This document shows positions 1 to 64,000 of a DNA stretch of 64,000 nucleotides, one piece after another. Origin of the DNA: an uncultured Isosphaeraceae bacterium (GTDB lineage: Bacteria > Planctomycetota > Planctomycetia > Isosphaerales > Isosphaeraceae). A program made the translations under genes and the position numbers. The first letter of the stretch is position 1. The number at the start of each line of letters is the position of its first letter. The stretch spans positions 1 through 64,000 of the forward strand of contig CALLYK010000284.1 of NCBI GenBank assembly GCA_937858365.1. Direction: 5' to 3'. The notes beneath the pieces are model-generated. The model did not search any database. It had not been told where the DNA came from and saw only the letters and a program-made list of their open reading frames with translations.

Positions 1-1946
1 ACCGCCCCTGCCAGGCCTGTCTGGGGTCGGGGCACCGGATGGAATCCCACTCCATCGAAGTCAAAATTCCCGCGGGCGTGCAGAACGGGACGAGGGTCCG
101 CGTGCCTGGCAAAGGCCAATTGGGCATGAACGGCGGCCGGCGGGGCGATCTCTATCTGCATGTGACGCTCATGCCGGACAAAGTATTCCGACAACAGGGT
201 AGCGATCTGCACGTCACGCTGCCGGTGTGGCCGTGGGAGGCCGCGTTGGGCACGGACGTCATGGCTCCCACGTTGACCGAGCCGGTGCGCGTGAAGATTC
301 CCGCCGGCAGCCGCGCCGAAAGCAAACTGCGGTTGAAGGGGAAAGGGCTCCCCACCGCGGCCGGAGGCCACGGCGATTTGTTCCTCACACTGCAGATCGT
401 CCTGCCTGCTCCGCTGACCGACGAAGAACGCAAGGCGACGGCCAAGTCCGTGCAGCAGGTCATCGGCTCGTTCGAGGCAATGCGCAAGCTGGACGTTGGT
501 TACGACGTGGCCCCTTGCCTCACGTTCAACCCGGCCCCGTGGTTGCCCCCCGCGTTCGGTGTGCGCCGCAATCAGGCGTCGCCCATCGAATCGCGCGCCC
601 CTCAGCGTCCCGATTCCGAGGAGACGCTCGCCTTTTCACCCGTGAGCGAACTCGCGGCGCTGATTCGAACACGACAACTTACGTCCACAGAACTCACGAA
701 ACTCTATCTAGGACGATTGAAGAAATACGATCCACTCTTGAAATGCGTTGTCACCCTAACAGAGACGACTGCCTTGGAACAGGCCGCTCGGGCCGACGCG
801 GAGATCGCCGCGGGTCGCTATCGGGGCCCCTTGCACGGCGTCCCCTGGGGCGCCAAGGACCTGATCGCTTACCCGGGCCACCCCACGACTTGGGGTGCTA
901 CTCCCTTCAAGGAGCAGACGATCGACCAAAAGGCGACCGTCGCCGAACGCCTGGAAGAGGCGGGTGCCGTGCTCGTGGCCAAACTCACGCTCGGTGCTCT
1001 GGCGATGGGGGATCGCTGGTTCGGGGGCATGACTCGCAACCCGTGGGACCCCAGACGCGGGTCGAGCGGTTCGTCGGCCGGGTCGGCGTGCTCGGTCGCG
1101 GCTGGACTCGTCGGCTTCGCGATCGGCAGCGAGACGCTGGGCAGCATCGTCTCCCCCAGTCGCGAGTGCGGGACGACCGGCCTTCGTCCCACGTTTGGCC
1201 GTGTCAGCCGACAGGGCTGCATGGCCCTCTCGTGGACGATGGACAAGCTCGGCCCGATCTGCCGATGCGCCGAGGATTGCGCGCTCGTCCTCGACGCCAT
1301 CCACGGCTGGGACGGCCGCGATGGCGCGGCGGTCGACCAACCGTTCACCTGGCCCCCGCGGGTCGACCTTCGCACTTTGAAGATCGGTTATCTGAAGGGG
1401 AACAAGGGGCCCGACGATCGCGGCGAGCTCAAGGTCTTACGTGGGCTGGGAGCGCAACTTGTCGAGATCGAACTGCCGCGCGAGTTCCCCGCTCAAGCAG
1501 TCACGCTGATGCTTGGGACCGAAGCCGCGACCGTCTTCGACAAGATCACTCGCGACCATGTGACCGAAGGACTGAACTCCTGGCCCGACTCGTTCCGTCG
1601 CGGGCAGTTCGTACCTGCCGTGGAGTACCTGCGCGCGGCGCGTGTACGTACGTTGTTGATGGGATCAATGCGCAAGCTGATGGAAACGATCGACCTGTAC
1701 GTCCACGACGGCCAAGACCTGGCGATCACGAACTTGACCGGACATCCTTGCGTCGTCGTGCCGACGGACTTCCACGAGCAGAACGGTCGCCGGGTCCCGC
1801 GCGTGAGTGTCTTGACCGGCCGTTTGTACGACGAAACGACGCTACTCGCGGTCGCCCACGCATTCCAGCAGGCCACCGGCTTCCATCTGGTTAGACCGAC
1901 GATCGACGCCTTCCTGAAGGAGGAGGCCGAGAAGGAGAAACCATGA
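1..1946 (+). CDS. DnaJ C-terminal region fused to amidase (5' end outside window)
   Basis: The reading frame is already open at position 3 and encodes the last zinc-finger repeat of a DnaJ-type co-chaperone (CQACLGSG) before the Met at 39-41, so the gene starts upstream of the window. Numbering from that Met, residues 1-125 form the two DnaJ/CbpA substrate-binding subdomains, with VKIPAGV and the second VKIPAG...LRLKGKG block. Residues about 126-625 form an amidase-signature enzyme. Its Ser-cisSer-Lys triad is visible as K273 (GAKD), S345 (GSSGSSAGSA) and S369 (GSETLGSI), with the family's 24-residue spacing between the serines. The junction LPAPLTDEERK could belong to either family. DnaJ and amidase are normally separate proteins, so this is a natural fusion or a joined assembly. 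The substrate is unknown. The stop overlaps the next gene by 4 bp. Confidence 0.85.
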   Translation, partial: RPCQACLGSGHRMESHSIEVKIPAGVQNGTRVRVPGKGQLGMNGGRRGDLYLHVTLMPDKVFRQQGSDLHVTLPVWPWEAALGTDVMAPTLTEPVRVKIPAGSRAESKLRLKGKGLPTAAGGHGDLFLTLQIVLPAPLTDEERKATAKSVQQVIGSFEAMRKLDVGYDVAPCLTFNPAPWLPPAFGVRRNQASPIESRAPQRPDSEETLAFSPVSELAALIRTRQLTSTELTKLYLGRLKKYDPLLKCVVTLTETTALEQAARADAEIAAGRYRGPLHGVPWGAKDLIAYPGHPTTWGATPFKEQTIDQKATVAERLEEAGAVLVAKLTLGALAMGDRWFGGMTRNPWDPRRGSSGSSAGSACSVAAGLVGFAIGSETLGSIVSPSRECGTTGLRPTFGRVSRQGCMALSWTMDKLGPICRCAEDCALVLDAIHGWDGRDGAAVDQPFTWPPRVDLRTLKIGYLKGNKGPDDRGELKVLRGLGAQLVEIELPREFPAQAVTLMLGTEAATVFDKITRDHVTEGLNSWPDSFRRGQFVPAVEYLRAARVRTLLMGSMRKLMETIDLYVHDGQDLAITNLTGHPCVVVPTDFHEQNGRRVPRVSVLTGRLYDETTLLAVAHAFQQATGFHLVRPTIDAFLKEEAEKEKP

Positions 1947-2812
1947 TCGACGTCCACATTCATGTACATCCAAATAACCTTCCCGGCCTCAAGGGGACAC
2001 CTGGCGGCGGGCGCGCTCTCGAGACGATCGAGGAGAAGGCGGCCCTGGTTCGCGCGGAGATGAAAGCGGCCGACGTCCAAGTCGCCTTTGGAATGGGTCG
2101 GTTCGACGGCCCCAAGGACGACCCGTTGGGCATCAACGCGACCCTGCGCCTCGCCTCGCTTGTCCCCGGACTGAGGGCCATCGGCACCGCCAACCCAACT
2201 AAGACCGACCCTGAACACATGCGGGCGGTCGAGGAACAAATCACCGCCGCACGGCGGCATCTTGTCGCGTTTAAATGCTATCTCGGCTATTTACCCTTTG
2301 GTCCGGAGCACCCGAATTACACCCCATACTATCGCCTGGCCCAGAAGCACGGCTTGCCGGTGATTTTTCACACGGGGGACAACTGGTCAACCAAAGCCAA
2401 GCTGAAACTGGCCCACCCGCTGGGAGTGGACGAGGTGGCGGTCGATTGGCCCGACGTTCGCTTCGTGATGGCCCACTTCGGCAACCCGTGGATGATCGAC
2501 GCGGCCGAAGTCATTTTCAAAAATGAGAACGTCTGGGCGGACTTGTCGGGCCTCTTCGTCGGCACGGAAAAGTCGCTGGGAGGACTGGTCGAGGCCAGAG
2601 ACCTACCCGATGCGATCGCGGGCCTTGTGATCAGTGACGTCCGCCGCGCGTTGACCTACGCCGACCGCTACGATCGCATCCTCTACGGCTCGGATTGGCC
2701 GCTTGCCCCCATGGCGATTTATCGCCGCCTGATCGCACGAATCGTACCGGAAGAACACCACGAAGCGGTCTTCCGAACCAACGCCGAGAAGTTATTCGGC
2801 CTGCGGGCGTGA
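1943..2812 (+). CDS. Amidohydrolase-2 family metal-dependent hydrolase
   Basis: TIM-barrel amidohydrolase of 289 aa. The metal-binding HxH motif sits at the very N-terminus (DVHIH, H5 and H7). It is followed by a histidine in IFHTGD, another in VMAHFGNP and the acidic residue of LYGSDWP near residue 250, the usual order for this superfamily. These proteins hydrolyse or decarboxylate small cyclic or carboxylated substrates, and the actual substrate cannot be read from the sequence. The start codon overlaps the amidase stop (ATGA), so the two are probably translationally coupled and may act on successive steps of amide breakdown. The 3' end overlaps the convergent gene at 2792 by 21 bp. The family call is firm and the role is inferred. 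Confidence 0.88.
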   Translation: MIDVHIHVHPNNLPGLKGTPGGGRALETIEEKAALVRAEMKAADVQVAFGMGRFDGPKDDPLGINATLRLASLVPGLRAIGTANPTKTDPEHMRAVEEQITAARRHLVAFKCYLGYLPFGPEHPNYTPYYRLAQKHGLPVIFHTGDNWSTKAKLKLAHPLGVDEVAVDWPDVRFVMAHFGNPWMIDAAEVIFKNENVWADLSGLFVGTEKSLGGLVEARDLPDAIAGLVISDVRRALTYADRYDRILYGSDWPLAPMAIYRRLIARIVPEEHHEAVFRTNAEKLFGLRA

Positions 2813-3646
2813 GCGACCTAAGAGTTCGGCGGCCAGTTCGGCCTCGCGCCCGACCGTCTCTCGAAGCTCCGCCGTGGACCCAACAGGGTCATCGAGCGGG
2901 GCCGGGTCCATCGCGCCGTAATGGCGGAGCGCCCTCTCAACTCGGGGCCAGCTTGCATGCTCGGCCAGGTCGAACGCACGCATGCCTTTCCTGACTCGCT
3001 CGCCCGTGTCGGAGAGGTCGCCGAACACGAGGTATTGCATCCAGGGGAAATAGGCGAAGCGAACGATTGGTCGGAGACAGAGCGCCCGCATGATCCTACA
3101 ATCAAACGCGTCGACGGCCTCCCGCACGCCGGGTGCGACCGTCACTTCCTGCTCGCACAAGAACGACTGCTCGAATGCCCGCCGACGCTCGTGCGCGTCG
3201 AACGTTCGACCCGCCTTACGCGCGTGATGGACGCGATTGAGCGCGTCCAAGAGCGTTGGCGGCACCAGGTCATCGGCCCCCGATTGCTCCCCGAGCTCTT
3301 TTGTGAAGTGATAGTTCGTGTAGGTATCGATGCAGACCTGCCGGTTGACTTTGCGGAACCCCTCGGCGAACTGTCGGAGCAGGCCGATGCGGTAGGCGCG
3401 TTCCTCGGCATCGTAGAAATAGCGGCGAGCGATGAGTCGGCCCAGGCTACCACCGGCCTCGAAGTAGCCAATCGCCCAAAGTGCCCCATGCGCGGCCATC
3501 AGCGAGAAGGCGTGATTTCGGCCCGAGTCGTGATAAAGGCCATTCAGGAGCACGACACGCCGCGGCACGTCGAGCAAGCCGCCGGCCAGGACCTCGGCTT
3601 CGCCCTTGATGAAATCGAACCTCGCACGCAGGGCATCGCTCGTCAT
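2792..3646 (-). CDS. Hypothetical protein, unrecognised
   Basis: A 284-aa soluble-looking protein without signal peptide or membrane segment. I do not recognise a family. It is rich in Arg, Glu and Ala with many predicted helices, and has aromatic clusters such as RFAYFPWMQYLVFGD near residue 195 and CIDTYTNYHFTK near residue 105. Composition and codon use match the surrounding genes, which supports a genuine gene. It ends inside the last 21 bp of the convergent amidohydrolase gene. It lies 46 bp downstream of the small gene at 3693-4058 on the same strand and is probably cotranscribed with it. Confidence 0.7.
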   Translation of the reverse strand: MTSDALRARFDFIKGEAEVLAGGLLDVPRRVVLLNGLYHDSGRNHAFSLMAAHGALWAIGYFEAGGSLGRLIARRYFYDAEERAYRIGLLRQFAEGFRKVNRQVCIDTYTNYHFTKELGEQSGADDLVPPTLLDALNRVHHARKAGRTFDAHERRRAFEQSFLCEQEVTVAPGVREAVDAFDCRIMRALCLRPIVRFAYFPWMQYLVFGDLSDTGERVRKGMRAFDLAEHASWPRVERALRHYGAMDPAPLDDPVGSTAELRETVGREAELAAELLGRSRPQAE

Positions 3647-3692
3647 GGGGGTGAATTCCTCCGAAGCTCAAACCGACGGCAGGCCCGCCTGA

Positions 3693-4058
3693 TTAACCGG
3701 CCTCCACGGGCGCGACCCGCGACCAGATCGGAACATGAGGCGCCAGGGAGGGCCGAGCCGCGAGCGCCGCACTCACGACCTCGTCGAAGAGCGTCCGCGG
3801 CGCCAGGCCCAGGTCTTGCGCCTGAGTGAGCACCTGGCGGACCTCCTCGGGGTCCACTGGCGTCCGCCCCAGGGCTTCCTCCAACAGTTCGCGTAGCTCA
3901 ACTTGGCCAGGCGGGTCGCCGCCGCCCGCTTCCTCGTCCTCGACTACCTGTTGGTCCAGCGCCTTGATGACGTGGGCGGCCCCGGGGTCGAGGAACTCTT
4001 GTAGACCGAGGAGGCCCCGGCGAAATCGTTGCCCGGATGTCTTGCGGAACACGCCCAT
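3693..4058 (-). CDS. Small hypothetical protein
   Basis: A 121-aa protein, acidic in the middle (VVEDEEAGGGD) with a basic N-terminus (FRKTSGQRFRR). The frame is open further upstream, but the ATG at 4058 is preceded by GGGAGAG at good spacing and leaves room for the divergent DUF4058 gene starting at 4167, so I chose it. No domain is recognised. Leucine-rich helices such as VELRELLEEALG and VRQVLTQAQDLG suggest an all-helical fold. It probably heads an operon with the gene at 2792-3646. Confidence 0.55.
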   Translation of the reverse strand: MGVFRKTSGQRFRRGLLGLQEFLDPGAAHVIKALDQQVVEDEEAGGGDPPGQVELRELLEEALGRTPVDPEEVRQVLTQAQDLGLAPRTLFDEVVSAALAARPSLAPHVPIWSRVAPVEAG

Positions 4059-4166
4059 GCGGTCTCTCCCAAACGGAAGTGCTTCGTCACTCCATCGGAC
4101 CAAAAACGCGCCGATCTCTCCTTGGAATTCGATAGAATCAAGACTCAGGCCCCGCGAGGACGACCG

Positions 4167-4973
4167 ATGAGCATGATCTTCCCCGGCATGGACCCGTATT
4201 TGGAAGACCCGTCGCTCTGGCCGGGTGTTCATGGCCGGTTCATCGTCCATCTCGCCGACGCGCTTTCCGCGAAGGTCTTACCCAGGTATGTCGCCACGAT
4301 CGAGGAGCGTGTGTATTTGGAAGGGGCCGATCGGAGTGTTCGGCCGGACTTCGTCGTACGGCAAGCCGGCCCCGAAGCACCGGCCCCGGTCTTCCCCGAG
4401 GTAGCCGAAGGCGGGGCGGACGCGGCCGTTCTGCTGCGCGACGCTCCCGAATTGATCCATGAGCGTCTTGTCAACATTCTCGACTTGCAGGCGGGGCGCA
4501 GGGTCGTCGCCGTGATCGAGGTCGTCAGCCCGAGCAACAAACGCAAGGGCGCCGGGCGCGAATCGTATCGGCTCAAGCAACGCGACGTTTTGGCGAGCGA
4601 CGCACACCTCATGGAAATCGACCTTCTCCGAGCCGGACGCCACGTACTTGCGTTCCGCAAGGAGAGGATCCCCCCGGGGCGCAGGTACGACTCGATGACT
4701 TGCGTGAATCGCGCCCGTGATTCCAGGGACCTCTTCGAGCTTTATCCCCGCCTCCTGCCCGAGCGCTTGCCACGTGTGCGCGTGCCCCTCGCTGACGGCG
4801 ACCCCGACGTGGTCCTGGACATTCAAGGGGTCCTGGACCGCACCTACGAAACAGGTCACTATCGGAAAATCATCGATTACACACAGCCGTGCGTCCCGCC
4901 CTTGAGGGGTCATAATTTCGTTTGGGCCCGAAACTTGATCGATCAAGCACTTTCCAAGGACAAGCCTTCATGA
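4167..4973 (+). CDS. DUF4058 family protein
   Basis: A 268-aa protein opening with the hallmark of the family, FPGMDPYLEDPSLWPGVH, followed by DRSVRPDFVV and the strand-rich IEVVSPSNKRKG. The last segment resembles the E-x-K part of PD-(D/E)XK nuclease folds, though no activity is established. DUF4058 is abundant in planctomycetes and cyanobacteria, often in several copies. The frame is open from 4029, but the family start Met-Ser-Met-Ile-Phe is at 4167. It is translationally coupled to the aldolase gene, with an ATGA overlap at 4970-4973, although a functional link is not obvious. Confidence 0.88.
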   Translation: MSMIFPGMDPYLEDPSLWPGVHGRFIVHLADALSAKVLPRYVATIEERVYLEGADRSVRPDFVVRQAGPEAPAPVFPEVAEGGADAAVLLRDAPELIHERLVNILDLQAGRRVVAVIEVVSPSNKRKGAGRESYRLKQRDVLASDAHLMEIDLLRAGRHVLAFRKERIPPGRRYDSMTCVNRARDSRDLFELYPRLLPERLPRVRVPLADGDPDVVLDIQGVLDRTYETGHYRKIIDYTQPCVPPLRGHNFVWARNLIDQALSKDKPS

Positions 4974-5617
4974 CTCGTGAATCAACCTTGAAGCGCATCG
5001 CCGAGGGGGGGATCGTTGCGGTCGTCCGCTCGGAATCCGGCGAGAAGCTGGTGAACGTCGCCAAGGCCCTCGCCGAAGGGGGCGTCACCGCGATCGAGAT
5101 CACCTTCACCGTACCCGACGCCATCGACGTCATCCGCCAGGTCCGCAAGGAGATGGGCGACTCGATCGCGCTAGGGGCGGGCACCGTGCTCGATCCCGAG
5201 ACCGCGCGCGTGGCACTTCTCGCTGGGGCCGAGTACCTCGTCGCGCCCACGCTCAACCTCGACGTGATCAAACTCTGCCGACGCTACGACAAGGCGGTCA
5301 TGCCAGGCGCCTTCACGCCCACCGAAATCCTGACCGCCTGGGAAGCCGGGGCCGACGTGGTCAAGGTCTTCCCCGCCGATGTGGGTGGTCCGCCATACTT
5401 GAAGGCGATTAAGGCCCCGCTGCCGCAGGTCAAACTGATGCCGACCGGAGGCGTGGACCTGGACACCGCCGAGGCGTTCCTGAAAGCAGGGGCCTTCTGT
5501 CTGGGGGCCGGCGGCTCGCTCGTCGATGCCAAAGCGGTCGCGGCCGGAGATTACGGCGCCATCCGGGAACGGGCCGCACAGTTCGCGGCCGTCGTGGCTC
5601 GTTCTCGATCGAAGTGA
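4970..5617 (+). CDS. eda: 2-dehydro-3-deoxy-phosphogluconate / 4-hydroxy-2-oxoglutarate aldolase
   Basis: Class I KDPG/KHG aldolase of 215 aa, the usual family size. It cleaves KDPG to pyruvate and glyceraldehyde-3-phosphate in the Entner-Doudoroff and hexuronate pathways. Visible landmarks are VAVVRSE at the N-terminus, the IEITFTVPDA strand carrying the catalytic Glu, the Schiff-base Lys in VVKVFPADVGG, and the phosphate-binding MPTGGV plus CLGAGGSL loops. The start at 4970 overlaps the DUF4058 stop. An in-frame start at 4922 is rejected because it would add residues not found in the family. Cytoplasmic. No other Entner-Doudoroff gene is in the window. Confidence 0.93.
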   Translation: MTRESTLKRIAEGGIVAVVRSESGEKLVNVAKALAEGGVTAIEITFTVPDAIDVIRQVRKEMGDSIALGAGTVLDPETARVALLAGAEYLVAPTLNLDVIKLCRRYDKAVMPGAFTPTEILTAWEAGADVVKVFPADVGGPPYLKAIKAPLPQVKLMPTGGVDLDTAEAFLKAGAFCLGAGGSLVDAKAVAAGDYGAIRERAAQFAAVVARSRSK

Positions 5618-5631
5618 GAAGACCAAGACAT

Positions 5632-5701
5632 CTACTACAAAGGCACGAAGAACACAAAGAAGACAGGAGATCGAATTCCTTTCTGTGCCCTTTGTGGTGG
5701 A
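5632..5701. repeat. Imperfect inverted repeat between convergent genes
   Basis: Left arm TCTACTACAAAGGCAC (5631-5646) pairs with GTGCCCTTTGTGGTGGA (5685-5701) with a few mismatches, and the purine-rich stretch AAGAACACAAAGAAG lies between. It fills the gap between the convergent eda and dehydratase genes and is poorer in GC than its surroundings. The 'ACAAAGGCAC ... GTGCCCTTTGTGG' shape resembles a dispersed intergenic palindrome I associate with many environmental genomes. It may also act as a bidirectional terminator. Confidence 0.55.
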
Positions 5702-5715
5702 CTTCTTCACTCCGA

Positions 5716-6675
5716 TCAAAGCCAGGAAGCGCTCAAGGCCGCAAACATCGCTTCCACGTCGACGTTGCCGCCGCTGAGGATGACCCCCACACGTTTGCCG
5801 CTCACGTCCAATTGCTCGTTCAGCAAGCACGCGGCGGGCACGGCCGACGAAGGTTCGATGATGATCTTCATCCGCTCCCAGATGAACCGCATGGTTTCGA
5901 TGATCTCCCTTTCCGTCGCGGTCACGATTCGATCGACCTGTTGACGGATCGTGGCGAAGTCGCGTTCCCCAAGGGACGTCCGCAGACCGTCGGCCACCGT
6001 CCTGGGGTCTCCCGATGGCAGGATTCGCCCGGCCGCGAGCGAGCGCCTTGCGTCGTCGGCGTTGGCCGGCTCAGCGCCGACCACAAGCGTTGTCGGCGAT
6101 CGCCCCTTCACGCATATCGCCGTGCCGGAGAGCAAGCCGCCGCCGCCGCACGGCGTGATGACGATGTCCAACCGACCGACCTGGTCGAGCAACTCCCAGG
6201 CGGCGGTGCCTTGTCCCGCGATCACGTGCCAGTTGTCGTAAGGATGCACCAATGCGTAACCGTCCTCGGTCATCAAGCGGGCCACGGTCGCCTCGCGATC
6301 CGCGAGGGTCGGCTCGCATGATACGACGCGGGCACCGTAGCTTTCAGTGGCGGCCCGCTTCACGGCCGGCGCCATGCGCGGCATCACGATGCAAACCGGC
6401 ACGTTCAGCAACCGGCCGGACAAGGCGAGGGCCTGCGCATGGTTGCCGGACGAGTGCGTGATCACGCCGCACCGGCGCGCTTCCTCACCGAGTTGCAGGA
6501 CCGCGTTCATCGCCCCGCGAAACTTGAACGCGCCCACGCGCTGAAGGTTCTCGCACTTGAAGAAGACCTCGCCGCCGCAAAGGGTGTCAAAGACGCGCGA
6601 GGTCATCACGGGCGTGAGATGGGCCCACGGCTTGAGCCGTTCACGCGCTTCGCGGACGTCGTCGAGAGAGATCAT
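5716..6675 (-). CDS. PLP-dependent threonine/serine dehydratase-like enzyme
   Basis: Fold-type II pyridoxal-phosphate enzyme of 319 aa. The PLP lysine is in GAFKFRGA near residue 52, the substrate loop is SSGNHAQALA, and the phosphate cup is GGGGLLSG near residue 180. The length and the absence of a C-terminal ACT domain fit catabolic threonine dehydratase or serine racemase (TdcB/SR type) better than biosynthetic IlvA. Expected activity is deamination of Thr or Ser to the 2-oxo acid, or racemisation; sequence alone does not decide. It starts 7 bp after the GH116 stop and is the last gene of a NIPSNAP-GH116-dehydratase operon. Confidence 0.85.
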   Translation of the reverse strand: MISLDDVREARERLKPWAHLTPVMTSRVFDTLCGGEVFFKCENLQRVGAFKFRGAMNAVLQLGEEARRCGVITHSSGNHAQALALSGRLLNVPVCIVMPRMAPAVKRAATESYGARVVSCEPTLADREATVARLMTEDGYALVHPYDNWHVIAGQGTAAWELLDQVGRLDIVITPCGGGGLLSGTAICVKGRSPTTLVVGAEPANADDARRSLAAGRILPSGDPRTVADGLRTSLGERDFATIRQQVDRIVTATEREIIETMRFIWERMKIIIEPSSAVPAACLLNEQLDVSGKRVGVILSGGNVDVEAMFAALSASWL

Positions 6676-6682
6676 GGGAAGG

Positions 6683-9600
6683 TCATCCCAGGGTGATGGA
6701 TAGCGCCTGCCCGACCTCGATCGTGACCGCCTCGGCGAGCTTCACCAGCGACCGGCCTTGGAAACGGCCGACACGCGCGGCGATTTCTCGATGGCCCAGC
6801 GACGCGCGGGCGGTGGTGATTTCGTGCGGCGCTTTCGGCAGCAGGGAGACCGTCAGCAGCTTGAGTCGACCGCGGCGCACCGTGATCTTCGCCGTCATAC
6901 CGCGATGTTCGCGTTCTTGCTCGAACGCGCCCCAGCCTTCAGCGGCGGTGAAGGGGGCGCGGAAAGCGTCTGGAGTGAGTCGCGGGGCGAAGCCAATGTG
7001 ACCTTTTGGCCCGTGGTAATCGAAGCCGCAGACCGCGAGAAAGGCCCCGTAGGAGGCCATCGCCCGCGCGTAGTGGTCGGAGCATTCGACTTCGTTGTAT
7101 GGGTTGCGCTTCCGCGCGTCGTAGCGGTCGTGGATGGCCCGCGCGATCGCCAGGCCCGCTTCCAGCAGGTCGGGCTGGTCGATGCCTTCATAGATCATGT
7201 GAGCGGCGACTTGCCATTCAAATCCGCTCATGCACTCGTTGAAGTACATGAATTGCCAGTGTTTCTCCTGGTCGGGGCGTTGGCCGCCCTTGGGCCAGGT
7301 ACACATGAGCAGGCCGGCATCGCCCATGAGGGCGTACCAGCGGCCCCGCTTGAACTTCTCTCGGAAGGGCCCGACATCGGGCACGAAGTTGTATTTCCAG
7401 AGGGCCCTCAAGGCCGCGAGCAGCTTTTCGCGGTCGAAGAGGTGGCCGAGACCAAGCCAGTGGGCCCAAGTCTGACCGAAAACCTGGTCGATGTAACACC
7501 CCGCGCCGACGCCGATCGCGTTGGCGTGTTCGGGGTCTTCCTTCTGGATGAAAAACTCGCCGTTGAATAGGTCCAGGATCGTTCGCGACCCACGCCCGGC
7601 GATCGCTCGACAGCGGTCGGCGAAGGGGTCGTCGCCCATTTCGCGGGCCATCGTCTCGCCGGCCTTGAGGGTCGCGAGATAGAGCGAGGCCAGGAAGGGG
7701 ACCCGGCCGTACCATGCCGCGTCGAGGGTGTTGGGCTGGGCCCCTTCGATCATGCCGTCGCCATCACCGTCTTGCTTGATCAGATATTCAATCGCTTTTT
7801 TGATGTTGGGCCACAGCGTGCGAAGGAAACGATCGTCGGGTGAGCAAAGGTGCTCTCGGTAGGCCCCCAGGATGCGTCCGCACTGGCCATCGTGGGCCGG
7901 CTCGTTCGCTCCGTTGAGGTTCGCGCGCATGCCGATGCCGCCGTCCTCGTGTTGTGCCAGGCCGAAATCGACGCGCCGGCGGGTGTCGCGTTCCAGTTCG
8001 GGGAAGAGCCATCCAGGCGCCTGGGCGTAATGCCAAACGTGCGTGCAGGTGCCCTCGCAGCAGCCGACCCCCTCCCAGGCCCAGAAACGGCCGTCGCGCA
8101 GGCGATAGCAGGTCGTCGTCGCAAGTGTGGACGTGTTGGCCATCGTCCGGTCGAGGAACCAGTAAGGAAGTGTGGAATCGTACCAGGTCTCGACCCATTC
8201 GCGGGTGTCGCCAATCAAACGTTCTTGGTTTTCATGGACGTAACGAACGACGGCCGCGGCGTCGTCGAAACGTGTCGCGTAGTGGTGTCCCACGGGCGTG
8301 TCGCCCAGGCCGCGCGCCCGGAAATTCGGGAAGTGCCAGGCGACGACGAACGTGAACGTTTTCGACTCTCCGGGGGCGAGGGTGGTTGATTTGCTCAGGT
8401 CTCCCTGAAGGCGTTCGGTGAGCGGTCGAGCCATCGAGTTAGAGGGACCCATGTCGGCTTCATCTTCACCCAGAAGGCCGATCGCCATCGTGCCGAAATC
8501 GAGTCGTTCGGAAATCGGCGCGGTGGAGGGGCTGTCGGAGAAGACGATTTGGTCCACGCCGATGTTGCCCCAACTGCCAGTCGCCTCATCGACGACTTCG
8601 AGGCGGGCCTTGCGCTCGACCCATCGCGCGACCGAAAACGTGCCTGGGGCCATGCGATTCGCGGCCCTTCCCGTTGCCGAAAGCACGACCTCACCGTCGA
8701 TCAGCAAATTCAAGCATGTTTTGCCTGGATGATTTCCACCGCCGATGAGAAAGTGAACATAGTCTCGTTCGATCACGAACTCCGGGCTGATGAGTCTGCC
8801 GGTCCGCGCGTCCTTCTCGGCGATCGTGTTGCCTGGGGCGGAGGCGTGACTGTTCACAACCCGCCCTCCGTGGCCGCCGACCTCACCCTGATAGCTGGGC
8901 ATCTTGGCCATTTCGACCGGCCCGGCGCCGAAGGCCGTCCCTTCGGTCTTCCAAAGCGAGTAGGTCTCTCCCTCGAAGTCAGCGAAGAGGATGTCCGGGC
9001 GGGCGCGAGGGTTGGGCGTTTCCTTGGCGGAAGCGACCAGGATCGTCAGGCCGGGTCTCCTGAGCACGCGATTGATCGCCTCGCCGGGCGGGACTGGTCC
9101 CAGGGTCCGGCAGACGACGTTGTTGAGCCAACCGTGGGCCCGACAGGGGACCGCTTCCCGCGACGTGTTCCTGACGGTCAAGCGGTAGATCGTGGCCGGT
9201 AGTGAGGATGCCTCAAGGTCCAGAGGGACGAATGGGGAGAACGTCTCGATGTCGATCTCGACGGGTAGGCCAGGATCGCGCTTGCTGATCCGAGCGATCG
9301 GATAGCGGCCGTCGAACGTGGTCTTGGGCACCAGCCCGACGGGAGTAGGCACGTCGATGCCGAAGCCGGCGACGAGTGTGTCGGCCCGTCGCGCCGGCTC
9401 GACGAAATTGGCCCCATCGCGCGGGCCGAACTTCGCTCCCGCGTATTCGACCTGGCGCGGCTGGATACCTTCCTGGTCGTGATTGAAGACGTCCCAAAGC
9501 CAGAGTTCCCCCTGGCCGTTGACGTACACGGTGCCGGCGAAGAGGCCGCCCACCGGCATGCCGATGTGCTCCAGTGGCCCGGGTTCGTCGTAGGTTGGCT

Positions 9601-9811
9601 TGGCCCCTCGTTCGTGAAGCGAGGCCAGCCACTTTGGGTCGAGCTTCTTATCCGCGGGGATGAGGCGCAAGTAGTCGTTCACATCGTCGAACGGCCCGGC
9701 CATCACGGGCATCGGCAGGACCGGCGCGAGCGATGCCAGGCTGACGAACTCGATAAACTCGCGCCGGGTTGGGCGCGGCCCACACTTTTCGCCGTCCCCT
9801 TCAGATCTCAT
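6683..9811 (-). CDS. GH116 family (GBA2-type) glucosylceramidase-like glycoside hydrolase, Tat-exported
   Basis: A large protein of 1042 aa. The N-terminus carries a Tat-like signal (TRREFIEF followed by a hydrophobic stretch ending VMAG, about residues 15-39). The N-terminal beta-sandwich of GH116 follows (IGMPVGGLFAGTVYVNGQGE), then the (alpha/alpha)6 catalytic domain with FWAWEGVGCCEGTCTHVWHY and NTLDAAWYGRVPFLAS. By position these supply the nucleophile Glu and acid/base Asp; this is my assignment from family pattern. An inserted region around residues 300-420 looks like an extra beta domain. GH116 members cleave beta-glucosides and beta-xylosides, and in animals glucosylceramide. The bacterial substrate is unknown. 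Confidence 0.87.
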   Translation of the reverse strand: MRSEGDGEKCGPRPTRREFIEFVSLASLAPVLPMPVMAGPFDDVNDYLRLIPADKKLDPKWLASLHERGAKPTYDEPGPLEHIGMPVGGLFAGTVYVNGQGELWLWDVFNHDQEGIQPRQVEYAGAKFGPRDGANFVEPARRADTLVAGFGIDVPTPVGLVPKTTFDGRYPIARISKRDPGLPVEIDIETFSPFVPLDLEASSLPATIYRLTVRNTSREAVPCRAHGWLNNVVCRTLGPVPPGEAINRVLRRPGLTILVASAKETPNPRARPDILFADFEGETYSLWKTEGTAFGAGPVEMAKMPSYQGEVGGHGGRVVNSHASAPGNTIAEKDARTGRLISPEFVIERDYVHFLIGGGNHPGKTCLNLLIDGEVVLSATGRAANRMAPGTFSVARWVERKARLEVVDEATGSWGNIGVDQIVFSDSPSTAPISERLDFGTMAIGLLGEDEADMGPSNSMARPLTERLQGDLSKSTTLAPGESKTFTFVVAWHFPNFRARGLGDTPVGHHYATRFDDAAAVVRYVHENQERLIGDTREWVETWYDSTLPYWFLDRTMANTSTLATTTCYRLRDGRFWAWEGVGCCEGTCTHVWHYAQAPGWLFPELERDTRRRVDFGLAQHEDGGIGMRANLNGANEPAHDGQCGRILGAYREHLCSPDDRFLRTLWPNIKKAIEYLIKQDGDGDGMIEGAQPNTLDAAWYGRVPFLASLYLATLKAGETMAREMGDDPFADRCRAIAGRGSRTILDLFNGEFFIQKEDPEHANAIGVGAGCYIDQVFGQTWAHWLGLGHLFDREKLLAALRALWKYNFVPDVGPFREKFKRGRWYALMGDAGLLMCTWPKGGQRPDQEKHWQFMYFNECMSGFEWQVAAHMIYEGIDQPDLLEAGLAIARAIHDRYDARKRNPYNEVECSDHYARAMASYGAFLAVCGFDYHGPKGHIGFAPRLTPDAFRAPFTAAEGWGAFEQEREHRGMTAKITVRRGRLKLLTVSLLPKAPHEITTARASLGHREIAARVGRFQGRSLVKLAEAVTIEVGQALSITLG

Positions 9812-9818
9812 GACGAAC

Positions 9819-10241
9819 TCACTTGATCGGGCTGTAGTCGGTGGGGTCGAGGTACACCGATTCCACTTTGTCCACCAATTTGCCGTCCTTTTCGCTTTCG
9901 GACTTCACGCGATTCCATTCTGGGTCGGCGCTAAAGGCGGCCCACGACTTCTTGGCGGCCTCGCGCGATTCATGCGCCAAGACATAGACGAGGGTCTTGC
10001 CCTTGCCGTCTTTCTCGTCTTGCGGGACCCAGTAGCCGATCGAGGTCATGCCGTGCTTCTTGAAGAGGGCGACGGTATGGTCGCGAAAACGCTTGTGCAT
10101 GGCCTCGAACTTGCCAGGAGCGGCGTGGTAGGTGCGCATCTCGAAGACGCGATCGTTCAGGTTCGGCGAGGTCCGACCCGGCGCGATGCCGAGCAGGGCG
10201 AACGCGGCGACGGCCGCGCCGAGGATGGCGAAACGACTCAT
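9819..10241 (-). CDS. NIPSNAP family secreted protein
   Basis: A 140-aa protein with an N-terminal signal peptide (AILGAAVAAFALLGIAPG) followed by one NIPSNAP domain. The domain is recognised from VFEMRTYHAAPGKFEAMHKRF, the central GYWVPQD and the C-terminal SVYLDPTDYSP. This is a ferredoxin-like dimeric barrel of unknown biochemical role that is frequently exported in planctomycetes. It ends 7 bp before the GH116 start and appears to be the first gene of that operon. The start has no strong Shine-Dalgarno sequence. Confidence 0.88.
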   Translation of the reverse strand: MSRFAILGAAVAAFALLGIAPGRTSPNLNDRVFEMRTYHAAPGKFEAMHKRFRDHTVALFKKHGMTSIGYWVPQDEKDGKGKTLVYVLAHESREAAKKSWAAFSADPEWNRVKSESEKDGKLVDKVESVYLDPTDYSPIK

Positions 10242-10306
10242 GATTTAGACTCCAGAGACGACGCGTGGTCAAGCAGGACCGTTTATAGCGCGCCTTCGGT
10301 CGCCAC

Positions 10307-12751
10307 TCAAGGGGTGGCGCGATCTACTGGAGCCAGGCGGTCGCGCAGCTCGCGGGCCCTCGCCGAGCGCGGTCGCAAAGCCATGGCCGCTTCGGCGTGG
10401 GCCGAAGCCTCGCCATGTTGTCCATCGCGTTCCAGCCAACTCGCCAGGACCCACTGCGGCCAGAATTCGCCGGGGTCGAGGTCGGTCGCGCGTCGCAACC
10501 AGGCGATCGCGCGGTCGTGCTCTCCCTGCAGATCGCGGAGCAGGGCCCATTGCAAACAGACTCGCGGGGAGGTCTCTTCCGCGGGGCGATCGGCCGTTGC
10601 CACCGTGGCCGGGTCGCCCCCCCATCGGGCCTTCAGCGCTCGCCAGGGGCCCGAATCCCGGCCGCGACGCGCCAGGTCGAGGACACGCTCGCCCATCGCG
10701 GGGTCACGCGCCGCATCGCGGTCCAACTCGATCGCCCAGAGGAACAACAAGCCGTCGATCTCATCAATCAGGCGAGCTCGCCGGCCTTCCTCTCGCGCGT
10801 CCAGCGAGACCAGGTCTTCCAGGTCGGCCCACGCCGGATTACGAAACACATAGAATGGGGCCAACGCGTCTTCGAGGGCCTGGGCGTCTTGTCCCGCGTG
10901 GGTGGTCGGGTCGAGCAACCTCGCGTAAAGCGGCTCGATCTCACGGAAAAGGACGTCCGCCTTGGAGTGAATGTCCTCTTCCTGCTCAATGGCGGCGCGC
11001 TGTCCTTTGGCGTGGAAGGCCAGGTCTCGGAGCATCGGGTCGGCGGCACTAGGGCTGTCCGCGTTCGCGAGACGAATCGCCGCGGTAAGCTGTTCGATCG
11101 CTAGGTCGGCCTGACCGTTTTGATAGGAGACATCGGCCCTGTTCATCCACCTCTGGACCTCGCGTAGCCGGTCTTCACGGGCCCGTTCCCTTTCGCGGGC
11201 GTCCCGCGCGACGCTCAAGGCGACGCAAACGACGGCCGTGAGGATGGGCGTGACAAAGACGATCGCGGCGCGACGCCGACGGACCCAGCGCGTGGCGCGA
11301 CTCACCAGGGGCTCACGGGCGAAGTGCAGAGGGGCGTGGTCGGCCACGGCCTGGAGGTCGCGGGCGAGGTCGGCGGCGGCCTGATAGCGGTCTCCGGGTC
11401 GCGGCGACAGGCACTTCCGCAAGACGGCCTCGCACGCGTGCGGGACCTCGGGGAAATCGTCGCGCAATCGAGGCGGGCCCGCGAGGCGCTCGTCCAGCAT
11501 GCGCTGAAGGGCCTGACGCACAGTGAGAGCGTCGCGCGGGTTAGTAAAGGGGCGTGTGCCGCCGGTGACGGCCTCGTACAGGAGCACACCCAGAGCATAG
11601 ATGTCCGAACGACCGTCGATACCTTCCGGTCGTCCTTCCGCCAGGGCGCGCAACTGTTCCGGGGCCATGTAAGCGAGCGTGCCGCCTAGTCCTTCGGCTT
11701 CCTCCGAGTCCGAGTCTGCGCTGAGGGGCTCTTGGGCCAGGTTGAAGTCGAGCAGCATGGGCAGGCCGTCGGGAGTTATCAGGACGTTCGACGGCTTGAC
11801 GTCGCGGTGCAAGACGCCACGGTCATGCGCGTGCTGAAGGGCCTCGGCCATGCGCGCGCCCCACCAGGCCATTGCCTCGGCGTGTCCGCGCCGCGCCAGT
11901 TCCAGACGGCCGGTCGGCTTGCCCCAGCGATCGTCGCGCGGCTGCAAGCGTTCGAGCGCGTCCACGAGCGCGGCGCCGTGGCGGGCATCGCGCGCGGTTG
12001 GGTCGGCCAAAACGTGGGCGAGCGTGAGGTCCCCCAGAAAGGGCATGCAGAGAAGGTGCAGGCCGGTCACGGGGTCGGTGCGGTACGAATGCACGGGCAC
12101 GATGTGGGTGTGCTGCAAGCGGGCGAGCGCCTGCGGCTCGCGAGAACCTGTGCGAGAGACCTTCAAGGCGACCGGGCGGTCTGCCAGTTGACGCTCCTCA
12201 GCCCGGAAGACGCGGGCGAAGGCGCCTCGTCCAATCTCGGCGTTCAGATGGAAGCCGCCGATCGTTTGACCGGCTTCAGGGAACTTCGGGCCTGTCTCTT
12301 TCACACCGGGAAGGTGCGTTGCCGTGGACGGACAAGGACCGACGAGGCTGTGGATGTCGAGCACGCGATGAAGCGACTCGGCCAGGTCGGGAAAGCGGGT
12401 GTCAAGCTCGGTTGGGTCAGGGGGCCGGCCGTCGAACTCTTCGCGCAGGCAATATTCCTCATACACCAGGGCGACGAGCGCGTCGTGGTCGAGGTCAGCG
12501 TGGCGCTTGAGGAACGACTCGACCCTGGGCGATTCGCCGGCCTCGTACCGTAGGCCCATTTCGGCCCGCAAGAGGGCGAGCAAGACGCCCGGCCTGAGCG
12601 ACGGGTTTTCGGGCAGGAAGTCGATCGGGTCGGGACGGGCCGTTCGAGGGGCCGCATGCCAGGCCAACTCGAACCTTCGGGCGACGTCTGAAGCGGCTGG
12701 CGTTGAGGCCGCGTCCCATGTTCGTTCCGTGCCGATTTCGGTTTCCGCCAT
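10307..12751 (-). CDS. Membrane-anchored Ser/Thr protein kinase with C-terminal TPR-like region
   Basis: An 814-aa Hanks-type kinase. Residues 1-165 are a helical N-terminal region. The kinase domain runs from about 167 to 470, with glycine loop GRGAFAR (174-180), ATP lysine K197, HRDVKPSN (315-322) and APEQ. The metal-binding DFG motif is DFN (335-337). A single membrane segment lies near residues 488-508, and a helical TPR-like C-terminal region follows (LDLARRGR and SWLERDGQHGEASAHAEAAM). The kinase is expected in the cytoplasm. It lies 104 bp downstream of an ECF sigma gene on the same strand, a pairing common in planctomycetes, so it probably responds to the same signal. Confidence 0.9.
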   Translation of the reverse strand: MAETEIGTERTWDAASTPAASDVARRFELAWHAAPRTARPDPIDFLPENPSLRPGVLLALLRAEMGLRYEAGESPRVESFLKRHADLDHDALVALVYEEYCLREEFDGRPPDPTELDTRFPDLAESLHRVLDIHSLVGPCPSTATHLPGVKETGPKFPEAGQTIGGFHLNAEIGRGAFARVFRAEERQLADRPVALKVSRTGSREPQALARLQHTHIVPVHSYRTDPVTGLHLLCMPFLGDLTLAHVLADPTARDARHGAALVDALERLQPRDDRWGKPTGRLELARRGHAEAMAWWGARMAEALQHAHDRGVLHRDVKPSNVLITPDGLPMLLDFNLAQEPLSADSDSEEAEGLGGTLAYMAPEQLRALAEGRPEGIDGRSDIYALGVLLYEAVTGGTRPFTNPRDALTVRQALQRMLDERLAGPPRLRDDFPEVPHACEAVLRKCLSPRPGDRYQAAADLARDLQAVADHAPLHFAREPLVSRATRWVRRRRAAIVFVTPILTAVVCVALSVARDARERERAREDRLREVQRWMNRADVSYQNGQADLAIEQLTAAIRLANADSPSAADPMLRDLAFHAKGQRAAIEQEEDIHSKADVLFREIEPLYARLLDPTTHAGQDAQALEDALAPFYVFRNPAWADLEDLVSLDAREEGRRARLIDEIDGLLFLWAIELDRDAARDPAMGERVLDLARRGRDSGPWRALKARWGGDPATVATADRPAEETSPRVCLQWALLRDLQGEHDRAIAWLRRATDLDPGEFWPQWVLASWLERDGQHGEASAHAEAAMALRPRSARARELRDRLAPVDRATP

Positions 12752-12855
12752 CCCGGTCCCCGTCCCTGTCCTGTCCCTTGGTCGGCGTCGTGCCGGCGCG
12801 GACCTCGCGCCACCACGCGAAAGTACGTGTCATCTGGTCCCAATCGCCGTGGTCC

Positions 12856-13470
12856 TCAGTCGTCCTCGACGGCCACGAGCTCGACCGTGCGTCGGCGCAG
12901 GTCTTCGATCACCCGCTGGACCGTCCGCTCGCTGATCCCCAGACGGTCGCCGATCTCTCGGCTGGAGAGACCTTCGGCCTTGAGGTCGAGAATGGGGCGG
13001 CGGTCTTCGGGGAGTGCTTCCCGCAGACGACCGAACGTCTCCTTGGCCTCGGCGACTTCGCTCGGCGATGCGTCGCTGGTGGTCAGCTCGCGGGGGCCGC
13101 CCGCTTCGGACCAGAGCGGCTCTTCGCGGTGCATGTCCTGCTTCTGACTCCCCGCGCGACGGTACTGGTCGATCACCTTGTTCTTCGCGGCCCGGGCCAA
13201 GAAGGCGACGAGATGACGTTCATCGTCGAACTCGACCGGGTCGGTCCGAACGCGCCGGAAGAAGCTACCCCAGACGCTTTGGAGGAAATCGAGGGAATCA
13301 AATCGAGATCGAAGCAGACGGGGTAATTGGCGTCGGACGACGAGGCGGACCTCGGCCTCATAACTGGCGAGCAGTTCTTGGGCGGCCCGTTCGTCACCGT
13401 CTTGGACGCGGGCGAGGACATCTCGGAGGTGGGCGGCTTGGCCGCGAGTCGATCCATCAAGGTGAGACAT
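12856..13470 (-). CDS. ECF-type RNA polymerase sigma factor
   Basis: A 204-aa sigma-70-family protein with region 2 (RRQLPRLLRSRFDSLDFLQSVWGSFF) and region 4 (LKAEGLSSREIGDRLGISERTVQRVIEDLRRR). The frame is open to 13617, but the ATG at 13470 has GGAGG seven bases upstream, giving MSHLDG. The order sigma then kinase on one strand matches planctomycete ECF groups controlled by a membrane Ser/Thr kinase rather than a classical anti-sigma factor; that regulation is inferred. The target promoter is unknown. Confidence 0.88.
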   Translation of the reverse strand: MSHLDGSTRGQAAHLRDVLARVQDGDERAAQELLASYEAEVRLVVRRQLPRLLRSRFDSLDFLQSVWGSFFRRVRTDPVEFDDERHLVAFLARAAKNKVIDQYRRAGSQKQDMHREEPLWSEAGGPRELTTSDASPSEVAEAKETFGRLREALPEDRRPILDLKAEGLSSREIGDRLGISERTVQRVIEDLRRRTVELVAVEDD

Positions 13471-14071
13471 GGCCCGGCCTCCATACCCGGCAGTGAATCG
13501 AGGGGCTGCCGACGAGCGGCGTCCTTGCCCCGAAGTGTGGCGAGTAGGAGCATAGCGACGCGCCCCAGGGTCGGCAAGGCCGTTTTGCGCGGGCTGTTTC
13601 ATTCTCCGAGAGATCATGGCCGGAAGCCCTTATGACGCCCGACGCGTATTGATATGTGAAGATATGTTTTGCGTTGCAAGTATGTGTCTCATGCGGAATA
13701 TGCTGAGCACGAAGAGGACGACACCCGACGAGGCAGTTGCTTGACGTTGGTTCATCATAGTGATATCATGATATAGAATGATGGTCTCCAGGAAGCCACG
13801 GGATAAGGGCAATTGCCAATTCGGCGAGGTTCGATCGGGCCTTATGCCGAATGAGTTTGCCGTATCTCGTGGTGTTCGGCTTGACTTTCCCCGTCCAGAG
13901 TCCTCACACCGTTTCACGCCGGTGGTCGGTAAGGACCCTGGAGACCATCAAGGTCCAGAGAAGATCACGACGCGAGTCGTACGCATTGACGACACGAGGG
14001 CAGGCGACCCAAAGCCTTGACAATCGCGTCGCGCGACACGTCACGCAGGACCCGTCCCACACGTCGGTTTC
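13471..14071. other. 600 bp gene-poor region
   Basis: Lies between the divergent ECF gene and the hydrolase at 14072. The part from about 13630 to 13800 is clearly AT-richer than the rest of the window. It contains two perfect palindromes, ATATCATGATAT (13763-13774) and GGCAATTGCC (13808-13817), and a sigma-70-like promoter at 13741-13769. Small open frames exist on both strands (13778-14020 plus, 13630-13917 minus), but neither resembles a known protein. No tRNA fold seen. Confidence 0.5.
13741..13769 (+). promoter_or_regulatory. Sigma-70-like promoter
   Basis: TTGACG (13741-13746), a 17 bp spacer, then TATCAT (13764-13769). Transcription would start near 13776, directly in front of an ATG at 13778 that opens an 80-codon frame, and about 300 bp before the hydrolase gene. 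The -10 overlaps the 12 bp palindrome at 13763-13774, which could be an operator. Confidence 0.45.
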
Positions 14072-14647
14072 TTGAAGCGCACGATTCACCAATCGGGGCG
14101 GTTAGCCGACCTCGGTCTTTCTACGAGGGAGGAAGAATGGGGGGGCGCCTCTAACCGTGTACTCGACGTGGTGTTCCTGGACGGTATCGGTTGCAACCCA
14201 ACCGGGTCTAAGCCACGATTCATCGCGCGCTTGGGCTACCGAGTGACCGCGCCGTTGCTGTCGGACCTGGACTTTCAAGTGGCCGAGGCGGATCGGGCCA
14301 TCGCTGAGGTGAAACCGGCGTTGATCGTCGGCTATTCCCGCGGCGCGGGTGTCGCGCTGATGGTAACCGATCGGGTGAAGCCTCGGCTGTTGATCGCACC
14401 GTCTCTGCATTGGGTCTCGGACGGGCGGGGATGCGAGGGCCGTGTAGTTGTCCTGCATTCGGCCACAGATGAGGGCTTGCCGCTCGATGAGGCGCGAGTC
14501 CACCTATTGCGGTGCGGTTTGGCGGCGGCGGACCTCCGCGTCGTTGGTGCCGACCACACGATGATTGACCCCCCTGCGCTGGCGGCGTTGGAGGCTGCCT
14601 TGGACGAGCTGACCAAGGAGGGCCAACCCGTGCTACGTCACGACTGA
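14072..14647 (+). CDS. Small alpha/beta-hydrolase-like protein
   Basis: Compact hydrolase fold. FLDGIGCNPTG is the first strand and oxyanion loop, GYSRGAG the G-x-S-x-G nucleophile elbow, and VVLHSATDEGLP and VVGADHTMID provide the Asp and His of the triad. Family unclear. The start is uncertain. The in-frame TTG at 14072 has no ribosome site, and the in-frame GTG codons at 14168 and 14171 begin close to the conserved strand. A strong ribosome site (GAGGGAGGAAGA) precedes an ATG at 14137 that is out of frame by one base because of a G7 run (14139-14145). See findings. Confidence 0.65.
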   Translation: MKRTIHQSGRLADLGLSTREEEWGGASNRVLDVVFLDGIGCNPTGSKPRFIARLGYRVTAPLLSDLDFQVAEADRAIAEVKPALIVGYSRGAGVALMVTDRVKPRLLIAPSLHWVSDGRGCEGRVVVLHSATDEGLPLDEARVHLLRCGLAAADLRVVGADHTMIDPPALAALEAALDELTKEGQPVLRHD

Positions 14648-14748
14648 CCATCAGGCCGTTTTCGTTGATCCGGGCCAGTGATGGTTGGCGACACGTCCCA
14701 CCACCATCCTCGATCGACGCCTATACGACCCGAGTGACTTGGCCATGG

Positions 14749-16455
14749 TCACGGACTGATCATGCCGATCGAGTGATGGGTCCAGCGCAATTCGGGCCCC
14801 ATTTGGGCCGTGGCGAATCCGAAGCGGAACAGACTCAGAAGCTGAAGGGCCTCGTCAAGGTCCTTGGGTTTGACTTGTCGGGTGGCCAACCAGCGCTCGA
14901 CGTCCTCGCGATGCTCTCCGATCGCGCCGCGGAGCCGGTCGAGGTCCACGTAGGCGAAACTCTCCGTGCCCGCGAAGTAGACCGTGCGATGCCGCTCGAA
15001 GTCGGCCGGAACGGGGTTGGGACTCGCTTCGAGGAAACGTCCGACCGCCGACGGCGATGAGCCGAGCACGGCCCGATCGGCCCGCACGGCGAAGGCAGGC
15101 GCGTCGGGCGTTGAGAGCGTCGTCACTTTGCCGCCGGCGACCTCCTTCTCGACGAGTCGCGCGGGGACCTGTCCGTTGCCCATTTGCAGACCTTGCAGGG
15201 CGAGCGCCGACCGCATGATGCCCTCCACGTTTCGGGCGAGTTCCGGGTCGCCTTCGCCGTTCTTGGCCCGCAGCTCGGTCGCCAGGACCCACGGCCAGTC
15301 GGCCGCTTTTGGTTCGGGGGCCTCAATGTAAGCGACCCCGCCGGGACCCAAGCTCGCCAGGAAGGTCCGCGAATCCGTGACGGTCCCGCGAACGGCCTCG
15401 GCGAGCAATTCGAGTCGCGACCAGTCGGAAGCCGGCATCAACACGCGCAGGGCATCCATGACCGGCGGTAGGTGGAGGTGACCGGCGATCAGGGCGATCG
15501 CGGACGGAGGCACCTGCCGCAATGGGCCCGCGGTTGTTCCCTCTCGGCTCGCCCAGGTCCTCCAAGAGCCGGGCACGCGTTCGACCGCCATTTCTTGCCG
15601 AACGTGGAGGATGGGTCCGTCGCGCCATTCCAGGGCGAGACCGGTGTATTCCACGGCTTGAAGAGAGCCAAGGAGCGCCCGAGCGATGCGTTCCTGGTCC
15701 GGCCCGCGGGCCCTTGGGTCCTCGCGAACGAGGCGTTCGAAGGTGCGCGCTTCCAGGAAAAGGCTGGCCACGGCCCGCGCGGGCAGGCCCTCACGAAGCC
15801 GTTGGAACGTGGTCAGACCGAGGAGGTTCGGGTGAGAGGCCCCGTCGTGATGGCGGTCGATGACGCCTCGGATGAAGTCCTCGGAGTTGGACCAGGCGAA
15901 GAAACGGCCGTTGTCAAGTAGGGCGTACCACTCGTCGGGTTTCGCACCGGCCAGGAACCGGCGGCATTGATACGAGGTCCCCTTCCAAGTCCGCGAGACG
16001 AGCGCGCGGAGCATTGGGCGGTCGGACTCGTTGACGGCCGCGATCGCGCGGTCGAGCAAGGCGGGGTCGCGTGGTCGTAGCAAGAGCAGGCCACGCGCCG
16101 CGTCGGGAGGTTGACCGGCGGGCATCGTCATGGCGAGGACCAAGGCATCGCCCAGAAGGTCGTCGCGCAGGGTGGCGATGTTGGCGTGCAGCGCCCCTTC
16201 GATCTCACGGCGTGCCCCTTCCAGACGTTGGAAGTCCGGCGAGAGGGCCCACTGTCGAGCGGCCGGTAGGCGGGAGAGGGCTGATGCGACGGGCGAATCG
16301 AGAAACGTGTGGGCCTGGCCGCGCAGGTCTTCAACGGCCAGAGTGACCCCCGCGTCCGGTGGGACCAAGCGCAACAAGGGGTCGGCCGGCCGCTCCGCGC
16401 GCGCGACCGAGGCGTTCGAAACCAACAGTACGACCAGGACGACGCGATGGACCAC
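14749..16455 (-). CDS. Secreted hypothetical protein (DUF3352-like), third gene of ECF operon
   Basis: A 568-aa exported protein with GTG start, GAGG upstream and a short signal peptide (VVLVVLLVSNASVARA). The mature part starts LLRLVPPDAGVTLAVEDLRG, a pattern seen in planctomycete DUF3352-like proteins that begin 'lvP.da.....v.dl'. It is a long alternation of helices and strands without catalytic motifs that I recognise. It follows the anti-sigma gene by 28 bp and the ECF gene just upstream of that, so it probably belongs to the same regulon. Function unknown. Confidence 0.72.
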   Translation of the reverse strand: MVHRVVLVVLLVSNASVARAERPADPLLRLVPPDAGVTLAVEDLRGQAHTFLDSPVASALSRLPAARQWALSPDFQRLEGARREIEGALHANIATLRDDLLGDALVLAMTMPAGQPPDAARGLLLLRPRDPALLDRAIAAVNESDRPMLRALVSRTWKGTSYQCRRFLAGAKPDEWYALLDNGRFFAWSNSEDFIRGVIDRHHDGASHPNLLGLTTFQRLREGLPARAVASLFLEARTFERLVREDPRARGPDQERIARALLGSLQAVEYTGLALEWRDGPILHVRQEMAVERVPGSWRTWASREGTTAGPLRQVPPSAIALIAGHLHLPPVMDALRVLMPASDWSRLELLAEAVRGTVTDSRTFLASLGPGGVAYIEAPEPKAADWPWVLATELRAKNGEGDPELARNVEGIMRSALALQGLQMGNGQVPARLVEKEVAGGKVTTLSTPDAPAFAVRADRAVLGSSPSAVGRFLEASPNPVPADFERHRTVYFAGTESFAYVDLDRLRGAIGEHREDVERWLATRQVKPKDLDEALQLLSLFRFGFATAQMGPELRWTHHSIGMISP

Positions 16456-16483
16456 TATGGGGCCTCAATGGGCTCGCGGGGTC

Positions 16484-17182
16484 TTACAGAGGCCCTTCGG
16501 GAACGGGACTCTTCAGGCCCGCCTTGGGGGGCATCAAGAAGCTGAAGGCCGACCGGAACGAGTTTTCCAACGGTCGGGCGTCCGGGCCCGAATGGGTCGA
16601 GGCATCGATGACGGCCGTCTCATCAGGGACGGCGGGCGACGGCGCGGTTTCCAACGGACGCTCCGCGGCGATCGCGGGGCCGCGCAAGGCGGCCACACCG
16701 ACCTTCGCCGCTGGGGCGGAGGTCTCTCGTGCCAGTGAGAGCGTGCCCGCAGCGTAGTCGGCCATCGCCGATTGCAGCGAGCGCGTGGACCCGTCGGCCT
16801 TCAGGTCCTCGGCGATCATGGCGGAGGACGGGAAGGGGACCGCTTTCTGACGGTCGTGGACGGCCCAAACGAGGGCGACCCCGGCGATGAGGAGACTCGC
16901 GGCCAAGGCCACACGGGCCCCCCAGGCGGGAATCGGGCGATCAACCCGTCTCGCCTGATCGGATCGCACTCCCGCGAGGACCCGGTCGGTGAACCCGGGG
17001 GACGGTGTCATGCGGGGCCTCGTCCTCGCCAACTCGACGCGAAGGACTTGGAACCCCTCCCCGATCTCCGCGCACAACGGACATGAGGCCGCGTGTTCCT
17101 CCAAGGCCGCGACCAACCGCGATTCGTTCTCGGGGTCGTCCAGAATGGTATGCCAAAATTCGGTAAATTCCGAACAGGTCAT
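16484..17182 (-). CDS. Anti-sigma factor with zinc-finger-like N-terminus
   Basis: A 232-aa single-pass membrane protein. The N-terminal cytoplasmic part carries H-x3-C-x2-C (EEHAASCPLCAEI, about residues 29-41), typical of ZAS-type anti-sigma factors. One membrane helix follows near residues 90-108 (VALAASLLIAGVALVWAV), then an about 125-aa Ala/Ser/Pro-rich exterior domain without recognised fold. It starts 27 bp after the ECF gene at 17210-17776 and should bind that sigma factor. The exterior domain is the probable sensor. Confidence 0.8.
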   Translation of the reverse strand: MTCSEFTEFWHTILDDPENESRLVAALEEHAASCPLCAEIGEGFQVLRVELARTRPRMTPSPGFTDRVLAGVRSDQARRVDRPIPAWGARVALAASLLIAGVALVWAVHDRQKAVPFPSSAMIAEDLKADGSTRSLQSAMADYAAGTLSLARETSAPAAKVGVAALRGPAIAAERPLETAPSPAVPDETAVIDASTHSGPDARPLENSFRSAFSFLMPPKAGLKSPVPEGPL

Positions 17183-17209
17183 GGAAAACTCTGAGTCGGG
17201 AGGAGGACC

Positions 17210-17776
17210 TCAGCAACGGACGCCGCGACGTGTCAGGTCGGTCGCCAAGCGGGCCCGGGCGCGGTGGATCCACGTCTTGACCGAGCCCAGGGGGCACTTC
17301 ATGACGACGGCGATTTCCTCGTAGGGAAGTCCTTGTTCCTCGAAAAGTGTGAAGGCCAAACGCAACTTGGGCTTGAGACGAGCGATCGCCCGATCCAACT
17401 CGCCCGCCAGGCCGTCGGAATCGAAGCGGGGCCGACGGTGGTCCACAATGGACTCGGGAACCTCCAGCAGGGCCGGTCGACGACGGCGATTCGCCAGGGC
17501 CGTCCGACACCGGTTGGCGGCGATCCGGAGGATCCAAGGTCTGAGGGGGCGATTGCCGTCGAAGCCATGAACACCGCTCAGGGCCCGTATGAGGCTATCC
17601 TGCGCGACGTCCTCGGCGTCTTGGCGATGACCGAGCATCCGCAGACAGAGGCCAAACACAACGTGTTGGTACTGCTCCACGAACAGACGCTGGGCGATCG
17701 GGTGCTTGCGCTTGAGCCCTCTCACCAGGTCGGCGTCGCTCGGGTCGTCGTGCCGGCGGTCACGTCGGATACTCAT
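17210..17776 (-). CDS. ECF-type RNA polymerase sigma factor (RpoE-like)
   Basis: A 188-aa ECF sigma factor. Region 2 contains FVEQYQHVVFGLCLRMLGHRQDAEDVAQDSLIRA, and region 4 contains LPYEEIAVVMKCPLGSVKTWIHRARARL, the classic helix-turn-helix. GGGAGAG precedes the ATG at 17776. It is first in a three-gene operon (sigma, anti-sigma, secreted protein). Promoter autoregulation is likely but no ECF-type motif was identified in the 220 bp upstream. Confidence 0.92.
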   Translation of the reverse strand: MSIRRDRRHDDPSDADLVRGLKRKHPIAQRLFVEQYQHVVFGLCLRMLGHRQDAEDVAQDSLIRALSGVHGFDGNRPLRPWILRIAANRCRTALANRRRRPALLEVPESIVDHRRPRFDSDGLAGELDRAIARLKPKLRLAFTLFEEQGLPYEEIAVVMKCPLGSVKTWIHRARARLATDLTRRGVRC

Positions 17777-17996
17777 GGAGCCATACTCTCCCCGTCAGCG
17801 GCTTGTTTCAAAGATCTGCCACTCTGGTCCCATGTTTTTCCAGCGTCGATCCTGGAGGAGTGCGTGATCTCGTCCGCTCGCGCCCTTCACGACCAACCGA
17901 TGTCGGAGGACCGCTCGTGATTGAGACAGCGTCCTCGCGGGGGGACTGGTCCCGAAGTCTTCAAAAAGGGGTCTTCGCCTCATTTACGGCGGGCCC

Positions 17997-19394
17997 CTAT
18001 CTTCCCCCAGCTTCCCGGACTCGCTCCTGAAGCGCCTTCATCAAGAGCGGGGCGACTTCCGGCCCGACACTGTTCACCTCCCCGTACTGTTTCTCCTTCC
18101 GTCCATAGGCGAAGGGGGCCTTATCGTCCCATTGCCGCTTGGGAATGATGTAGCCCACTTCATCGCTCGCTAGACCGAACAGAAGTTTCGCCTTTCCAGG
18201 AAGGCTCGTCATGACGGGTGGCTCGAGCGGAGCGTCGGGAAAGTCCACGTTCGGATCCACCGGCTCCTGATAATGGCCGTACACCAATTCTGGGTAGAGC
18301 TCTCCAGGAATGGCGGCGATGTGCAGGTCACCCAGACGGAGGTAGGAGACTTCCGTTTGGAGCGCGATGTCGCCATCGACTTGCGTGGGCCCGGCCGGTT
18401 CGGGGGGACCGGCGCCGTCTCGTTTCCAGAGGAACGCCTGCCGCGGAAGGACACCGATGGCCCGTCCTTGCCGATAGCCGGGATTGGCCAGGGGGATGAG
18501 AACGGGCGCCGTCGAGACCACGAAGGGCGCCAGGCCGACCGCCTCGGTCTTCTCCAGGGCCTTGTCGGTGAGGTGGGCCACCGCTTCGCCGAACGCGTCG
18601 GCGAACTCGAACGTCGAGTCTTTCACCACGGTCCCGTCGGCCTTGCGATGCTCTCCGGGGTTGGTCATGAGGCCGCCGACGGCCCCCGTGAAGTAAGCCA
18701 CGGGCACTTTGTGTTTGGCCTCAAGGGCCCTCACGGTCGCATAAGGGAAGTCGGCGGTGACGAGCGTGTTGCGCGAGCCGAGGCTCTCGGGGTGGCAGTT
18801 CCATTGGACAAGCAGGCCTATCGGTTGGCCCCCGTCCGACTTCTCGAACCTGACCACGCGCAGTACGGGGTCCTTCACGATCGGCATGCGGGCGTCTTTC
18901 AGGAGGTCGCCATCTTCGGCCGTCCCGTAGGTGGCCTTGGCGGGAGCGGCGCCGCCCTCGGCCTCTTTCACCGATGCCACCACGCGATCGACCACGAAGG
19001 CGAGGTAGCTCGGGTCCACCCCGCTCTCGCGCGGCGACGGTCCCCAAAGACCGATGACGTCCGGGGCCTCGTGGTTGTGCGTGCTCGACACCAAAACATG
19101 GGCGTAACCCGGCAATTTGTCCCGAATGGCCATCACGGTGGGACGCTGAAGGCCGACCAAGTCCACGGAAACGAGGGCAACCTTGCGGTCCCCGTCGCGT
19201 AGGACGACCGCGCGTGACCAGAGCGGGTCGTGGACGCCGGTCGCCTTACGGTTGTTGCCGTAGCCGGCGAGCCAGGCCGTGTGCTTGCTCAGGTCCGGAG
19301 TGATGTCCGTCTTACCAAAGCCGACTGAAACATCGGCGACGACCGTCGTCCCCGCCAGAAGAAGGGTGCCAACGACGCCCAGAGTTGCCGCCAT
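17997..19394 (-). CDS. Neutral/alkaline non-lysosomal ceramidase-like protein
   Basis: A 465-aa exported protein with a Sec-type signal (GVVGTLLLAGTTVVA). It matches the neutral ceramidase N-terminal domain: VGFGKTDITPDL at the start, ALVSVDLVGL, and the zinc-binding SSTHNHEAPDVIGLWG. It lacks the long C-terminal immunoglobulin-like domain of Pseudomonas ceramidase. The frame is open to 19430, but the ATG at 19394 is preceded by GGGAGG at five bases and is preferred. Family members hydrolyse N-acyl bonds of ceramides; many planctomycete homologues have no known substrate. A GH116 glucosylceramidase homologue lies 8 kb away. Confidence 0.85.
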   Translation of the reverse strand: MAATLGVVGTLLLAGTTVVADVSVGFGKTDITPDLSKHTAWLAGYGNNRKATGVHDPLWSRAVVLRDGDRKVALVSVDLVGLQRPTVMAIRDKLPGYAHVLVSSTHNHEAPDVIGLWGPSPRESGVDPSYLAFVVDRVVASVKEAEGGAAPAKATYGTAEDGDLLKDARMPIVKDPVLRVVRFEKSDGGQPIGLLVQWNCHPESLGSRNTLVTADFPYATVRALEAKHKVPVAYFTGAVGGLMTNPGEHRKADGTVVKDSTFEFADAFGEAVAHLTDKALEKTEAVGLAPFVVSTAPVLIPLANPGYRQGRAIGVLPRQAFLWKRDGAGPPEPAGPTQVDGDIALQTEVSYLRLGDLHIAAIPGELYPELVYGHYQEPVDPNVDFPDAPLEPPVMTSLPGKAKLLFGLASDEVGYIIPKRQWDDKAPFAYGRKEKQYGEVNSVGPEVAPLLMKALQERVREAGGR

Positions 19395-19591
19395 GAGTGC
19401 CTCCCGTCGATGCCTGCGCGCAATGAGCAATCATGCCAGGCTAGCGGTCGTTCCGAGTGCCCGCAAGACGAGAGGACGTCCCAGCGGCTTTTCCCTCAGA
19501 ATTGGGGTGAAGAGAGTAATGGCGCTATCCGGTGTGCTGTCAGGTCTCTTGACGGACCTTTGCCGCGAAGCGGCCATCGACCCGCCGTTGA

Positions 19592-19608
19592 CCAGGGATT
19601 TTGTAGGG
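19592..19608 (+). repeat. IS left terminal inverted repeat
   Basis: 17 bp, exact inverse of 21659-21675. The pairing extends outward with mismatches to about 19578. Confidence 0.85.
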
Positions 19609-19622
19609 GGAGTTGATTAGAC

Positions 19623-21035
19623 TCACCGGAAGCGGAAGTCGAGTTCGAAGTCGTAGAGCCAGGGGACGCGAGGGTCGATCCCTTCGGCCTTGAGACGCTT
19701 GGGCAAGTCTTCGTAGTGCTCCTTGAGTCGCTCCGCTCCGGGTGCGTTGTAGTACGTCACTTGTATGGTGTTTCCGTCCACGACACGCACGTCCCCTTCC
19801 AGACCCGCGAATAGCGTCCGCGCCAGGTGCTCCGCGTCCCAGTTCGACTCCGGCCCCCCCAACCGCTTCCTCATTTGATGGGTCGCCGCTTGTGCGATCA
19901 ACGAAATCGTCATTTGGCCATATCTTATGTTCATGTTCCATGTCCCCGCGCGGTCCCAACCCAGCGACTGCTCCGCGTTGAAAAACTCCTCCACGTGCCA
20001 TCGCTTGGGGTAGTGTTCGGTCAGGTCCGACACCTCCTCGCCGTCCCTCGTCGACAGAAACGCTTTGAAATGATATTCATCGGGCAACTCTCCCGATCGC
20101 TGAATATATTGATAAAATGGCCCCTCGGCGCAGCGGCGCGGCGTGTAGGCCCGCTTCATCGTCGCGAACCCGGCCCGCCGCGGCTGGAAGCACTCGGCGG
20201 GGATGTTCCGGTATTCTCGCATCATCGCGCGTTGGTTGGGCATGGGTACCAACATGTCGAAGCCCGTCCGGCCCCGGACGTGGTCCAGTAATTGGGTCGT
20301 GAAGTGTTCGGAGTCGACCACCACCAGCGCCCCATGGCCGCGCGGCCCCAGGACGTCGGCGACCAGTCCCAGCAGGTCTTCGGCCGCGTCGGCGGCGGTG
20401 CGCGCGGCCGTGCCGGTGGTGAATCCCACGGGCTGACCGGTGTCGGCGTCGAGGGCGAAAAAGGTCTGGGCCGTCTTGATCGCGGGCCGGTTTTCGCCGT
20501 CGCGACGCCGGGGCATTCGGCGTTTGCTGTGGCTGCGCACGCGGTGCGGGTCGACCGCGAGCACGCGACCTTGGAAGTGTCCCGAGGCCAAACGGAGCTT
20601 GCCCAGGGCGACTTGCAAGGCGCGGGCCCGGGCGACATCGCGCGCGGCGAGAAGGTCGTGGATGGCCCAGTCGGAGGCGAGGAAAGGCAGGCCGCAGGCC
20701 AGTTCCAAGCCGCGCTGGTCGGTGCAGCGACGGGCCCGCACGCCGGTGACGCAGAGGGCCGCCTCGCACATCAGTTGCAGGGCCAGGCGGGGCTCGACGT
20801 GACCCGCGGGGCGACCGGTCCAGGCGCGCAAAAGGTCCCACGCGCCCAGGCGAAGCAGTTCGGGGACGAGCAGCCAAAGCCCGACGAGGTTGCCCGAGAC
20901 CTTGTCGGCCAGGGCCTGGCGGACGCCCCGTTCCAGGCTGAGGCTGTCGACCTGGACGCGCTTGAGTCGCTCCCGACCGGAGCGGGCCTCGAGCGGCGGT
21001 TCGGGTTGCGGTCGAAAACTATAGAGTTTTTTTTT
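19623..21035 (-). CDS. Transposase, DDE domain (frame B)
   Basis: About 470 codons in the -strand frame that begins in the A9 tract; it has no own convincing start, and the open frame upstream merely overlaps frame A. DDE residues: AVDPHRVRSH (first Asp), VVVDSEHF (second Asp) and YPKRWHVEEFFNAEQ, the Y-x2-R-x3-E signature of IS4-type transposases. The final position of that signature (normally Lys) is Gln. The protein is presumably made only as a fusion to the HTH frame by slippage. It ends 15 bp inside the left inverted repeat, as expected of an intact element. Confidence 0.8.
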   Translation of the reverse strand, partial: KKKLYSFRPQPEPPLEARSGRERLKRVQVDSLSLERGVRQALADKVSGNLVGLWLLVPELLRLGAWDLLRAWTGRPAGHVEPRLALQLMCEAALCVTGVRARRCTDQRGLELACGLPFLASDWAIHDLLAARDVARARALQVALGKLRLASGHFQGRVLAVDPHRVRSHSKRRMPRRRDGENRPAIKTAQTFFALDADTGQPVGFTTGTAARTAADAAEDLLGLVADVLGPRGHGALVVVDSEHFTTQLLDHVRGRTGFDMLVPMPNQRAMMREYRNIPAECFQPRRAGFATMKRAYTPRRCAEGPFYQYIQRSGELPDEYHFKAFLSTRDGEEVSDLTEHYPKRWHVEEFFNAEQSLGWDRAGTWNMNIRYGQMTISLIAQAATHQMRKRLGGPESNWDAEHLARTLFAGLEGDVRVVDGNTIQVTYYNAPGAERLKEHYEDLPKRLKAEGIDPRVPWLYDFELDFRFR

Positions 21036-21426
21036 GAAGGCCGAAGTCGGCGATGACGCGTTCGACGCTGCGCGTGGAGACGGCGAAGCCGGCTTGGCGG
21101 AGTTTCTGGGCGATGACGTCGGCGGAAGCGTCGGGGTCGAGGAAGCGATGGCGAATGACCTGACGCACGACCTCGTCGGTGCGGACATGAGGGGCTTTGG
21201 GACCGGTCTTGCGGAGTTGGAGGGCCTCGGAGCCATGTTCACGAAAGGCGTTGAGCAGTTGATAATATCGAGGTTTGCTGAAACCATACTTTTCGGCCGA
21301 GGCGCCGAGGCCCCCGCACTGACCCTCATAAAGCATGAGGAAGCGAGGGAGAAGTTGATCATGGGGCGGGACTGGGAGTTCGCCGTGAGGACCGACGATG
21401 CGGGACTCTGGGAGGAGGAATTGCAT
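21019..21426 (-). CDS. Transposase, helix-turn-helix N-terminal part (frame A)
   Basis: A 135-aa frame with GGAG upstream of the ATG. GASAEKYGFSKPRYYQLLNA is a helix-turn-helix that probably recognises the inverted repeats, and ADVIAQKLRQAGFAVSTRSV is a second HTH-like block. It terminates at 21019 just past AAAAAAAAA (the complement of T9 at 21027-21035). Skipping one A on this tract enters frame B and gives a fusion of about 600 aa. Confidence 0.8.
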   Translation of the reverse strand: MQFLLPESRIVGPHGELPVPPHDQLLPRFLMLYEGQCGGLGASAEKYGFSKPRYYQLLNAFREHGSEALQLRKTGPKAPHVRTDEVVRQVIRHRFLDPDASADVIAQKLRQAGFAVSTRSVERVIADFGLQKKTL

Positions 21427-21490
21427 GGGAGGGTCTCCTGGCCTGGAGTGAAGAGACAGGGCCCAGGATAGCCTGAGGGGGGCGGATAGT

Positions 21491-21593
21491 CTAATAAATT
21501 ATGGCGGTTAATCTGGCGAGGCGAGGGTGAACGGGGGACGAAATAGCACAAATTCAGAGAGACACGAGGAGTGATGCCGCCATAATTTATTAG
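21491..21593. repeat. 103 bp segment bounded by 17 bp perfect inverted repeats
   Basis: CTAATAAATTATGGCGG (21491-21507) and its exact complement (21577-21593) flank 69 bp without coding potential. It lies between the transposase start and the right end of the IS. Candidates are a small non-autonomous element nested in the IS, or a hairpin shielding the transposase from outside transcription. Confidence 0.75.
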
Positions 21594-21658
21594 TCGCAGG
21601 AGGCGGCCAAGCGAGTGCGGACACAGACCGAGCGAGGGCCAAGCGTCCAAGAAACAGG

Positions 21659-21675
21659 CCCTACAAAATCCCTGG
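21659..21675 (-). repeat. IS right terminal inverted repeat
   Basis: 17 bp, exact inverse of 19592-19608, with imperfect outward extension to about 21689. It lies about 175 bp from the end of the last paralogue gene. Confidence 0.85.
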
Positions 21676-21850
21676 CTTACGGCGGGGCGGGACTTGAGTG
21701 GTCCAGGGGCCCACGTCCCTGGCTAATGGTTTGCGCCCCTTCGGGGCTGCAAGAAAAGTGGGGCGATTGGGTGGTCCAGGAGTTCCACCCATGGCTACAG
21801 ATGGTCGCCTCGTCGAGGCCCAAACCCGGCCACGAAATTCGGCTGACCGG

Positions 21851-23125
21851 TCATCGAGAATGCTCGTCAGAGCAGGGTCGGTCCTCGCCTTGCTCTCGCT
21901 TTCGAAGCTGGCCTTCGACCTCTTCGAGCAGTCGTTCGCGGGCCGATGCGTCCTTTCTCATGGACTCCAGGAAGTTCGGGGCCCAATTCATCGGGAAGGG
22001 TCGGACGGCCAACGATTGATGCCAGCGCGCCAGGTCCTCGGGCTTGATGTTCGCGACGGCCGCCGGCGCGGTCTCATCGAACGGAAAGATGAGCGGTTCC
22101 TTGGACCACGGCTCGGGGCGTTCGTGAGGCGCCTTCGCGAACTGCGGCAAGTGGTTGGCCCAGAACAAGCGGAGCACGCGGCGTGTCCGCTCAGCCTCGT
22201 GGCCCGACGCGAGCCGTGCCTCAAACGTCCATTCCCGTGGGTCCATGCGCGGGACCGCGCGGCCCAGCACGTAGATGGGGGGCCCCGGGGCGCCTTGTTG
22301 CCGGAGCTGTCGAGCGATTGTGGCGAATTCCTTGGGGTCGAGCGTGGATTGCAGCGTGATCATGTATTCAAGCTTGAGAAGATTGTCGTCGTGTGGGGTC
22401 ATCGCGTCGATCGTCTTCAGGTCGGCCCTGGCCTGGCGGAGCAAGGTCGCATCGACGCGCGGGTCGGCCGCCCAGACGATTACTCGTTCACTCGCCTTTT
22501 GATAAATCGAAATGCCGACCAGACGCTCGATCAAGAAGCCGTTCGTGCCGCTGTGCCGGCTTGAGCGCAGGGCGGCGCGATACCACACCCAGGCCCCCGC
22601 CATGTCCCCCTCGTCTTCGAGGCGTGAACCTTCCAGCAAGGCCAAGGTCAAGAAGCAGTGGCGCAACTCCTGCGTGATGGGCAGAAGCGTTTGAGTGCCA
22701 ACCTCCTCGAGGCGGTGGTGGAGGGCCTTGTCTTGTTCGGTCCCTTTCCTCCAGAGTTCGAGGGCCGGCCGGTTCTCCTCACATCGGGCCCTCAGCGCCT
22801 CGTCGGCCAAACGCCAGTGGGTCGGGGGATCGTTCCCTTGGGCCAGCCCTTCGAATGGTCGATTGCGATTGGGAAGCAGTGCGTTCCAGGCCAGATCATA
22901 GTAATAAAACGCGTTTTCATTCTTGGGAATGTCGTTGGGAAAATTATGAATGAAGGCATCCAAATCGAACGGGTCGCCGATGTCGGGGACGCTCGCCAGT
23001 TCGAGCGCGTCGCGGGTCGCGGCGACGACCACGATCAGGACGGGCACGGAGAGGACCGCCAGGGTCCAGCGGGCCCACTTGGGCAGTCGCCTGCGCGCTT
23101 TGGCCGGCGTGTCGGTCGTGGTCAC
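21851..23125 (-). CDS. Tandem paralogue family, copy 1 (C-terminally shortened)
   Basis: A 424-aa membrane-anchored protein and last gene of the five-paralogue operon. A basic N-terminus precedes one membrane helix near residues 18-38, then VPDIGDPFD. Shared blocks are NAFYYYDLAW, PALELWRKGTEQDKAL, the helical EGDMAGAWVWYRAALRSSRH, and WAADPRVDATLLRQARADLKTID. Unlike its sisters it lacks the conserved end with ELxG and LP. It stops after LRKREQGEDRP, as if truncated, about 175 bp from the insertion sequence. It overlaps copy 2 by 4 bp. Function unknown. Confidence 0.75.
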   Translation of the reverse strand: MTTTDTPAKARRRLPKWARWTLAVLSVPVLIVVVAATRDALELASVPDIGDPFDLDAFIHNFPNDIPKNENAFYYYDLAWNALLPNRNRPFEGLAQGNDPPTHWRLADEALRARCEENRPALELWRKGTEQDKALHHRLEEVGTQTLLPITQELRHCFLTLALLEGSRLEDEGDMAGAWVWYRAALRSSRHSGTNGFLIERLVGISIYQKASERVIVWAADPRVDATLLRQARADLKTIDAMTPHDDNLLKLEYMITLQSTLDPKEFATIARQLRQQGAPGPPIYVLGRAVPRMDPREWTFEARLASGHEAERTRRVLRLFWANHLPQFAKAPHERPEPWSKEPLIFPFDETAPAAVANIKPEDLARWHQSLAVRPFPMNWAPNFLESMRKDASARERLLEEVEGQLRKREQGEDRPCSDEHSR

Positions 23126-24480
23126 GGCTGGGTCTCCGAGGTGGGCACGACGGTCAGGGGCGGGTCCATGGGCCCGAATTCCGGAGGCAGTTCGTCGAGG
23201 TAGGTCCCCACCAGGTCGCCGAGCGTCTTGGGGGGAGAGCCCTTCTCGCGTCGGTATAGGAGTTCAGCCAGTGTGACCACGAGGCCATCATGGCGCAGGC
23301 GCTCGCGGTCCATTGCGTTGAGGCATTGGCTGACCGCCGGCAGGATTTGGCGCGCCAGCGGGGCCTTCCGGACCTGGCGTTCCAGTTCCTCCGGAGGCAT
23401 GAGATGGGCGTCGCGCGGCGGGTGCTGTCCGGGCTTGAATTGGGACAGGGCGGCGGTGCCGGTCTGGCCGGGGCGCTCGTCGCGAGGCAGGTCGCAGTAG
23501 GCGAGCCAGTTGGTCGCCCAGAGGCGATAGAGGCGGCGGCTCCGCTCGGGTTCGTGGAGCAACCAACGAGTCCCCTTCGCGCCCATCGGCAGGAAATCGG
23601 CGAGTTGCTGGTCTCCTCTCAGGGCCTCGTCTTCGAGTTTGGCGGCCTCCTTAGGATCATTCATGAGGTTCATCGCCGTAACGTATTCCTGCTGGAACGA
23701 GAACGAGTTGGGGACCCAGGTCCGTTGAAACGCCTTGGCGTCTTCCAGGGCGGTGCGGAGCAAGGAGGTGCTCGTGCGCGCGTCGTCGGCCCAGTTCTCA
23801 ATCGCGCCGGCTGCCTGGCCGTGGAGGTTTACGCCGACCAAGTGGGCGATCAAGGGCCCGCTCAGGGTCGCGTGGCGCGACGATCGGAGGGTGCCTTGGT
23901 GCATTCGGTAGGCCCCCGCCATGTCGCCTTCGGCTTCGAGGCGGTCGGCCTCGAGCTTGGCCAGCCGGGCGAACTCGCGAAGCTGTTGAAGGATCGTCAT
24001 CTGCGTGTCAATCCGCAGGTCGGCGGGCTTGACGTCGAGCGCGTCGGGGCATTGGGTCGCGATTAGCCAGAGCTCGAGCGCTTCGCGATTGTCGTCGAGC
24101 CATTGGCTCATGTCGGGCTGAGCGCGATTGGTCCTGGGCGTGGCGGGGCGAGGCGTGGCGCTCGCGGAGGCCAGACCGGCCGACGTGGGTTGAAGCGCCT
24201 TCATTTTCTCGCTCGCCCGGCGATAGAAGACGAAAGCGTTGCGTTCATCGGCCACTTCGCGAGCGGTGTACTTCCGAACGTCGAACGGGTCGCCCACGCG
24301 AGGGATTTCCATCAGGCGCGCCTCGCGCCATCCAAGAAGCAAGATGGGGATGGCGATCAAGACATAAAGCAAGAGGAGGAAGAAGCGCTGACGGCCGCTC
24401 GATCTTTCCAGCAGATAGGCGGGAAAGAGGACCACGTGGAGCAAGCCGAATGGCCTGGATGGTTGCGTGGTTTGGGTCAT
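23122..24480 (-). CDS. Tandem paralogue family, copy 2
   Basis: A 452-aa protein. ERSSGRQRFF precedes a membrane helix near residues 33-51, followed by GWREARLMEIPRVGDPFD. It shares NAFVFYRRA, EALELWLIATQCPDAL, EGDMAGAYRMHQGTLRSSRH and EPERSRRLYRLWATNWLAYCD with its sisters, and the end motif LLYRREKGSPPKTLGDLVG followed by LDELPPEFGPMDPP. The helical centre looks repeat-like and the bulk should lie outside the cytoplasm. Both ends overlap neighbours by 4 bp, so translation is coupled. No known family recognised. Confidence 0.78.
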   Translation of the reverse strand: MTQTTQPSRPFGLLHVVLFPAYLLERSSGRQRFFLLLLYVLIAIPILLLGWREARLMEIPRVGDPFDVRKYTAREVADERNAFVFYRRASEKMKALQPTSAGLASASATPRPATPRTNRAQPDMSQWLDDNREALELWLIATQCPDALDVKPADLRIDTQMTILQQLREFARLAKLEADRLEAEGDMAGAYRMHQGTLRSSRHATLSGPLIAHLVGVNLHGQAAGAIENWADDARTSTSLLRTALEDAKAFQRTWVPNSFSFQQEYVTAMNLMNDPKEAAKLEDEALRGDQQLADFLPMGAKGTRWLLHEPERSRRLYRLWATNWLAYCDLPRDERPGQTGTAALSQFKPGQHPPRDAHLMPPEELERQVRKAPLARQILPAVSQCLNAMDRERLRHDGLVVTLAELLYRREKGSPPKTLGDLVGTYLDELPPEFGPMDPPLTVVPTSETQP

Positions 24481-25820
24481 GGCTTCTCCTCCGGTTCGTC
24501 GATCGGCGGGCCGAGCCTAGCGGGTCGATTCGACGTGGCCGACGAAGGCGGGTCGTCGGGCGAGAGGCCACCGGGTAGCGCCTGAAGGTCCGGTCCGAGC
24601 AGGTCGCCGAGCCTCGCCGGCGCTGTACCGTGTTCGCGTTGATAGAGTTCTTCGGCGAGTGTCAGAATCAAGGTCTCGTGGCGCCGGGTTTCACGATCGA
24701 TCTCGGTGAGCAAGCGGGCGGCGGGTGGGAAGACCACGCGAAGCAAAGCGGAAGAGGACAAGGCCGGTTGGGGTCGTTCGGGGCCCTCTTGAAAGAGGGG
24801 GAAGGGGCCCGATTTGATCAAGGAGGGTCGTTGCCCCGGAGGCAAGTCGCAGGCGGCGAGCCAGTTGGCCATCCAGAGGCGATAGAGACGTCGGGCCCGC
24901 TCGGGTTCGTGCTTGAGCCAGAGGGAAACCTGAGGTCCGAAGGGGCGGAATTCCCCCTCGTCGTCGCCCCGCGCGGCGCGTTCCTCAATGGCCTCAACGA
25001 CCCTGGCGGGGTCGGCCAGGAGCTTCATCGTTCGCTGGTATTCGTGCTTGAACGTGAAAGAAGTCGGGAGGCGGTCCTTCTGGAAGCGGACCGCGGCGAT
25101 GAGTGCCGCGCGGAGTTCGGGGGCTTGTGTCCGCGAGTCTTTGGCCCAGGTGTCGAGGGCCACGGCGGCCGACGCGTGCATCCCGACCGCGACGAGTCGA
25201 GCGCCCAGGGTGCGTTCCAAGGCGGCGTGGCGCGACGACCGCATGAGACCCAAGAGCATGCGCGATGCGCCCGGCATGTCGCCTTCGCGTTGGAGTCGCT
25301 CCGCTTCGAGGCGTGCCGTTCGGGCGAAGTCGCGCAGCAATTGCAGGGTCTCTTGTTCCGGTTCGGGGCCCGTGTCGGCGAGCGGGGGTTCAAGGGCGTC
25401 GGCGCATTCGGTGGCCGCGAGCCACATGGCGAGGGCCTTCTGATTGTCCTGCAACCACTGATCGATATTCGGCGCGCCGCGGGGCCGATTGGGGGCCGGC
25501 GGTCGCGCGGCGCCTGGGCCCATGCCGATGGGCGCCGGACCGGGCATCGCGAGGGGCCGAGAGTGGTCCGAGGCCAGCCAATACAAGACGATCGCGTTGT
25601 CCTCATCGGCCAAGTCGGGGGCCTTCACGTCGGCGAGGTCGAACGGGTCGCCACCGTCGGGAATGGTCCAAAGGCCCACTTCGCGCCAGGCGAGGACCAG
25701 CAAAGGAAGCGCGACCACGACGCTGAGAAGGACCAAGCGTCGGCGGCGGGCGGGACGTTCGACGACGGCCGCGGTTTGGGGCGTCTGGCCTTCGGACGGG
25801 TCTCCGTGAGGCTCTGTCAT
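24477..25820 (-). CDS. Tandem paralogue family, copy 3
   Basis: A 447-aa protein with a membrane helix near residues 30-48 flanked by ARRRR and by LAWREVGLWTIPDGGDPFD. It contains a Pro/Gly/Ala-rich insertion (residues about 95-120, PGPAPIGMGPGAARPPAPN) that is longer than in copies 4 and 5. Family blocks KALAMWLAATECADAL, EGDMPGASRMLLGLMRSSRH, EPERARRLYRLWMANWLAACD and LYQREHGTAPARLGDLLG are intact. The insertion and the MANWLAACD block make it closest to copy 2. Its start is 43 bp downstream of copy 4, the only gap in the array. Confidence 0.78.
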   Translation of the reverse strand: MTEPHGDPSEGQTPQTAAVVERPARRRRLVLLSVVVALPLLVLAWREVGLWTIPDGGDPFDLADVKAPDLADEDNAIVLYWLASDHSRPLAMPGPAPIGMGPGAARPPAPNRPRGAPNIDQWLQDNQKALAMWLAATECADALEPPLADTGPEPEQETLQLLRDFARTARLEAERLQREGDMPGASRMLLGLMRSSRHAALERTLGARLVAVGMHASAAVALDTWAKDSRTQAPELRAALIAAVRFQKDRLPTSFTFKHEYQRTMKLLADPARVVEAIEERAARGDDEGEFRPFGPQVSLWLKHEPERARRLYRLWMANWLAACDLPPGQRPSLIKSGPFPLFQEGPERPQPALSSSALLRVVFPPAARLLTEIDRETRRHETLILTLAEELYQREHGTAPARLGDLLGPDLQALPGGLSPDDPPSSATSNRPARLGPPIDEPEEKP

Positions 25821-25863
25821 GGCCGGTCCTCGAGATGCGCGTGGGCCTGGTCGATCACTCGGA

Positions 25864-27201
25864 TCATTCGGTGGGAGTATAACCGTCCGGGACCCGCTCC
25901 AGGACCGTCCCGATCAACTCGTGATGTGTTTCAGGTTCGCGGCCTTGTTCGCGGCGGAAGACTTCTTCCGCCAGGGCCATCACCAGGTCGGCGCGGCGCG
26001 ATCGGTCGCGGTCGGCCACTTTCTGAAAGGCCCAATGGGCCGGAAGGAGCGCCTTGACGATCGCCGTGGATTCGACTCGCACGGCCAAGGCACGCGCGCC
26101 CAGGGCCGCTTCGGGGTGGCCGTCGTAGAACCAGGGGGAACTGCGCGGGCCATCGCGAGGCGGCCTCACGAGGTCGGGCGGGCCGACCAGCGCCGGGCGC
26201 GTCTCTGCGGGTCCATCGCAATGGGAGAGCCAGTTTTGAAAGGCCAAACGAATCAAGCGCCTCGAGCGTTCCGGTTCGTTGGTGAGGAACCAGCGTGCTC
26301 GTTGAGCGCCGGGTAGATGGTTGTACCAGGCCGTGCGGTCGATCGAGCCGAGGGACCAGGGGTCATCGAGGAAGAACTCGCGTAGGGCGACGGTGTCGTC
26401 CAGCGTGTTCATCAGGCTGAGGTACTCCACCTTCATCGCGTTGGAATCGGGAAGTGTGAGCACGTTGATTTCGCCTATGTCATTCAGGGCCCGACGGAGA
26501 AGCGCGGGTCCCAGGCGCGGGTCGGCCATCCAGGTCTTGGTCAGGTCGGCCCCTTGAGCGTACTCGGCCGAACCGACCATTCGGGCGATCGCGATGCCAT
26601 TCCGGCCCACGAGGCGACTCCCGCGCAAGACGGCGCGGAGCCAGCCCCAGGCCGCTTCCAGGTCCCCGTCGGCATGACACTTGGCGGCGTGCAGCAGGGC
26701 CAAGCGGACAAAGTGGCGGTGGTCTTGCACGTCGGGCAAGGTGGATTCGATGTTCAGTTCCGAGACCGGTCGCTCCAGTGCGTCGGCGCATTCGGTGCCC
26801 TTGCGCCAAAGGGCCAGGGCCGCCTCGTTGCGTCGCAGGTATTCCAACGAGCGAGCGTCGGACCCAGCGGGCCAGGTCCAAGGGTTCTTGAGGACCCGCC
26901 GTTCGATCGTTTCGGAGCGTTCGGACCGCTCTCGGGCCCGATGGAAATAGGTGAAGGCGTTATCTTCCTCGGCCGGCTGGAACGATCGGAACGCGACAGT
27001 GTCGAAGGGGTCGCCCACGTCGGGCAAACCGACAAGCCGCGAGGCCCTCCAGGCCAAGACTAACGGGATTCCGGCGAGCGACAGAAAAAGCAACAACAAG
27101 GCCAGGCGCCGCCGCCCTCGTGTACGTTCCAAAAGACGCGCTGGCCACAAGGCCCCGTGGACCAGACCCCTCCATCGCGGCGGTCGAGGAATTGGCGTCA
27201 T
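25864..27201 (-). CDS. Tandem paralogue family, copy 4
   Basis: A 445-aa protein. ERTRGRRRLALLLLFLS marks the basic edge and start of the membrane helix, followed by RLVGLPDVGDPFD. Blocks: NAFTYFHRA, ALALWRKGTECADALERPVSELN, WGWLRAVLRGSRLVGRNG, WYNHLPGAQRARWFLTNEPE, FQNWLSHCDGPAETRPALVG and VFRREQGREPETHHELIG. It is much more similar to copy 5 than to copies 1-3, suggesting a recent duplication. It overlaps copy 5 by 4 bp. Confidence 0.78.
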   Translation of the reverse strand: MTPIPRPPRWRGLVHGALWPARLLERTRGRRRLALLLLFLSLAGIPLVLAWRASRLVGLPDVGDPFDTVAFRSFQPAEEDNAFTYFHRARERSERSETIERRVLKNPWTWPAGSDARSLEYLRRNEAALALWRKGTECADALERPVSELNIESTLPDVQDHRHFVRLALLHAAKCHADGDLEAAWGWLRAVLRGSRLVGRNGIAIARMVGSAEYAQGADLTKTWMADPRLGPALLRRALNDIGEINVLTLPDSNAMKVEYLSLMNTLDDTVALREFFLDDPWSLGSIDRTAWYNHLPGAQRARWFLTNEPERSRRLIRLAFQNWLSHCDGPAETRPALVGPPDLVRPPRDGPRSSPWFYDGHPEAALGARALAVRVESTAIVKALLPAHWAFQKVADRDRSRRADLVMALAEEVFRREQGREPETHHELIGTVLERVPDGYTPTE

Positions 27202-28538
27202 GGGGTGTCCTCGGTGGGCTTGTGGCCGTCGGGAAATTGCCCCAACACATCGCCGAGCAATTCATCCGACGACGCGGCGTCACGGCCATGTTCGCGGCGG
27301 AAGACCTCTTGAGCAAGGGACATCACCAAACCGGCGCGCAAGCCGCGCTCGCGATCGCAGGTCCGCAGAAAGGCCGATTGCGTCGGGAGGAGCCAGGGAG
27401 CTAGCAAGGCCCTTTCCACGCGCGCCGCGAGCGCTCGCGGACCTGGTCCCGCCGGCGGCGCGACGTCGAAGAACCGTGGCGCATCCGGCGAACCCGGGCG
27501 CGCCTGTACGGGCTTGTCTTGGGCGCCGATCAGCGCCGGACGCTCGTCGCTGGGGTCGTCGCTGTGGGCCAGCCAATTCGAGAAAGCGAGGCGCGTGAGG
27601 CGCCTGGAGCATTCCGGCTCGTTGTTCAGGAACCAGCGCGCATGGTGATACGCGGGCAGATGGTTATACCAGGCGGCGCGGTCGAAGACGTCGGCGGAAT
27701 AGGGTTCGTTGAGGAAGAAACCGCGAATCTTCTCCGGTCCTTCCAGGCCCTTCATCACCGTCAGGTACTCGACCTGAAGGGCCTCGTGGACGGGCGCGGT
27801 CAGGGCGTTGATCTCCTCGACGTCCCGTAGCGCCTGCCGCAGCAGGTGGGCCCCGACGTTCGGGTCGGCCATCCACGGCCGAGCGAGGTTCACGGCAACA
27901 CCGTACTCGGCCGTGCCGACAAGACGCGCGATGATCGTCCCGTTGCGTCCCACCAGTCGACTGCCGCGCAGGATCGCGCGCAGCCACTCCCAGGCCCCGG
28001 CGAGGTCTCCTTCAGATTGACATCTCGAGACATGAAGACAAGCAAGACGCACAAAATGACGATGCTCCTGGATATCGGGCAAGAGCGAGTCGAACGAGAG
28101 TTCGCCGATGGGTCGTTCTAGGGCGTCGGGCCGCTCGGAGCCCCGCTTCCAGAGGGCCAGCGCCTCCTCATTGCGTTCGAGATACGCGAGTCCTTCCGTG
28201 TCTGTCGGCGCGGGCCAGGCGTAGGGACTGTTCAAAAGCCGCAACTCGGCGGCCTTGTCGTGGTGCGACAACGAGCGGGCCTCGCGATAAAGGACAAAGG
28301 CGTTCTTCTCGTCGGCCACGCGAAGGGTCAGAAGCGGGGTGGGGTCGAACGGGTCGCCAACGTTGGGCAAACCCACCAGCCGCGCCTGACGATAAACGAT
28401 CATGCCGATCCCGGAGCCGACCATGAAATAGAGCAGCACCAAGAGCGAGCGCCGCCGGCCGCGCGCTCGTTCGACCCAGCGCAAAGGGGCAAGGGCCACT
28501 CGCGAGAAGGACCATTGCAAGGAAGGCGTGTCGCTCAC
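27198..28538 (-). CDS. Tandem paralogue family, copy 5 (first gene of operon)
   Basis: A 446-aa protein starting with GTG, preceded by GAGGGAG. ERARGRRRSLLVLLYFMVG begins the membrane helix, and ARLVGLPNVGDPFD follows. It shares the copy-4 blocks RPIGELSFDSLLPDIQEHRH, WEWLRAILRGSRLVGRNG, WYNHLPAYHHARWFLNNEPE, FSNWLAHSDDPSDERPALIG and VFRREHGRDAASSDELLG. A sigma-70-like promoter lies 33-62 bp upstream (28571-28600, minus). As first gene it probably sets expression of the whole array. Confidence 0.8.
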   Translation of the reverse strand: MSDTPSLQWSFSRVALAPLRWVERARGRRRSLLVLLYFMVGSGIGMIVYRQARLVGLPNVGDPFDPTPLLTLRVADEKNAFVLYREARSLSHHDKAAELRLLNSPYAWPAPTDTEGLAYLERNEEALALWKRGSERPDALERPIGELSFDSLLPDIQEHRHFVRLACLHVSRCQSEGDLAGAWEWLRAILRGSRLVGRNGTIIARLVGTAEYGVAVNLARPWMADPNVGAHLLRQALRDVEEINALTAPVHEALQVEYLTVMKGLEGPEKIRGFFLNEPYSADVFDRAAWYNHLPAYHHARWFLNNEPECSRRLTRLAFSNWLAHSDDPSDERPALIGAQDKPVQARPGSPDAPRFFDVAPPAGPGPRALAARVERALLAPWLLPTQSAFLRTCDRERGLRAGLVMSLAQEVFRREHGRDAASSDELLGDVLGQFPDGHKPTEDTP

Positions 28539-28570
28539 GATCGCGGTCTCCCTCTTATCGCGGGACGATC

Positions 28571-28600
28571 AGGATAGCCCTCAACTCACCTCTTGGTCAA
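28571..28600 (-). promoter_or_regulatory. Promoter of the five-paralogue operon
   Basis: On the minus strand TTGACC (28600-28595), 18 bp spacer, TATCCT (28576-28571). Transcription would begin about 25 bases before the GTG of copy 5, leaving a short leader with GAGGGAG. Confidence 0.5.
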
Positions 28601-28622
28601 TGACAAACGTCCGAGATAGGAT
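28593..28622 (+). promoter_or_regulatory. Candidate promoter of the FAH-family gene
   Basis: TTGGTC (28593-28598), 18 bp spacer, TAGGAT (28617-28622). The -35 box overlaps that of the divergent operon, so the two promoters may compete. Weaker than the minus-strand match. Confidence 0.35.
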
Positions 28623-28702
28623 GCGGCTGGTGCCCTCTGGTTCATTTGGGTCGCACGGGTTAGGCTCGATGCGATCATCCAGGATCCCGAGGGGCGAAAG
28701 CG

Positions 28703-29557
28703 ATGCGTTGGGCGACCGTGCGAGGTGAATGGGGTCCGAGGGTCTGCGGGGTCCGCGTGAATCGTTGCATCGACGTCAACGCGGCCGACCCCTCGCTGCC
28801 TTCCAACTTGAAGGACCTCCTGGAGATGGGGCCCGGAGGGCTCGAGCAGGCGGCGGCGGCGGTGCAGAGCGGCTCGATCGGATTCGACCTGGAAACAGCC
28901 GAGTTGATGTCCCCTGTGCATGACCCGGGGAAGATCATCTGCCTGGGCTTGAACTACCGGGATCACGCGGCCGAGAGCAACGCGCCGGTCCCCGAGGAGC
29001 CGATCCTCTTCAGCAAGTTCAACACGGCCCTCATTGGTCATGGCCGGCCGATCGTCTTGCCGGAGGTGAGTCAGCAGGTCGATTACGAGGCGGAATTGGT
29101 CGTGGTCATCGGCCTCAAGGGCAAGGACATTCCGCGCGAGCGAGCGATGGAGCACGTCGCCGGTTATGCCTGCGGGCACGACGTCTCGGCGCGGGATTGG
29201 CAACTGAACAAGCCGGGCAAGCAGTGGCTCGCGGGCAAGACGTTCGACACGTTCGCGCCAGTCGGGCCCTACATGGTCACGGTCGACGAGGTGGCCGACC
29301 CGCACGCCCTGAGCGTGAAGCTGCGTCTCAATGGCGAGACGATGCAGGACTCGTCCACCAGCCAACTCATTTTTAAGGTAGACGAAATGATTTCATATAT
29401 ATCGAAGATTGTCACATTGATGCCGGGCGACCTGATCTACACGGGCACGCCGCCGGGCGTGGGGATGGCGCGAAAACCGCCGGTCTTCCTCAAGAAGGGG
29501 GACGTGGTGGAGGTCGAGATCGCGGGTCTGGGGACCTTGAGGAACCCGGTCATCTGA
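28703..29557 (+). CDS. Fumarylacetoacetate hydrolase family protein
   Basis: A 284-aa enzyme with the FAH fold: CLGLNYRDHAAESN, the metal-binding DYEAELVVVIG, YACGHDVSARDWQ, GKTFDTFAPVGPY and YTGTPPGVGM near the C-terminus. Such proteins act as Mg/Mn-dependent hydrolases, decarboxylases or isomerases on 2-oxo acids (acylpyruvate hydrolase, HpcE-type). The exact reaction is not evident. Length and motif order are complete. Transcribed divergently from the five-paralogue operon. Confidence 0.9.
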   Translation: MRWATVRGEWGPRVCGVRVNRCIDVNAADPSLPSNLKDLLEMGPGGLEQAAAAVQSGSIGFDLETAELMSPVHDPGKIICLGLNYRDHAAESNAPVPEEPILFSKFNTALIGHGRPIVLPEVSQQVDYEAELVVVIGLKGKDIPRERAMEHVAGYACGHDVSARDWQLNKPGKQWLAGKTFDTFAPVGPYMVTVDEVADPHALSVKLRLNGETMQDSSTSQLIFKVDEMISYISKIVTLMPGDLIYTGTPPGVGMARKPPVFLKKGDVVEVEIAGLGTLRNPVI

Positions 29558-29588
29558 TCACCCGATCACCTTGATTTCCAACGTGGGA

Positions 29589-29618
29589 CCGGCACCCGTC
29601 TGAGGTGTTGGGTGCCGG
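29589..29618. terminator. Hairpin between convergent genes
   Basis: CCGGCACCC (29589-29597) and GGGTGCCGG (29610-29618) form a perfect 9 bp stem with a 12-base loop. It lies between the convergent FAH and zinc-ribbon genes. No T tract follows, so it may work as a bidirectional or Rho-assisted terminator. Confidence 0.6.
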
Positions 29619-29640
29619 ACCTTCCGTGGAAAGAGACGTT

Positions 29641-30234
29641 TCAGAAGATGGGGTTGTCGGCGGATTGCAGGTCGGTGCTGCCGCTCGGCGCGATGACCGG
29701 CTGGACCTGTTCCAGATCGCTTTGGCCTTTGGGAACATCGCTCGCCAGCGGCGCTTCCGGCGCGACCGTGAGGGCCAGGGCGAGACCGATGACCCCTAGA
29801 CCGACGCCCACGCCGCCCTGTGTGCGACTGATGGATTTGCGCTGAAGCAGCCCCATGATACCGAAGGCCACGGCCGTGACGGCGGGGAAGGTCGCCATGC
29901 CCGAGAGGAACGCGAGCGGCAGCGAGATGCCCCCGAGACCGAGTGCGATCGCGCCGCAGGGATAACGCGAGCTGACCACGTTCCACCATTTCTTTTTCTC
30001 GCGGCGGCGCGACGTGCTTTCCGAGACGGTCTCACCGGGGGGATGGAGAAGAAGACCCAAAAACCTGTCCCATAAACCCTTGTTGTGATGACGAGACGAA
30101 AACTCGAGGCCGCATTCAGGGCACTTGAGAGGGGACCGCTCATCTTCTTCGTCGTCACGTCGGGACCGCAAGGGGACCCCGCATCGCGGGCATTGCGTTC
30201 GTTTGTGGCGTCGTGATTTGGTGGAGTCGGCCAT
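29641..30234 (-). CDS. Zinc-ribbon membrane protein, hypothetical
   Basis: A 197-aa protein. Two CxxC pairs (CPRCGVPL near residue 13 and CPECGLEF near residue 36) form a zinc ribbon. A basic linker follows (SRRREKKKWW), then two hydrophobic helices: AIALGLGGISLPLAFLSGMATFPAVTAVAFGIMG and GVGVGLGVIGLALALTV. The frame is open to 30318, but the ATG at 30234 (MADSTKSRRHKR) has GAGGGGG upstream. Architecture (zinc ribbon plus DUF4190-like helices) is common in planctomycetes; function unknown. Confidence 0.68.
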   Translation of the reverse strand: MADSTKSRRHKRTQCPRCGVPLRSRRDDEEDERSPLKCPECGLEFSSRHHNKGLWDRFLGLLLHPPGETVSESTSRRREKKKWWNVVSSRYPCGAIALGLGGISLPLAFLSGMATFPAVTAVAFGIMGLLQRKSISRTQGGVGVGLGVIGLALALTVAPEAPLASDVPKGQSDLEQVQPVIAPSGSTDLQSADNPIF

Positions 30235-30393
30235 GATGAAGACGCCCCCTCGCGCGATGATCGAGACGACCGCCAGGTCCATGAGAGTTGGAATTGGGAC
30301 CGCTTGGGTCCATGACATCTCCCTGAACCTGCTATCTTAGACGGGTCTACCCGAACAACGCCAGGGAGGTGCGAATTTGGGGGCGTTCAGCAA

Positions 30394-31272
30394 TCAGCGT
30401 CGGAGTCGTTCGGTGAGGACCCGGACATCAGTCGATTCCGGGGCCAACCTCAACGCGCGTTCGGCGATCCGGAGGGCGCCGGGACGATTGTCTTGACCTT
30501 CGTGGGCCAGGGCCAACGTGTAGAGCACATCGGGCCGCGCGGGGAGTTTCTCCGCGGCCAAAGCCAGGTCGGCGAGGGCCTCGGGATATTGCTTCAGGGC
30601 GAGATACGCCTGACCGCGACGGAAGCGAGCCTCCGGGTCGTCGGGGAGACGTTCGATGACCATGTCCAGTCGTGCCAGGGCCTGGTCGGCCTGTTGCCGT
30701 TGGAGTTGGATGGTCGCCACGCGCAAGAGCGTCACGGGGTCGTTGGGGTCCAGTTCCAGGGCCCGAAAATAGGCGGCCAGGGCGTCTTCGGTGCGCCCCA
30801 GGGCCTCAAGGGCACGCCCCCGCGCCGCTTGGGCCGTGGCCCTTCTCGGCTCCAAGTCGATGGCTTGATCAAGCGGTCCCAGGGCCTCGCGGTAGCGGCC
30901 CGCGCGAACACGGACCAGGCCCAGACCGCTCAAGGCGTCGACATAGTCCGGGTCGATCTCGAGGGCGCGCATTTCGGCGGCCTCGGCGTCGCCCAGGCGG
31001 TCGGCGGATGCGTAAACGCCGGCCAGGCGGTGATGGGCCTCGGCGAGGTTCGGTGCCTCGCTCAGCAGGTGTCCCAGAAGGACCTCGGCGCGGGGCAGGT
31101 CGCGGGCGTCAATCGCTTGCTGGGCCTGCTGACTCAGGCGATGGCGCTGCTCGACCTGCTCGTTCGTCGGCCGATCGTTCCGACGACGGACCACGGCGCA
31201 ACCCGAACACGCCAACCACCCCAGGGTCGCCAGCAAACCGGCGATGACGACCCGTTGCCGCACGGCGGCCAT
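30394..31272 (-). CDS. TPR-repeat lipoprotein-like protein
   Basis: A 292-aa protein with an N-terminal export signal (VVIAGLLATLGWLACSGC) that ends in a lipobox-like CSGC, followed by about six tetratricopeptide repeats (for example AEAEMRALEIDPDYVDALSG-type units from residue 55 to the end). TPR arrays serve as protein-interaction scaffolds. GGAGG directly abuts the ATG at 31272, so the GTG nine bases further in (31263) may be the real start. Likely periplasmic, partner unknown. Confidence 0.82.
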   Translation of the reverse strand: MAAVRQRVVIAGLLATLGWLACSGCAVVRRRNDRPTNEQVEQRHRLSQQAQQAIDARDLPRAEVLLGHLLSEAPNLAEAHHRLAGVYASADRLGDAEAAEMRALEIDPDYVDALSGLGLVRVRAGRYREALGPLDQAIDLEPRRATAQAARGRALEALGRTEDALAAYFRALELDPNDPVTLLRVATIQLQRQQADQALARLDMVIERLPDDPEARFRRGQAYLALKQYPEALADLALAAEKLPARPDVLYTLALAHEGQDNRPGALRIAERALRLAPESTDVRVLTERLRR

Positions 31273-31397
31273 CCTCCTTCAGAAACACGACGACGCGCGC
31301 ACCCACCTTGGCGCACACGTCCAGGCGGACGCGGCACGATACGGAGGGCCCGTGAAACGGTCAAGGCCGTTCCTGAATCCGGACCCCGATACCCCAG

Positions 31398-31829
31398 TCA
31401 ATCCCCGAGGTCGGCGACCGAACGCTGGAGCGCCTTCAGGGCCAATTGCGTCTCGTCGGCGTCGAGTTCCGACCATTGGCCGAACAAGAGGACCGTGTGC
31501 CGAGTGGTTTGATAGCAGCGGATCGAGCAGGAGTTGGTCATGTCGAAACTGAAGAAGGCCACATCATGGCCGATCGCCTTGTGGCCGTCGATCGTCTCGA
31601 GCACGGGGCCGGCGTCCATGTTGGGGTATTCCTCGCGCATCGCCTCCAGGGCCTCGTCGGCCACGTCGGCGGGCGCCGGACACGATTCGTCGAGGCGCAC
31701 GAGGGCGAAGGCCATGCCCTCGGGCGCGTGCAGGGCGACCGTCGTGACCGGCCCTTCGTCGTCCTCTTCGACGATCCATTCCCGCGGGTACTCGAAACGA
31801 ATGCCGTGATCTTCATAGACCCCGATCAT
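31398..31829 (-). CDS. Hypothetical protein, stress-response-like A/B barrel size
   Basis: A 143-aa cytoplasmic-looking protein. Notable blocks are EDHGIRFEYPREWIVEEDD, VTTVALHAPEGMAFALVRLD and the C-terminal TVLLFGQWSELDADETQLALKALQRSV. The 'F.YP..W.v.......t..l' opening resembles lipoprotein LpqN or PsbP-like 'user-friendly' folds that measure fit to a bilobal sheet, but I cannot assign a family. The frame is open to 31979; the ATG at 31829 removes Arg-rich non-conserved residues that overlap the trpS promoter region. Confidence 0.6.
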   Translation of the reverse strand: MIGVYEDHGIRFEYPREWIVEEDDEGPVTTVALHAPEGMAFALVRLDESCPAPADVADEALEAMREEYPNMDAGPVLETIDGHKAIGHDVAFFSFDMTNSCSIRCYQTTRHTVLLFGQWSELDADETQLALKALQRSVADLGD

Positions 31830-31999
31830 GGTCCTCAACTCCGGAAACGTACGAATCATGCACGCGGCGATGCGGGAATGGGGCACGACCTCGGCCCAGC
31901 TTAACGCGGCCGGACCAGGCTGGTACAGTGGGCGGACCAGAATGCGTCCCCGGGCCGGTCCACGCGGGCCGTCCTTCAACCCACCGCCAGCGAGCCGTC

Positions 32000-32962
32000 A
32001 TGCGCGTCCTGTCCGGCATCCAACCATCGGGCCCCCTTCATGTCGGCAACTATTTGGGGGCGATCCGTCAGTACCTGGCCCTTCAGCGCGACCACGACGC
32101 CTATTACTTCGTCGCCAATTACCACGCCCTGACCAGCGTGCGCGACGCGGCCGTCTTGCGGGCATACACCAACGACGTGATCGTGACCTTGCTCTCGCTC
32201 GGCGTGGACCCGGAGCGCGTCACCCTGTTTGTTCAGTCGGATGTCCCCGAGACGACCGAGCTCGCTTGGCTCCTAACGACCGTGACGCCGATGGGCTGGC
32301 TTGAAAAGTGCGTCAGCTTCAAGGACAAGGTCCAGCAGGGCCTGCCCGCCGACCACGGCCTGTTCGCCTACCCGGTCTTGCAAGCGGCCGACATCCTCCT
32401 TTATGACGCCGACACGGTGCCGGTCGGACAGGACCAGAAGCAGCACTTGGAGATTACTCGCGACATCGCCGAGCGTTTCAACAACACCTATGGCGAGACC
32501 TTCAAGCTGCCCGAGCCGCACATCCTGCCGTCGGTCGCGGTGGTGCCGGGGATCGACGGCCGCAAGATGTCCAAGAGCTACGGCAACACCATCGACGTCT
32601 TCGACGACCCGAAGACGATCCTCAAGAAGTGCAAGAAGATCGTCACCGACAGCACGCCCGTGGAAGACCCCAAAGACCCCGACCGCGACAATCTCTTCCA
32701 ATTGTTCAAGCTCTTCGCGCCCGGCGATGAAGTGGCCGACGTGGAGCGTCGGTATCGCCAGGGAGGGATCGGCTACGGTGAGGTGAAGACGGGACTGGCC
32801 GCACACCTGAGCGACCACTTCGCCGCCGCGCGCGAGCGTCGGGCCGAGTGGCTGGCGCATCCGGTCCGTGTCGAGGAGGTCCGGCGCAACGGGGCCGAGA
32901 AGGCCCGCAAGACGGCGCGCATCGTCCTGGACCGGGCCCGGGCGGCTTGTGGTGTCAACTGA
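32000..32962 (+). CDS. trpS: Tryptophan--tRNA ligase
   Basis: Class Ic aminoacyl-tRNA synthetase of 320 aa, normal bacterial length. It charges tRNA-Trp with tryptophan. The HIGH equivalent is HVGN at residues 14-17 (SGIQPSGPLHVGNYLGA) and the KMSKS loop is RKMSKSYGN near residue 190. GQDQKQHLEITRDIAERFN is the Trp-binding helix region. The frame opens at 31928, but the conserved MRVLSGIQPSG begins at 32000. Cytoplasmic and probably essential. Confidence 0.97.
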   Translation: MRVLSGIQPSGPLHVGNYLGAIRQYLALQRDHDAYYFVANYHALTSVRDAAVLRAYTNDVIVTLLSLGVDPERVTLFVQSDVPETTELAWLLTTVTPMGWLEKCVSFKDKVQQGLPADHGLFAYPVLQAADILLYDADTVPVGQDQKQHLEITRDIAERFNNTYGETFKLPEPHILPSVAVVPGIDGRKMSKSYGNTIDVFDDPKTILKKCKKIVTDSTPVEDPKDPDRDNLFQLFKLFAPGDEVADVERRYRQGGIGYGEVKTGLAAHLSDHFAAARERRAEWLAHPVRVEEVRRNGAEKARKTARIVLDRARAACGVN

Positions 32963-32979
32963 CGAGAAGGCCCTTCGCC

Positions 32980-33882
32980 ATGCGCTCGTTCGCGACCCTT
33001 TTGCCGTTCCTGGTGGCGGCCCTGCCGACAGGGGCGGACGACCCGTCGAGTCTCCGTTGGCTCGAAGAGGCCCCGCGGGGCCTGAAGGCCCTGGAAACGG
33101 CCTGTTCCAAGCTCGTGGTGCGCGGTCGTGAGAGCTTGCTGGGAGGAGGCCCCGGCCAGCCCGACGAGTTGATGAACGGGTAGACGTGGGAGGAGTTCCA
33201 GTTGAAGGTCCGCGATGAATCGACCGTGGTGGTCCTGGGTGCGTGGAGCACCAACAAACCGGGGCCCATCGTGTCGCCTCCACCTTTTCGGACGGTCGCC
33301 GGGGCCATTCCGGGAACCTCATTCGGGTTGGAGCAAGCTAAGGAGGGGGGACCGTTCGCGTTGGTCTATCAAGGCCCCGATCCCAGGTCGGTCCCAGCTC
33401 GTCCTTCCACTCGCCGATGGCTGTATGTCGAAAGGCTGTGGAGCTTGCCTTCGCATTTCCGGATCGGGACCATGCGGGCGTTGCTCAGGGACCCGGATTT
33501 TCAGGTCCTCGCGGTCAAGGACGTCAAGATGAGGGGCGAGCCTCGCCTGCGGGTCGATTTTCGGTATTCGAAGGAGCTCGCGCTCCAAGACAAAGGGCCG
33601 TCGATCTTCGAGGGTTGGCTCACTCTCTCGCCGAGGCACTCGTGGGCGGTTTGCGAAGGGGACCACACGATGCGTCGGGCCGGGGAAACGGGGCGTTACA
33701 CCTGGCGTGTGGACCTGGACGAAGGCCCGGATAGAATGCCGATCGTCCGACGCATCGTGGCCGGTCGCGTGGGTCCGACCTTCGAGAACCGCGACGTGCT
33801 CGACTTTCGGTCCTGGGAGTATCGCGAGGTCTCAACCCGCGAGTTGGAAAAGGAAGGCTACGGACCGATCGAGGGCCCTTGA
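32980..33882 (+). pseudogene. Secreted protein gene interrupted by an in-frame amber codon
   Basis: One reading frame of about 300 codons starts 17 bp after trpS with GAGAAGG and a signal peptide (MRSFATLLPFLVAALPTGA). It is cut by TAG at 33181-33183 after 67 codons, and continues in the same frame to 33882 with normal coding character (EEFQLKVRDESTVVVLG onward). A GGGAGGAG followed by TTG at 33202 could allow reinitiation, but that product would lack the export signal. Family unrecognised; the C-terminal half is beta-rich (YTWRVDLDEGPDRMPIVRR). Confidence 0.7.
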
Positions 33883-34126
33883 CCGTTCGGGGCGGCCCCG
33901 CCCGACGACCGGCCCGTGGGACGCATCGCGCAACGCCCCCGACGATTCCGGCCCCTTCACTTCCGACCTTTGACCCAGGACCATTCGCGACCGCCTCGAA
34001 CGTGTGTCGTACCCCCTTGGCGCCGATCGATACGTTGACTAGTCTGAATGGTTGTATGGATGGGCCTTTGGGCCACCGCTTCCCAGACCTTCCAACCTCT
34101 CCGAAGACCCTTGGTAAGGAGACACC

Positions 34127-35110
34127 ATGAGCGAGCGACGAGCATACCGCCCGATGCTGAACGACCGCCTGGAAGACCGATCGGTCCCCAGCGGCTTCGG
34201 TCCTCGCGCTTTGATATCCGTCCCCGCGCAAGACGCGGCGCAAGTCGCGCGCGCGTTCAACGATTTCGAGCGGACCTACGCGCAGGACGTCCGGACCATC
34301 CTATTGAAGTCCGGCACGACCGACCTGGCCGCCGCGCGCACGGCGTTCGACCAAGCGATCGCCACCGAACTCGGCAAGCTGAACACCAAGCTCGACGGGA
34401 TCGTCAACAACCTGCCAGCGAACACGACCCTGGACCAAGCCTTCTCGACGGCCCTGCTGTCAACGACACCGCCGGCAAGTCCCGACACGAGCTTGCAAGG
34501 CGTCCTCGCGGCCTTGAAGACCCCCACCGACACGACCTTCCGTTCCACGCGCAGCTTCATCCGACTAGGGACCAGCGCGATCGACTCGATCGGTGACAAG
34601 CTGACGGCCCAGGTCCGCAATTCACCGCCGCCGACGGGAAGCATCGACGCGACGACCTTGAAGGGGGACGTCCAGGCGGTCCACACCGCCTTCCGGACGT
34701 TCAACCAGTCGTATCGCGACGCGGTGAACAATGTGCTTCTCCCGTCCGGGACGACCGACCCGTCAACCAACCGCACGGCCTTCAACGCGGCCGTCTTGAC
34801 GGCCCTTCAGAAGCTCTCGACCGATGTGACGGCCGCCGTGGCGAACCTCCCCGCCGGCGTGACCACGACGTTGAACACGACACTCCAAAATCGACTGCTC
34901 TCCACGACCCCCGCCGCCAGCCCCGACAACAGCCTGCAAGGACGGCTCGCGGCCATCACGACACCGAAGTCCAACCGCTTCTTCGCGACCGCCTTCTTCC
35001 GCCTCCGCTCCTTCGGCGCGATCGGTGACGCCGAGTTCCAGGTAGTGCGCGACATCACAGACGCGGCATCCAAATATAACAGTTCGCTCTCGGGGACTGC
35101 GACGACTTGA
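34127..35110 (+). CDS. LEPR-XLL-like exported protein with internal duplication
   Basis: A 327-aa protein with AAGGAG before the ATG. The N-terminus reads NDRLEDRSVPSG, a variant of the planctomycete LExR-xLxS motif. The rest is two copies of an about 105-residue unit: residues about 38-150 (FERTYAQDV...SGTTD...LLSTTPPASPDTSLQG) and about 190-300 (FNQSYRDAV...SGTTD...LLSTTPAASPDNSLQG). The units are mostly helical and Thr/Ala-rich. No enzyme motif seen. Probably cell-surface or extracellular; function unknown. Confidence 0.75.
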   Translation: MSERRAYRPMLNDRLEDRSVPSGFGPRALISVPAQDAAQVARAFNDFERTYAQDVRTILLKSGTTDLAAARTAFDQAIATELGKLNTKLDGIVNNLPANTTLDQAFSTALLSTTPPASPDTSLQGVLAALKTPTDTTFRSTRSFIRLGTSAIDSIGDKLTAQVRNSPPPTGSIDATTLKGDVQAVHTAFRTFNQSYRDAVNNVLLPSGTTDPSTNRTAFNAAVLTALQKLSTDVTAAVANLPAGVTTTLNTTLQNRLLSTTPAASPDNSLQGRLAAITTPKSNRFFATAFFRLRSFGAIGDAEFQVVRDITDAASKYNSSLSGTATT

Positions 35111-35201
35111 TCATGCACGACCCCGGCCGGCTGGCTACAATTCTCTCCCGAAGCTTCGCGAAGGAAGAGAGTTGAGTTCGGCCGGCCGAGGGCGGTTCGT
35201 C

Positions 35202-37832
35202 ATGAATTTCCGACGGGTTTGGGTCCTGTGGGGGGCCAATGTGTGGTCGCGATCGCCCATGGCGGAGGCCTGGGTGGAACTCGGTCCGTGGCGGGACCGT
35301 CTCACGAACACGTTTCCCGGCTACGGGGCCCGACTTCTGAAAATCTTGCCGGGTCTGGCCACGCACCCAGGGCCCGATGGCACGGCACACGGGTTTCCGC
35401 CGGCCCTGGAGCGCGGAGTGGGCCTCGGGTTCGTCTTGGAGCGGGTGACGCTCGAACTTCAAACCCTCGCCGGCCACGCCCTCAGTTTCGGCGTCACGAC
35501 AGAGCACTCTCCTGAACCCGGATTGTGCAAGGTCGCGGTTGCCTACCTCGAGGAGCCGGTCGTTCAAGACGCCTTGAAGACCGCCTTACGGCTGGTGGAA
35601 GCGGCCTTATTGGACCAAGCGTTCGACCTGGCCCCCGAGGTTGAACGCCTGGCGCAGGTCGCCGAGCGGAACACCCTTGGCCGGACGACCGCCGCGATGA
35701 TGGCCGCGATCCGCCGGCGAGGGCTCCCGTTCGAACATCTCAACCCCAACGACGGCCGCTTCCTTCTCATCGGCCAAGGGTGCGAACAAAGGCGCTTGCG
35801 CGCGTCGGAGACCGATCGGACCAGCGCGATCGCCGTGCATCTCACCACCGACAAGGACCTGACGAAGCAACTGCTCGCCCGAATGGGCTTGCCCGTGCCG
35901 GAAGGCCGAGTCGTGACCGACGAAGAGCAAGCGTGGTCGGCCGCCGAGGAGTTGGGCGGCCCCGTCGCCGTCAAGCCTCTGGATCGCGACCTGGCCTGGG
36001 GCGTCGAGCTGAACCTGAAGACCAAGGAAGAGGTCCTCGCCGCTTTCCGGTCGGCCAAGGCGATGAGTTCGCGCGTCATCGTCGAACGCTACGCGCCCGG
36101 GACCGAACACCGCTTGCTCGTAGTCGCAGGACAGGTCGTCGCCGCGGCCAACATCACGCCGCCGATGGTCACCGGCGACGGCGTATCGACCATCAAGGAC
36201 CTCGTCGAGACCGCCAACAAAGACCCCCATCGCGACGACGCCTATCGGACGCCGCGCGCGAAGATCTTGGTGGACGAAAAGGCCGAGGCCGCACTCGGGC
36301 GCCAGGGACTTACGTTCGAATCGGTCCCCGAAGCGGGCAAGATCGTGATCTTAAGACATGATCCCCCCTTCATCGAGAGCGGCGGCGACCTGCGGGACGT
36401 GACCGACCGCGTGCATCCGGACGTGGCCGAACGCGCCATCGAGGCAACCCGCGTGGTGGGCCTGGATGTCGCCGGCTTGGACATCGTCGCGGAGGACATT
36501 AGTCGGCCCCTGGAGGAGCAAGGGGCGGTGATCGTCGAGGTGAACTCCGGTCCCGGCTTGTGGCTGCACATGGCCCCCTACTCGAACCGCGATCGCGCCG
36601 TGGCCGACGCCGTCATCGCCTCGCTCGTGCCCGAGGGCCGGACCGCGCGAATACCAACAGTAGGCGTGACCGGCGTGAACGGCAAGACGACCACCAGCCG
36701 CTTGATCGCTCACGTGCTGCGAAGCACGGGGAAGATGATCGGCCTGGCCTGCACCGACGGCCTGTTCATCGGCGATCGGCGCATCTCGGCCCACGACTGC
36801 AGTGGGCCCAACAGCGCGCGCGACCTCTTGCGAAACCCGGCCGTGGAAATGGCCGTGCTGGAAACGGCCCGGGGCGGGATCTTACGCGAAGGACTCGGCA
36901 TCGACTACGTGGACGCGGCCGTCGTCACCAACATCGGCGCGGGGGACCATCTGGGACACAAGGGGATCGACACACCCGAGGCCCTCGCCTGGGTGAAATC
37001 GACCTTGGTAAAGGCGGTGCGTCCGGGTCTTGGCGTCGCCGTCCTCAACGCGGCCGACCCGCTCGTGGCCGGCATGGCGGCCGTTTGCCCTGGGCGCGTG
37101 AGTCACTTCGCCGTAAGCGAAGAGGCACCTCTCATCGCCCAGACAAGGGCCCAAGGGGGAACGGTCGCGTTCGTGCGCGATGGGTGGATCACACTGGCGC
37201 GAGGCGACGCGGTCCGCCCCTTGATCGCCTTGTCTCGCGTGCCCCTGACTCACGGCGGGGCGGTCGCTTTTCAAGTGGAAAACGTCTTGGCTGCCGCGCT
37301 CGCTTGCGTCGAGCTTCAGATCGACGAAGACCACATCCGCTCGGGTTTGGAAACGTTCACTGGAGACCCGGAACAAGCCCCTGGACGTTTCAATGTCCTG
37401 AAAGCGAACGGCGCCACGATCATTGTCGATTTCGGCCACAACGCATCGGCCTTGCAAGCGGTGGTCGACGCCCTCGACCACCTTCCTCCCCACAAGCGGC
37501 GCTCGGTCGTCTACAGCGGCTGCAATCGCCGCGACGACGACGTCCTCCGTCAAGGAGAAATCCTTGGCTCGGGGTTCGACCAAGTCTGGCTCTACGCCGA
37601 CCGCGACAACACCGATCGCGAGGACGGCGAGCTGAACCGCCTGGTCCGACAAGGCATGAGTCAGGTGGCGCCGCGGGCGCGACGGGTCGTCGAGTTTTCC
37701 GAAGAGTTCGAGGCGATCGAAGCGGCCCTAGGCGACCTTCGGCCGGGCGACCTGCTGGTCCTGAGCGTGGCCACGATCGACCGTTGCATCGACCTCGTGC
37801 GCCGGAGGTTCGGCCTCGCCGTCGAAGCTTGA
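35202..37832 (+). CDS. cphA: Cyanophycin synthetase-like protein
   Basis: An 876-aa protein with the CphA layout. N-terminal domain (VLWGANVWSRSPMAEAWVEL), then an ATP-grasp domain at about residues 210-470 (GGPVAVKPLDRDLAWGV, VIVEVNSGPGLWLHMAP), then a Mur-ligase-like domain with P-loop GVTGVNGKTTTSRLI near residue 488 and IVDFGHNASAL. CphA polymerises Asp and Arg into cyanophycin, a nitrogen reserve. The ATG at 35202 with GAGGGCGG upstream is preferred over the TTG at 35172. No cyanophycinase gene is nearby, so a different amino-acid ligase product is possible. Confidence 0.9.
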   Translation: MNFRRVWVLWGANVWSRSPMAEAWVELGPWRDRLTNTFPGYGARLLKILPGLATHPGPDGTAHGFPPALERGVGLGFVLERVTLELQTLAGHALSFGVTTEHSPEPGLCKVAVAYLEEPVVQDALKTALRLVEAALLDQAFDLAPEVERLAQVAERNTLGRTTAAMMAAIRRRGLPFEHLNPNDGRFLLIGQGCEQRRLRASETDRTSAIAVHLTTDKDLTKQLLARMGLPVPEGRVVTDEEQAWSAAEELGGPVAVKPLDRDLAWGVELNLKTKEEVLAAFRSAKAMSSRVIVERYAPGTEHRLLVVAGQVVAAANITPPMVTGDGVSTIKDLVETANKDPHRDDAYRTPRAKILVDEKAEAALGRQGLTFESVPEAGKIVILRHDPPFIESGGDLRDVTDRVHPDVAERAIEATRVVGLDVAGLDIVAEDISRPLEEQGAVIVEVNSGPGLWLHMAPYSNRDRAVADAVIASLVPEGRTARIPTVGVTGVNGKTTTSRLIAHVLRSTGKMIGLACTDGLFIGDRRISAHDCSGPNSARDLLRNPAVEMAVLETARGGILREGLGIDYVDAAVVTNIGAGDHLGHKGIDTPEALAWVKSTLVKAVRPGLGVAVLNAADPLVAGMAAVCPGRVSHFAVSEEAPLIAQTRAQGGTVAFVRDGWITLARGDAVRPLIALSRVPLTHGGAVAFQVENVLAAALACVELQIDEDHIRSGLETFTGDPEQAPGRFNVLKANGATIIVDFGHNASALQAVVDALDHLPPHKRRSVVYSGCNRRDDDVLRQGEILGSGFDQVWLYADRDNTDREDGELNRLVRQGMSQVAPRARRVVEFSEEFEAIEAALGDLRPGDLLVLSVATIDRCIDLVRRRFGLAVEA

Positions 37833-38141
37833 GGTTGCGTTATGTCAACATCGAAGGGCGACCCCTTGCAACCACCGATCGCCTGAGTAAACTCCCAGTC
37901 GTTCCTCCCCTGTCCAGGCTTTTTTCTTACGACCATCCTAGCTCGCGCCACAACGTCCATCGAGGGCTGCCCCTTCCGGTTGTCGCGCGCCGCGGACGTA
38001 TGTCGTCCCCTGACATCCAGGCACAAGGCGCGTGTCATCGCGCCCCCTTCATGGTCCTAGGCTTGGATCAAAGGACCTTGTGGGACGAGGAGTGCATTGG
38101 CCAGGAAGGCCCCGATCGACCCCGAAGGGGGGGCAGGCAAA
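37833..38141. other. 309 bp intergenic region
   Basis: No gene, tRNA or clear promoter seen. Just after cphA, GGTTGC and GCAACC (37835-37880 area) enclose AAGGGCGACCCCTT, a nested weak hairpin that could terminate cphA. A G-rich ribosome site (GAAGGGGGGG) ends the region before the next start at 38142. Confidence 0.4.
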
Positions 38142-39107
38142 ATGAAGGGCGGCACGAAGCGGGCCCGGCGCGTTCGGCTGGAGATGGAATCATTGGATGG
38201 TCGGACCTTGCCGTCGGCCGGAGTGACAGCCACGCTGGCTCGCGGCGTCCTAACCATCGTGGGGACCGCCGGCGACGACACGATCACCGTCGGCGTGACG
38301 CAACCCAGCGGCAATCGAGGCGTGAACGCGGCGTTGGTTAGCGTCCTGGGCGTGCGGCAATTTCCCGCAAAGCTCGTTCAACAGATTGTGATTCGCGGTG
38401 GTGTGGGGAACGATCGGGTCACGCTCACGCAGACGGCCCAGAGACTCATCCCCGCGCGAATCACCCTCGGCGACGGCAACAACGTGGTCCGCACGGGGCG
38501 TGAGGCCGACACGATCGTCGTCGGCAATGGCAACAACGTGGTCTCCAGTGGCGGAGGGCGCGACACCATCCGGTACGGCGGCGGGGTCAACCTGATCAAC
38601 GGTGTGAGCACGGCGCCGCCTTCCAGCGCGGACCCTCCGGGCGGCCCCGTCATCTTCCCGCCGCCGTCCTTGCTCCCCGTCACGCCGCCGTCCTCGCTCC
38701 TCGGCGACCCAGTTTCCACGCTGGAGCGAACGATCATCGACCTCATCAATCAAGAGCGCGTGTCGGCGGGCCTGTCCCCCTTGCAAGTGAACCAGAAACT
38801 CTGCGCCGCCGCTCAAATCCAGGCGAAGAACATGGCCCGACTCAATGAGTTCGGCCACGTGCTGGCCGACACGTCCACCCCCTCGCCCCTCGATCGCTTG
38901 CGCGCGGTGGGTTATTCCTATGGGGCGGCCGGCGAGAACATCGCTTACAACTACCAAGGCCCGCGACAAGTCGTGGCCGGCTGGATGGGTTCACAAGGCC
39001 ATCGGGCCAACATTCTCGACGGCGACTACACCGAGACGGGTCTCGCCGTGCGGTTCAACTCCGACGGTGAACCTTATTATGTTCAGGTTTTCGGATCACC
39101 TATGTGA
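38142..39107 (+). CDS. LEPR-XLL-like exported CAP-domain protein
   Basis: A 321-aa protein. N-terminus MESLDGRTLPSAG is an LEPR-XLL-like export motif. A short beta region with GDDTITVG, GNDRVTL and GGGRDTIRYGGG (calcium-binding RTX-like turns) follows, then a Pro/Ser linker. The C-terminal CAP/SCP domain runs from about residue 205 (INQERVSAGLSPLQVNQKL, FGHVLADT, AAGENIAYNY, GHRANILDGDYTETGLAV). CAP domains are extracellular and bind lipids or act on cell-wall partners. The ATG at 38142 is chosen over TTG 38097. Its 3' end overlaps trmB by 12 bp. Confidence 0.83.
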   Translation: MKGGTKRARRVRLEMESLDGRTLPSAGVTATLARGVLTIVGTAGDDTITVGVTQPSGNRGVNAALVSVLGVRQFPAKLVQQIVIRGGVGNDRVTLTQTAQRLIPARITLGDGNNVVRTGREADTIVVGNGNNVVSSGGGRDTIRYGGGVNLINGVSTAPPSSADPPGGPVIFPPPSLLPVTPPSSLLGDPVSTLERTIIDLINQERVSAGLSPLQVNQKLCAAAQIQAKNMARLNEFGHVLADTSTPSPLDRLRAVGYSYGAAGENIAYNYQGPRQVVAGWMGSQGHRANILDGDYTETGLAVRFNSDGEPYYVQVFGSPM

Positions 39108-39857
39108 TGCCTCGCGGGCGTCGAGTTCGGCCCACGGTCCCTCGCTTCGGAAGACGGGCGACGGCAGGGCCTCCGCGAGGACAAGGGCCTCGCGCTCGGC
39201 CAGACCATCACGCCGAAGGCCCCACCCCCGATAGATTGTCAGGCCGCGCGAACGCGCCAAGATCTCGCGCCGACTGCGGCCTTCGGGGGCGTCGGGCCAC
39301 GGGCCCGGCGCTTCTTGAAACTCGAAGAAGACCGGGAAGACACGGGTAAAATAGGCCCAGTAATCCGCGTGGTCCGTCTGGACCACTACCATTCCGCCTG
39401 GTCGCAGGGCGCGATGAACGTGGGCCAGGAAGCGCGGCGTGATCAGACGTCGATGGGCCTGACGCGGGTCCCGGAACGGTTGCGGGTGGTAGATGTGGAC
39501 CTCCGCGACGCTCGCGGCGGGTAAGTACTCGCGCGCGATCGTTTGCGCGTCGCGGACGGCGAACCGAACGTTGTGGAGGCCGCGCTGGTTGGCCCTTCGG
39601 GTCGCGTAACGAATCACCACGGGCAAGATGTCACTGGCGAAGTGGTCGTGGTCGGGCCTCGCCAGGGCGCTATGGAGCGTGTAGCGCCCGTTGCCACACC
39701 CCAGTTCGACGACGACAGGCGCCACGCGACCGAAGACGTCCGCGAAGTTGAGCGGCCCGGTCGGGGGGAGTCGCTTGATGGCCGTCTTCGCCCACTGGTC
39801 GGTCGGCAGGACCGTTCCAGGGATGGGCTCGCCGAAATCGGTTTCCACTTCGTTCAT
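39096..39857 (-). CDS. trmB: tRNA (guanine-N7-)-methyltransferase
   Basis: A 253-aa SAM-dependent methyltransferase that makes m7G46 in tRNA. VVVELGCGNGRYTL is the SAM-binding motif. ASDILPVVIRYATRRANQRGLHNVRF matches the TrmB core, and VVVQTDHADYWAYFTRVF follows. The usual FPDPWPK signature reads IYHPQPFRDPRQAHRR, a variant I associate with planctomycete TrmB. The C-terminus is longer than in E. coli. The start overlaps the upstream esterase stop by 4 bp, so translation is coupled. Confidence 0.85.
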   Translation of the reverse strand: MNEVETDFGEPIPGTVLPTDQWAKTAIKRLPPTGPLNFADVFGRVAPVVVELGCGNGRYTLHSALARPDHDHFASDILPVVIRYATRRANQRGLHNVRFAVRDAQTIAREYLPAASVAEVHIYHPQPFRDPRQAHRRLITPRFLAHVHRALRPGGMVVVQTDHADYWAYFTRVFPVFFEFQEAPGPWPDAPEGRSRREILARSRGLTIYRGWGLRRDGLAEREALVLAEALPSPVFRSEGPWAELDAREASHR

Positions 39858-41602
39858 GGAGGGCCAACGTGTCCGGCGGCGGTCGTGTCGATCGCTCCCA
39901 CATGCTCGCGCAGCTGGCGCCGCACTTCTTCTATCGTAGCGGGCAAGTCGTTCAAGCCAATGTGCTGCCCTTCCACGAACATCTCCGGGACGTCGTCAAG
40001 ATGGGCGCTTCGATAGGAAACAACGCCGTCGCTCAACCCTTCCCGCGAATCCTCCGAACCTTCGAGGAAACCGATGATCGAAGACCAGGTCACCCAAGGG
40101 GCGCGCGGCATCCGGTCGAACGCTCGGAGGAGCGGCTCGTCTTCTTGAAGGTTGCTGATGCCGCTTAGCGGTTGATTTCCCAAGTCGCGTTGGAAGACGT
40201 CGCGGCCGTTGAGCTCGAGGATTTCGCGGATCGCGTCGGGCCCCGGCCCGCGCCTGCGGACGATCGCCGTCCCAAACAACGCATCGACCCGGTTCGCCAA
40301 CAGACTCCCGCGATGAGGCACGCCGATGAGGACCAGCCGCGCGATCGCCGGGTCGGGCCGGAAGAACATCACGTCCTCAACGAAGGCGCGCGTGGAAGGG
40401 GCCATCGCCAATTGATCGAGCGGCCTGGTGAAGACGGCGTTTTGCAGGACCTCACCACTCTCCTGGGCGAGCAGCTTGCCGATGATGCCGCCCAAGCTGT
40501 GTGTGACCACGACCATCCGCCCCAAGGCCGGGTCCTTGCTCTCCGGATCGAGCGCCAGGCGCAGGTCTCGCAGCGAAGTGCGAACGCGCCAGGCGCTCAC
40601 GGGCACCGAATGGCCGGTGGCGTAAAGGGCCACCCAAAATTGATAGCGAGAGCGGACCAACGGGTCCCCTTGCAGGGCGTTGATCATCGGCAGCCAGGTC
40701 CGCGGGCTCGACCAGAGCCCGTGGACGAAAAGGACCGGTATCTTGCCCGGCTGATAGGGCGTGATCATGAAGACGCCGGATCGCGGCCAGACAAAGCCGG
40801 GATTGAACAGACCTTGGTATTCGAGGCCGCGCATTCCCCGATGCCCGAGCATCATCGTCAGAGGCGTGGTGAAGTCGGCGGCCAACTCGGGGCCTTCGTT
40901 CCAGGGGTTGTGCAAGTCGACAACCAAGCGACCGCTCTCGGTCGTACGGGCGACCGCGGTCGTGGCGACGCGGTACTCGTCGGCCATCGCCCGATACGGC
41001 AGTGGACGCTCTTCCGCGACACCCGGCAACGACTGGGCGCCGATCAGAGGCACACCCCAACCGTCACGACGCTGAAGGGGCGCGAGGTTCGACACGCCGT
41101 AATCCGAAGCGATCAGCAAGCGATCAAAGAGCAAGGGGGCCCAGAATGGGTCCATGATGTTCACGTCGATACCCGCCGCCGCCATACGGGCCGACCAATC
41201 GCGGCGCGAGTGGTCCGTCCCGGCGACGCGCAAGATCCGTTCGACCGCGCGATTGTGGACGACCGCGTCACCGCGCGCGACCGCCAGTCCAGCGGCATCG
41301 CGATAGCGGCCCAGGGCCCCTTCAGGACTCAGGGCCTCCAGGCGAAGCCCTTCCGCCAGCGCCTCTTCCGTGTCAGAAGAGACCGGCCGTTCGCCAATCA
41401 CGGTGGGTCGAATGGAGGCGAACGGCCGGTGATGAACGCGGGGCGACTCGCAACCCGAACAAACGAGCAGCGCGAAGCAAAGCGACTGCGCGAGCAAACT
41501 GCCTTGAATGCGTCCCAGCGTCACGGCCACCTCGAAGGTGTGGCGGAGAGCGGCCTGCCTCGCGTTCGAGGCAAGCCTATCGCATGGGTCGCGATGCGCC
41601 AA
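39854..41602 (-). CDS. Alpha/beta-hydrolase (esterase/lipase-like), probable lipoprotein
   Basis: A 582-aa exported hydrolase. The signal region SLLAQSLCFALLVCSGC ends in a lipobox-like CSGC. The catalytic half begins with VLFVHGLWSSPRTWLPM (oxyanion strand), then VVTHSLGGIIGKLL (nucleophile Ser), SDGVVSYRSAHL (Asp) and EGQHIGL (His), the PGAP1/lipase order. The N-terminal 290 residues are of unknown function. Translation may start at a GTG near 41530 or 41524 rather than 41602, which would place the signal peptide at the start. It is coupled to trmB. Confidence 0.85.
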   Translation of the reverse strand: MAHRDPCDRLASNARQAALRHTFEVAVTLGRIQGSLLAQSLCFALLVCSGCESPRVHHRPFASIRPTVIGERPVSSDTEEALAEGLRLEALSPEGALGRYRDAAGLAVARGDAVVHNRAVERILRVAGTDHSRRDWSARMAAAGIDVNIMDPFWAPLLFDRLLIASDYGVSNLAPLQRRDGWGVPLIGAQSLPGVAEERPLPYRAMADEYRVATTAVARTTESGRLVVDLHNPWNEGPELAADFTTPLTMMLGHRGMRGLEYQGLFNPGFVWPRSGVFMITPYQPGKIPVLFVHGLWSSPRTWLPMINALQGDPLVRSRYQFWVALYATGHSVPVSAWRVRTSLRDLRLALDPESKDPALGRMVVVTHSLGGIIGKLLAQESGEVLQNAVFTRPLDQLAMAPSTRAFVEDVMFFRPDPAIARLVLIGVPHRGSLLANRVDALFGTAIVRRRGPGPDAIREILELNGRDVFQRDLGNQPLSGISNLQEDEPLLRAFDRMPRAPWVTWSSIIGFLEGSEDSREGLSDGVVSYRSAHLDDVPEMFVEGQHIGLNDLPATIEEVRRQLREHVGAIDTTAAGHVGPP

Positions 41603-41659
41603 ATCGGCGCGGGCATGGCCCGCTCGATACGAACGCGCCGGCCCGCACGGCCGACCAAC

Positions 41660-42502
41660 TCAACGGCCCGCCGTCCGTACCGGGTTGAGGAAGCCGATCG
41701 GTATCATCGTGCCGTCGGGGACGAACGAGCCCACGTTCTCGATCCCGCCGCCAAAGGCCCCTTTGGTCCACATTGCGAACGTGTAATCGCTCAACGAGGC
41801 GCCCGTCGATGGTAGGGCCTTCAGGTCCACATAGACGCGCACGACCGAGCCTTTCACCATCAGGTCTTTGGCGGATACCGACTTGACAGCGCCGGTCCGG
41901 AGGTCGGTCACGGTCGCCGAGTTGTTCTTGCCGAACGGGCCGACGTTCACGGTCACGAGGGCATCAGGTGTGAGGCTCGGTTGGGACCCGAAGATCGGCC
42001 CGTGGGCCGCACCGGCGCCGCGATTGATGCCGAAGACGACCTGAGAGGGGACGGCCTCGTCAAACTTCCCACGCATGACGCCCGCCAGTTCGAGCTTCTT
42101 GTTAGGCAAGACGATCGCGCCCGCGAGTGTGGCGGTCAGATGGTCGAAGCGTTGGCCCGTGTACAGCGGTTGCCAGTTCGAGATCTTGGCCGCGCCGCCC
42201 GGTGTGTTGAACGAGGTCCGCTGACCAAGGATGAACTGGTTGATGATCGACCGGTAGTTGGGGACCTGACGTTTGACGAGCGTGACGAACTCGTTCCCCG
42301 CCCCACCGTTCAGGGCGTTTATCACGGCGGCGGCACCCTCGGGGTCATATCGGACCCCCGATGGCAGCACCAAGCGCGGCATCGCTTTGGAGACCAAGGC
42401 GCCGAGGTCGAACGTCCCCGTGCCACCCATCAAGGCCCGGCCTTCCAAGAGGGCCACTTCCAGTTCGAAGGTCCGCACCGGCCTCTTGCCCATCATGACC
42501 AA
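41660..42502 (-). CDS. LEPR-XLL-like exported protein, hypothetical
   Basis: A 280-aa protein opening ELEVALLEGRALMGG, an LEPR-XLL-like motif near residues 19-25. The mature part is beta-rich and Gly/Asn-rich, with FVTLVKRQVPNYRSIINQFILGQR, TATLAGAIVLPNKKLELAG and VTVNVGPFGKNNSATVTDL. No catalytic motif is recognised. Several Met codons at the start (MVMMGK) leave the exact start open by up to four residues. Probably surface or extracellular. Confidence 0.72.
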   Translation of the reverse strand: MVMMGKRPVRTFELEVALLEGRALMGGTGTFDLGALVSKAMPRLVLPSGVRYDPEGAAAVINALNGGAGNEFVTLVKRQVPNYRSIINQFILGQRTSFNTPGGAAKISNWQPLYTGQRFDHLTATLAGAIVLPNKKLELAGVMRGKFDEAVPSQVVFGINRGAGAAHGPIFGSQPSLTPDALVTVNVGPFGKNNSATVTDLRTGAVKSVSAKDLMVKGSVVRVYVDLKALPSTGASLSDYTFAMWTKGAFGGGIENVGSFVPDGTMIPIGFLNPVRTAGR

Positions 42503-42600
42503 CCCTCCGAGCCGCGCGTCTCACTCGGCGCCCGGCCCGCGCCGTCACGCCGAACCCATATCCAGCATAAGGCGCGCCGGGAGGTCCGTCAAAAGGGCCG

Positions 42601-43362
42601 TCATGCGGAAGGTAAGTCCATCGTCCCGACCGCGTACCAGTAGATCGCCAAAAAATGACACGACGCCCCTACCAAGACGAGCAGGTGCCAGATCAGGTGA
42701 TGGTAGCGTAAACGCCTGGCCGAGTAAAAAACGACGCCGATCGTGTAGGCGAGGCCGCCGCCCCAAAGGAGGACCTGGCCGACTGGAGGAAGCACGACCG
42801 AGAGTTGTCGGATCGCCATGATCCCGAGCCAGCCCATCACCAGGCAAAGGCCCGCCGTGATCGCTGGATAACGAAGGTCGCCCGCCATGGTCAAGACGAC
42901 CCCCACCAGGGCCAGTCCCCAAACCAGACCGAAGAGGGTCCATCCCAAGGTCCCGCGGATCAAGACGACCGTGAAGGGGGTGTATGTCCCAGCGATGAGG
43001 AGGAAAATCGCGGCGTTGTCCACGAACTCGAAGAACCGCTTGGCCCGACCTCCCGGCAACCCGTGGTAAAGCGACGAGGCCGCGAAGACGAGCACGATCG
43101 CCAGGCCAAACGCCAAGGCGCTGAGCACGCGGCTCACCTCGCCCGTACTTACCGCGGCCGTCACAAGCACGGGCACCGCGACGAGCGCGGCGAGAAAGCC
43201 GAACCCGTGGCTGAGGCTGTTCGCGACCTCTTCTCGCCTCGTCCGAACACGTGAGGCATTCACTTGCGCGACCAGCGGCGTTTCTGAACTTGTCATCGGC
43301 ACGGGTCGTCTTTCGTGAGTCTCGGTGGGTGTGCGTTGTGATTCAGTGGGCGGCGACGTCAT
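42601..43362 (-). CDS. Hemolysin III / PAQR family membrane protein
   Basis: A 253-aa integral membrane protein with seven predicted helices. Landmarks: EEVANSLSHGFGFLAALVAV at the first helix, FAASSLYHGLPGGRAKRFFEFVDNAAIFLLIAGTYTPF, and YHHLIWHLLVLVGASCHFLAIYWY. These supply the conserved SLYH, D and HLLVLxGxxxHF residues that bind zinc in the PAQR/CREST group. The family includes TrhA (membrane energetics) and hemolysin III. The frame is open to 43572; the ATG at 43362 follows AGGGTG and removes a charged extension. Confidence 0.88.
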   Translation of the reverse strand: MTSPPTESQRTPTETHERRPVPMTSSETPLVAQVNASRVRTRREEVANSLSHGFGFLAALVAVPVLVTAAVSTGEVSRVLSALAFGLAIVLVFAASSLYHGLPGGRAKRFFEFVDNAAIFLLIAGTYTPFTVVLIRGTLGWTLFGLVWGLALVGVVLTMAGDLRYPAITAGLCLVMGWLGIMAIRQLSVVLPPVGQVLLWGGGLAYTIGVVFYSARRLRYHHLIWHLLVLVGASCHFLAIYWYAVGTMDLPSA

Positions 43363-43667
43363 GGCGACACCCTGAAAGATAAATCGGCATCCGTGACCGC
43401 GAGAACTGGGCCCGTCCCGGGGAAGCGACCTTCGCTCCGTCTCGCAATCCGCGCGATCGTCAAAACGCGGACCTTGTCCTCTTCCAATCACAAGGAGGAC
43501 CACTCCATCATAACCGCATTTTTGATCGCGGTGCCAGGCCGACCCGATTTCCAGTGTCATCCCAGGGACCACTCACGCTCTCCCGTTTGGCCTGGGGTGC
43601 GAGGTGCTTTTTCCTCGGACGAGTCGAACGTGGGACGGATCGCGGTGTGCCATTCCTCGGGGCCCGC
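43363..43667. other. 305 bp intergenic region
   Basis: Between the hemolysin III start and the acyl-CoA dehydrogenase-like stop, both on the minus strand. Presumably holds the hemolysin III promoter. No gene, repeat or strong promoter recognised. Confidence 0.4.
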
Positions 43668-44774
43668 TCACGTCGGGCAAAGGCCCGCGAACCCGCGCAA
43701 AGCGGCGGTGGCGACCGGCGAGGGGCACGACCAAACCAGAAAGAAGAGGGCCTGACGCGCCCAGCGCTGAGCGGGGTCGGTCATGAGGAATCCGGAGCCC
43801 TTCCTCGCTGTGAGGTGGGCCTGTGTCGCGCGCAAGACCAGCGTGTTGGCCCGCGCCCGGATCGCCGGTGGGGCGGGAGCGTTTGGGTCTCCGTCCGCCG
43901 CCGCAATCAGGTCGCGGGCCAGCTCCCCCCATTCGGATGAGAGGGCGTCGACAGGTTCGCTCAGGTCGTCGCGAGGTTCGTTCGCCAGGGCGACGAGGGC
44001 GGCGCGGGCCTGTCCCAACGCTAGAGCCGACGTTTCCAGCCCCCCCGTACCGGCCACGCCCGGGAGGGACATTACATCGGCAACCGGCCCCGCGATCACC
44101 TCGTCCGGTTCGACGGTGCATCCTTCGATGAGCACCTCGGTGGTCCGGCTCGCTTGCAAGGCGGCGAGCGCGAACGGCTCGTGGACGGTCACGCCCGGTC
44201 GATCGGTCGGCAGCGCGACGAGGACCTGGCGACCGTCCTCGAGGACGGCGCCGGCGACGATCACGTCGGCGCGGTCGGCCGCCGTGACCCACGGCAGGGC
44301 CCCTTCCAGCTCGAAACCCTCGCCATAGGGCCGCGCGACCAACGCGGCCGGTCCCCTGCGCCGCGACGTGGTCAACTGGGAAATGCCCACCGTGGCGAAG
44401 GCGTCAGCCGAGGCGATGCGCGGGAGCCATGCCGTCGCCTTGGCCCCTGCGTTCGGCGCGGTCAAACGGCGTGTCGCCGCGTCGTGCTGGGTCAGGAGGA
44501 ACGCGGCGGTGAGGCTCCCCTCCGCGATTCGTCCGTAACGTCGGACCGCGCTCGCACGATCAAGCCCGGCGCCGCCGACGGCCAAGGGCAAGGGCCAGCG
44601 AGGCGCACCGGCATCTTCCAAGATTTTCCAAAGGCGTTCGGGCCAGGCCCCCGATTCATCGGCGGGGCCGTCGGCCCCCGTGAGTCGCGGCACGATCTCG
44701 TCGAGGGCATCGGCTTCGGTCAAGCCCGGCCATGTGGGCGGGCGACCGGGTCCTTGTTCGCTCATGTCGGCCAC
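43668..44774 (-). CDS. Acyl-CoA dehydrogenase-like flavoprotein
   Basis: A 368-aa protein with the ACAD layout. N-terminal helical domain (AVGGAGLDRASAVRRYGRIAEG), middle beta domain (ATVGISQLTTS, FELEGALPWVTAADRADVIVAGA, VALPTDRPGVTVHEPF), and shortened C-terminal helices (LALGQARAALVALANEPRDD). I do not see a canonical catalytic Glu. The protein may therefore be a dehydrogenase of unusual substrate or a non-catalytic relative. Divergent from the Nudix gene. Start could also be the Met at 44765. Confidence 0.72.
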   Translation of the reverse strand: MADMSEQGPGRPPTWPGLTEADALDEIVPRLTGADGPADESGAWPERLWKILEDAGAPRWPLPLAVGGAGLDRASAVRRYGRIAEGSLTAAFLLTQHDAATRRLTAPNAGAKATAWLPRIASADAFATVGISQLTTSRRRGPAALVARPYGEGFELEGALPWVTAADRADVIVAGAVLEDGRQVLVALPTDRPGVTVHEPFALAALQASRTTEVLIEGCTVEPDEVIAGPVADVMSLPGVAGTGGLETSALALGQARAALVALANEPRDDLSEPVDALSSEWGELARDLIAAADGDPNAPAPPAIRARANTLVLRATQAHLTARKGSGFLMTDPAQRWARQALFFLVWSCPSPVATAALRGFAGLCPT

Positions 44775-44870
44775 GGATTTCGGTCATGGTCTTGTAAGAT
44801 TGATGGACCCATGATGAACGATCGCGACCCGCCCGACCAGTCGATTCACCGAATGGACGAGGAAACAATT

Positions 44871-45332
44871 ATGTCAAAACTTTACTGTTATGACCATCCC
44901 CGACCGGCCGTGACGGTGGACCTGGTCATCTTCGCCCTCCTCGAGGGGTCTTGGCGCGTGCTCTTGATTCGCCGGGGCCGCGACCCCTTCGCGGGCCGCT
45001 GGGCCGTGCCGGGCGGGTTCCTGGACATGGACGAAACGGGCGCCGAGGCGGCCAGGCGCGAACTGAAGGAAGAGACGGGACTGAACGAGGTGGGGCCAAT
45101 CACGTTCCTGGGTGTCTACGACGACCCGCATCGCGACCCGCGTGGCCGGACGATTAGCCTGACGTACGTCGCGGCCCTGAAGGGCCCTCCGCCGAAGGTG
45201 GAAGGAGGAGACGACGCAGTCGAGGCCGCATGGGTCGATGTCGGCACGAGTCAATCATTGGGACTTGCGTTCGACCATGCCCGCGTGCTCTCCGACGCGA
45301 TCGGATGGCTGGGGAACATAAGAGTAATGTGA
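44871..45332 (+). CDS. Nudix hydrolase
   Basis: A 153-aa protein with a perfect Nudix box, GGFLDMDETGAEAARRELKEETGL (G-x5-E-x7-REUxEExGU), near residues 43-66. N-terminus YCYDHPRPAVTVDLVIFAL resembles ADP-ribose pyrophosphatase/NrtR-like Nudix proteins. It would hydrolyse a nucleoside diphosphate linked to another moiety, possibly ADP-ribose. The start at 44871 has GAGG eight bases upstream. Upstream in-frame ATGs at 44811 and 44853 are less well supported. Confidence 0.9.
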   Translation: MSKLYCYDHPRPAVTVDLVIFALLEGSWRVLLIRRGRDPFAGRWAVPGGFLDMDETGAEAARRELKEETGLNEVGPITFLGVYDDPHRDPRGRTISLTYVAALKGPPPKVEGGDDAVEAAWVDVGTSQSLGLAFDHARVLSDAIGWLGNIRVM

Positions 45333-45497
45333 ATGTGTTGGCGGATCGAGAACACGCCGCGCGTACCGAAAGCGGTCGTTCCAAAGACCGATGCGGGTCC
45401 GCCATCGGACATTGACATGGGTCTTGTTCGACCACAACTGGACGGTGTGGGGCCCTCGTGGCAAGATGCCGGGACCGCAACCCTCGAGGGCCTCGCC

Positions 45498-46448
45498 ATG
45501 AACCTGCTCACCACGCTCAAGGGCTCGCTGATGGAAGGGTTCCTGCCCGCCGGCTGGGACCTGGCCAAGATCGACGCCTGCTGCGCCCATCCACCCGAGT
45601 CGATCGATGAGCGACGCCCCTGGTGGCATGAACGCTTCCAGCCGGTCCCCTGCGCATCCACGACGGATTTCGACGTCATGATGGGCCATGAGATCGCCGC
45701 CACGATCCGCAGGGCCCGCGAGGCCGGCAAGCCCCTCGCCTTGGTCCTGCCCGTCGGGCCGATGGGCATGTATCGCTGGGCCGTTTACTTCCTCAGGGAA
45801 TGGGGCGTTTCTTGTGACCATGTCCACGGCTTCAATATGGACGAATGGAGCGACGCCCATGGTCGGACCCTCCCCGCGAGCAATCCCGGCGCCTTCCAAA
45901 ACGCCATGGAAGGGGCCTTCTACGGTCCCCTGGCCGACCTGACCGTCCCGCGCGACCGGCGCTGGTTCGCCACCCCCGACCGCTTGCCCCACTACGCCCC
46001 CCGAATCGCCGAGTTGAAGGACCAAGGCGCCGACCTCGTGGTCATTTTCGGAATCGGCCGCGTTTGCCACATCGCCTTCTGGGAGCCCCACTTCGCAGCC
46101 GAATTCACGTCTGTGGATGAATGGAAGGCCCAAACCCACCGCCTCGGCGCCAAGCTCCACCCCCTCACCATTGAGCAAAACGCCCAGACCAGCTTCAAGA
46201 GCCGAACGACCCTGGTGCCCGCCTTCGCCAACACCATCGGACCAGGCGTTTTCCTCCAAGCCGATTGGATCATCGGCGGCGCCGACGGCACGTTCGGCCG
46301 AGGGATGCAGTGGCAAGGGATGAGCCTCTGGACGACCCTCCGCTACGGCCCCGACCCCTGGGTTCCCAGCTCCTTCATGCCCACATTGCCCGGCCGCCTC
46401 TTCTTCCTGTCCGAACTGGCCGGGCCCCTTGAACCCGAGATGAATTGA
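45498..46448 (+). CDS. Glucosamine-6-phosphate isomerase/deaminase-like protein
   Basis: A 316-aa member of the NagB/6-phosphogluconolactonase superfamily. [29 protein letters not shown] (the NagB D-E loop), [14 protein letters not shown] (equivalent of G-I-G-x-x-G-H-I-A-F) and [11 protein letters not shown] follow the family order. It probably converts an amino-sugar phosphate, though the extended length and altered loop mean the substrate is uncertain. The ATG at 45498 has GAGGG upstream. It follows the Nudix gene by 165 bp on the same strand. Confidence 0.8.
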
Positions 46449-46515
46449 CGGAGGCGCATGCGATAGAATGGTAAGGAGCGGCCAAGTCCCTCGACCGACG
46501 CGACCGGAGGACTGT

Positions 46516-47250
46516 ATGAGCGTGATCATCGCGACGACCGAGAAAAGGGCGGTCGTCTATCCCGAGACCGACGGGGAACCGATGGCCGAAAACACCCTTC
46601 AGTACGAGTGGATCGTCACTTTCAAGGAAGGGATCGAAGCGGTCTTCGCCAACCGCCCCGACGTCTTCGTGGCGGCCGACTTGTTCTGGTATCCGGTCGA
46701 AGGGGACAACAAGACGCGCACGGCGCCGGACGTCCTGGTCGCCTTGGGTCGGCCCAAGGGGCCACGCAGGTCCTACATGCAGTGGGAAGAGGGCGGGATC
46801 GCGCCTCAGGTCGTCATCGAGGTCCTCTCGCCCGGCAACCGCTCGGCGGAGATGATCCGCAAGTTCAACTTCTATCGAAAGTATGGGGTCGAGGAATACT
46901 ACATCTACGACCCGGACGACGACGAGCTGACGGGCTGGCTGAGGGAAGGCGACGAACTCACCGAGATCGCTCGGATGGACGGCTGGAAGAGCCCGCGCTT
47001 GGGCATCACCTTCGACCGAAGTACCCACCCGCTCCGCGTCTTCGGTCCGGACGGCCGGAAGTTCCTCACCTTTCAGGAACAAAGGGAGGCCCGCGAACGG
47101 GCCGAGCATCGCGCCGACCAGGCCGAGCATCGCGCCGACCAGGCCGAGCATCGCGCCGACCGGGCCGAGCGCCTCGCCGAGCAGTTGACCCAGCGTTTGC
47201 GGGCCCTGGGGTTCGACCCGTTCGCGTCCGGAGAGAGCGACCCGGGGTGA
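46516..47250 (+). CDS. Uma2 family endonuclease-like protein with coiled-coil repeats
   Basis: A 244-aa protein with GGAGG before the ATG. Uma2 core (PD-(D/E)XK fold): TRTAPDVLVALG provides the PD, QVVIEVLSP the acidic strand and FYRKYGVEEYYIYDPD the following helix and strand. After residue 190 three exact heptads AEHRADQ/R, encoded by near-identical 21 bp repeats, form a coiled coil ending in ERLAEQLTQRLRALGFDPF. Uma2 proteins are multicopy in planctomycetes and cyanobacteria; their nuclease role is predicted, not proven. A truncated relative is at 53990. Confidence 0.87.
   Translation: MSVIIATTEKRAVVYPETDGEPMAENTLQYEWIVTFKEGIEAVFANRPDVFVAADLFWYPVEGDNKTRTAPDVLVALGRPKGPRRSYMQWEEGGIAPQVVIEVLSPGNRSAEMIRKFNFYRKYGVEEYYIYDPDDDELTGWLREGDELTEIARMDGWKSPRLGITFDRSTHPLRVFGPDGRKFLTFQEQREARERAEHRADQAEHRADQAEHRADRAERLAEQLTQRLRALGFDPFASGESDPG
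47101..47163 (+). repeat. Three 21 bp tandem repeats
   Basis: Three in-frame copies of a 21 bp unit encoding AEHRADQ (the last with R). The first two copies are identical; the third differs by a single base (CAG to CGG) at its end. Perfect heptad length preserves the frame, so copy number could vary without disrupting the coiled coil. Confidence 0.9.
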
Positions 47251-47375
47251 GGACGGCCCTCGGAATGACAGGTAGATGATCGGCGAGGGTCTCACCGCGG
47301 GACGGCCCGAACCCCCCGGAAGGGGAGATCAGGTCCAGTCACGAGATCGTCAATCACGGAGCGTCCCCTGTGGGA

Positions 47376-47393
47376 CCCGGTTCAGTGACCGGG
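47376..47393. terminator. Hairpin between convergent genes
   Basis: CCCGGT (47376-47381) pairs with ACCGGG (47388-47393) over a 6-base loop. It is preceded by GTCCC-CTGT-GGGAC. It lies at the stop of the minus-strand kinase gene and after the Uma2 gene. No T tract. Confidence 0.4.
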
Positions 47394-49814
47394 ATCGTCG
47401 TACCTGGGGACCCGGCCCCCCACTCCCTCGGCCTCGCGATCGCGGAGTGCTTGGAGTGCTTCCAGGGCCGCTCGCGTGGCGAAGTGCTCCGCGCCGAATT
47501 TCTCCAAGAACATCTCATGGGCCTTGCCGAGGCAAGTTTCCGCCTCCTGGGTGTTGCCCTTGGCGCCGTAACACCTCCCCATCGAGAGCAAGACCCTGCC
47601 CATGGAGTCTCGCTCTTCGGGGGCGGCCCGTTCGAGCCGTGACTTGAGAGACTCGCACAGCCTCAACGCCTCGTCATAGTCTTCTTGCCTGGTCATAAGC
47701 ACGATGAAATTCAGCTCGTCGTTCATGACCGAAGGGTGGATTTCGCCGAGGACCATGCGCTCTTTCGAGAGGCAATCGACGTAGAGACGCCGAGCCTCCT
47801 CAAGGCGTCCCAGACTCAAGCAGGCCCCGGCCCGATTGCCTGTGTACCGCAGCGTACTGGGATGCAGTTCACCCAACGATCGCTTGGCGATTCGTTCAAC
47901 TGCTTCGAAGAAAGGCAACGCTTGCTCCTCGAGCCCCATCTTCTCATACAGCGTCGCCAGGTTGTTCAACGACACCAGGGTGAATTCGTTCTCTTCCCCC
48001 CCTTTCCTTAACCGGACCTCGAGCACCTCCTTCTGGATCTTTTCAGCCGACTCGAAGTCCCCCATCTTCGCGCAGACATCACCTATTTTTGCATAAGAAT
48101 GAATAGTGTCTTCGTCTTCCGGCCCGAGGGTTTCTACTTGGAGATCATGGGCCTTGCGCAGCACGGCGATCGCATCCGCGTATTCTTCCAGGTACATATA
48201 GGCCTTGCCGAGTTGGTCGAGGGCGGTCATGGACGTCGGGTGCTTCTCTCCGAGGTGTTCCTTGGACGTTCGATAGGCCGCGGCGAATTGGTCGCGGCTG
48301 CGCCGATAATCGCCGAGGTTGAAAAAGACCTTGCCAAGTTGTGTGCGTAGATCGGCATCGGCTTTCGGGTCTCGGAGAAACCCCATGTCGAGTTCGCGGG
48401 CCGCCTGTAGAGCCGCCTCCCGCGCCTTCGTGGAGCGTGTCGGCGCGTTCTCGGGATCGGCCAGGGCGAGCAGGGCGGCCGTGAGGTCCAGGGCGACCTT
48501 GGATTGACGAGCGGACTCTCGCCGCGCGACGTCCGCGCGATGCGCGAACGTCAAGGAAGCAACGAGACCTCCGGTCAGGGACGTCATGACGACCAGCGTC
48601 ATCGCTGCCAGGATGCGACCACGGCGACGTCTCAATGCGGCCCGGACTTCCTGTTCCTCCCGTTCCTTCCGTCGGCGTTCCTGTTCCGTGGCCAAATAGT
48701 CCGCCACCGCCACCGCCAGTTCGCCCGCGTTGGCGGGGCGATCGGACTTGTTCGGGGCCAAGCAGCGCTTGGCGAGGTCGATCAGTTCCGGGTCCGCGCC
48801 GCAGTTGCGGAGACGGTCCATCGCACCCTCGAGGCGTGCCGCTTTCGCCTCGCGCATGATGACTTCAGTGCGAATGTCGTCATCGTCGGGTCCAACGTAG
48901 GGCGGCTCGCCCGTCAGGATCTTGCAAAGGATCGCGCCGAGCCCGAAGACGTCGGACCGGCGATCCACCTGGTCGAGGCGCCCGTTGGCCTGTTCCGGAG
49001 GCATGTAGGCCCAGGTGCCCATCACGCTACCGGCCGCTGTGTGGTCGCTCGATTGGAGTTGGTGCGTGTCGGTCGGTCCCCACGCGAGATGACTCGGCGC
49101 CTCGACGTCGACGATTGGCCCGAGCTTCTTGGCCATCCCCCAGTCCATCAATTGCACTTCGTCGAAGTCCCCAACCATGATGTTGTGCGGTTTCAGGTCG
49201 CGGTGAATGACGCCCTTCTCGTGAGCGGACGCCAACGCCTGACAAACGTGGGCGAAGACCTGCACGAACTTCATCCGCTCAGAGGCCGGGTGGGGCCTAC
49301 TCTTGAGGAGCGCCTCCAGTGTGTCCCCTCCAACCAGTTTCATGGTGTAGTAAGGTCGGCCATCAGCAAGCCGGCCCAAGCTGTGGATCGGCACGATAAA
49401 AGGGTGGGCGAGTTGGCCGGTGATCCGCGCCTCGGTGAAGAAGCGGCGTGCGCGATCCGGGTCGTCACAGTCTCGGGACCGCATCACCTTGAGGGCCAAT
49501 TCCCGATCGAACTGCAAGTCGCGAACTCTCCATACCACGCCCCATGAGCCCTCGCCGATCCTGGCGAGCGGTTCGTACCCGTCGAGTTGCGGAGGCCTCT
49601 CTTCCTCGGCTCGACCGGGCATGACCATCATCGAAGGGAACAATTCGGACAATCCGCCCGCCAGCCGATCCATCGCCCGTTGGCAGGACGGACACTCGCC
49701 GACGTGCTTCTCGATCAGGTCCGCGTCACTTTCCGGGAGTTCGTCGGCCACCCATTGCCTGAGTGTCGACACGTGCGGGCAACTCGGCCGGTGGTCAGTC
49801 GTCGTGGAGACCAT
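47382..49814 (-). CDS. Zinc-finger Ser/Thr protein kinase with TPR sensor, ECF-linked
   Basis: An 810-aa kinase. Residues 37-44 (H37, C41, C44; HVGECPSC) form a ZAS-like zinc motif normally found in anti-sigma factors. Kinase domain from about 80 to 370: glycine loop GEGSWG, ATP Lys K109, Glu E128, HRDLKPHN (204-211) and DWG (224-226) in place of DFG. One membrane helix lies near residues 408-430, and an array of TPR repeats follows to the end (SLNNLATLYEKMGLEEQALPFFEAVERI). It overlaps the ECF gene by 20 bp, so it probably binds and phosphorylates that sigma factor. Confidence 0.92.
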   Translation of the reverse strand: MVSTTTDHRPSCPHVSTLRQWVADELPESDADLIEKHVGECPSCQRAMDRLAGGLSELFPSMMVMPGRAEEERPPQLDGYEPLARIGEGSWGVVWRVRDLQFDRELALKVMRSRDCDDPDRARRFFTEARITGQLAHPFIVPIHSLGRLADGRPYYTMKLVGGDTLEALLKSRPHPASERMKFVQVFAHVCQALASAHEKGVIHRDLKPHNIMVGDFDEVQLMDWGMAKKLGPIVDVEAPSHLAWGPTDTHQLQSSDHTAAGSVMGTWAYMPPEQANGRLDQVDRRSDVFGLGAILCKILTGEPPYVGPDDDDIRTEVIMREAKAARLEGAMDRLRNCGADPELIDLAKRCLAPNKSDRPANAGELAVAVADYLATEQERRRKEREEQEVRAALRRRRGRILAAMTLVVMTSLTGGLVASLTFAHRADVARRESARQSKVALDLTAALLALADPENAPTRSTKAREAALQAARELDMGFLRDPKADADLRTQLGKVFFNLGDYRRSRDQFAAAYRTSKEHLGEKHPTSMTALDQLGKAYMYLEEYADAIAVLRKAHDLQVETLGPEDEDTIHSYAKIGDVCAKMGDFESAEKIQKEVLEVRLRKGGEENEFTLVSLNNLATLYEKMGLEEQALPFFEAVERIAKRSLGELHPSTLRYTGNRAGACLSLGRLEEARRLYVDCLSKERMVLGEIHPSVMNDELNFIVLMTRQEDYDEALRLCESLKSRLERAAPEERDSMGRVLLSMGRCYGAKGNTQEAETCLGKAHEMFLEKFGAEHFATRAALEALQALRDREAEGVGGRVPRYDDPGH

Positions 49815-50397
49815 CGCAGTACTCCCGGACCAGCATTTCCTTGACGCGTAGCTTGTATTTGAACACCGACCCCACCTTCAGCCCCAATTCCGCCGCCACT
49901 TCCGTCGCGGGACGACCATTGACCATGGTCTGGTAGAAGGCCTGCCAGGTCTTTATCTCAACGCGGTCCTTAACGCGCGCGCAGACCTCGTCGAAAGTGG
50001 ATAGCATTCGCCCTTCGATCAGTCCGCTCAAGTCGTCCGCGTCCTCCGTCGACTCGCGGTGGACCATCTGATCCAGGAAGGCCGTCCCGCCGACGCAATC
50101 CACATCAAGTCGTCGTTGCCGGCCGCGAACCCAATCAGCCTTGGCATTGTTGACGACCGCCATCAGCCAACCGCGGAAGCGCGATTTCGTCGGGTCGTAG
50201 GTGCGAATCCGACGGAACAATTTGGGAAGGACGTCTTGAGTCAGGTCCTTGGCCTCTTCCTCGGAGGCGCCGCGCCGTCGGCACCAGCCGTGGATCAGGT
50301 CGCAGTAGCGTGAATGAAACGCGGTCCAGGCCTCCTCCCGGCGGTCCTCCCGACCGAGGTCGACAAGGAGAGACATGTGTGTCGAAGGTATTAGCAT
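49795..50397 (-). CDS. ECF-type RNA polymerase sigma factor
   Basis: A 200-aa ECF sigma factor. Region 2: WTAFHSRYCDLIHGWCRRRGASEEEAKDLTQDVLPKLFRRI. Region 4: TMVNGRPATEVAAELGLKVGSVFKYKLRVKEML. Its 3' end overlaps the kinase start by 20 bp, giving obligate coexpression. Starts at 50397 or, equally possible, the Met at 50376 (MSLLVDLG); neither has a clear ribosome site. This is the third sigma/kinase or sigma/anti-sigma module in the window. Confidence 0.9.
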   Translation of the reverse strand: MLIPSTHMSLLVDLGREDRREEAWTAFHSRYCDLIHGWCRRRGASEEEAKDLTQDVLPKLFRRIRTYDPTKSRFRGWLMAVVNNAKADWVRGRQRRLDVDCVGGTAFLDQMVHRESTEDADDLSGLIEGRMLSTFDEVCARVKDRVEIKTWQAFYQTMVNGRPATEVAAELGLKVGSVFKYKLRVKEMLVREYCDGLHDD

Positions 50398-50552
50398 GAA
50401 TGCGCCCGTCTCGTTGGTAATGGGGGCCGACGCAAGGCGCCGAGAAGGCCGTCGCAGTGCCCATGACGGTCGTTGCCGTTTTCAAACGGCTCGGAAGATG
50501 CGCGCCGACCCCGGCGGAGGCCAGGGTTGGCGCATGTACGTCCGACATGTTA

Positions 50553-50852
50553 TCAGTGGCTCTTACGCCAGTAAACATTCCCGAAATAGCGGGGCCCTCC
50601 CTTCCAAGTAGGGCCGTGTTGTCGGTCCCGGCCGGGGACGTGTTGAGGGGTCCAGCTGGGGACCGGCTTCGGATACCCCTGGCCGGGATAGGGGTAGGGC
50701 CAAATACCCGGCTGCGGGCACGGCGGTGCTGGTGGGGTGTTTGGAAAACCGGGATTCCGCGAAGGCCATGACTGTGCCTGAGCGGGCGTCAACAGGCCCG
50801 CGCCAAGGGCCCCCAATACCAACACGAGGGAAACCGCCAAAGGTCGCGACAT
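50553..50852 (-). CDS. Small secreted Pro/Gly/Trp-rich protein
   Basis: A 99-aa protein. GGAG seven bases before the ATG at 50852. Signal peptide MSRPLAVSLVLVLGALGAGLL ending AQAQS. The mature part is about 70 residues of low complexity (PPAPPCPQPGIWPYPYPGQG), with many Pro, Gly, Trp and Tyr and one Cys. No domain. Reminiscent of surface or spore-coat-type proteins, but that is only an impression. Follows the ECF gene on the same strand but transcribed towards it from beyond. Confidence 0.65.
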   Translation of the reverse strand: MSRPLAVSLVLVLGALGAGLLTPAQAQSWPSRNPGFPNTPPAPPCPQPGIWPYPYPGQGYPKPVPSWTPQHVPGRDRQHGPTWKGGPRYFGNVYWRKSH

Positions 50853-51224
50853 CGATGTTCTCCGTTCCATTTGCAGTTCGTCTTGATCGCAAGGCCCCTG
50901 CGGCCCCGCTCAACAGGAGGTACGACGGCATTGGACAGAGACCACGGTGAATTCGGGCCTCGACGGAATCCGGCATCACTTCGACAAGGGACCCTCTCGG
51001 ACTCGTCACGGCAGGCCCCGACATCAACTCGTGAACACTCGATCCGATGGATGACCAGGGCCACGGCGCGCTGAACTTCCTCAACACACGCTGACCGAAC
51101 CCGAGAAATCGCTTATCTTCGGCATCCGATCAGTGCCATTGACGGACGCATGCGTGCATGCTACTATTCTCGGGCTGAACAATCCGCCTGTCGGCATGGT
51201 TGGTTCCACATGGGAGGGTAGACG
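50853..51224. other. 372 bp divergent regulatory region
   Basis: Separates the small secreted protein (-) and the cyclophilin gene (+). Contains one strong plus-strand promoter at 51139-51167 and no gene or tRNA. Confidence 0.5.
51139..51167 (+). promoter_or_regulatory. Sigma-70-like promoter with palindromic spacer
   Basis: TTGACG (51139-51144), 17 bp spacer, TACTAT (51162-51167), with start expected near 51174 and the GTG at 51225 preceded by GGGAGGG. The spacer includes GCATGCGTGCATGC (51148-51161), two GCATGC palindromes two bases apart, which could bind a dimeric regulator. Confidence 0.55.
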
Positions 51225-53951
51225 GTGGCGAGCAGGCGAACGCAGCGACCTCGACGAGTTCGGTGGTCCTCCTCACTCGATCTCCTGGAACCGCGCGCCT
51301 TGTTGGCCGCGCCGGTGCTTGACCCGATCGCGGCGGTTTCCCTCCCGGCCGGCAAGACGGAGTTCGTGCCGTTGACCGCGTCGGACGCCGACGGCGACCC
51401 GCTCACCTACACGGTGACGAGTGGCGGCGGGCCGGTCACGGCGGCCGTCCGCACGGGGCAATCGTATTTGAAGATGTCGGTCGCCAATTATGGAGACATG
51501 ACGTTTCAACTCTTTGACGACCTGGCGCCCAACACGGTCTCGACCATTGGCAACCTCGTCAACCAAGGGTTTTACAACGGGTTGACGTTCCATCGGGTGG
51601 TATCGAATTTCGTCATTCAGGGGGGCGACCCTCTGGGCAACGGCCAAGGGGGACCCGGCTTCAAGTTCGACGACGAGTTCAACCCCAACGCGATCTTCAG
51701 CGGCGACGGCCAGCTCGCCATGGCCAATTCGGGCAAGGACACCAACGGTTCGCAGTTCTTCGTGACGATGGGTCCCCAGCGCCCTCTCGATTTCAATCAC
51801 ACGATCTTCGGGCAGCTTGTGCGCGGTTTCAATGTCTTGCGCGCGATCGGCTCGGCGCCGAATTCGGGCGCTCCCAACAACACGCCCACCACACCGATCG
51901 TCATCACGTCGGCCTCGTTCGTGCAGGACAAGACCGACACGGTCCTCCTTCTCCGCGCACCCACGACGGGCGGCACGACCTTCACGGTGACCGTGAGCGA
52001 CGGCAAGGGGGGGAGCGACACCCAGACGTTCACGGCCACGGCCGCGCCCGACACCACCAACGACCCGCCGATCCTGGGGCCGGTCTCCAACCAGACGACC
52101 GTCACCAACACGCCGATCGCGATCCCGCTCACGTCGATCGACCTGGAAAACGACGCGGTGACCTACGCCGGCCAGTTGCTCGACAATCCGAGCAACGCCA
52201 CGTACACGGTGCAAGGCAACGTGGTCACGCTGACCCCCAACACGGGCTTCCGAGGCGACATCAAGCTCGCGGTGGGGGTGAAGCAAACAAACGCGACCAG
52301 CCGAGGCAGCACGAGCAACCCCTGGGACATCCAAGTGATCACGGTCCACGTGGTGGACCAACAGATCACGGCCCAGGGCGTGGACGTCTCGGCGGTTGAG
52401 GGGTCGGCGATTAGCAACGTCCCGGTGGCCACCTTCACGGCCATCGGCCCCGGTACGGCCGCCAATTTCGCGGCGACCATCGATTGGGGCGGCGGGACCA
52501 CGTCGACCGGGACGATCGCGGCCCGCGCTGGGGGCGGATTCGAGGTCCGGGGTTCGCGCCCGGCCTATCCCCGCTTCGGCGATTTCCCGATCGGCGTGAC
52601 CATCACCGACACGGTCGCCGGCGGCCAAGCGACCACCTCCAGTACGGCCAGACTGAGCGACGCCCCGCTCTCGTCCACTTTCAAGGCCGCGTCGCCGGCC
52701 TCAAGCACCCTCCAGTTTTCGGGGGTGGTCGCGATGGTGATCGACACCAATCCGGACTCGGTCGTTGGGGACCTCTCGGCCTCCGTGGATTGGGGTGACG
52801 GCACGACTTCAGCCGGGACGGTCCAAGCGGCGGCGGGCGGGGGTTACGAAGTCGCCGGCTCGCGGACCTACGCGACCCCAGGTAGTTACGCGGTCAAAGT
52901 GGCGATCGTCAGCGCCGGCGGGTCCACGACGAACGCGGCGGGCTCGATCGTGATCGGGCAGAGGATCACTCCCACGGCGCTCGACCTGACGACCACCGAA
53001 GGGACCGCGATCACGAATGTGCCTGTGGCCTCCTTCACGGCCTTGCGCCCGGACCCCGCCAACTTCACGGCGACCATCGACTGGGGCGGCGGGACCACGT
53101 CCAACGGGACCATCGCGACCCGCGCCGGGGGTGGCCTGGAAGTCCGGGGCTCGCGCCCCGCCTACGCACGCTTCGGCGCCTTTCCGATCGCCGTGACGAT
53201 CCAGGACGCGGCGGCGGGTGTCCAGGCGAACGTCGCCGGGACCGCGCGCGTGGCCGATGCGCCCTTGTCCGCGACCTTCGCGGCGCTCTCACCCCCCGCG
53301 AGGACCATGCAGGTCTCCGGCGTGATCGCGCGAGTGATCGACTCGAACCCGGCCTCCGCGATTGGGGACCTGACCGCGACGATCAACTGGGGCGACGGCA
53401 CAACTTCAGCCGGCACGCTTCGGGCCGCAAACGGCGGTTACGAGGTCCTCGGCACCAAGAACTACGCGGCGCCCGGCGCTTTCGCCGTCGGCGTTTCGAT
53501 CATGAGCGCGGGCGGGTCCTCGACCAGCGCGGCGGGCAGGCTCAACATCGTCGTGCCGCCGGTGAGCGTGGCCTCGGTTTCTCTCACACGCAATCGCCAG
53601 GGGGTCGTGAGCGCGATCACGGTCACGTTTACTGGGAACGTCGATCCCACAACAGCCCAGAACGTGAACAATTACCGACTCCTCACCGGCCCAGGCGCGG
53701 ACCGCCGCTTCGGCACGCGCGATGACGTCCGCCGCGCCTTCACGTCGGCGACCCTGGACGCGACCGGACGCATCGTGCGCCTGGTGCCATCGGGCCGTCT
53801 GGTGATGAACGCGGCCGGCCAACTGCGAATCAACGGCGTGCTCGACTTCCTGAAGCGCGCCCTCGACGGCGACCGCAACGGACAAGTCGGAGGTGAAGCG
53901 GTCGCGAACATCAGCGCGACGGGCAGCGTGAAAATAGCGAGCGTCCGATAA
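51225..53951 (+). CDS. LEPR-XLL exported cyclophilin with duplicated PKD-like repeats
   Basis: A 908-aa protein starting with GTG behind GGGAGGG. N-terminus LEPRALLAAP (residues 21-30) is a canonical LEPR-XLL export motif. An Ig-like strand region comes next, then a cyclophilin-type peptidyl-prolyl isomerase at about 80-235 (FHRVVSNFVIQGGDP, GQGGPGFKFDDEFN, NGSQFFVTMG). Four PKD-like modules with WGGGTTS or WGDGTTSAGT follow, arranged as a two-module block of 600 bp repeated in tandem. The C-terminus (TFTGNVDPTTAQNVNNYRLL, GDRNGQVGGEAV) resembles a dockerin/EF-hand-like loop. Extracellular. PPIase residues look intact. Confidence 0.86.
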   Translation: MASRRTQRPRRVRWSSSLDLLEPRALLAAPVLDPIAAVSLPAGKTEFVPLTASDADGDPLTYTVTSGGGPVTAAVRTGQSYLKMSVANYGDMTFQLFDDLAPNTVSTIGNLVNQGFYNGLTFHRVVSNFVIQGGDPLGNGQGGPGFKFDDEFNPNAIFSGDGQLAMANSGKDTNGSQFFVTMGPQRPLDFNHTIFGQLVRGFNVLRAIGSAPNSGAPNNTPTTPIVITSASFVQDKTDTVLLLRAPTTGGTTFTVTVSDGKGGSDTQTFTATAAPDTTNDPPILGPVSNQTTVTNTPIAIPLTSIDLENDAVTYAGQLLDNPSNATYTVQGNVVTLTPNTGFRGDIKLAVGVKQTNATSRGSTSNPWDIQVITVHVVDQQITAQGVDVSAVEGSAISNVPVATFTAIGPGTAANFAATIDWGGGTTSTGTIAARAGGGFEVRGSRPAYPRFGDFPIGVTITDTVAGGQATTSSTARLSDAPLSSTFKAASPASSTLQFSGVVAMVIDTNPDSVVGDLSASVDWGDGTTSAGTVQAAAGGGYEVAGSRTYATPGSYAVKVAIVSAGGSTTNAAGSIVIGQRITPTALDLTTTEGTAITNVPVASFTALRPDPANFTATIDWGGGTTSNGTIATRAGGGLEVRGSRPAYARFGAFPIAVTIQDAAAGVQANVAGTARVADAPLSATFAALSPPARTMQVSGVIARVIDSNPASAIGDLTATINWGDGTTSAGTLRAANGGYEVLGTKNYAAPGAFAVGVSIMSAGGSSTSAAGRLNIVVPPVSVASVSLTRNRQGVVSAITVTFTGNVDPTTAQNVNNYRLLTGPGADRRFGTRDDVRRAFTSATLDATGRIVRLVPSGRLVMNAAGQLRINGVLDFLKRALDGDRNGQVGGEAVANISATGSVKIASVR
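52380..53560 (+). repeat. Tandem 600 bp duplication inside the cyclophilin gene
   Basis: The block at 52380-52979 is repeated at 52980 onward. Each block encodes an EG(S/T)AI(S/T)NVPVA(T/S)FTA module with WGGGTTS, followed by a module with WGDGTTSAGT. Nucleotide similarity around the GGGACCACGTC stretches is high, indicating a fairly recent duplication. Confidence 0.75.
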
Positions 53952-53989
53952 GGCGCGACAAAGAGGGCCTTCGGAGCCGTCTTGGCGCA

Positions 53990-54472
53990 ATGATGGAGAG
54001 GTCCGCCGACGTGCTCGTCGTCATCGGCCGGCCCAAGGGCCCGCGCCGGTCGTACAAGCAGTGGGAAGAGGACGGGATCGCGCCACAGGTGATTTTCGAG
54101 GTCCTTTCGCCGAGCGACCGCTTGCACGAAATGATTCGCGAATATAGATGTTATCAAACATACGGTGTTGAGGAATATTACATTTACGACCAAGGCGATG
54201 ACACGTTGAGCGGCTGGGTACGTGAAGGAAGCGAACTCAGCGAATTCCCCACCATCAACGGCTGGACCAGTCCGCGATTGGGGGTCCGCTTCGACACCTC
54301 GCAGACACCGCTTCGTCTTTTCGGTCCCGACGATCGGCGCCTCCTGACTCCGCGGGAACAGCGGGCCCTGGAGGACTCCCGACGCCAAACGGAAGAAGCT
54401 CGTCGTCGAGCCGAAGAAGCGGAACGACGCGCAGAGCGATTGGCCGAGCGTCTGCGGGCCCTGGGGGGTTGA
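53990..54472 (+). pseudogene. Uma2 family gene lacking its N-terminal third
   Basis: A 160-codon frame beginning directly at the central Uma2 strand (SADVLVVIGRPKGPRRSYKQW) and continuing through QVIFEVLSPSDR, GVEEYYIYDQGDD and a coiled-coil end (RRQTEEARRRAEEAERRAERLAERLRALGG). Compared with the full gene at 46516 it lacks about 70 N-terminal residues, and the proline of the PD motif is Ala. The 38 bp upstream hold no trace of the missing part. Probably a relic, though a short protein could still be made. Confidence 0.7.
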
Positions 54473-54547
54473 CACGCACGCCTTGGGACCCAACGGTCCA
54501 GTGTAAACGCTCAATCTCGCCTCGCGACCGACGAATGCACGAAGGAA

Positions 54548-54565
54548 GGCGGAGGGACCTCCGCC
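54548..54565. terminator. 18 bp near-palindrome
   Basis: GGCGGAGG-GA-CCTCCGCC, an 8 bp stem with a 2-base gap. It sits 75 bp after the Uma2 relic and 30 bp before the next start. It may be a terminator-like or leader hairpin. Confidence 0.4.
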
Positions 54566-54594
54566 GCATCCGTGGTCCTTGGAGGTTTCTGACG

Positions 54595-54942
54595 ATGGTC
54601 CCGATCGAGGAACTCGTGTTCGTGGGCCTGAACGGGTACGCCTTGGCCCTCGACCGTCGGACGGGCGATTTGGTCTGGAAGAACTCGGACATGCATTCTG
54701 GCTACGTGACGCTCCTGCTTGACGGGGATCGCCTGATCGTCTCGACCAACGGCTACATCTACGCCCTCGACCCGCTGACGGGCAAGACGCTCTGGCACAA
54801 CCCGCTAAAGGGGTTCGGACAAGGGGCGCCCACCGCCCTGGTCTCGGTGCGGGGACAAGCGTCGGCCTCCCTGCTCCCGCAGGTCGCGGCGGAAATCGCC
54901 AAGGCGGCCGTCATGGCGGGGACGCCGGCGACATACGGGTAA
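54595..54942 (+). CDS. Short PQQ-like beta-propeller fragment protein
   Basis: A 115-aa protein with GGAGG ten bases before the ATG. It contains about one and a half blades of a PQQ/BamB-type propeller (FVGLNGYALALDRRTGDLVW, then VSTNGYIYALDPLTGKTLWHNPL), each with the Ala-x-Asp-x-x-(T)-G-x-x-x-W signature. A full propeller needs six to eight blades. The protein therefore either oligomerises or is the remnant of a longer one. No signal peptide, C-terminal tail of low complexity. Confidence 0.68.
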   Translation: MVPIEELVFVGLNGYALALDRRTGDLVWKNSDMHSGYVTLLLDGDRLIVSTNGYIYALDPLTGKTLWHNPLKGFGQGAPTALVSVRGQASASLLPQVAAEIAKAAVMAGTPATYG

Positions 54943-55503
54943 ACGTCGCAAGGCCCGCGATCCAAAAGTGACCATGGTCGCGGGACCCAACCGCGTTCGT
55001 CGGGTGTCGAGCGGGTGAACGGCCATGCGCTTGATGGACCCTGCGTACCCCGTCATGTTGTGTGTGGCCTGTTGAGGTTGGCCACGCGCTTTGAAGTGGG
55101 ACCTGGTCCGGGTCTTCCTCTCGTGCGGCTCGAAGTGGATCAGCCTTGAGATGCGAACATCCCGTCGTTCCGCTCCTGGTTGATCGTACGACCATCTCGC
55201 GAAGGGTGGATGCTCGCCCTGCCGATGGAGGCCCAGTGGGAACACGCGGCGCGAGCGGAAACGGCGACCTGTTACTTCTTCGGCGATGAAGAGCCGAAGT
55301 TGGGGGAATTGAGCCAAGCATGCAAGCAATCGCATCTTGGGGTGGAGGCCGATCCGGGTCGTAAGAGTTGTAGCATGATTTGTTCTTCGCGATGTTGTGC
55401 GGCGGCACCCCGTTCCACCGCGCTTCCGGACCCTCTATCATCATGGGACTTGCACGAGCCCTTCTTCCCGAACGGCGCGAAGGCGCTGGAACGAGGTCGT
55501 CCG
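54943..55503. other. 560 bp region with gene debris
   Basis: No intact gene. Contains the FGE-like remnant described separately. The rest shows weak coding character without matches I recognise. The last 60 bp hold the leader of the Gfo/Idh/MocA gene, whose GTG at 55504 is preceded by GAGG. Confidence 0.5.
55198..55320 (+). pseudogene. Formylglycine-generating enzyme (SUMF1/FGE) family fragment
   Basis: A stretch of about 40 codons reads [20 protein letters not shown] followed by [15 protein letters not shown]. This closely follows the FGE-sulfatase family consensus LPTEAEWEYAARAGT...YSFGDD...LG. Neither the preceding nor the following parts of that domain are present, and the frame drifts into unrelated sequence. 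It is a relic of a gene that once oxidised sulfatase cysteine or a related extracellular protein. Confidence 0.65.
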
Positions 55504-56853
55504 GTGAGAGCCATCAACCGTCGCCAGTTCACGACCGCCTCCGCGGCGGCCGGTTTGACCGCCTTGGGCGCCTCGAAGGTCCTTGGGGCCAATGATCGCG
55601 TCCGTCTCGGGTTCATCGGTCTGGGTAACCGGGGTGATCAAGTCCTCGACGCCTTCCTGCCCCACAAGGACGCCGAAGTGGCGGCCCTTTGCGATATCTA
55701 TCGCCCCTATGTGGACTTCGCGGCGGGCAAGGCCGGTGGCGACCCCGTCCGCGAGAAAGACTATCGCAAGGTCCTCGATCGCAAAGATGTCGATGCCGTT
55801 GTGATCTGCACGCCCGACCATTGGCATGCCTTGCAGATGATCCATGCTTGTCAGGCGAACAAAGATGTTTATGTCGAAAAGCCCCTCTCGCTCCGCGTGG
55901 CCGAGGGACGCGCCATGGTCGATGCCGCTCGCAAGTATCAGCGCGTGACCCAGGTCGGCCTGCATCGACGTTCTTCGGCCTATTGCCGCGAGGCTTGCGA
56001 GTTGGTCCGTTCCGGCGCGCTGGGTCATGTCACGACCGCCCGGGCCTTTCACATCCAAAACGAATGGCCCAAGGGGATCGGTAACCCTCGCGAATCCACT
56101 CCCCCGGAAGGCTTCGACTGGGACGCCTGGCTCGGCCCGGCACCCTTGGTCCCTTACAACAAGAACCGGACCTTCTATCGCTTCCGCTGGTTTTACGACT
56201 ACTCCGGCGGCCAACTCACCAACTTCGGCGTCCATTACCTCGACATGATCCATTGGGCCCTCGGGCAAGAGGCCCCTCTCTCGGTCGTGGCCATGGGCGG
56301 TAAGTTCGCGGGAATGGAAGACAACCGCGAGGTCCCCGACACCCTGGAAGTCATCTGGACCTACCCCTCTCAGACCCTCGTGACCTTCTCCCAGTTCAAC
56401 GCCACATCGCCGGCCGCTTCGGTCCAGAAACGCGCTGAGATTGAATTTCGCGGGACCAAGGGGACCATGTACATTTATTCCAATGGCTATGAGATCGTCC
56501 CCGACGAGATCACACCTAACGAGTTCACGGCGCGGACGCCCGTGGACCGCGCTTCCGAAAAGGGCTACCGCAAGGGGGCGGCACCCCAAATCAAGGAGGC
56601 CCGGGGCACCGGCGACGCCAACACGACACACCACGCACGCAACTTCCTTGATTGCGTGAAGGGCCGGGCCCGCTGCCATTGCGACGTCGAGACCGGCCAT
56701 CGGGACACGACTGCCGCGCTCATCGGCAACATCGCGCACCAAACGCGGTCCTATCTCGTATGGGACGGCGCTTCAGAGCGCTTCACCAATAACGACGAGG
56801 CCAACAAACACCTTTCGTACGAGTATCGACCGCCCCACAAACTGATTGTTTGA
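55504..56853 (+). CDS. Gfo/Idh/MocA family oxidoreductase, Tat-exported
   Basis: A 449-aa NAD(P)-dependent oxidoreductase. [19 protein letters not shown] is a Tat signal. [16 protein letters not shown] is the Rossmann motif, [15 protein letters not shown] the following strand, and DVYVEKPLS carries the catalytic Lys. [20 protein letters not shown] supplies His/Asp. This family oxidises sugars or inositols and is massively expanded in planctomycetes. The GTG at 55504 is preferred over upstream TTG 55180, whose extra part is FGE debris. Confidence 0.92.
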
Positions 56854-56929
56854 ATGTCCCATTCTGACGGTCGAGATGCGAACGAATTTCCAATGAACAA
56901 GTCGTGGTTAGAGCGAACGCCCCTCAGGC

Positions 56930-56958
56930 TTGTCGGCGAGGGGCCGGGCGGTTAGAAT
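56930..56958 (+). promoter_or_regulatory. Sigma-70-like promoter of the small basic protein gene
   Basis: TTGTCG (56930-56935), 17 bp spacer, TAGAAT (56953-56958). The predicted start is about 35 bases before the ATG at 57000. Confidence 0.55.
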
Positions 56959-56999
56959 TTCTTTTCTTGTACGCGGACCACGGAATTCGGGAGTTGGTG

Positions 57000-57191
57000 A
57001 TGTCGATCGACAAGAGCCTCAAGAAGGGGGGGAGCTTGGCCCGTTCCCGCAACGTGCTCAAGCGGGCCGAGCGCCTCGCTTTGCTTCAGGAAGACGACCG
57101 CTGGAAGCCCTCTCAGGGGGTCTTCAACCTGCCCAAGACCAAGTCGCGACGCTTGGCCCCCGGTCAGTCCGGTCCCAAACGGCCTGAATAA
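57000..57191 (+). CDS. Small basic protein (TIGR04137-like)
   Basis: A 63-aa, strongly basic protein: MSIDKSLKKGGSLARSRNVL followed by KRAERLALLQEDDRWK and FNLPKTKSRRL. This matches the 'small basic protein' family shared by planctomycetes, verrucomicrobia and chlamydiae. Its charge and conservation suggest binding to rRNA or a nucleoprotein, but function is not established. GGGAG precedes the ATG and a good promoter lies upstream. It is a useful lineage marker. Confidence 0.85.
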   Translation: MSIDKSLKKGGSLARSRNVLKRAERLALLQEDDRWKPSQGVFNLPKTKSRRLAPGQSGPKRPE

Positions 57192-57208
57192 GCAATTGCG
57201 CGGTCGGC

Positions 57209-57493
57209 TCAGGCCACGTCGAGCGAAACCAGCGCGGCGGCCATTTTGAAGTCCAGGTCCGTGAGGCCGCCGTCGGCGTGAGTCGAAAGCTCCACGCGCA
57301 CGCTTCGGTAACTGAGGACGATGTCGGGGTAGTGTCCCATGCGCTCCGCGAGGTCCGTCACCTGGCGCGCGAATTCGAGCGCCAGGCGGGCCGACGCGAA
57401 TTGCCACGAGCGGACCAACTCGTCACCGACTCGTTCCCATCCCTTGATTTCCGCTAGACGATCTCGTATCTCCGCTTCGCTCAGCTTGGCCAT
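57209..57493 (-). CDS. 4a-hydroxytetrahydrobiopterin dehydratase (PCD)
   Basis: A 94-aa protein, normal PCD length. It dehydrates pterin-4a-carbinolamine. Motif: MGHYPDIVLSYRSVRVEL then STHADGGLTDLD, where the first of the family's paired histidines (usually HHP) is followed by Tyr (HYP); the distal TH...GGLT..D is intact. The ATG at 57493 has GGGAGG five bases upstream; the open frame to 57634 is rejected. Monocistronic. Confidence 0.9.
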   Translation of the reverse strand: MAKLSEAEIRDRLAEIKGWERVGDELVRSWQFASARLALEFARQVTDLAERMGHYPDIVLSYRSVRVELSTHADGGLTDLDFKMAAALVSLDVA

Positions 57494-57658
57494 GGGGACC
57501 TCCCGGCCCTTGGCGACATTGGCATTGGGCGGGGGTGATGGACGCCCCCAACGCCATCGTCCCGGCGCGATCCTGATTATTTCCGGGCGCTCGCCCTTTG
57601 AGCAAGGGGGCCGCGGCCCGACCAAGCGCGACATTCTTCAGCCACCCGCGAACTCGGA

Positions 57659-58468
57659 ATGACCCTCATCCTGACCGCCTTTTGCATGGCCGTTGTGGTC
57701 GCGAGCCTGCTCGGCGGCGGTCTGCCTCTGGCGTCGGTCCTGACCCATACCCGATTGCAGATCTACTTGAGCGCCGCAGCCGGCGTGATGCTTGGGGCCG
57801 CCTTCTTTCACATGCTGCCCGAAGCGGTCGAGGCCGGTTCGTCCGGCAGCCTGCGCTGGGCGGCGGGCGGACTGCTTGCGCTCTTCCTTCTGGAACGCTT
57901 CTTCGCCTACCACCATCACGAGGCCCCGGAAGTCGATCACGTCCACGACCACCACCACCACCACCACGCCGAGACGGGGCAGGCCTGGCACTGGGGGGCG
58001 GCCGTTTTTGGGCTGGCGGTCCATTCCCTCGTGGGGGGCGTGGCCTTGGCGAGCGCCGTGGCCGCCGACATGGCCGGGCGCGGACGATTGGGACCGGTCG
58101 CCTGGGGGGCCTTCCTGGCCACCGTGATGCACAAGCCGGCCGACGCCTTGACGATTGTCAGTCTCATGTTGCGGGCCGGTTCGTCGCGCATGCGGGTCCA
58201 TCTGGTGAACCTGGCCTTCGCGATGATGGTCCCGCTTGGGGTCGTGCTTTTCACGGCCGGACTGAGCACGCTGCCGGCGGAATCGGCCCGAAACCTGCGA
58301 GCCAACGCCCTCGCCTTCTCGGCCGGCACCTTCCTATGCATCTCGCTAAGCGACTTACTTCCCGAACTGCATTTTCACGCCCACGACCGCCTGAAACTCA
58401 CCCTCTCCTTGCTCGCCGGGTTCAGCTTGATGGCCCTGACCGGCGGCTTGGACTGGATGTTCCATTGA
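57659..58468 (+). CDS. ZIP family metal transporter
   Basis: A 269-aa membrane protein with about eight helices. It starts in a transmembrane helix (TLILTAFCMAVVVASLLGGG). GVMLGAAFFHMLPEAVEA follows. A His-rich cytoplasmic loop lies near residues 88-107 (DHVHDHHHHHHAE). Helix IV carries VHSLVGGVALAS and helix V VMHKPADALTIV, equivalents of the ZIP metal-site H-x-x-x-x-G and H-x-x-P-x-D. Predicted uptake of Zn or Fe. Confidence 0.9.
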   Translation: MTLILTAFCMAVVVASLLGGGLPLASVLTHTRLQIYLSAAAGVMLGAAFFHMLPEAVEAGSSGSLRWAAGGLLALFLLERFFAYHHHEAPEVDHVHDHHHHHHAETGQAWHWGAAVFGLAVHSLVGGVALASAVAADMAGRGRLGPVAWGAFLATVMHKPADALTIVSLMLRAGSSRMRVHLVNLAFAMMVPLGVVLFTAGLSTLPAESARNLRANALAFSAGTFLCISLSDLLPELHFHAHDRLKLTLSLLAGFSLMALTGGLDWMFH

Positions 58469-58555
58469 TGAGGCTCAAGTCGGGCGTGACGACCGCCCGA
58501 TTGGGGCTGGTGTGGATCGTCACAACACGCACACTAGTCCCAAGGGACAGGTGGA

Positions 58556-58744
58556 ATGAAGGGTTCGGGCCGACTCGTTCTTTTCGGGATGTTGTTGTCG
58601 CTGCTCGTCGGCCCGGGTTGCGCTTCGTGGGAAGCGCGGAGGTTTCAGCGTCGTGATCAGGGGGCGTCGATCGGAGTGGATTGGGGAGAGGTCCCGCGCG
58701 GCGCGACGGTCCCACCGGCCGCCTTGGGCGTTGATCTGATTTAG
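58556..58744 (+). CDS. Small lipoprotein-like protein
   Basis: A 62-aa product. Signal-like N-terminus MKGSGRLVLFGMLLSLLVGP ending GC at residue 22, resembling a lipoprotein cleavage site. The tail is Arg/Gly-rich (RFQRRDQGASIGVDWGEVPRG). AGGTGG lies near the ATG. No domain. Perhaps an accessory of the porin that follows 168 bp later. Confidence 0.5.
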   Translation: MKGSGRLVLFGMLLSLLVGPGCASWEARRFQRRDQGASIGVDWGEVPRGATVPPAALGVDLI

Positions 58745-58911
58745 GCCCTGGACCCATGTCAAGATCGCGATAATCGGAAAAGTCTCACTCGCCGGACTGG
58801 GACTGGTCGATCTAGGGTCTGTGGCGGCTGGAGTCCCCCCGTCCGGCCCGCGCCCTTGGTGAACGTCGTTCCCAGGACACGTTCCGAGACCTCCGGCAGG
58901 GCTTGCCTTAT

Positions 58912-60543
58912 ATGTGGTTTCCCCGGGCGTTGCTCACGTGGGGCCTGTTCACGGGTTGCCTAATGTTCTGCGGCGGAATGGCTTGGGGTCAGGGACCACC
59001 CCAAGACCCAGGGCCCGGGGTGCCTCCGGTGGAAGGGGGCCCGACCTCGCGAGAGGCCCAGCTCGAAGAGCGTGTCCGACAACTCGAGGCGATGGTCGAG
59101 CGTCTGGCGAACCAGGTCAACCAGGTGAACGCAATCCCGCGGATTCCTCCGCTGCCCGATCCCTATCAGGGGCCGAGGCCCGCCCCTTTGCCCGGCGACA
59201 CGGCGAGCCGCGAAACCGGGACGCCCGCGACCTTGGCCGTTCCGTCGTCGATGGGTGGACCGGCCGCGCCGGGGCAGTCGATGCCGCCCAACCCGCCCCC
59301 TTCGCCCAAGTACAACTCGCCTGCCACGTTGGACAGCATCAAGGCCAACGTCAAGTTCGGACCCGGTTTCGAGATTCGAACCGAGGACGAGGAGTACATC
59401 CTCCAGTTTCACAACCTGACGCAGATCGACTACCGAGGGTATCTCCAGGGGGGCCAAAACCCCGTTCACGACACGTTTACGATCCCGCGCCAGTGGTGGA
59501 TGTTCAGCGGCCGGCTGGGCAAACCGTTTGGGTACTTCGTCTCGTTCGCCAACGGCTTCGACAACCTGACCATGCTCGACGTCTTCGCCGAGATCGACTA
59601 CGACCCTCGCGCGCGGCTTCGCCTGGGCCGCATGAAGACGCCGTTCACCTACGAGTTCTTCGTCGAACCCGTTCAGGGCCTGATCCTTCCCGAACGGTCG
59701 ATCTTCTTCAACAATTTCGGCCAGAACCGTGACGTGGGCGGGATGCTCTACGGCCGTCTTTTCGACAACCACCTCGACTACGCGGTGGGCCTTTGGAACG
59801 GCTTTCGCAACGGCTTCATCGACAACAACGACGGCAAAGCGGTCTCGGCCTACCTGAATTACATGCCCTTCAGGAATTCCGAGGGCTCGATCTTCCAGAA
59901 CCTGGACATCGGCGGCTCGGTCTTCGCGGAGCACCTGGCCAATCCGCCCGTCCCGCAGACGTTCCGGACGATCGTGCCCACGGTCGGCAACTCGGTGGCG
60001 GGGGTCGAGTTCCTCCGTTTGAACAACAATGTTCGCGAGCAGGGTTTCGCCGGGTTATGGGACGCCCACATGGCCTACTTCTATCGCGGACTCGCCGTCA
60101 TCGGCGAATACGCGGCGGGCCGGCAGAACTACGCCCTGACGAACAACCTCGACCAGCGCACGTCGGTCGGGGTGCAGTCGTTCTACGTCGAGTGGGGCTG
60201 GCTGCTCACGGGCGAGACGCGGAGCGGCTTGGGCCTGGTCAAACCCAACTCACCGTTTGACCCGCGTCCCAGCAAGTTCGGCATCGGGGCCTGGGAGTTG
60301 ACCGGCCGGGTCGAGCACCTCGACATCGGCAAGAACGTCTTCACCGGCGGCTTCGCCGACCCCAACCTCTGGGCCAATCGGGTCGAGACGTTCAGCCTGG
60401 GCTTCAACTGGCACCTGACCCAGTACCTGAAGATGTACTTCATGTGGGAACACGCCGTCTTCAACGACCCGGTCCTCTTCGCCCCGGGACGCTTCCAAGA
60501 GACGAGCGACCTCTTCCTCGCTCGATTGCAAGTGTATTTCTAG
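58912..60543 (+). CDS. Phosphate-selective porin O/P-like outer-membrane protein
   Basis: A 543-aa protein with signal peptide (LLTWGLFTGCLMFCGGMAWG). A coiled coil follows (EERVRQLEAMVERLANQVNQVN) and a Pro-rich linker. From about residue 150 comes a beta-barrel of the OprO/OprP type: FGPGFEIRTEDEEYILQFHN, RLRLGRMKTPFTYEFF, VYGLWNGFRNG-like strands, ending LARLQVYF with the C-terminal Phe of an outer-membrane strand. It would import anions such as phosphate or pyrophosphate. ATG 58912 is preferred over TTG 58903. Confidence 0.88.
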   Translation: MWFPRALLTWGLFTGCLMFCGGMAWGQGPPQDPGPGVPPVEGGPTSREAQLEERVRQLEAMVERLANQVNQVNAIPRIPPLPDPYQGPRPAPLPGDTASRETGTPATLAVPSSMGGPAAPGQSMPPNPPPSPKYNSPATLDSIKANVKFGPGFEIRTEDEEYILQFHNLTQIDYRGYLQGGQNPVHDTFTIPRQWWMFSGRLGKPFGYFVSFANGFDNLTMLDVFAEIDYDPRARLRLGRMKTPFTYEFFVEPVQGLILPERSIFFNNFGQNRDVGGMLYGRLFDNHLDYAVGLWNGFRNGFIDNNDGKAVSAYLNYMPFRNSEGSIFQNLDIGGSVFAEHLANPPVPQTFRTIVPTVGNSVAGVEFLRLNNNVREQGFAGLWDAHMAYFYRGLAVIGEYAAGRQNYALTNNLDQRTSVGVQSFYVEWGWLLTGETRSGLGLVKPNSPFDPRPSKFGIGAWELTGRVEHLDIGKNVFTGGFADPNLWANRVETFSLGFNWHLTQYLKMYFMWEHAVFNDPVLFAPGRFQETSDLFLARLQVYF

Positions 60544-60562
60544 AAGGCAAAAAAAATGTGAA

Positions 60563-61247
60563 ATGCGGTTGACAAGACACGCAGAGTCTATCCAAAAAAA
60601 TAACAATTCGAGCGACACTAGGCCTCCCAGCGACCGAGGCCTCCCTACGTCGAAAATCGTCAAGGTTCTCCTCGTCGTTGCCATGTGCCCAGTCGGCATA
60701 GGTTTGGGGCTGTTGATATCGGGGTTACGGAACACGGTCGTCAGTGCGACCAATGTGCCGGTAACGGCATTTCCATCCCCCCCTTGCACACCTCTCTACG
60801 GAGAGGACTCGATGTCGGTGAATACGACGGTTGATTCCTTTGGCAATCCAAAGTTCGATGTGCAGTTTACTGTCAAATGCACAAAAGGTAATCAAGACTG
60901 TAATTACTGTCTCAAGTTATTATGCTATCGAAGCGAGTCAACAGACGGGACCACTTTTTTACGAGATTACCAGCTAGAACGCTATCAAGCCGGTCACATC
61001 TCCCCCGGCCCAGAGAGAATTCGACCTCCAGCTTGCATGCGAACCCCCGAACTCCCCCAACCCAGCCAATGTGAGAACATTCACTCGTAGCGTTGACCTT
61101 GAGAAAGGTCCGTCACAGTTCGCGAACGCTACCCACTACAAGTACAAGATGATCGTCAGGCTCGACTTGGGAACGCCTTGCACGGGAGCTTCAGACGACA
61201 ATCTCATCTTGGAACAAGAGTTCTTATCGGGAATTTTTACATATTAA
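60563..61247 (+). pseudogene. Low-GC membrane-anchored protein gene with a +1 frameshift
   Basis: Frame 1 starts at 60563 with one membrane helix (IVKVLLVVAMCPVGIGLGLL) and a Cys-rich exterior part (CTKGNQDCNYCLKLLCYRSE). It then runs through CCCCC at 61002-61006 and shortly ends at 61090. Removing one C continues coherently in the other frame as REFDLQLACEPPNSPNPANV through LDLGTPCTGASDDNL to TAA at 61247. The gene is AT-richer than all neighbours, suggesting transfer. Either a real frameshift or a homopolymer sequencing error. Confidence 0.62.
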
Positions 61248-61316
61248 TTGTATGTAGGACTTGAGTCTTCTCGCCGTCACGAACTCTGAACGGTCTCTTT
61301 CAGGAGCGCACGAACC

Positions 61317-61892
61317 ATGGCGAAGATCGATCGCATCTTGGCGCTTTTCGGAGCGGTTTGTCTGGTGGCCGGTTGCTTCGTATCATTCGGGACCGCTTCC
61401 TTGCCGTCGCGGAGTACCGATCCCTTCGCGATCACTCGGATCGATTTCCAACACTTCGAAGCCGACGGCCGGCCGTCCCCGAATGAGGGACATCGTCATT
61501 CTGTGGACCGAACGGTCACGGCCGACGGCAAGCGGGGCCGGACGACGGTCCTCTCACACGCCACGATCCGTCCCGACAAAGATGCTTGGTACGCTGTCGA
61601 AATGATCATCTTCGAAGAGGCCGCCGACCCGGAATTCGACCCCGGCGACGGTTGGCCCCGTGGTGTGACCGGACCACCCGTCGATCTGCGGGCCTCCACG
61701 ACGGCCGACCTCGCCCTGCTCAAGGACAAAGGGGGCCGGTTCGCCATCTCCTACGAAGTCGCCTTGCCCAAGGGCAAGTACCGCATTCGCACCAACCTCT
61801 TCAAGGGGGACGGCCCTTCGACAACGGACAACCAGTACGAACGCGTCGCTGTGTATGTAGCTAAATTCGAAGTCAACCCCAGCCCCAAGTAA
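61317..61892 (+). CDS. Hypothetical lipoprotein
   Basis: A 191-aa protein with AGGAG before the ATG. N-terminus ILALFGAVCLVAGC has a good lipobox (VAGC). The rest is a beta-rich domain without catalytic motif: FQHFEADGRPSPNEGHRH, AWYAVEMIIFEEAADPEFD, RFAISYEVALPKGKYRIRTN. Predicted periplasmic or outer-membrane attached. Family not recognised. Confidence 0.68.
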   Translation: MAKIDRILALFGAVCLVAGCFVSFGTASLPSRSTDPFAITRIDFQHFEADGRPSPNEGHRHSVDRTVTADGKRGRTTVLSHATIRPDKDAWYAVEMIIFEEAADPEFDPGDGWPRGVTGPPVDLRASTTADLALLKDKGGRFAISYEVALPKGKYRIRTNLFKGDGPSTTDNQYERVAVYVAKFEVNPSPK

Positions 61893-62160
61893 TCGACCAT
61901 CCGACGAGCGACCCGGCATCGCGGCGGCCCGAGTTTTTCAATGGTGAGTACGAACTGTCGCCGTGCCGGGACACCCATTCGACGCGAAGGATGTGGCGGG
62001 TTCCCGCGCGGGCGGGCCAGGCCGTTCGCCGCGTCGCGATGGACGGCCTGGGCCCTTGTGGCGTTCAGGCATCGTCGCGAGCGACTTTGAGGCCCGCGAT
62101 CACCGCCGACCTAGGCTTCCAAAGGGTGAGACACCGACGCGCCGCGTGGCGAGGTCGGCC

Positions 62161-63219
62161 ATGACTTCTCTCAACCCCTTTGGAGTCGAGGGCCACGGGA
62201 CCACCATGTCCGCACTCCGAGCCGGCCATTCTCGCTGGCGCGTACTCATCATCGACGACTCCCGTTTCGACCGGGTCCGACTCCGCCTTCTCCTGGAAGA
62301 CGAGGGTGTGGACCTCATGGAGGCGGCGGATGGCGAAGGAGGCGCGGCGCTCGCCAGGTCGGAACGGTCGGACCTCATCCTCCTCGACTACCGGATGCCC
62401 GGGTGCGACGGCTTCGACACGATCCGTCTGCTCAAGGCCGACCCGCGCACCGCCACCATCCCGGTCATCATGGTCTCGGCCGCCAGCGATGTCCTCTTGC
62501 GCGCCCAGGGCCTCGACCTGGGGGCCGTCGATTTTCTCGTCAAGCCGGTCGATCCCGTCGAGCTTCGCGCACGGGTCCGGGCCGCCTTGCGGACCAAATC
62601 GATGCACGACCAACTCGAGCGCCGCGCGTACATCGACGGCCTGACCGGCCTGGCGAATCGCTCGGCGCTCGATGAGTGGCTTCGCGCCGCCTGGGCGGCC
62701 TGCGAGCGGCGCGGGTCCAGCCTGGCCGCCATCATCGTGGACCTCGACCACTTCAAACAGATCAACGATCGCTATGGTCACGGGATCGGCGACGAGGTCC
62801 TCCGCCGGTTCGCGGCCACGCTCCGCGAGGGGATTCGCCTGACCGACTTCATCGCCCGTTACGGCGGCGAGGAATTCGTGGTGATGGCCCTGGATTGCAA
62901 GCTCCCAGGGGCGATCACGGCCGCCGAACGCATCCGTGCCAGCGTGGCCGCGCTGTCCCTCGACTTCGATGGCCGACCCTTGCGGTTCACGGCCAGCGTG
63001 GGCGTGGCGGCGACCGGCGAGGTCCTGCCCTCAAGCCCGACGGAACTCATCGCCGACGCCGATCGCGCCCTCTACGCGGCCAAGGTGGCGGGTCGCAACG
63101 TCGTTTGGTACTGGGACGGCACGACCGTGGTGGCGGGTCCTCCTCGGGGCCTGCCGCCGATTGAAGGACCGACGACCGCCGAACCGGCGCGGGCCCTGGC
63201 CCTGGAAATGGCCCCGTGA
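62161..63219 (+). CDS. Response regulator with GGDEF diguanylate cyclase output
   Basis: A 352-aa two-domain protein. REC domain, residues about 27-140: acidic pocket D32/D33, phosphoacceptor D76 (LILLDYRMPG) and K128. GGDEF domain from about 165: DHFKQINDRYGHGIGDEVL and catalytic GGEEF (235-239). The inhibitory I-site RLTD lies exactly five residues upstream, so c-di-GMP product inhibition is expected. It should make c-di-GMP upon phosphorylation. No histidine kinase is adjacent. An ATG at 62206 is an alternative start. Confidence 0.93.
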   Translation: MTSLNPFGVEGHGTTMSALRAGHSRWRVLIIDDSRFDRVRLRLLLEDEGVDLMEAADGEGGAALARSERSDLILLDYRMPGCDGFDTIRLLKADPRTATIPVIMVSAASDVLLRAQGLDLGAVDFLVKPVDPVELRARVRAALRTKSMHDQLERRAYIDGLTGLANRSALDEWLRAAWAACERRGSSLAAIIVDLDHFKQINDRYGHGIGDEVLRRFAATLREGIRLTDFIARYGGEEFVVMALDCKLPGAITAAERIRASVAALSLDFDGRPLRFTASVGVAATGEVLPSSPTELIADADRALYAAKVAGRNVVWYWDGTTVVAGPPRGLPPIEGPTTAEPARALALEMAP

Positions 63220-63229
63220 CGAGGGCCCT

Positions 63230-64000
63230 TCAGCTTGGGCCGATCGTCACCACCACCTTGCCGCTGAGCGTCCCAGCGCCTTGCAGCGTGTTCTCTTCGA
63301 GGAGACGTTGGGCCGCCGGGGCCTCGGCCAAGGGGAACGTCCGACCGACGACGGCCCGGAGTTGTCCGGCGGTCGCCCAGCGATTGATGTCGGCCGCGGC
63401 CTGCTTCTGCTCCTCAACCGTCGCGTTGAACATGGCGAAGCCCAAGAGCGAGCAATCGCGCGTGTAGAAGTTGCCCAAGGGCAGACTCGGATGGGCCGTG
63501 CGTCCCGCCATCAAGACCATGCGGCCTCGTCGGCGCAGGAGCGGTACGTTCGTCTCCAGGTCCGGCTCGCGCTGGGTCTCGAACCAGACGTCCACGCCGT
63601 CGGGCGCGAACTCGGCAAGCCGCGCGGCGACATCGTCGGTCTTGTAGTTCAAGGCCAGGTCGGCACCCAGGGCGCGGCAGAGTTCCTGCTTCGCCTGGGT
63701 CCCAGCGGTCGTGGCGACACGCGCGCCGGCCGCCTTGGCCATTTGGACCACCATCGAGCCCACGCCCCCCGCGCCGCCGGACACATAAACCAACTCGCCC
63801 GCCTGAAGCCGGGCCGAGCGGAAGAGACCAAGGTGGGCCGTGATCCCAGTGAGGGCCATCGCCGCCGCGTCGGTGTCGGGGACGTTCGCGGGCGTCAAGT
63901 AGAGCCAATCCTCGGCGACGGCCGCGAACTCGGCGGTGGTCCCTTGACGGCCGAGCAGCCCTTGGTTCGAGCCCCAGACGCGGTCCCCCTTGCGAAACCG
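63230..64000 (-). CDS. Zinc-type alcohol dehydrogenase-like / quinone oxidoreductase (5' end outside window)
   Basis: MDR-superfamily protein, continuing beyond 64000 on the minus strand; at least 256 residues visible. FRKGDRVWG and GTTAEFAAVAEDWLYLTP belong to the N-terminal GroES-like part. YVSGGAGGVGSMVVQMAK is the Rossmann NADPH-binding motif. No zinc-ligand cysteines are seen in the visible part, so it is of the QOR/zeta-crystallin kind. It ends convergently to the GGDEF gene with 11 bp between. Confidence 0.85.
   Translation of the reverse strand, partial: RFRKGDRVWGSNQGLLGRQGTTAEFAAVAEDWLYLTPANVPDTDAAAMALTGITAHLGLFRSARLQAGELVYVSGGAGGVGSMVVQMAKAAGARVATTAGTQAKQELCRALGADLALNYKTDDVAARLAEFAPDGVDVWFETQREPDLETNVPLLRRRGRMVLMAGRTAHPSLPLGNFYTRDCSLLGFAMFNATVEEQKQAAADINRWATAGQLRAVVGRTFPLAEAPAAQRLLEENTLQGAGTLSGKVVVTIGPS

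Follow-up and report, generated by a model that had tools for sequence, protein, structure and literature searches.

Five tandem copies of an uncatalogued planctomycete membrane protein at a conserved locus

Why should a planctomycete genome carry five consecutive copies of one membrane-anchored protein in a single operon, and what might these proteins do? Positions 21851-28538 of the 64,000-nt stretch of DNA analysed here (the window) are occupied by five intact open reading frames, all on the minus strand and named g1 to g5 in their order along the array. A preliminary description had assigned them to one unrecognised family and had read their coupling as a sign of joint, possibly hetero-oligomeric, function.

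The array genes and their family

The array opens with g1 (27198..28538; 446 aa, GTG start) and continues through g2 (25864..27201; 445 aa), g3 (24477..25820; 447 aa) and g4 (23122..24480; 452 aa) to g5 (21851..23125; 424 aa), the last and most divergent gene, which also has a GTG start. Open reading frames and alignment confirm five tandem paralogues on one strand, with 4-bp overlaps at g1/g2, g3/g4 and g4/g5 and one gap of 43 bp between g2 and g3. The intergenic region ahead of g1 (28539..28702), which separates it from a divergently oriented fumarylacetoacetate (FAA) hydrolase gene, is the presumed site of the operon promoter, and a scan of it returned a single, weak -35/-10-like match on the minus strand (28600-28571).

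Pairwise identity among the five proteins is 32-52%, over about 390-440 aligned codons per pair, with g1-g2 (52%) and g3-g4 (45%) being the closest pairs, and 53 columns of the whole-length alignment are invariant, including P..GDPFD, NA, EY, RR..RL and RE.G. Judged by this alignment, g1-g5 are true paralogues, diverged copies of one ancestral gene, and chance likeness is excluded. Values of dN/dS (NG86) were 0.41/1.30 for g1-g2 and 0.52/1.28 for g3-g4, and are indicative only, dS being near saturation. Because substitution appears constrained (dN below dS), the array does not look decayed, and the suspicion that it might be decaying is countered by intact frames and by nonsynonymous changes that are fewer than synonymous ones.

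Hydropathy places one hydrophobic helix within residues 18-51 of each protein, with a basic N-terminus ahead of it (approximately residues 31-49 in g1, 33-51 in g2, 30-48 in g3, 33-51 in g4 and 18-36 in g5), supporting the membrane anchoring proposed earlier; GDPFD lies at residues 61, 63, 57, 63 and 50, respectively. The first 45 residues of g1-g5 contain no lipobox pattern, so that lipoprotein anchoring is not indicated. The shared architecture first described held up: a basic N-terminus leads into a single membrane helix, which is followed by GDPFD and a helical body, and the motifs noted in it are real. Its end motif, REHG...ELxG...LP, was found complete in g1-g4 (REHG at residue 415 of g1) but not in g5, which stops 11 residues past REQG without the ELxG..LP end, like the syntenic single-copy relative L037. 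Truncation of g5 by a downstream IS element is ruled out, as the element lies beyond the stop codon and the end of L037 coincides with that of g5.

No Pfam-A or NCBIfam model exceeded its curated cut-off for any of g1-g5, which supports the view that the family is unrecognised, and a search of PDB sequences with the family profile retrieved a coiled-coil fusion construct alone (E 0.12). Within the window family, the conserved residues include no set of catalytic or ligand-specific appearance. While g1-g5 are the only full-length stand-alone members in their own genome, a family match was found in 40 of the 59 genomes searched as relatives, and among 84,980 species, each represented by one genome, a scan recovered 20 loci, all in planctomycete records, including Singulisphaera and Paludisphaera. 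Phylum-wide, 82 of 294 genomes had a match at E 1e-3, mostly to distant proteins of 400-600 aa, and a plasmid search gave no family match. The five proteins belong to a real, uncatalogued planctomycete family, a classification that we hold with considerable confidence. In the part of the open literature covered by our search, we did not find a description of the family, of its link to ABC-2 permeases or of its clipped pseudopilin-like tail; tandem arrays of diverged, uncatalogued membrane proteins are not in themselves novel.

A homologous domain fused to ABC-2 permeases

Open frames of about 1000 aa with weak matches to the family proved to be ABC-2 permeases that carry the family domain at their C-terminus, and whose N-terminal part matches the Pfam models PF12679, PF12698 and PF12730. 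In all cases tested (5/5) the gene directly upstream of the fusion encodes an ABC ATPase (PF00005, E 1e-24 to 1e-28); these cases include the array's own genome, where both genes are found on another contig (G000:C84). Profile comparison matched the fused domain to the window family with a probability of 99.8 (E 2.3e-29, 387 columns), in an alignment that begins with the membrane helix and reaches the LP end, and reversed and shuffled controls gave null values (E 0.4-0.96). Membership in this unnamed, permease-associated Isosphaeraceae domain extends, by profile, across its whole length. When the own genome was searched with the fused-domain profile, the fusion was retrieved first, followed by exactly g1-g5 (E 4e-32 to 4e-21).

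Full-length homology to a permease-fused domain, in a genome that encodes such a permease and its ATPase, is what would be expected if g1-g5 were accessories of an ABC-2 exporter whose permease and ATPase genes lie at another site in the genome, playing in trans the part that the fused domain plays in cis. The distribution of the two forms argues against this reading. The fusion occurs in 27 of the 45 family genomes, and in none of 148 other sampled genomes of the phylum at E 1e-15; 16 of the 45 hold both forms, 6 the stand-alone form only, 11 the fusion only and 12 neither, such that co-occurrence is not significant (Fisher p 0.13). Moreover, G001, G010 and G018, all three near-complete, encode the stand-alone form and yield no fusion at E 1e-30, and ABC genes are absent beside the array in the window, as they are beside most stand-alone relatives. 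We regard an accessory role of this kind as unlikely. Because significant co-occurrence is lacking, the stand-alone proteins are independent of the fused transporter.

A conserved locus with variable copy number

Three genes outside the array served as synteny markers: the FAA hydrolase family gene (28703..29557, plus strand; PF01557, E 1.8e-79), which in other genomes, too, is oriented away from the family gene, a TPR lipoprotein-like gene (30394..31272, minus strand), and a gene at 31928..32962 (plus strand) that we take, from recognition of its sequence, to encode a tryptophanyl-tRNA synthetase (TrpRS) and that is 76-79% identical across loci. The synteny sought in other genomes was indeed found. 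In G006 (L037/L078) a single family gene is flanked by all three markers, which in G031 (contig C18, L084) accompany three tandem family genes; in G001 a single family gene (L092) is flanked by the FAA hydrolase and TPR genes, and in G018 (L081) and G010 (L093) a single family gene occurs with the TPR and TrpRS genes. Copy number at the FAA hydrolase/TPR/TrpRS locus is accordingly 1 in G006 and G001, 3 in G031 and 5 in the window genome. The family and its locus are not unique to this genome, whereas the five-copy state at this position is, among the genomes examined. Beyond this locus the neighbours differ at most stand-alone relatives, and no conserved operon partner emerged.

In a phylogenetic tree whose bootstrap is not fully settled, g1 and g2 are sisters, as are g3 and g4 (100/100 each), the pairing of g5 with the syntenic gene of G006 lacks real support (83/1), and the arrays of G031 are mostly genome- or genus-specific. 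A tandem pair common to two genera was seen in another family only (f2: L055, L059), and arrays can be stable, as the sharing of this pair between genomes shows. Because the locus holds one or three copies elsewhere and copies group by genome, the simplest reading is that the array arose as a lineage-specific expansion from one gene at a conserved Isosphaeraceae locus, an event that would have been repeated in other lineages. The array would then be an example of a single-copy envelope gene expanded to a five-gene operon.

The comparative data weaken the step from five coupled paralogues to joint hetero-oligomeric function. Were the five distinct subunits of one membrane complex, with one position per copy, the tight translational coupling provided by three 4-bp overlaps would be expected, as would long divergence under constraint with frames kept intact, and a second five-gene array does occur in G031 (contig C1). 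However, relatives hold one or three copies at the same locus, and copies of family f1 fall together with others from the same genome, not with those at a matching place in the array, the f2 pair L055/L059 being the sole exception. Since copy number varies and copies cluster by genome, five different subunits are no conserved requirement; a hetero-oligomer of all five is possible, the comparative data do not imply one, and we consider a complex with one position per copy decidedly unlikely.

The same range of one to five copies could point to an expansion that was selectively neutral or acted through dosage, without functional diversification, but identities of 32-52% reflect a divergence far too great for dosage, and the excess of synonymous over nonsynonymous changes in intact copies also speaks against it, leaving this account highly unlikely. 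Lineage-specific expansion with divergence of the copies is the reading that we carry forward.

Tail, fold and a possible role

The C-terminus of full-length relatives reads HG.yP..L..LvP.yL..lP.DPf...p..Y......YSvG.dG.dDGG. From 16 of these tails a profile (A4) was built; one of the sequences (L121) has several wrong N-terminal residues, outside the columns that best match GspG. Compared with the PDB, the profile retrieved GspG major pseudopilins (2kep, E 2.1e-4; five more GspG chains, E 0.05-0.18). The same profile matched the window C-termini (E 3.2e-7, controls at E 0.26-0.77) only through its first 43 columns (A4 columns 3-45). Like other Isosphaeraceae members, the window proteins keep the tail helix and loop and miss the strand and DDGG half. 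The early impression of a pseudopilin-like end motif was borne out, and at profile level the window tail region is shown to be homologous to the first half of a GspG-pseudopilin-like tail. Although this kinship with GspG would suit proteins that build a pseudopilus or a fibre like that of type II secretion, such membership is largely refuted, and most improbable in our view: none of g1-g5 has a prepilin peptidase motif ([GA][FMLIVYW]xxxE) within its first 60 residues, a basic stretch lies ahead of the membrane helix, the tail lacks its beta-strand and calcium-loop half, and nothing in pseudopilins corresponds to a helical body of 350 residues.

Structure prediction for a single protein, one of the checks proposed at the outset, was run on g2. 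The AlphaFold2 model, built with 29 relatives, is all-helical with a confident body (pLDDT 85.9, pTM 0.84), and Foldseek found no PDB match for it (best E 0.68). A model of the full-length relative L053 (pLDDT 79.8) has a similar order of helices, to which it adds a long helix and, at the C-terminus, three short strands. Fold searches with both models against the PDB, and with one against viral predictions, returned nothing at E below 0.2, and the tail of the L053 model did not retrieve GspG.

Because a basic N-terminus precedes the single helix and relatives have signal-like N-termini, we infer that the body of g1-g5 lies outside the cytoplasmic membrane. The N-terminal helix would hold each protein in that membrane, and the extracytoplasmic, almost wholly helical body, ending in the helix and P..L..LvG..L..LP loop of the GspG-pseudopilin-like tail, would present a binding or scaffolding surface at the membrane's outer face. 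Such a module may work in cis on an export permease to which it is fused, or on its own in the stand-alone proteins, and the five copies may have become specific for different clients or partners. Since relatives make up the outer part of transporter proteins, a binding or scaffolding role in the envelope is probable; the specific mechanism, in which the body is a tethered surface and the copies diversified for different clients, is put forward tentatively. The combined statement, of an uncatalogued family at a conserved locus that expanded and supplies an extracytoplasmic tethered binding or scaffold module, seems to us about evenly balanced between holding and failing. A wider proposal, and an improbable one, would see an uncatalogued class of helical modules that work outside the cytoplasm throughout the phylum, share a fold not in the PDB and a pseudopilin-derived cap, and are used by ABC-2 exporters, HAAS signalling proteins or single anchors; the five copies here would form a mixed envelope complex.

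One large unnamed protein set gains in this way a defined architecture, a conserved locus and a ready profile, together with two anchor points in known biology, the ABC-2 permeases and the GspG tails, and a block of hypothetical proteins across the planctomycete phylum becomes testable.

Among known systems, TPR helical repeat proteins share the antiparallel all-helical hairpins, but no TPR model reached threshold (a hemY-type TPR match in g5 was weak and sub-threshold, at E 0.009), tandem 34-residue TPR motifs above the Pfam threshold were found in none of g1-g5, and no PDB fold match was better than E 0.68. HAAS-prefixed planctomycete membrane proteins (PF22564) are represented among the relatives, some of which, in other parts of the phylum, consist of a HAAS segment, a membrane helix and the same body and tail (L114 scores 27.1 bits at the 27-bit cut-off, L105 falls below it), whereas the window proteins lack the HAAS segment. 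GspG (PF08334, T2SSG) has in common with the family a helix followed by G.yP..L..LvP.yL..lP.DPf, and, with the full-length relatives, the closing strand and loop as well (Y.....YSvG.dG.dDGG); the window proteins differ in having the first tail half only, after a large helical body and without a prepilin signal, so that the C-terminal beta-sheet and calcium loop of GspG are absent from them, while strands and DDGG loop are present in relatives. Finally, the window proteins differ from ABC-2 permeases in having one membrane helix each, no permease part (no multi-spanning ABC-2 domain or other Pfam match in g1-g5) and no neighbouring ATPase, and yet Isosphaeraceae permeases about 900-1050 aa long carry, as their C-terminal domain, a full-length homologue of g1-g5 that includes the membrane helix.

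Insertion sequence downstream of the array

Downstream of g5, the last gene of the five-gene array, the window carries an insertion sequence (19578-21689), bounded by imperfect 45-nt terminal inverted repeats (78%; 19578-19622 and 21645-21689) that enclose a 675-aa frame with a DDE transposase domain (PF01609). The start of this frame is overlapped by a second, HTH-like frame of 135 aa (21019-21426), an arrangement that looks as though a frameshift joins both. Also within the element, upstream of the 135-aa frame, two 17-bp arms (21491-21507 and 21577-21593), separated by 69 nt, form a perfect inverted repeat. Past the insertion sequence, a neutral/alkaline ceramidase-like gene was found at 17997-19430 (PF04734, E 3.6e-15).

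Family members outside the window

Ten family genes occur in the related genome G031, where they are clustered at three separate loci: five at L082 (7431-14165), two at L083 (7904-12122) and three at L084 (7517-11517). This set is a large, independent expansion. The window's own genome additionally encodes, on another contig (L156 in G000:C84), an ABC-2 permease that ends in a domain of this family (5973-8966), its gene adjoining an ABC ATPase gene (8798-9931).

HAAS-like N-termini

Three distant relatives (L105, L114 and L122) begin with a segment resembling HAAS (PF22564), followed by a membrane helix, suggesting a possible link with PadR-type signalling proteins.
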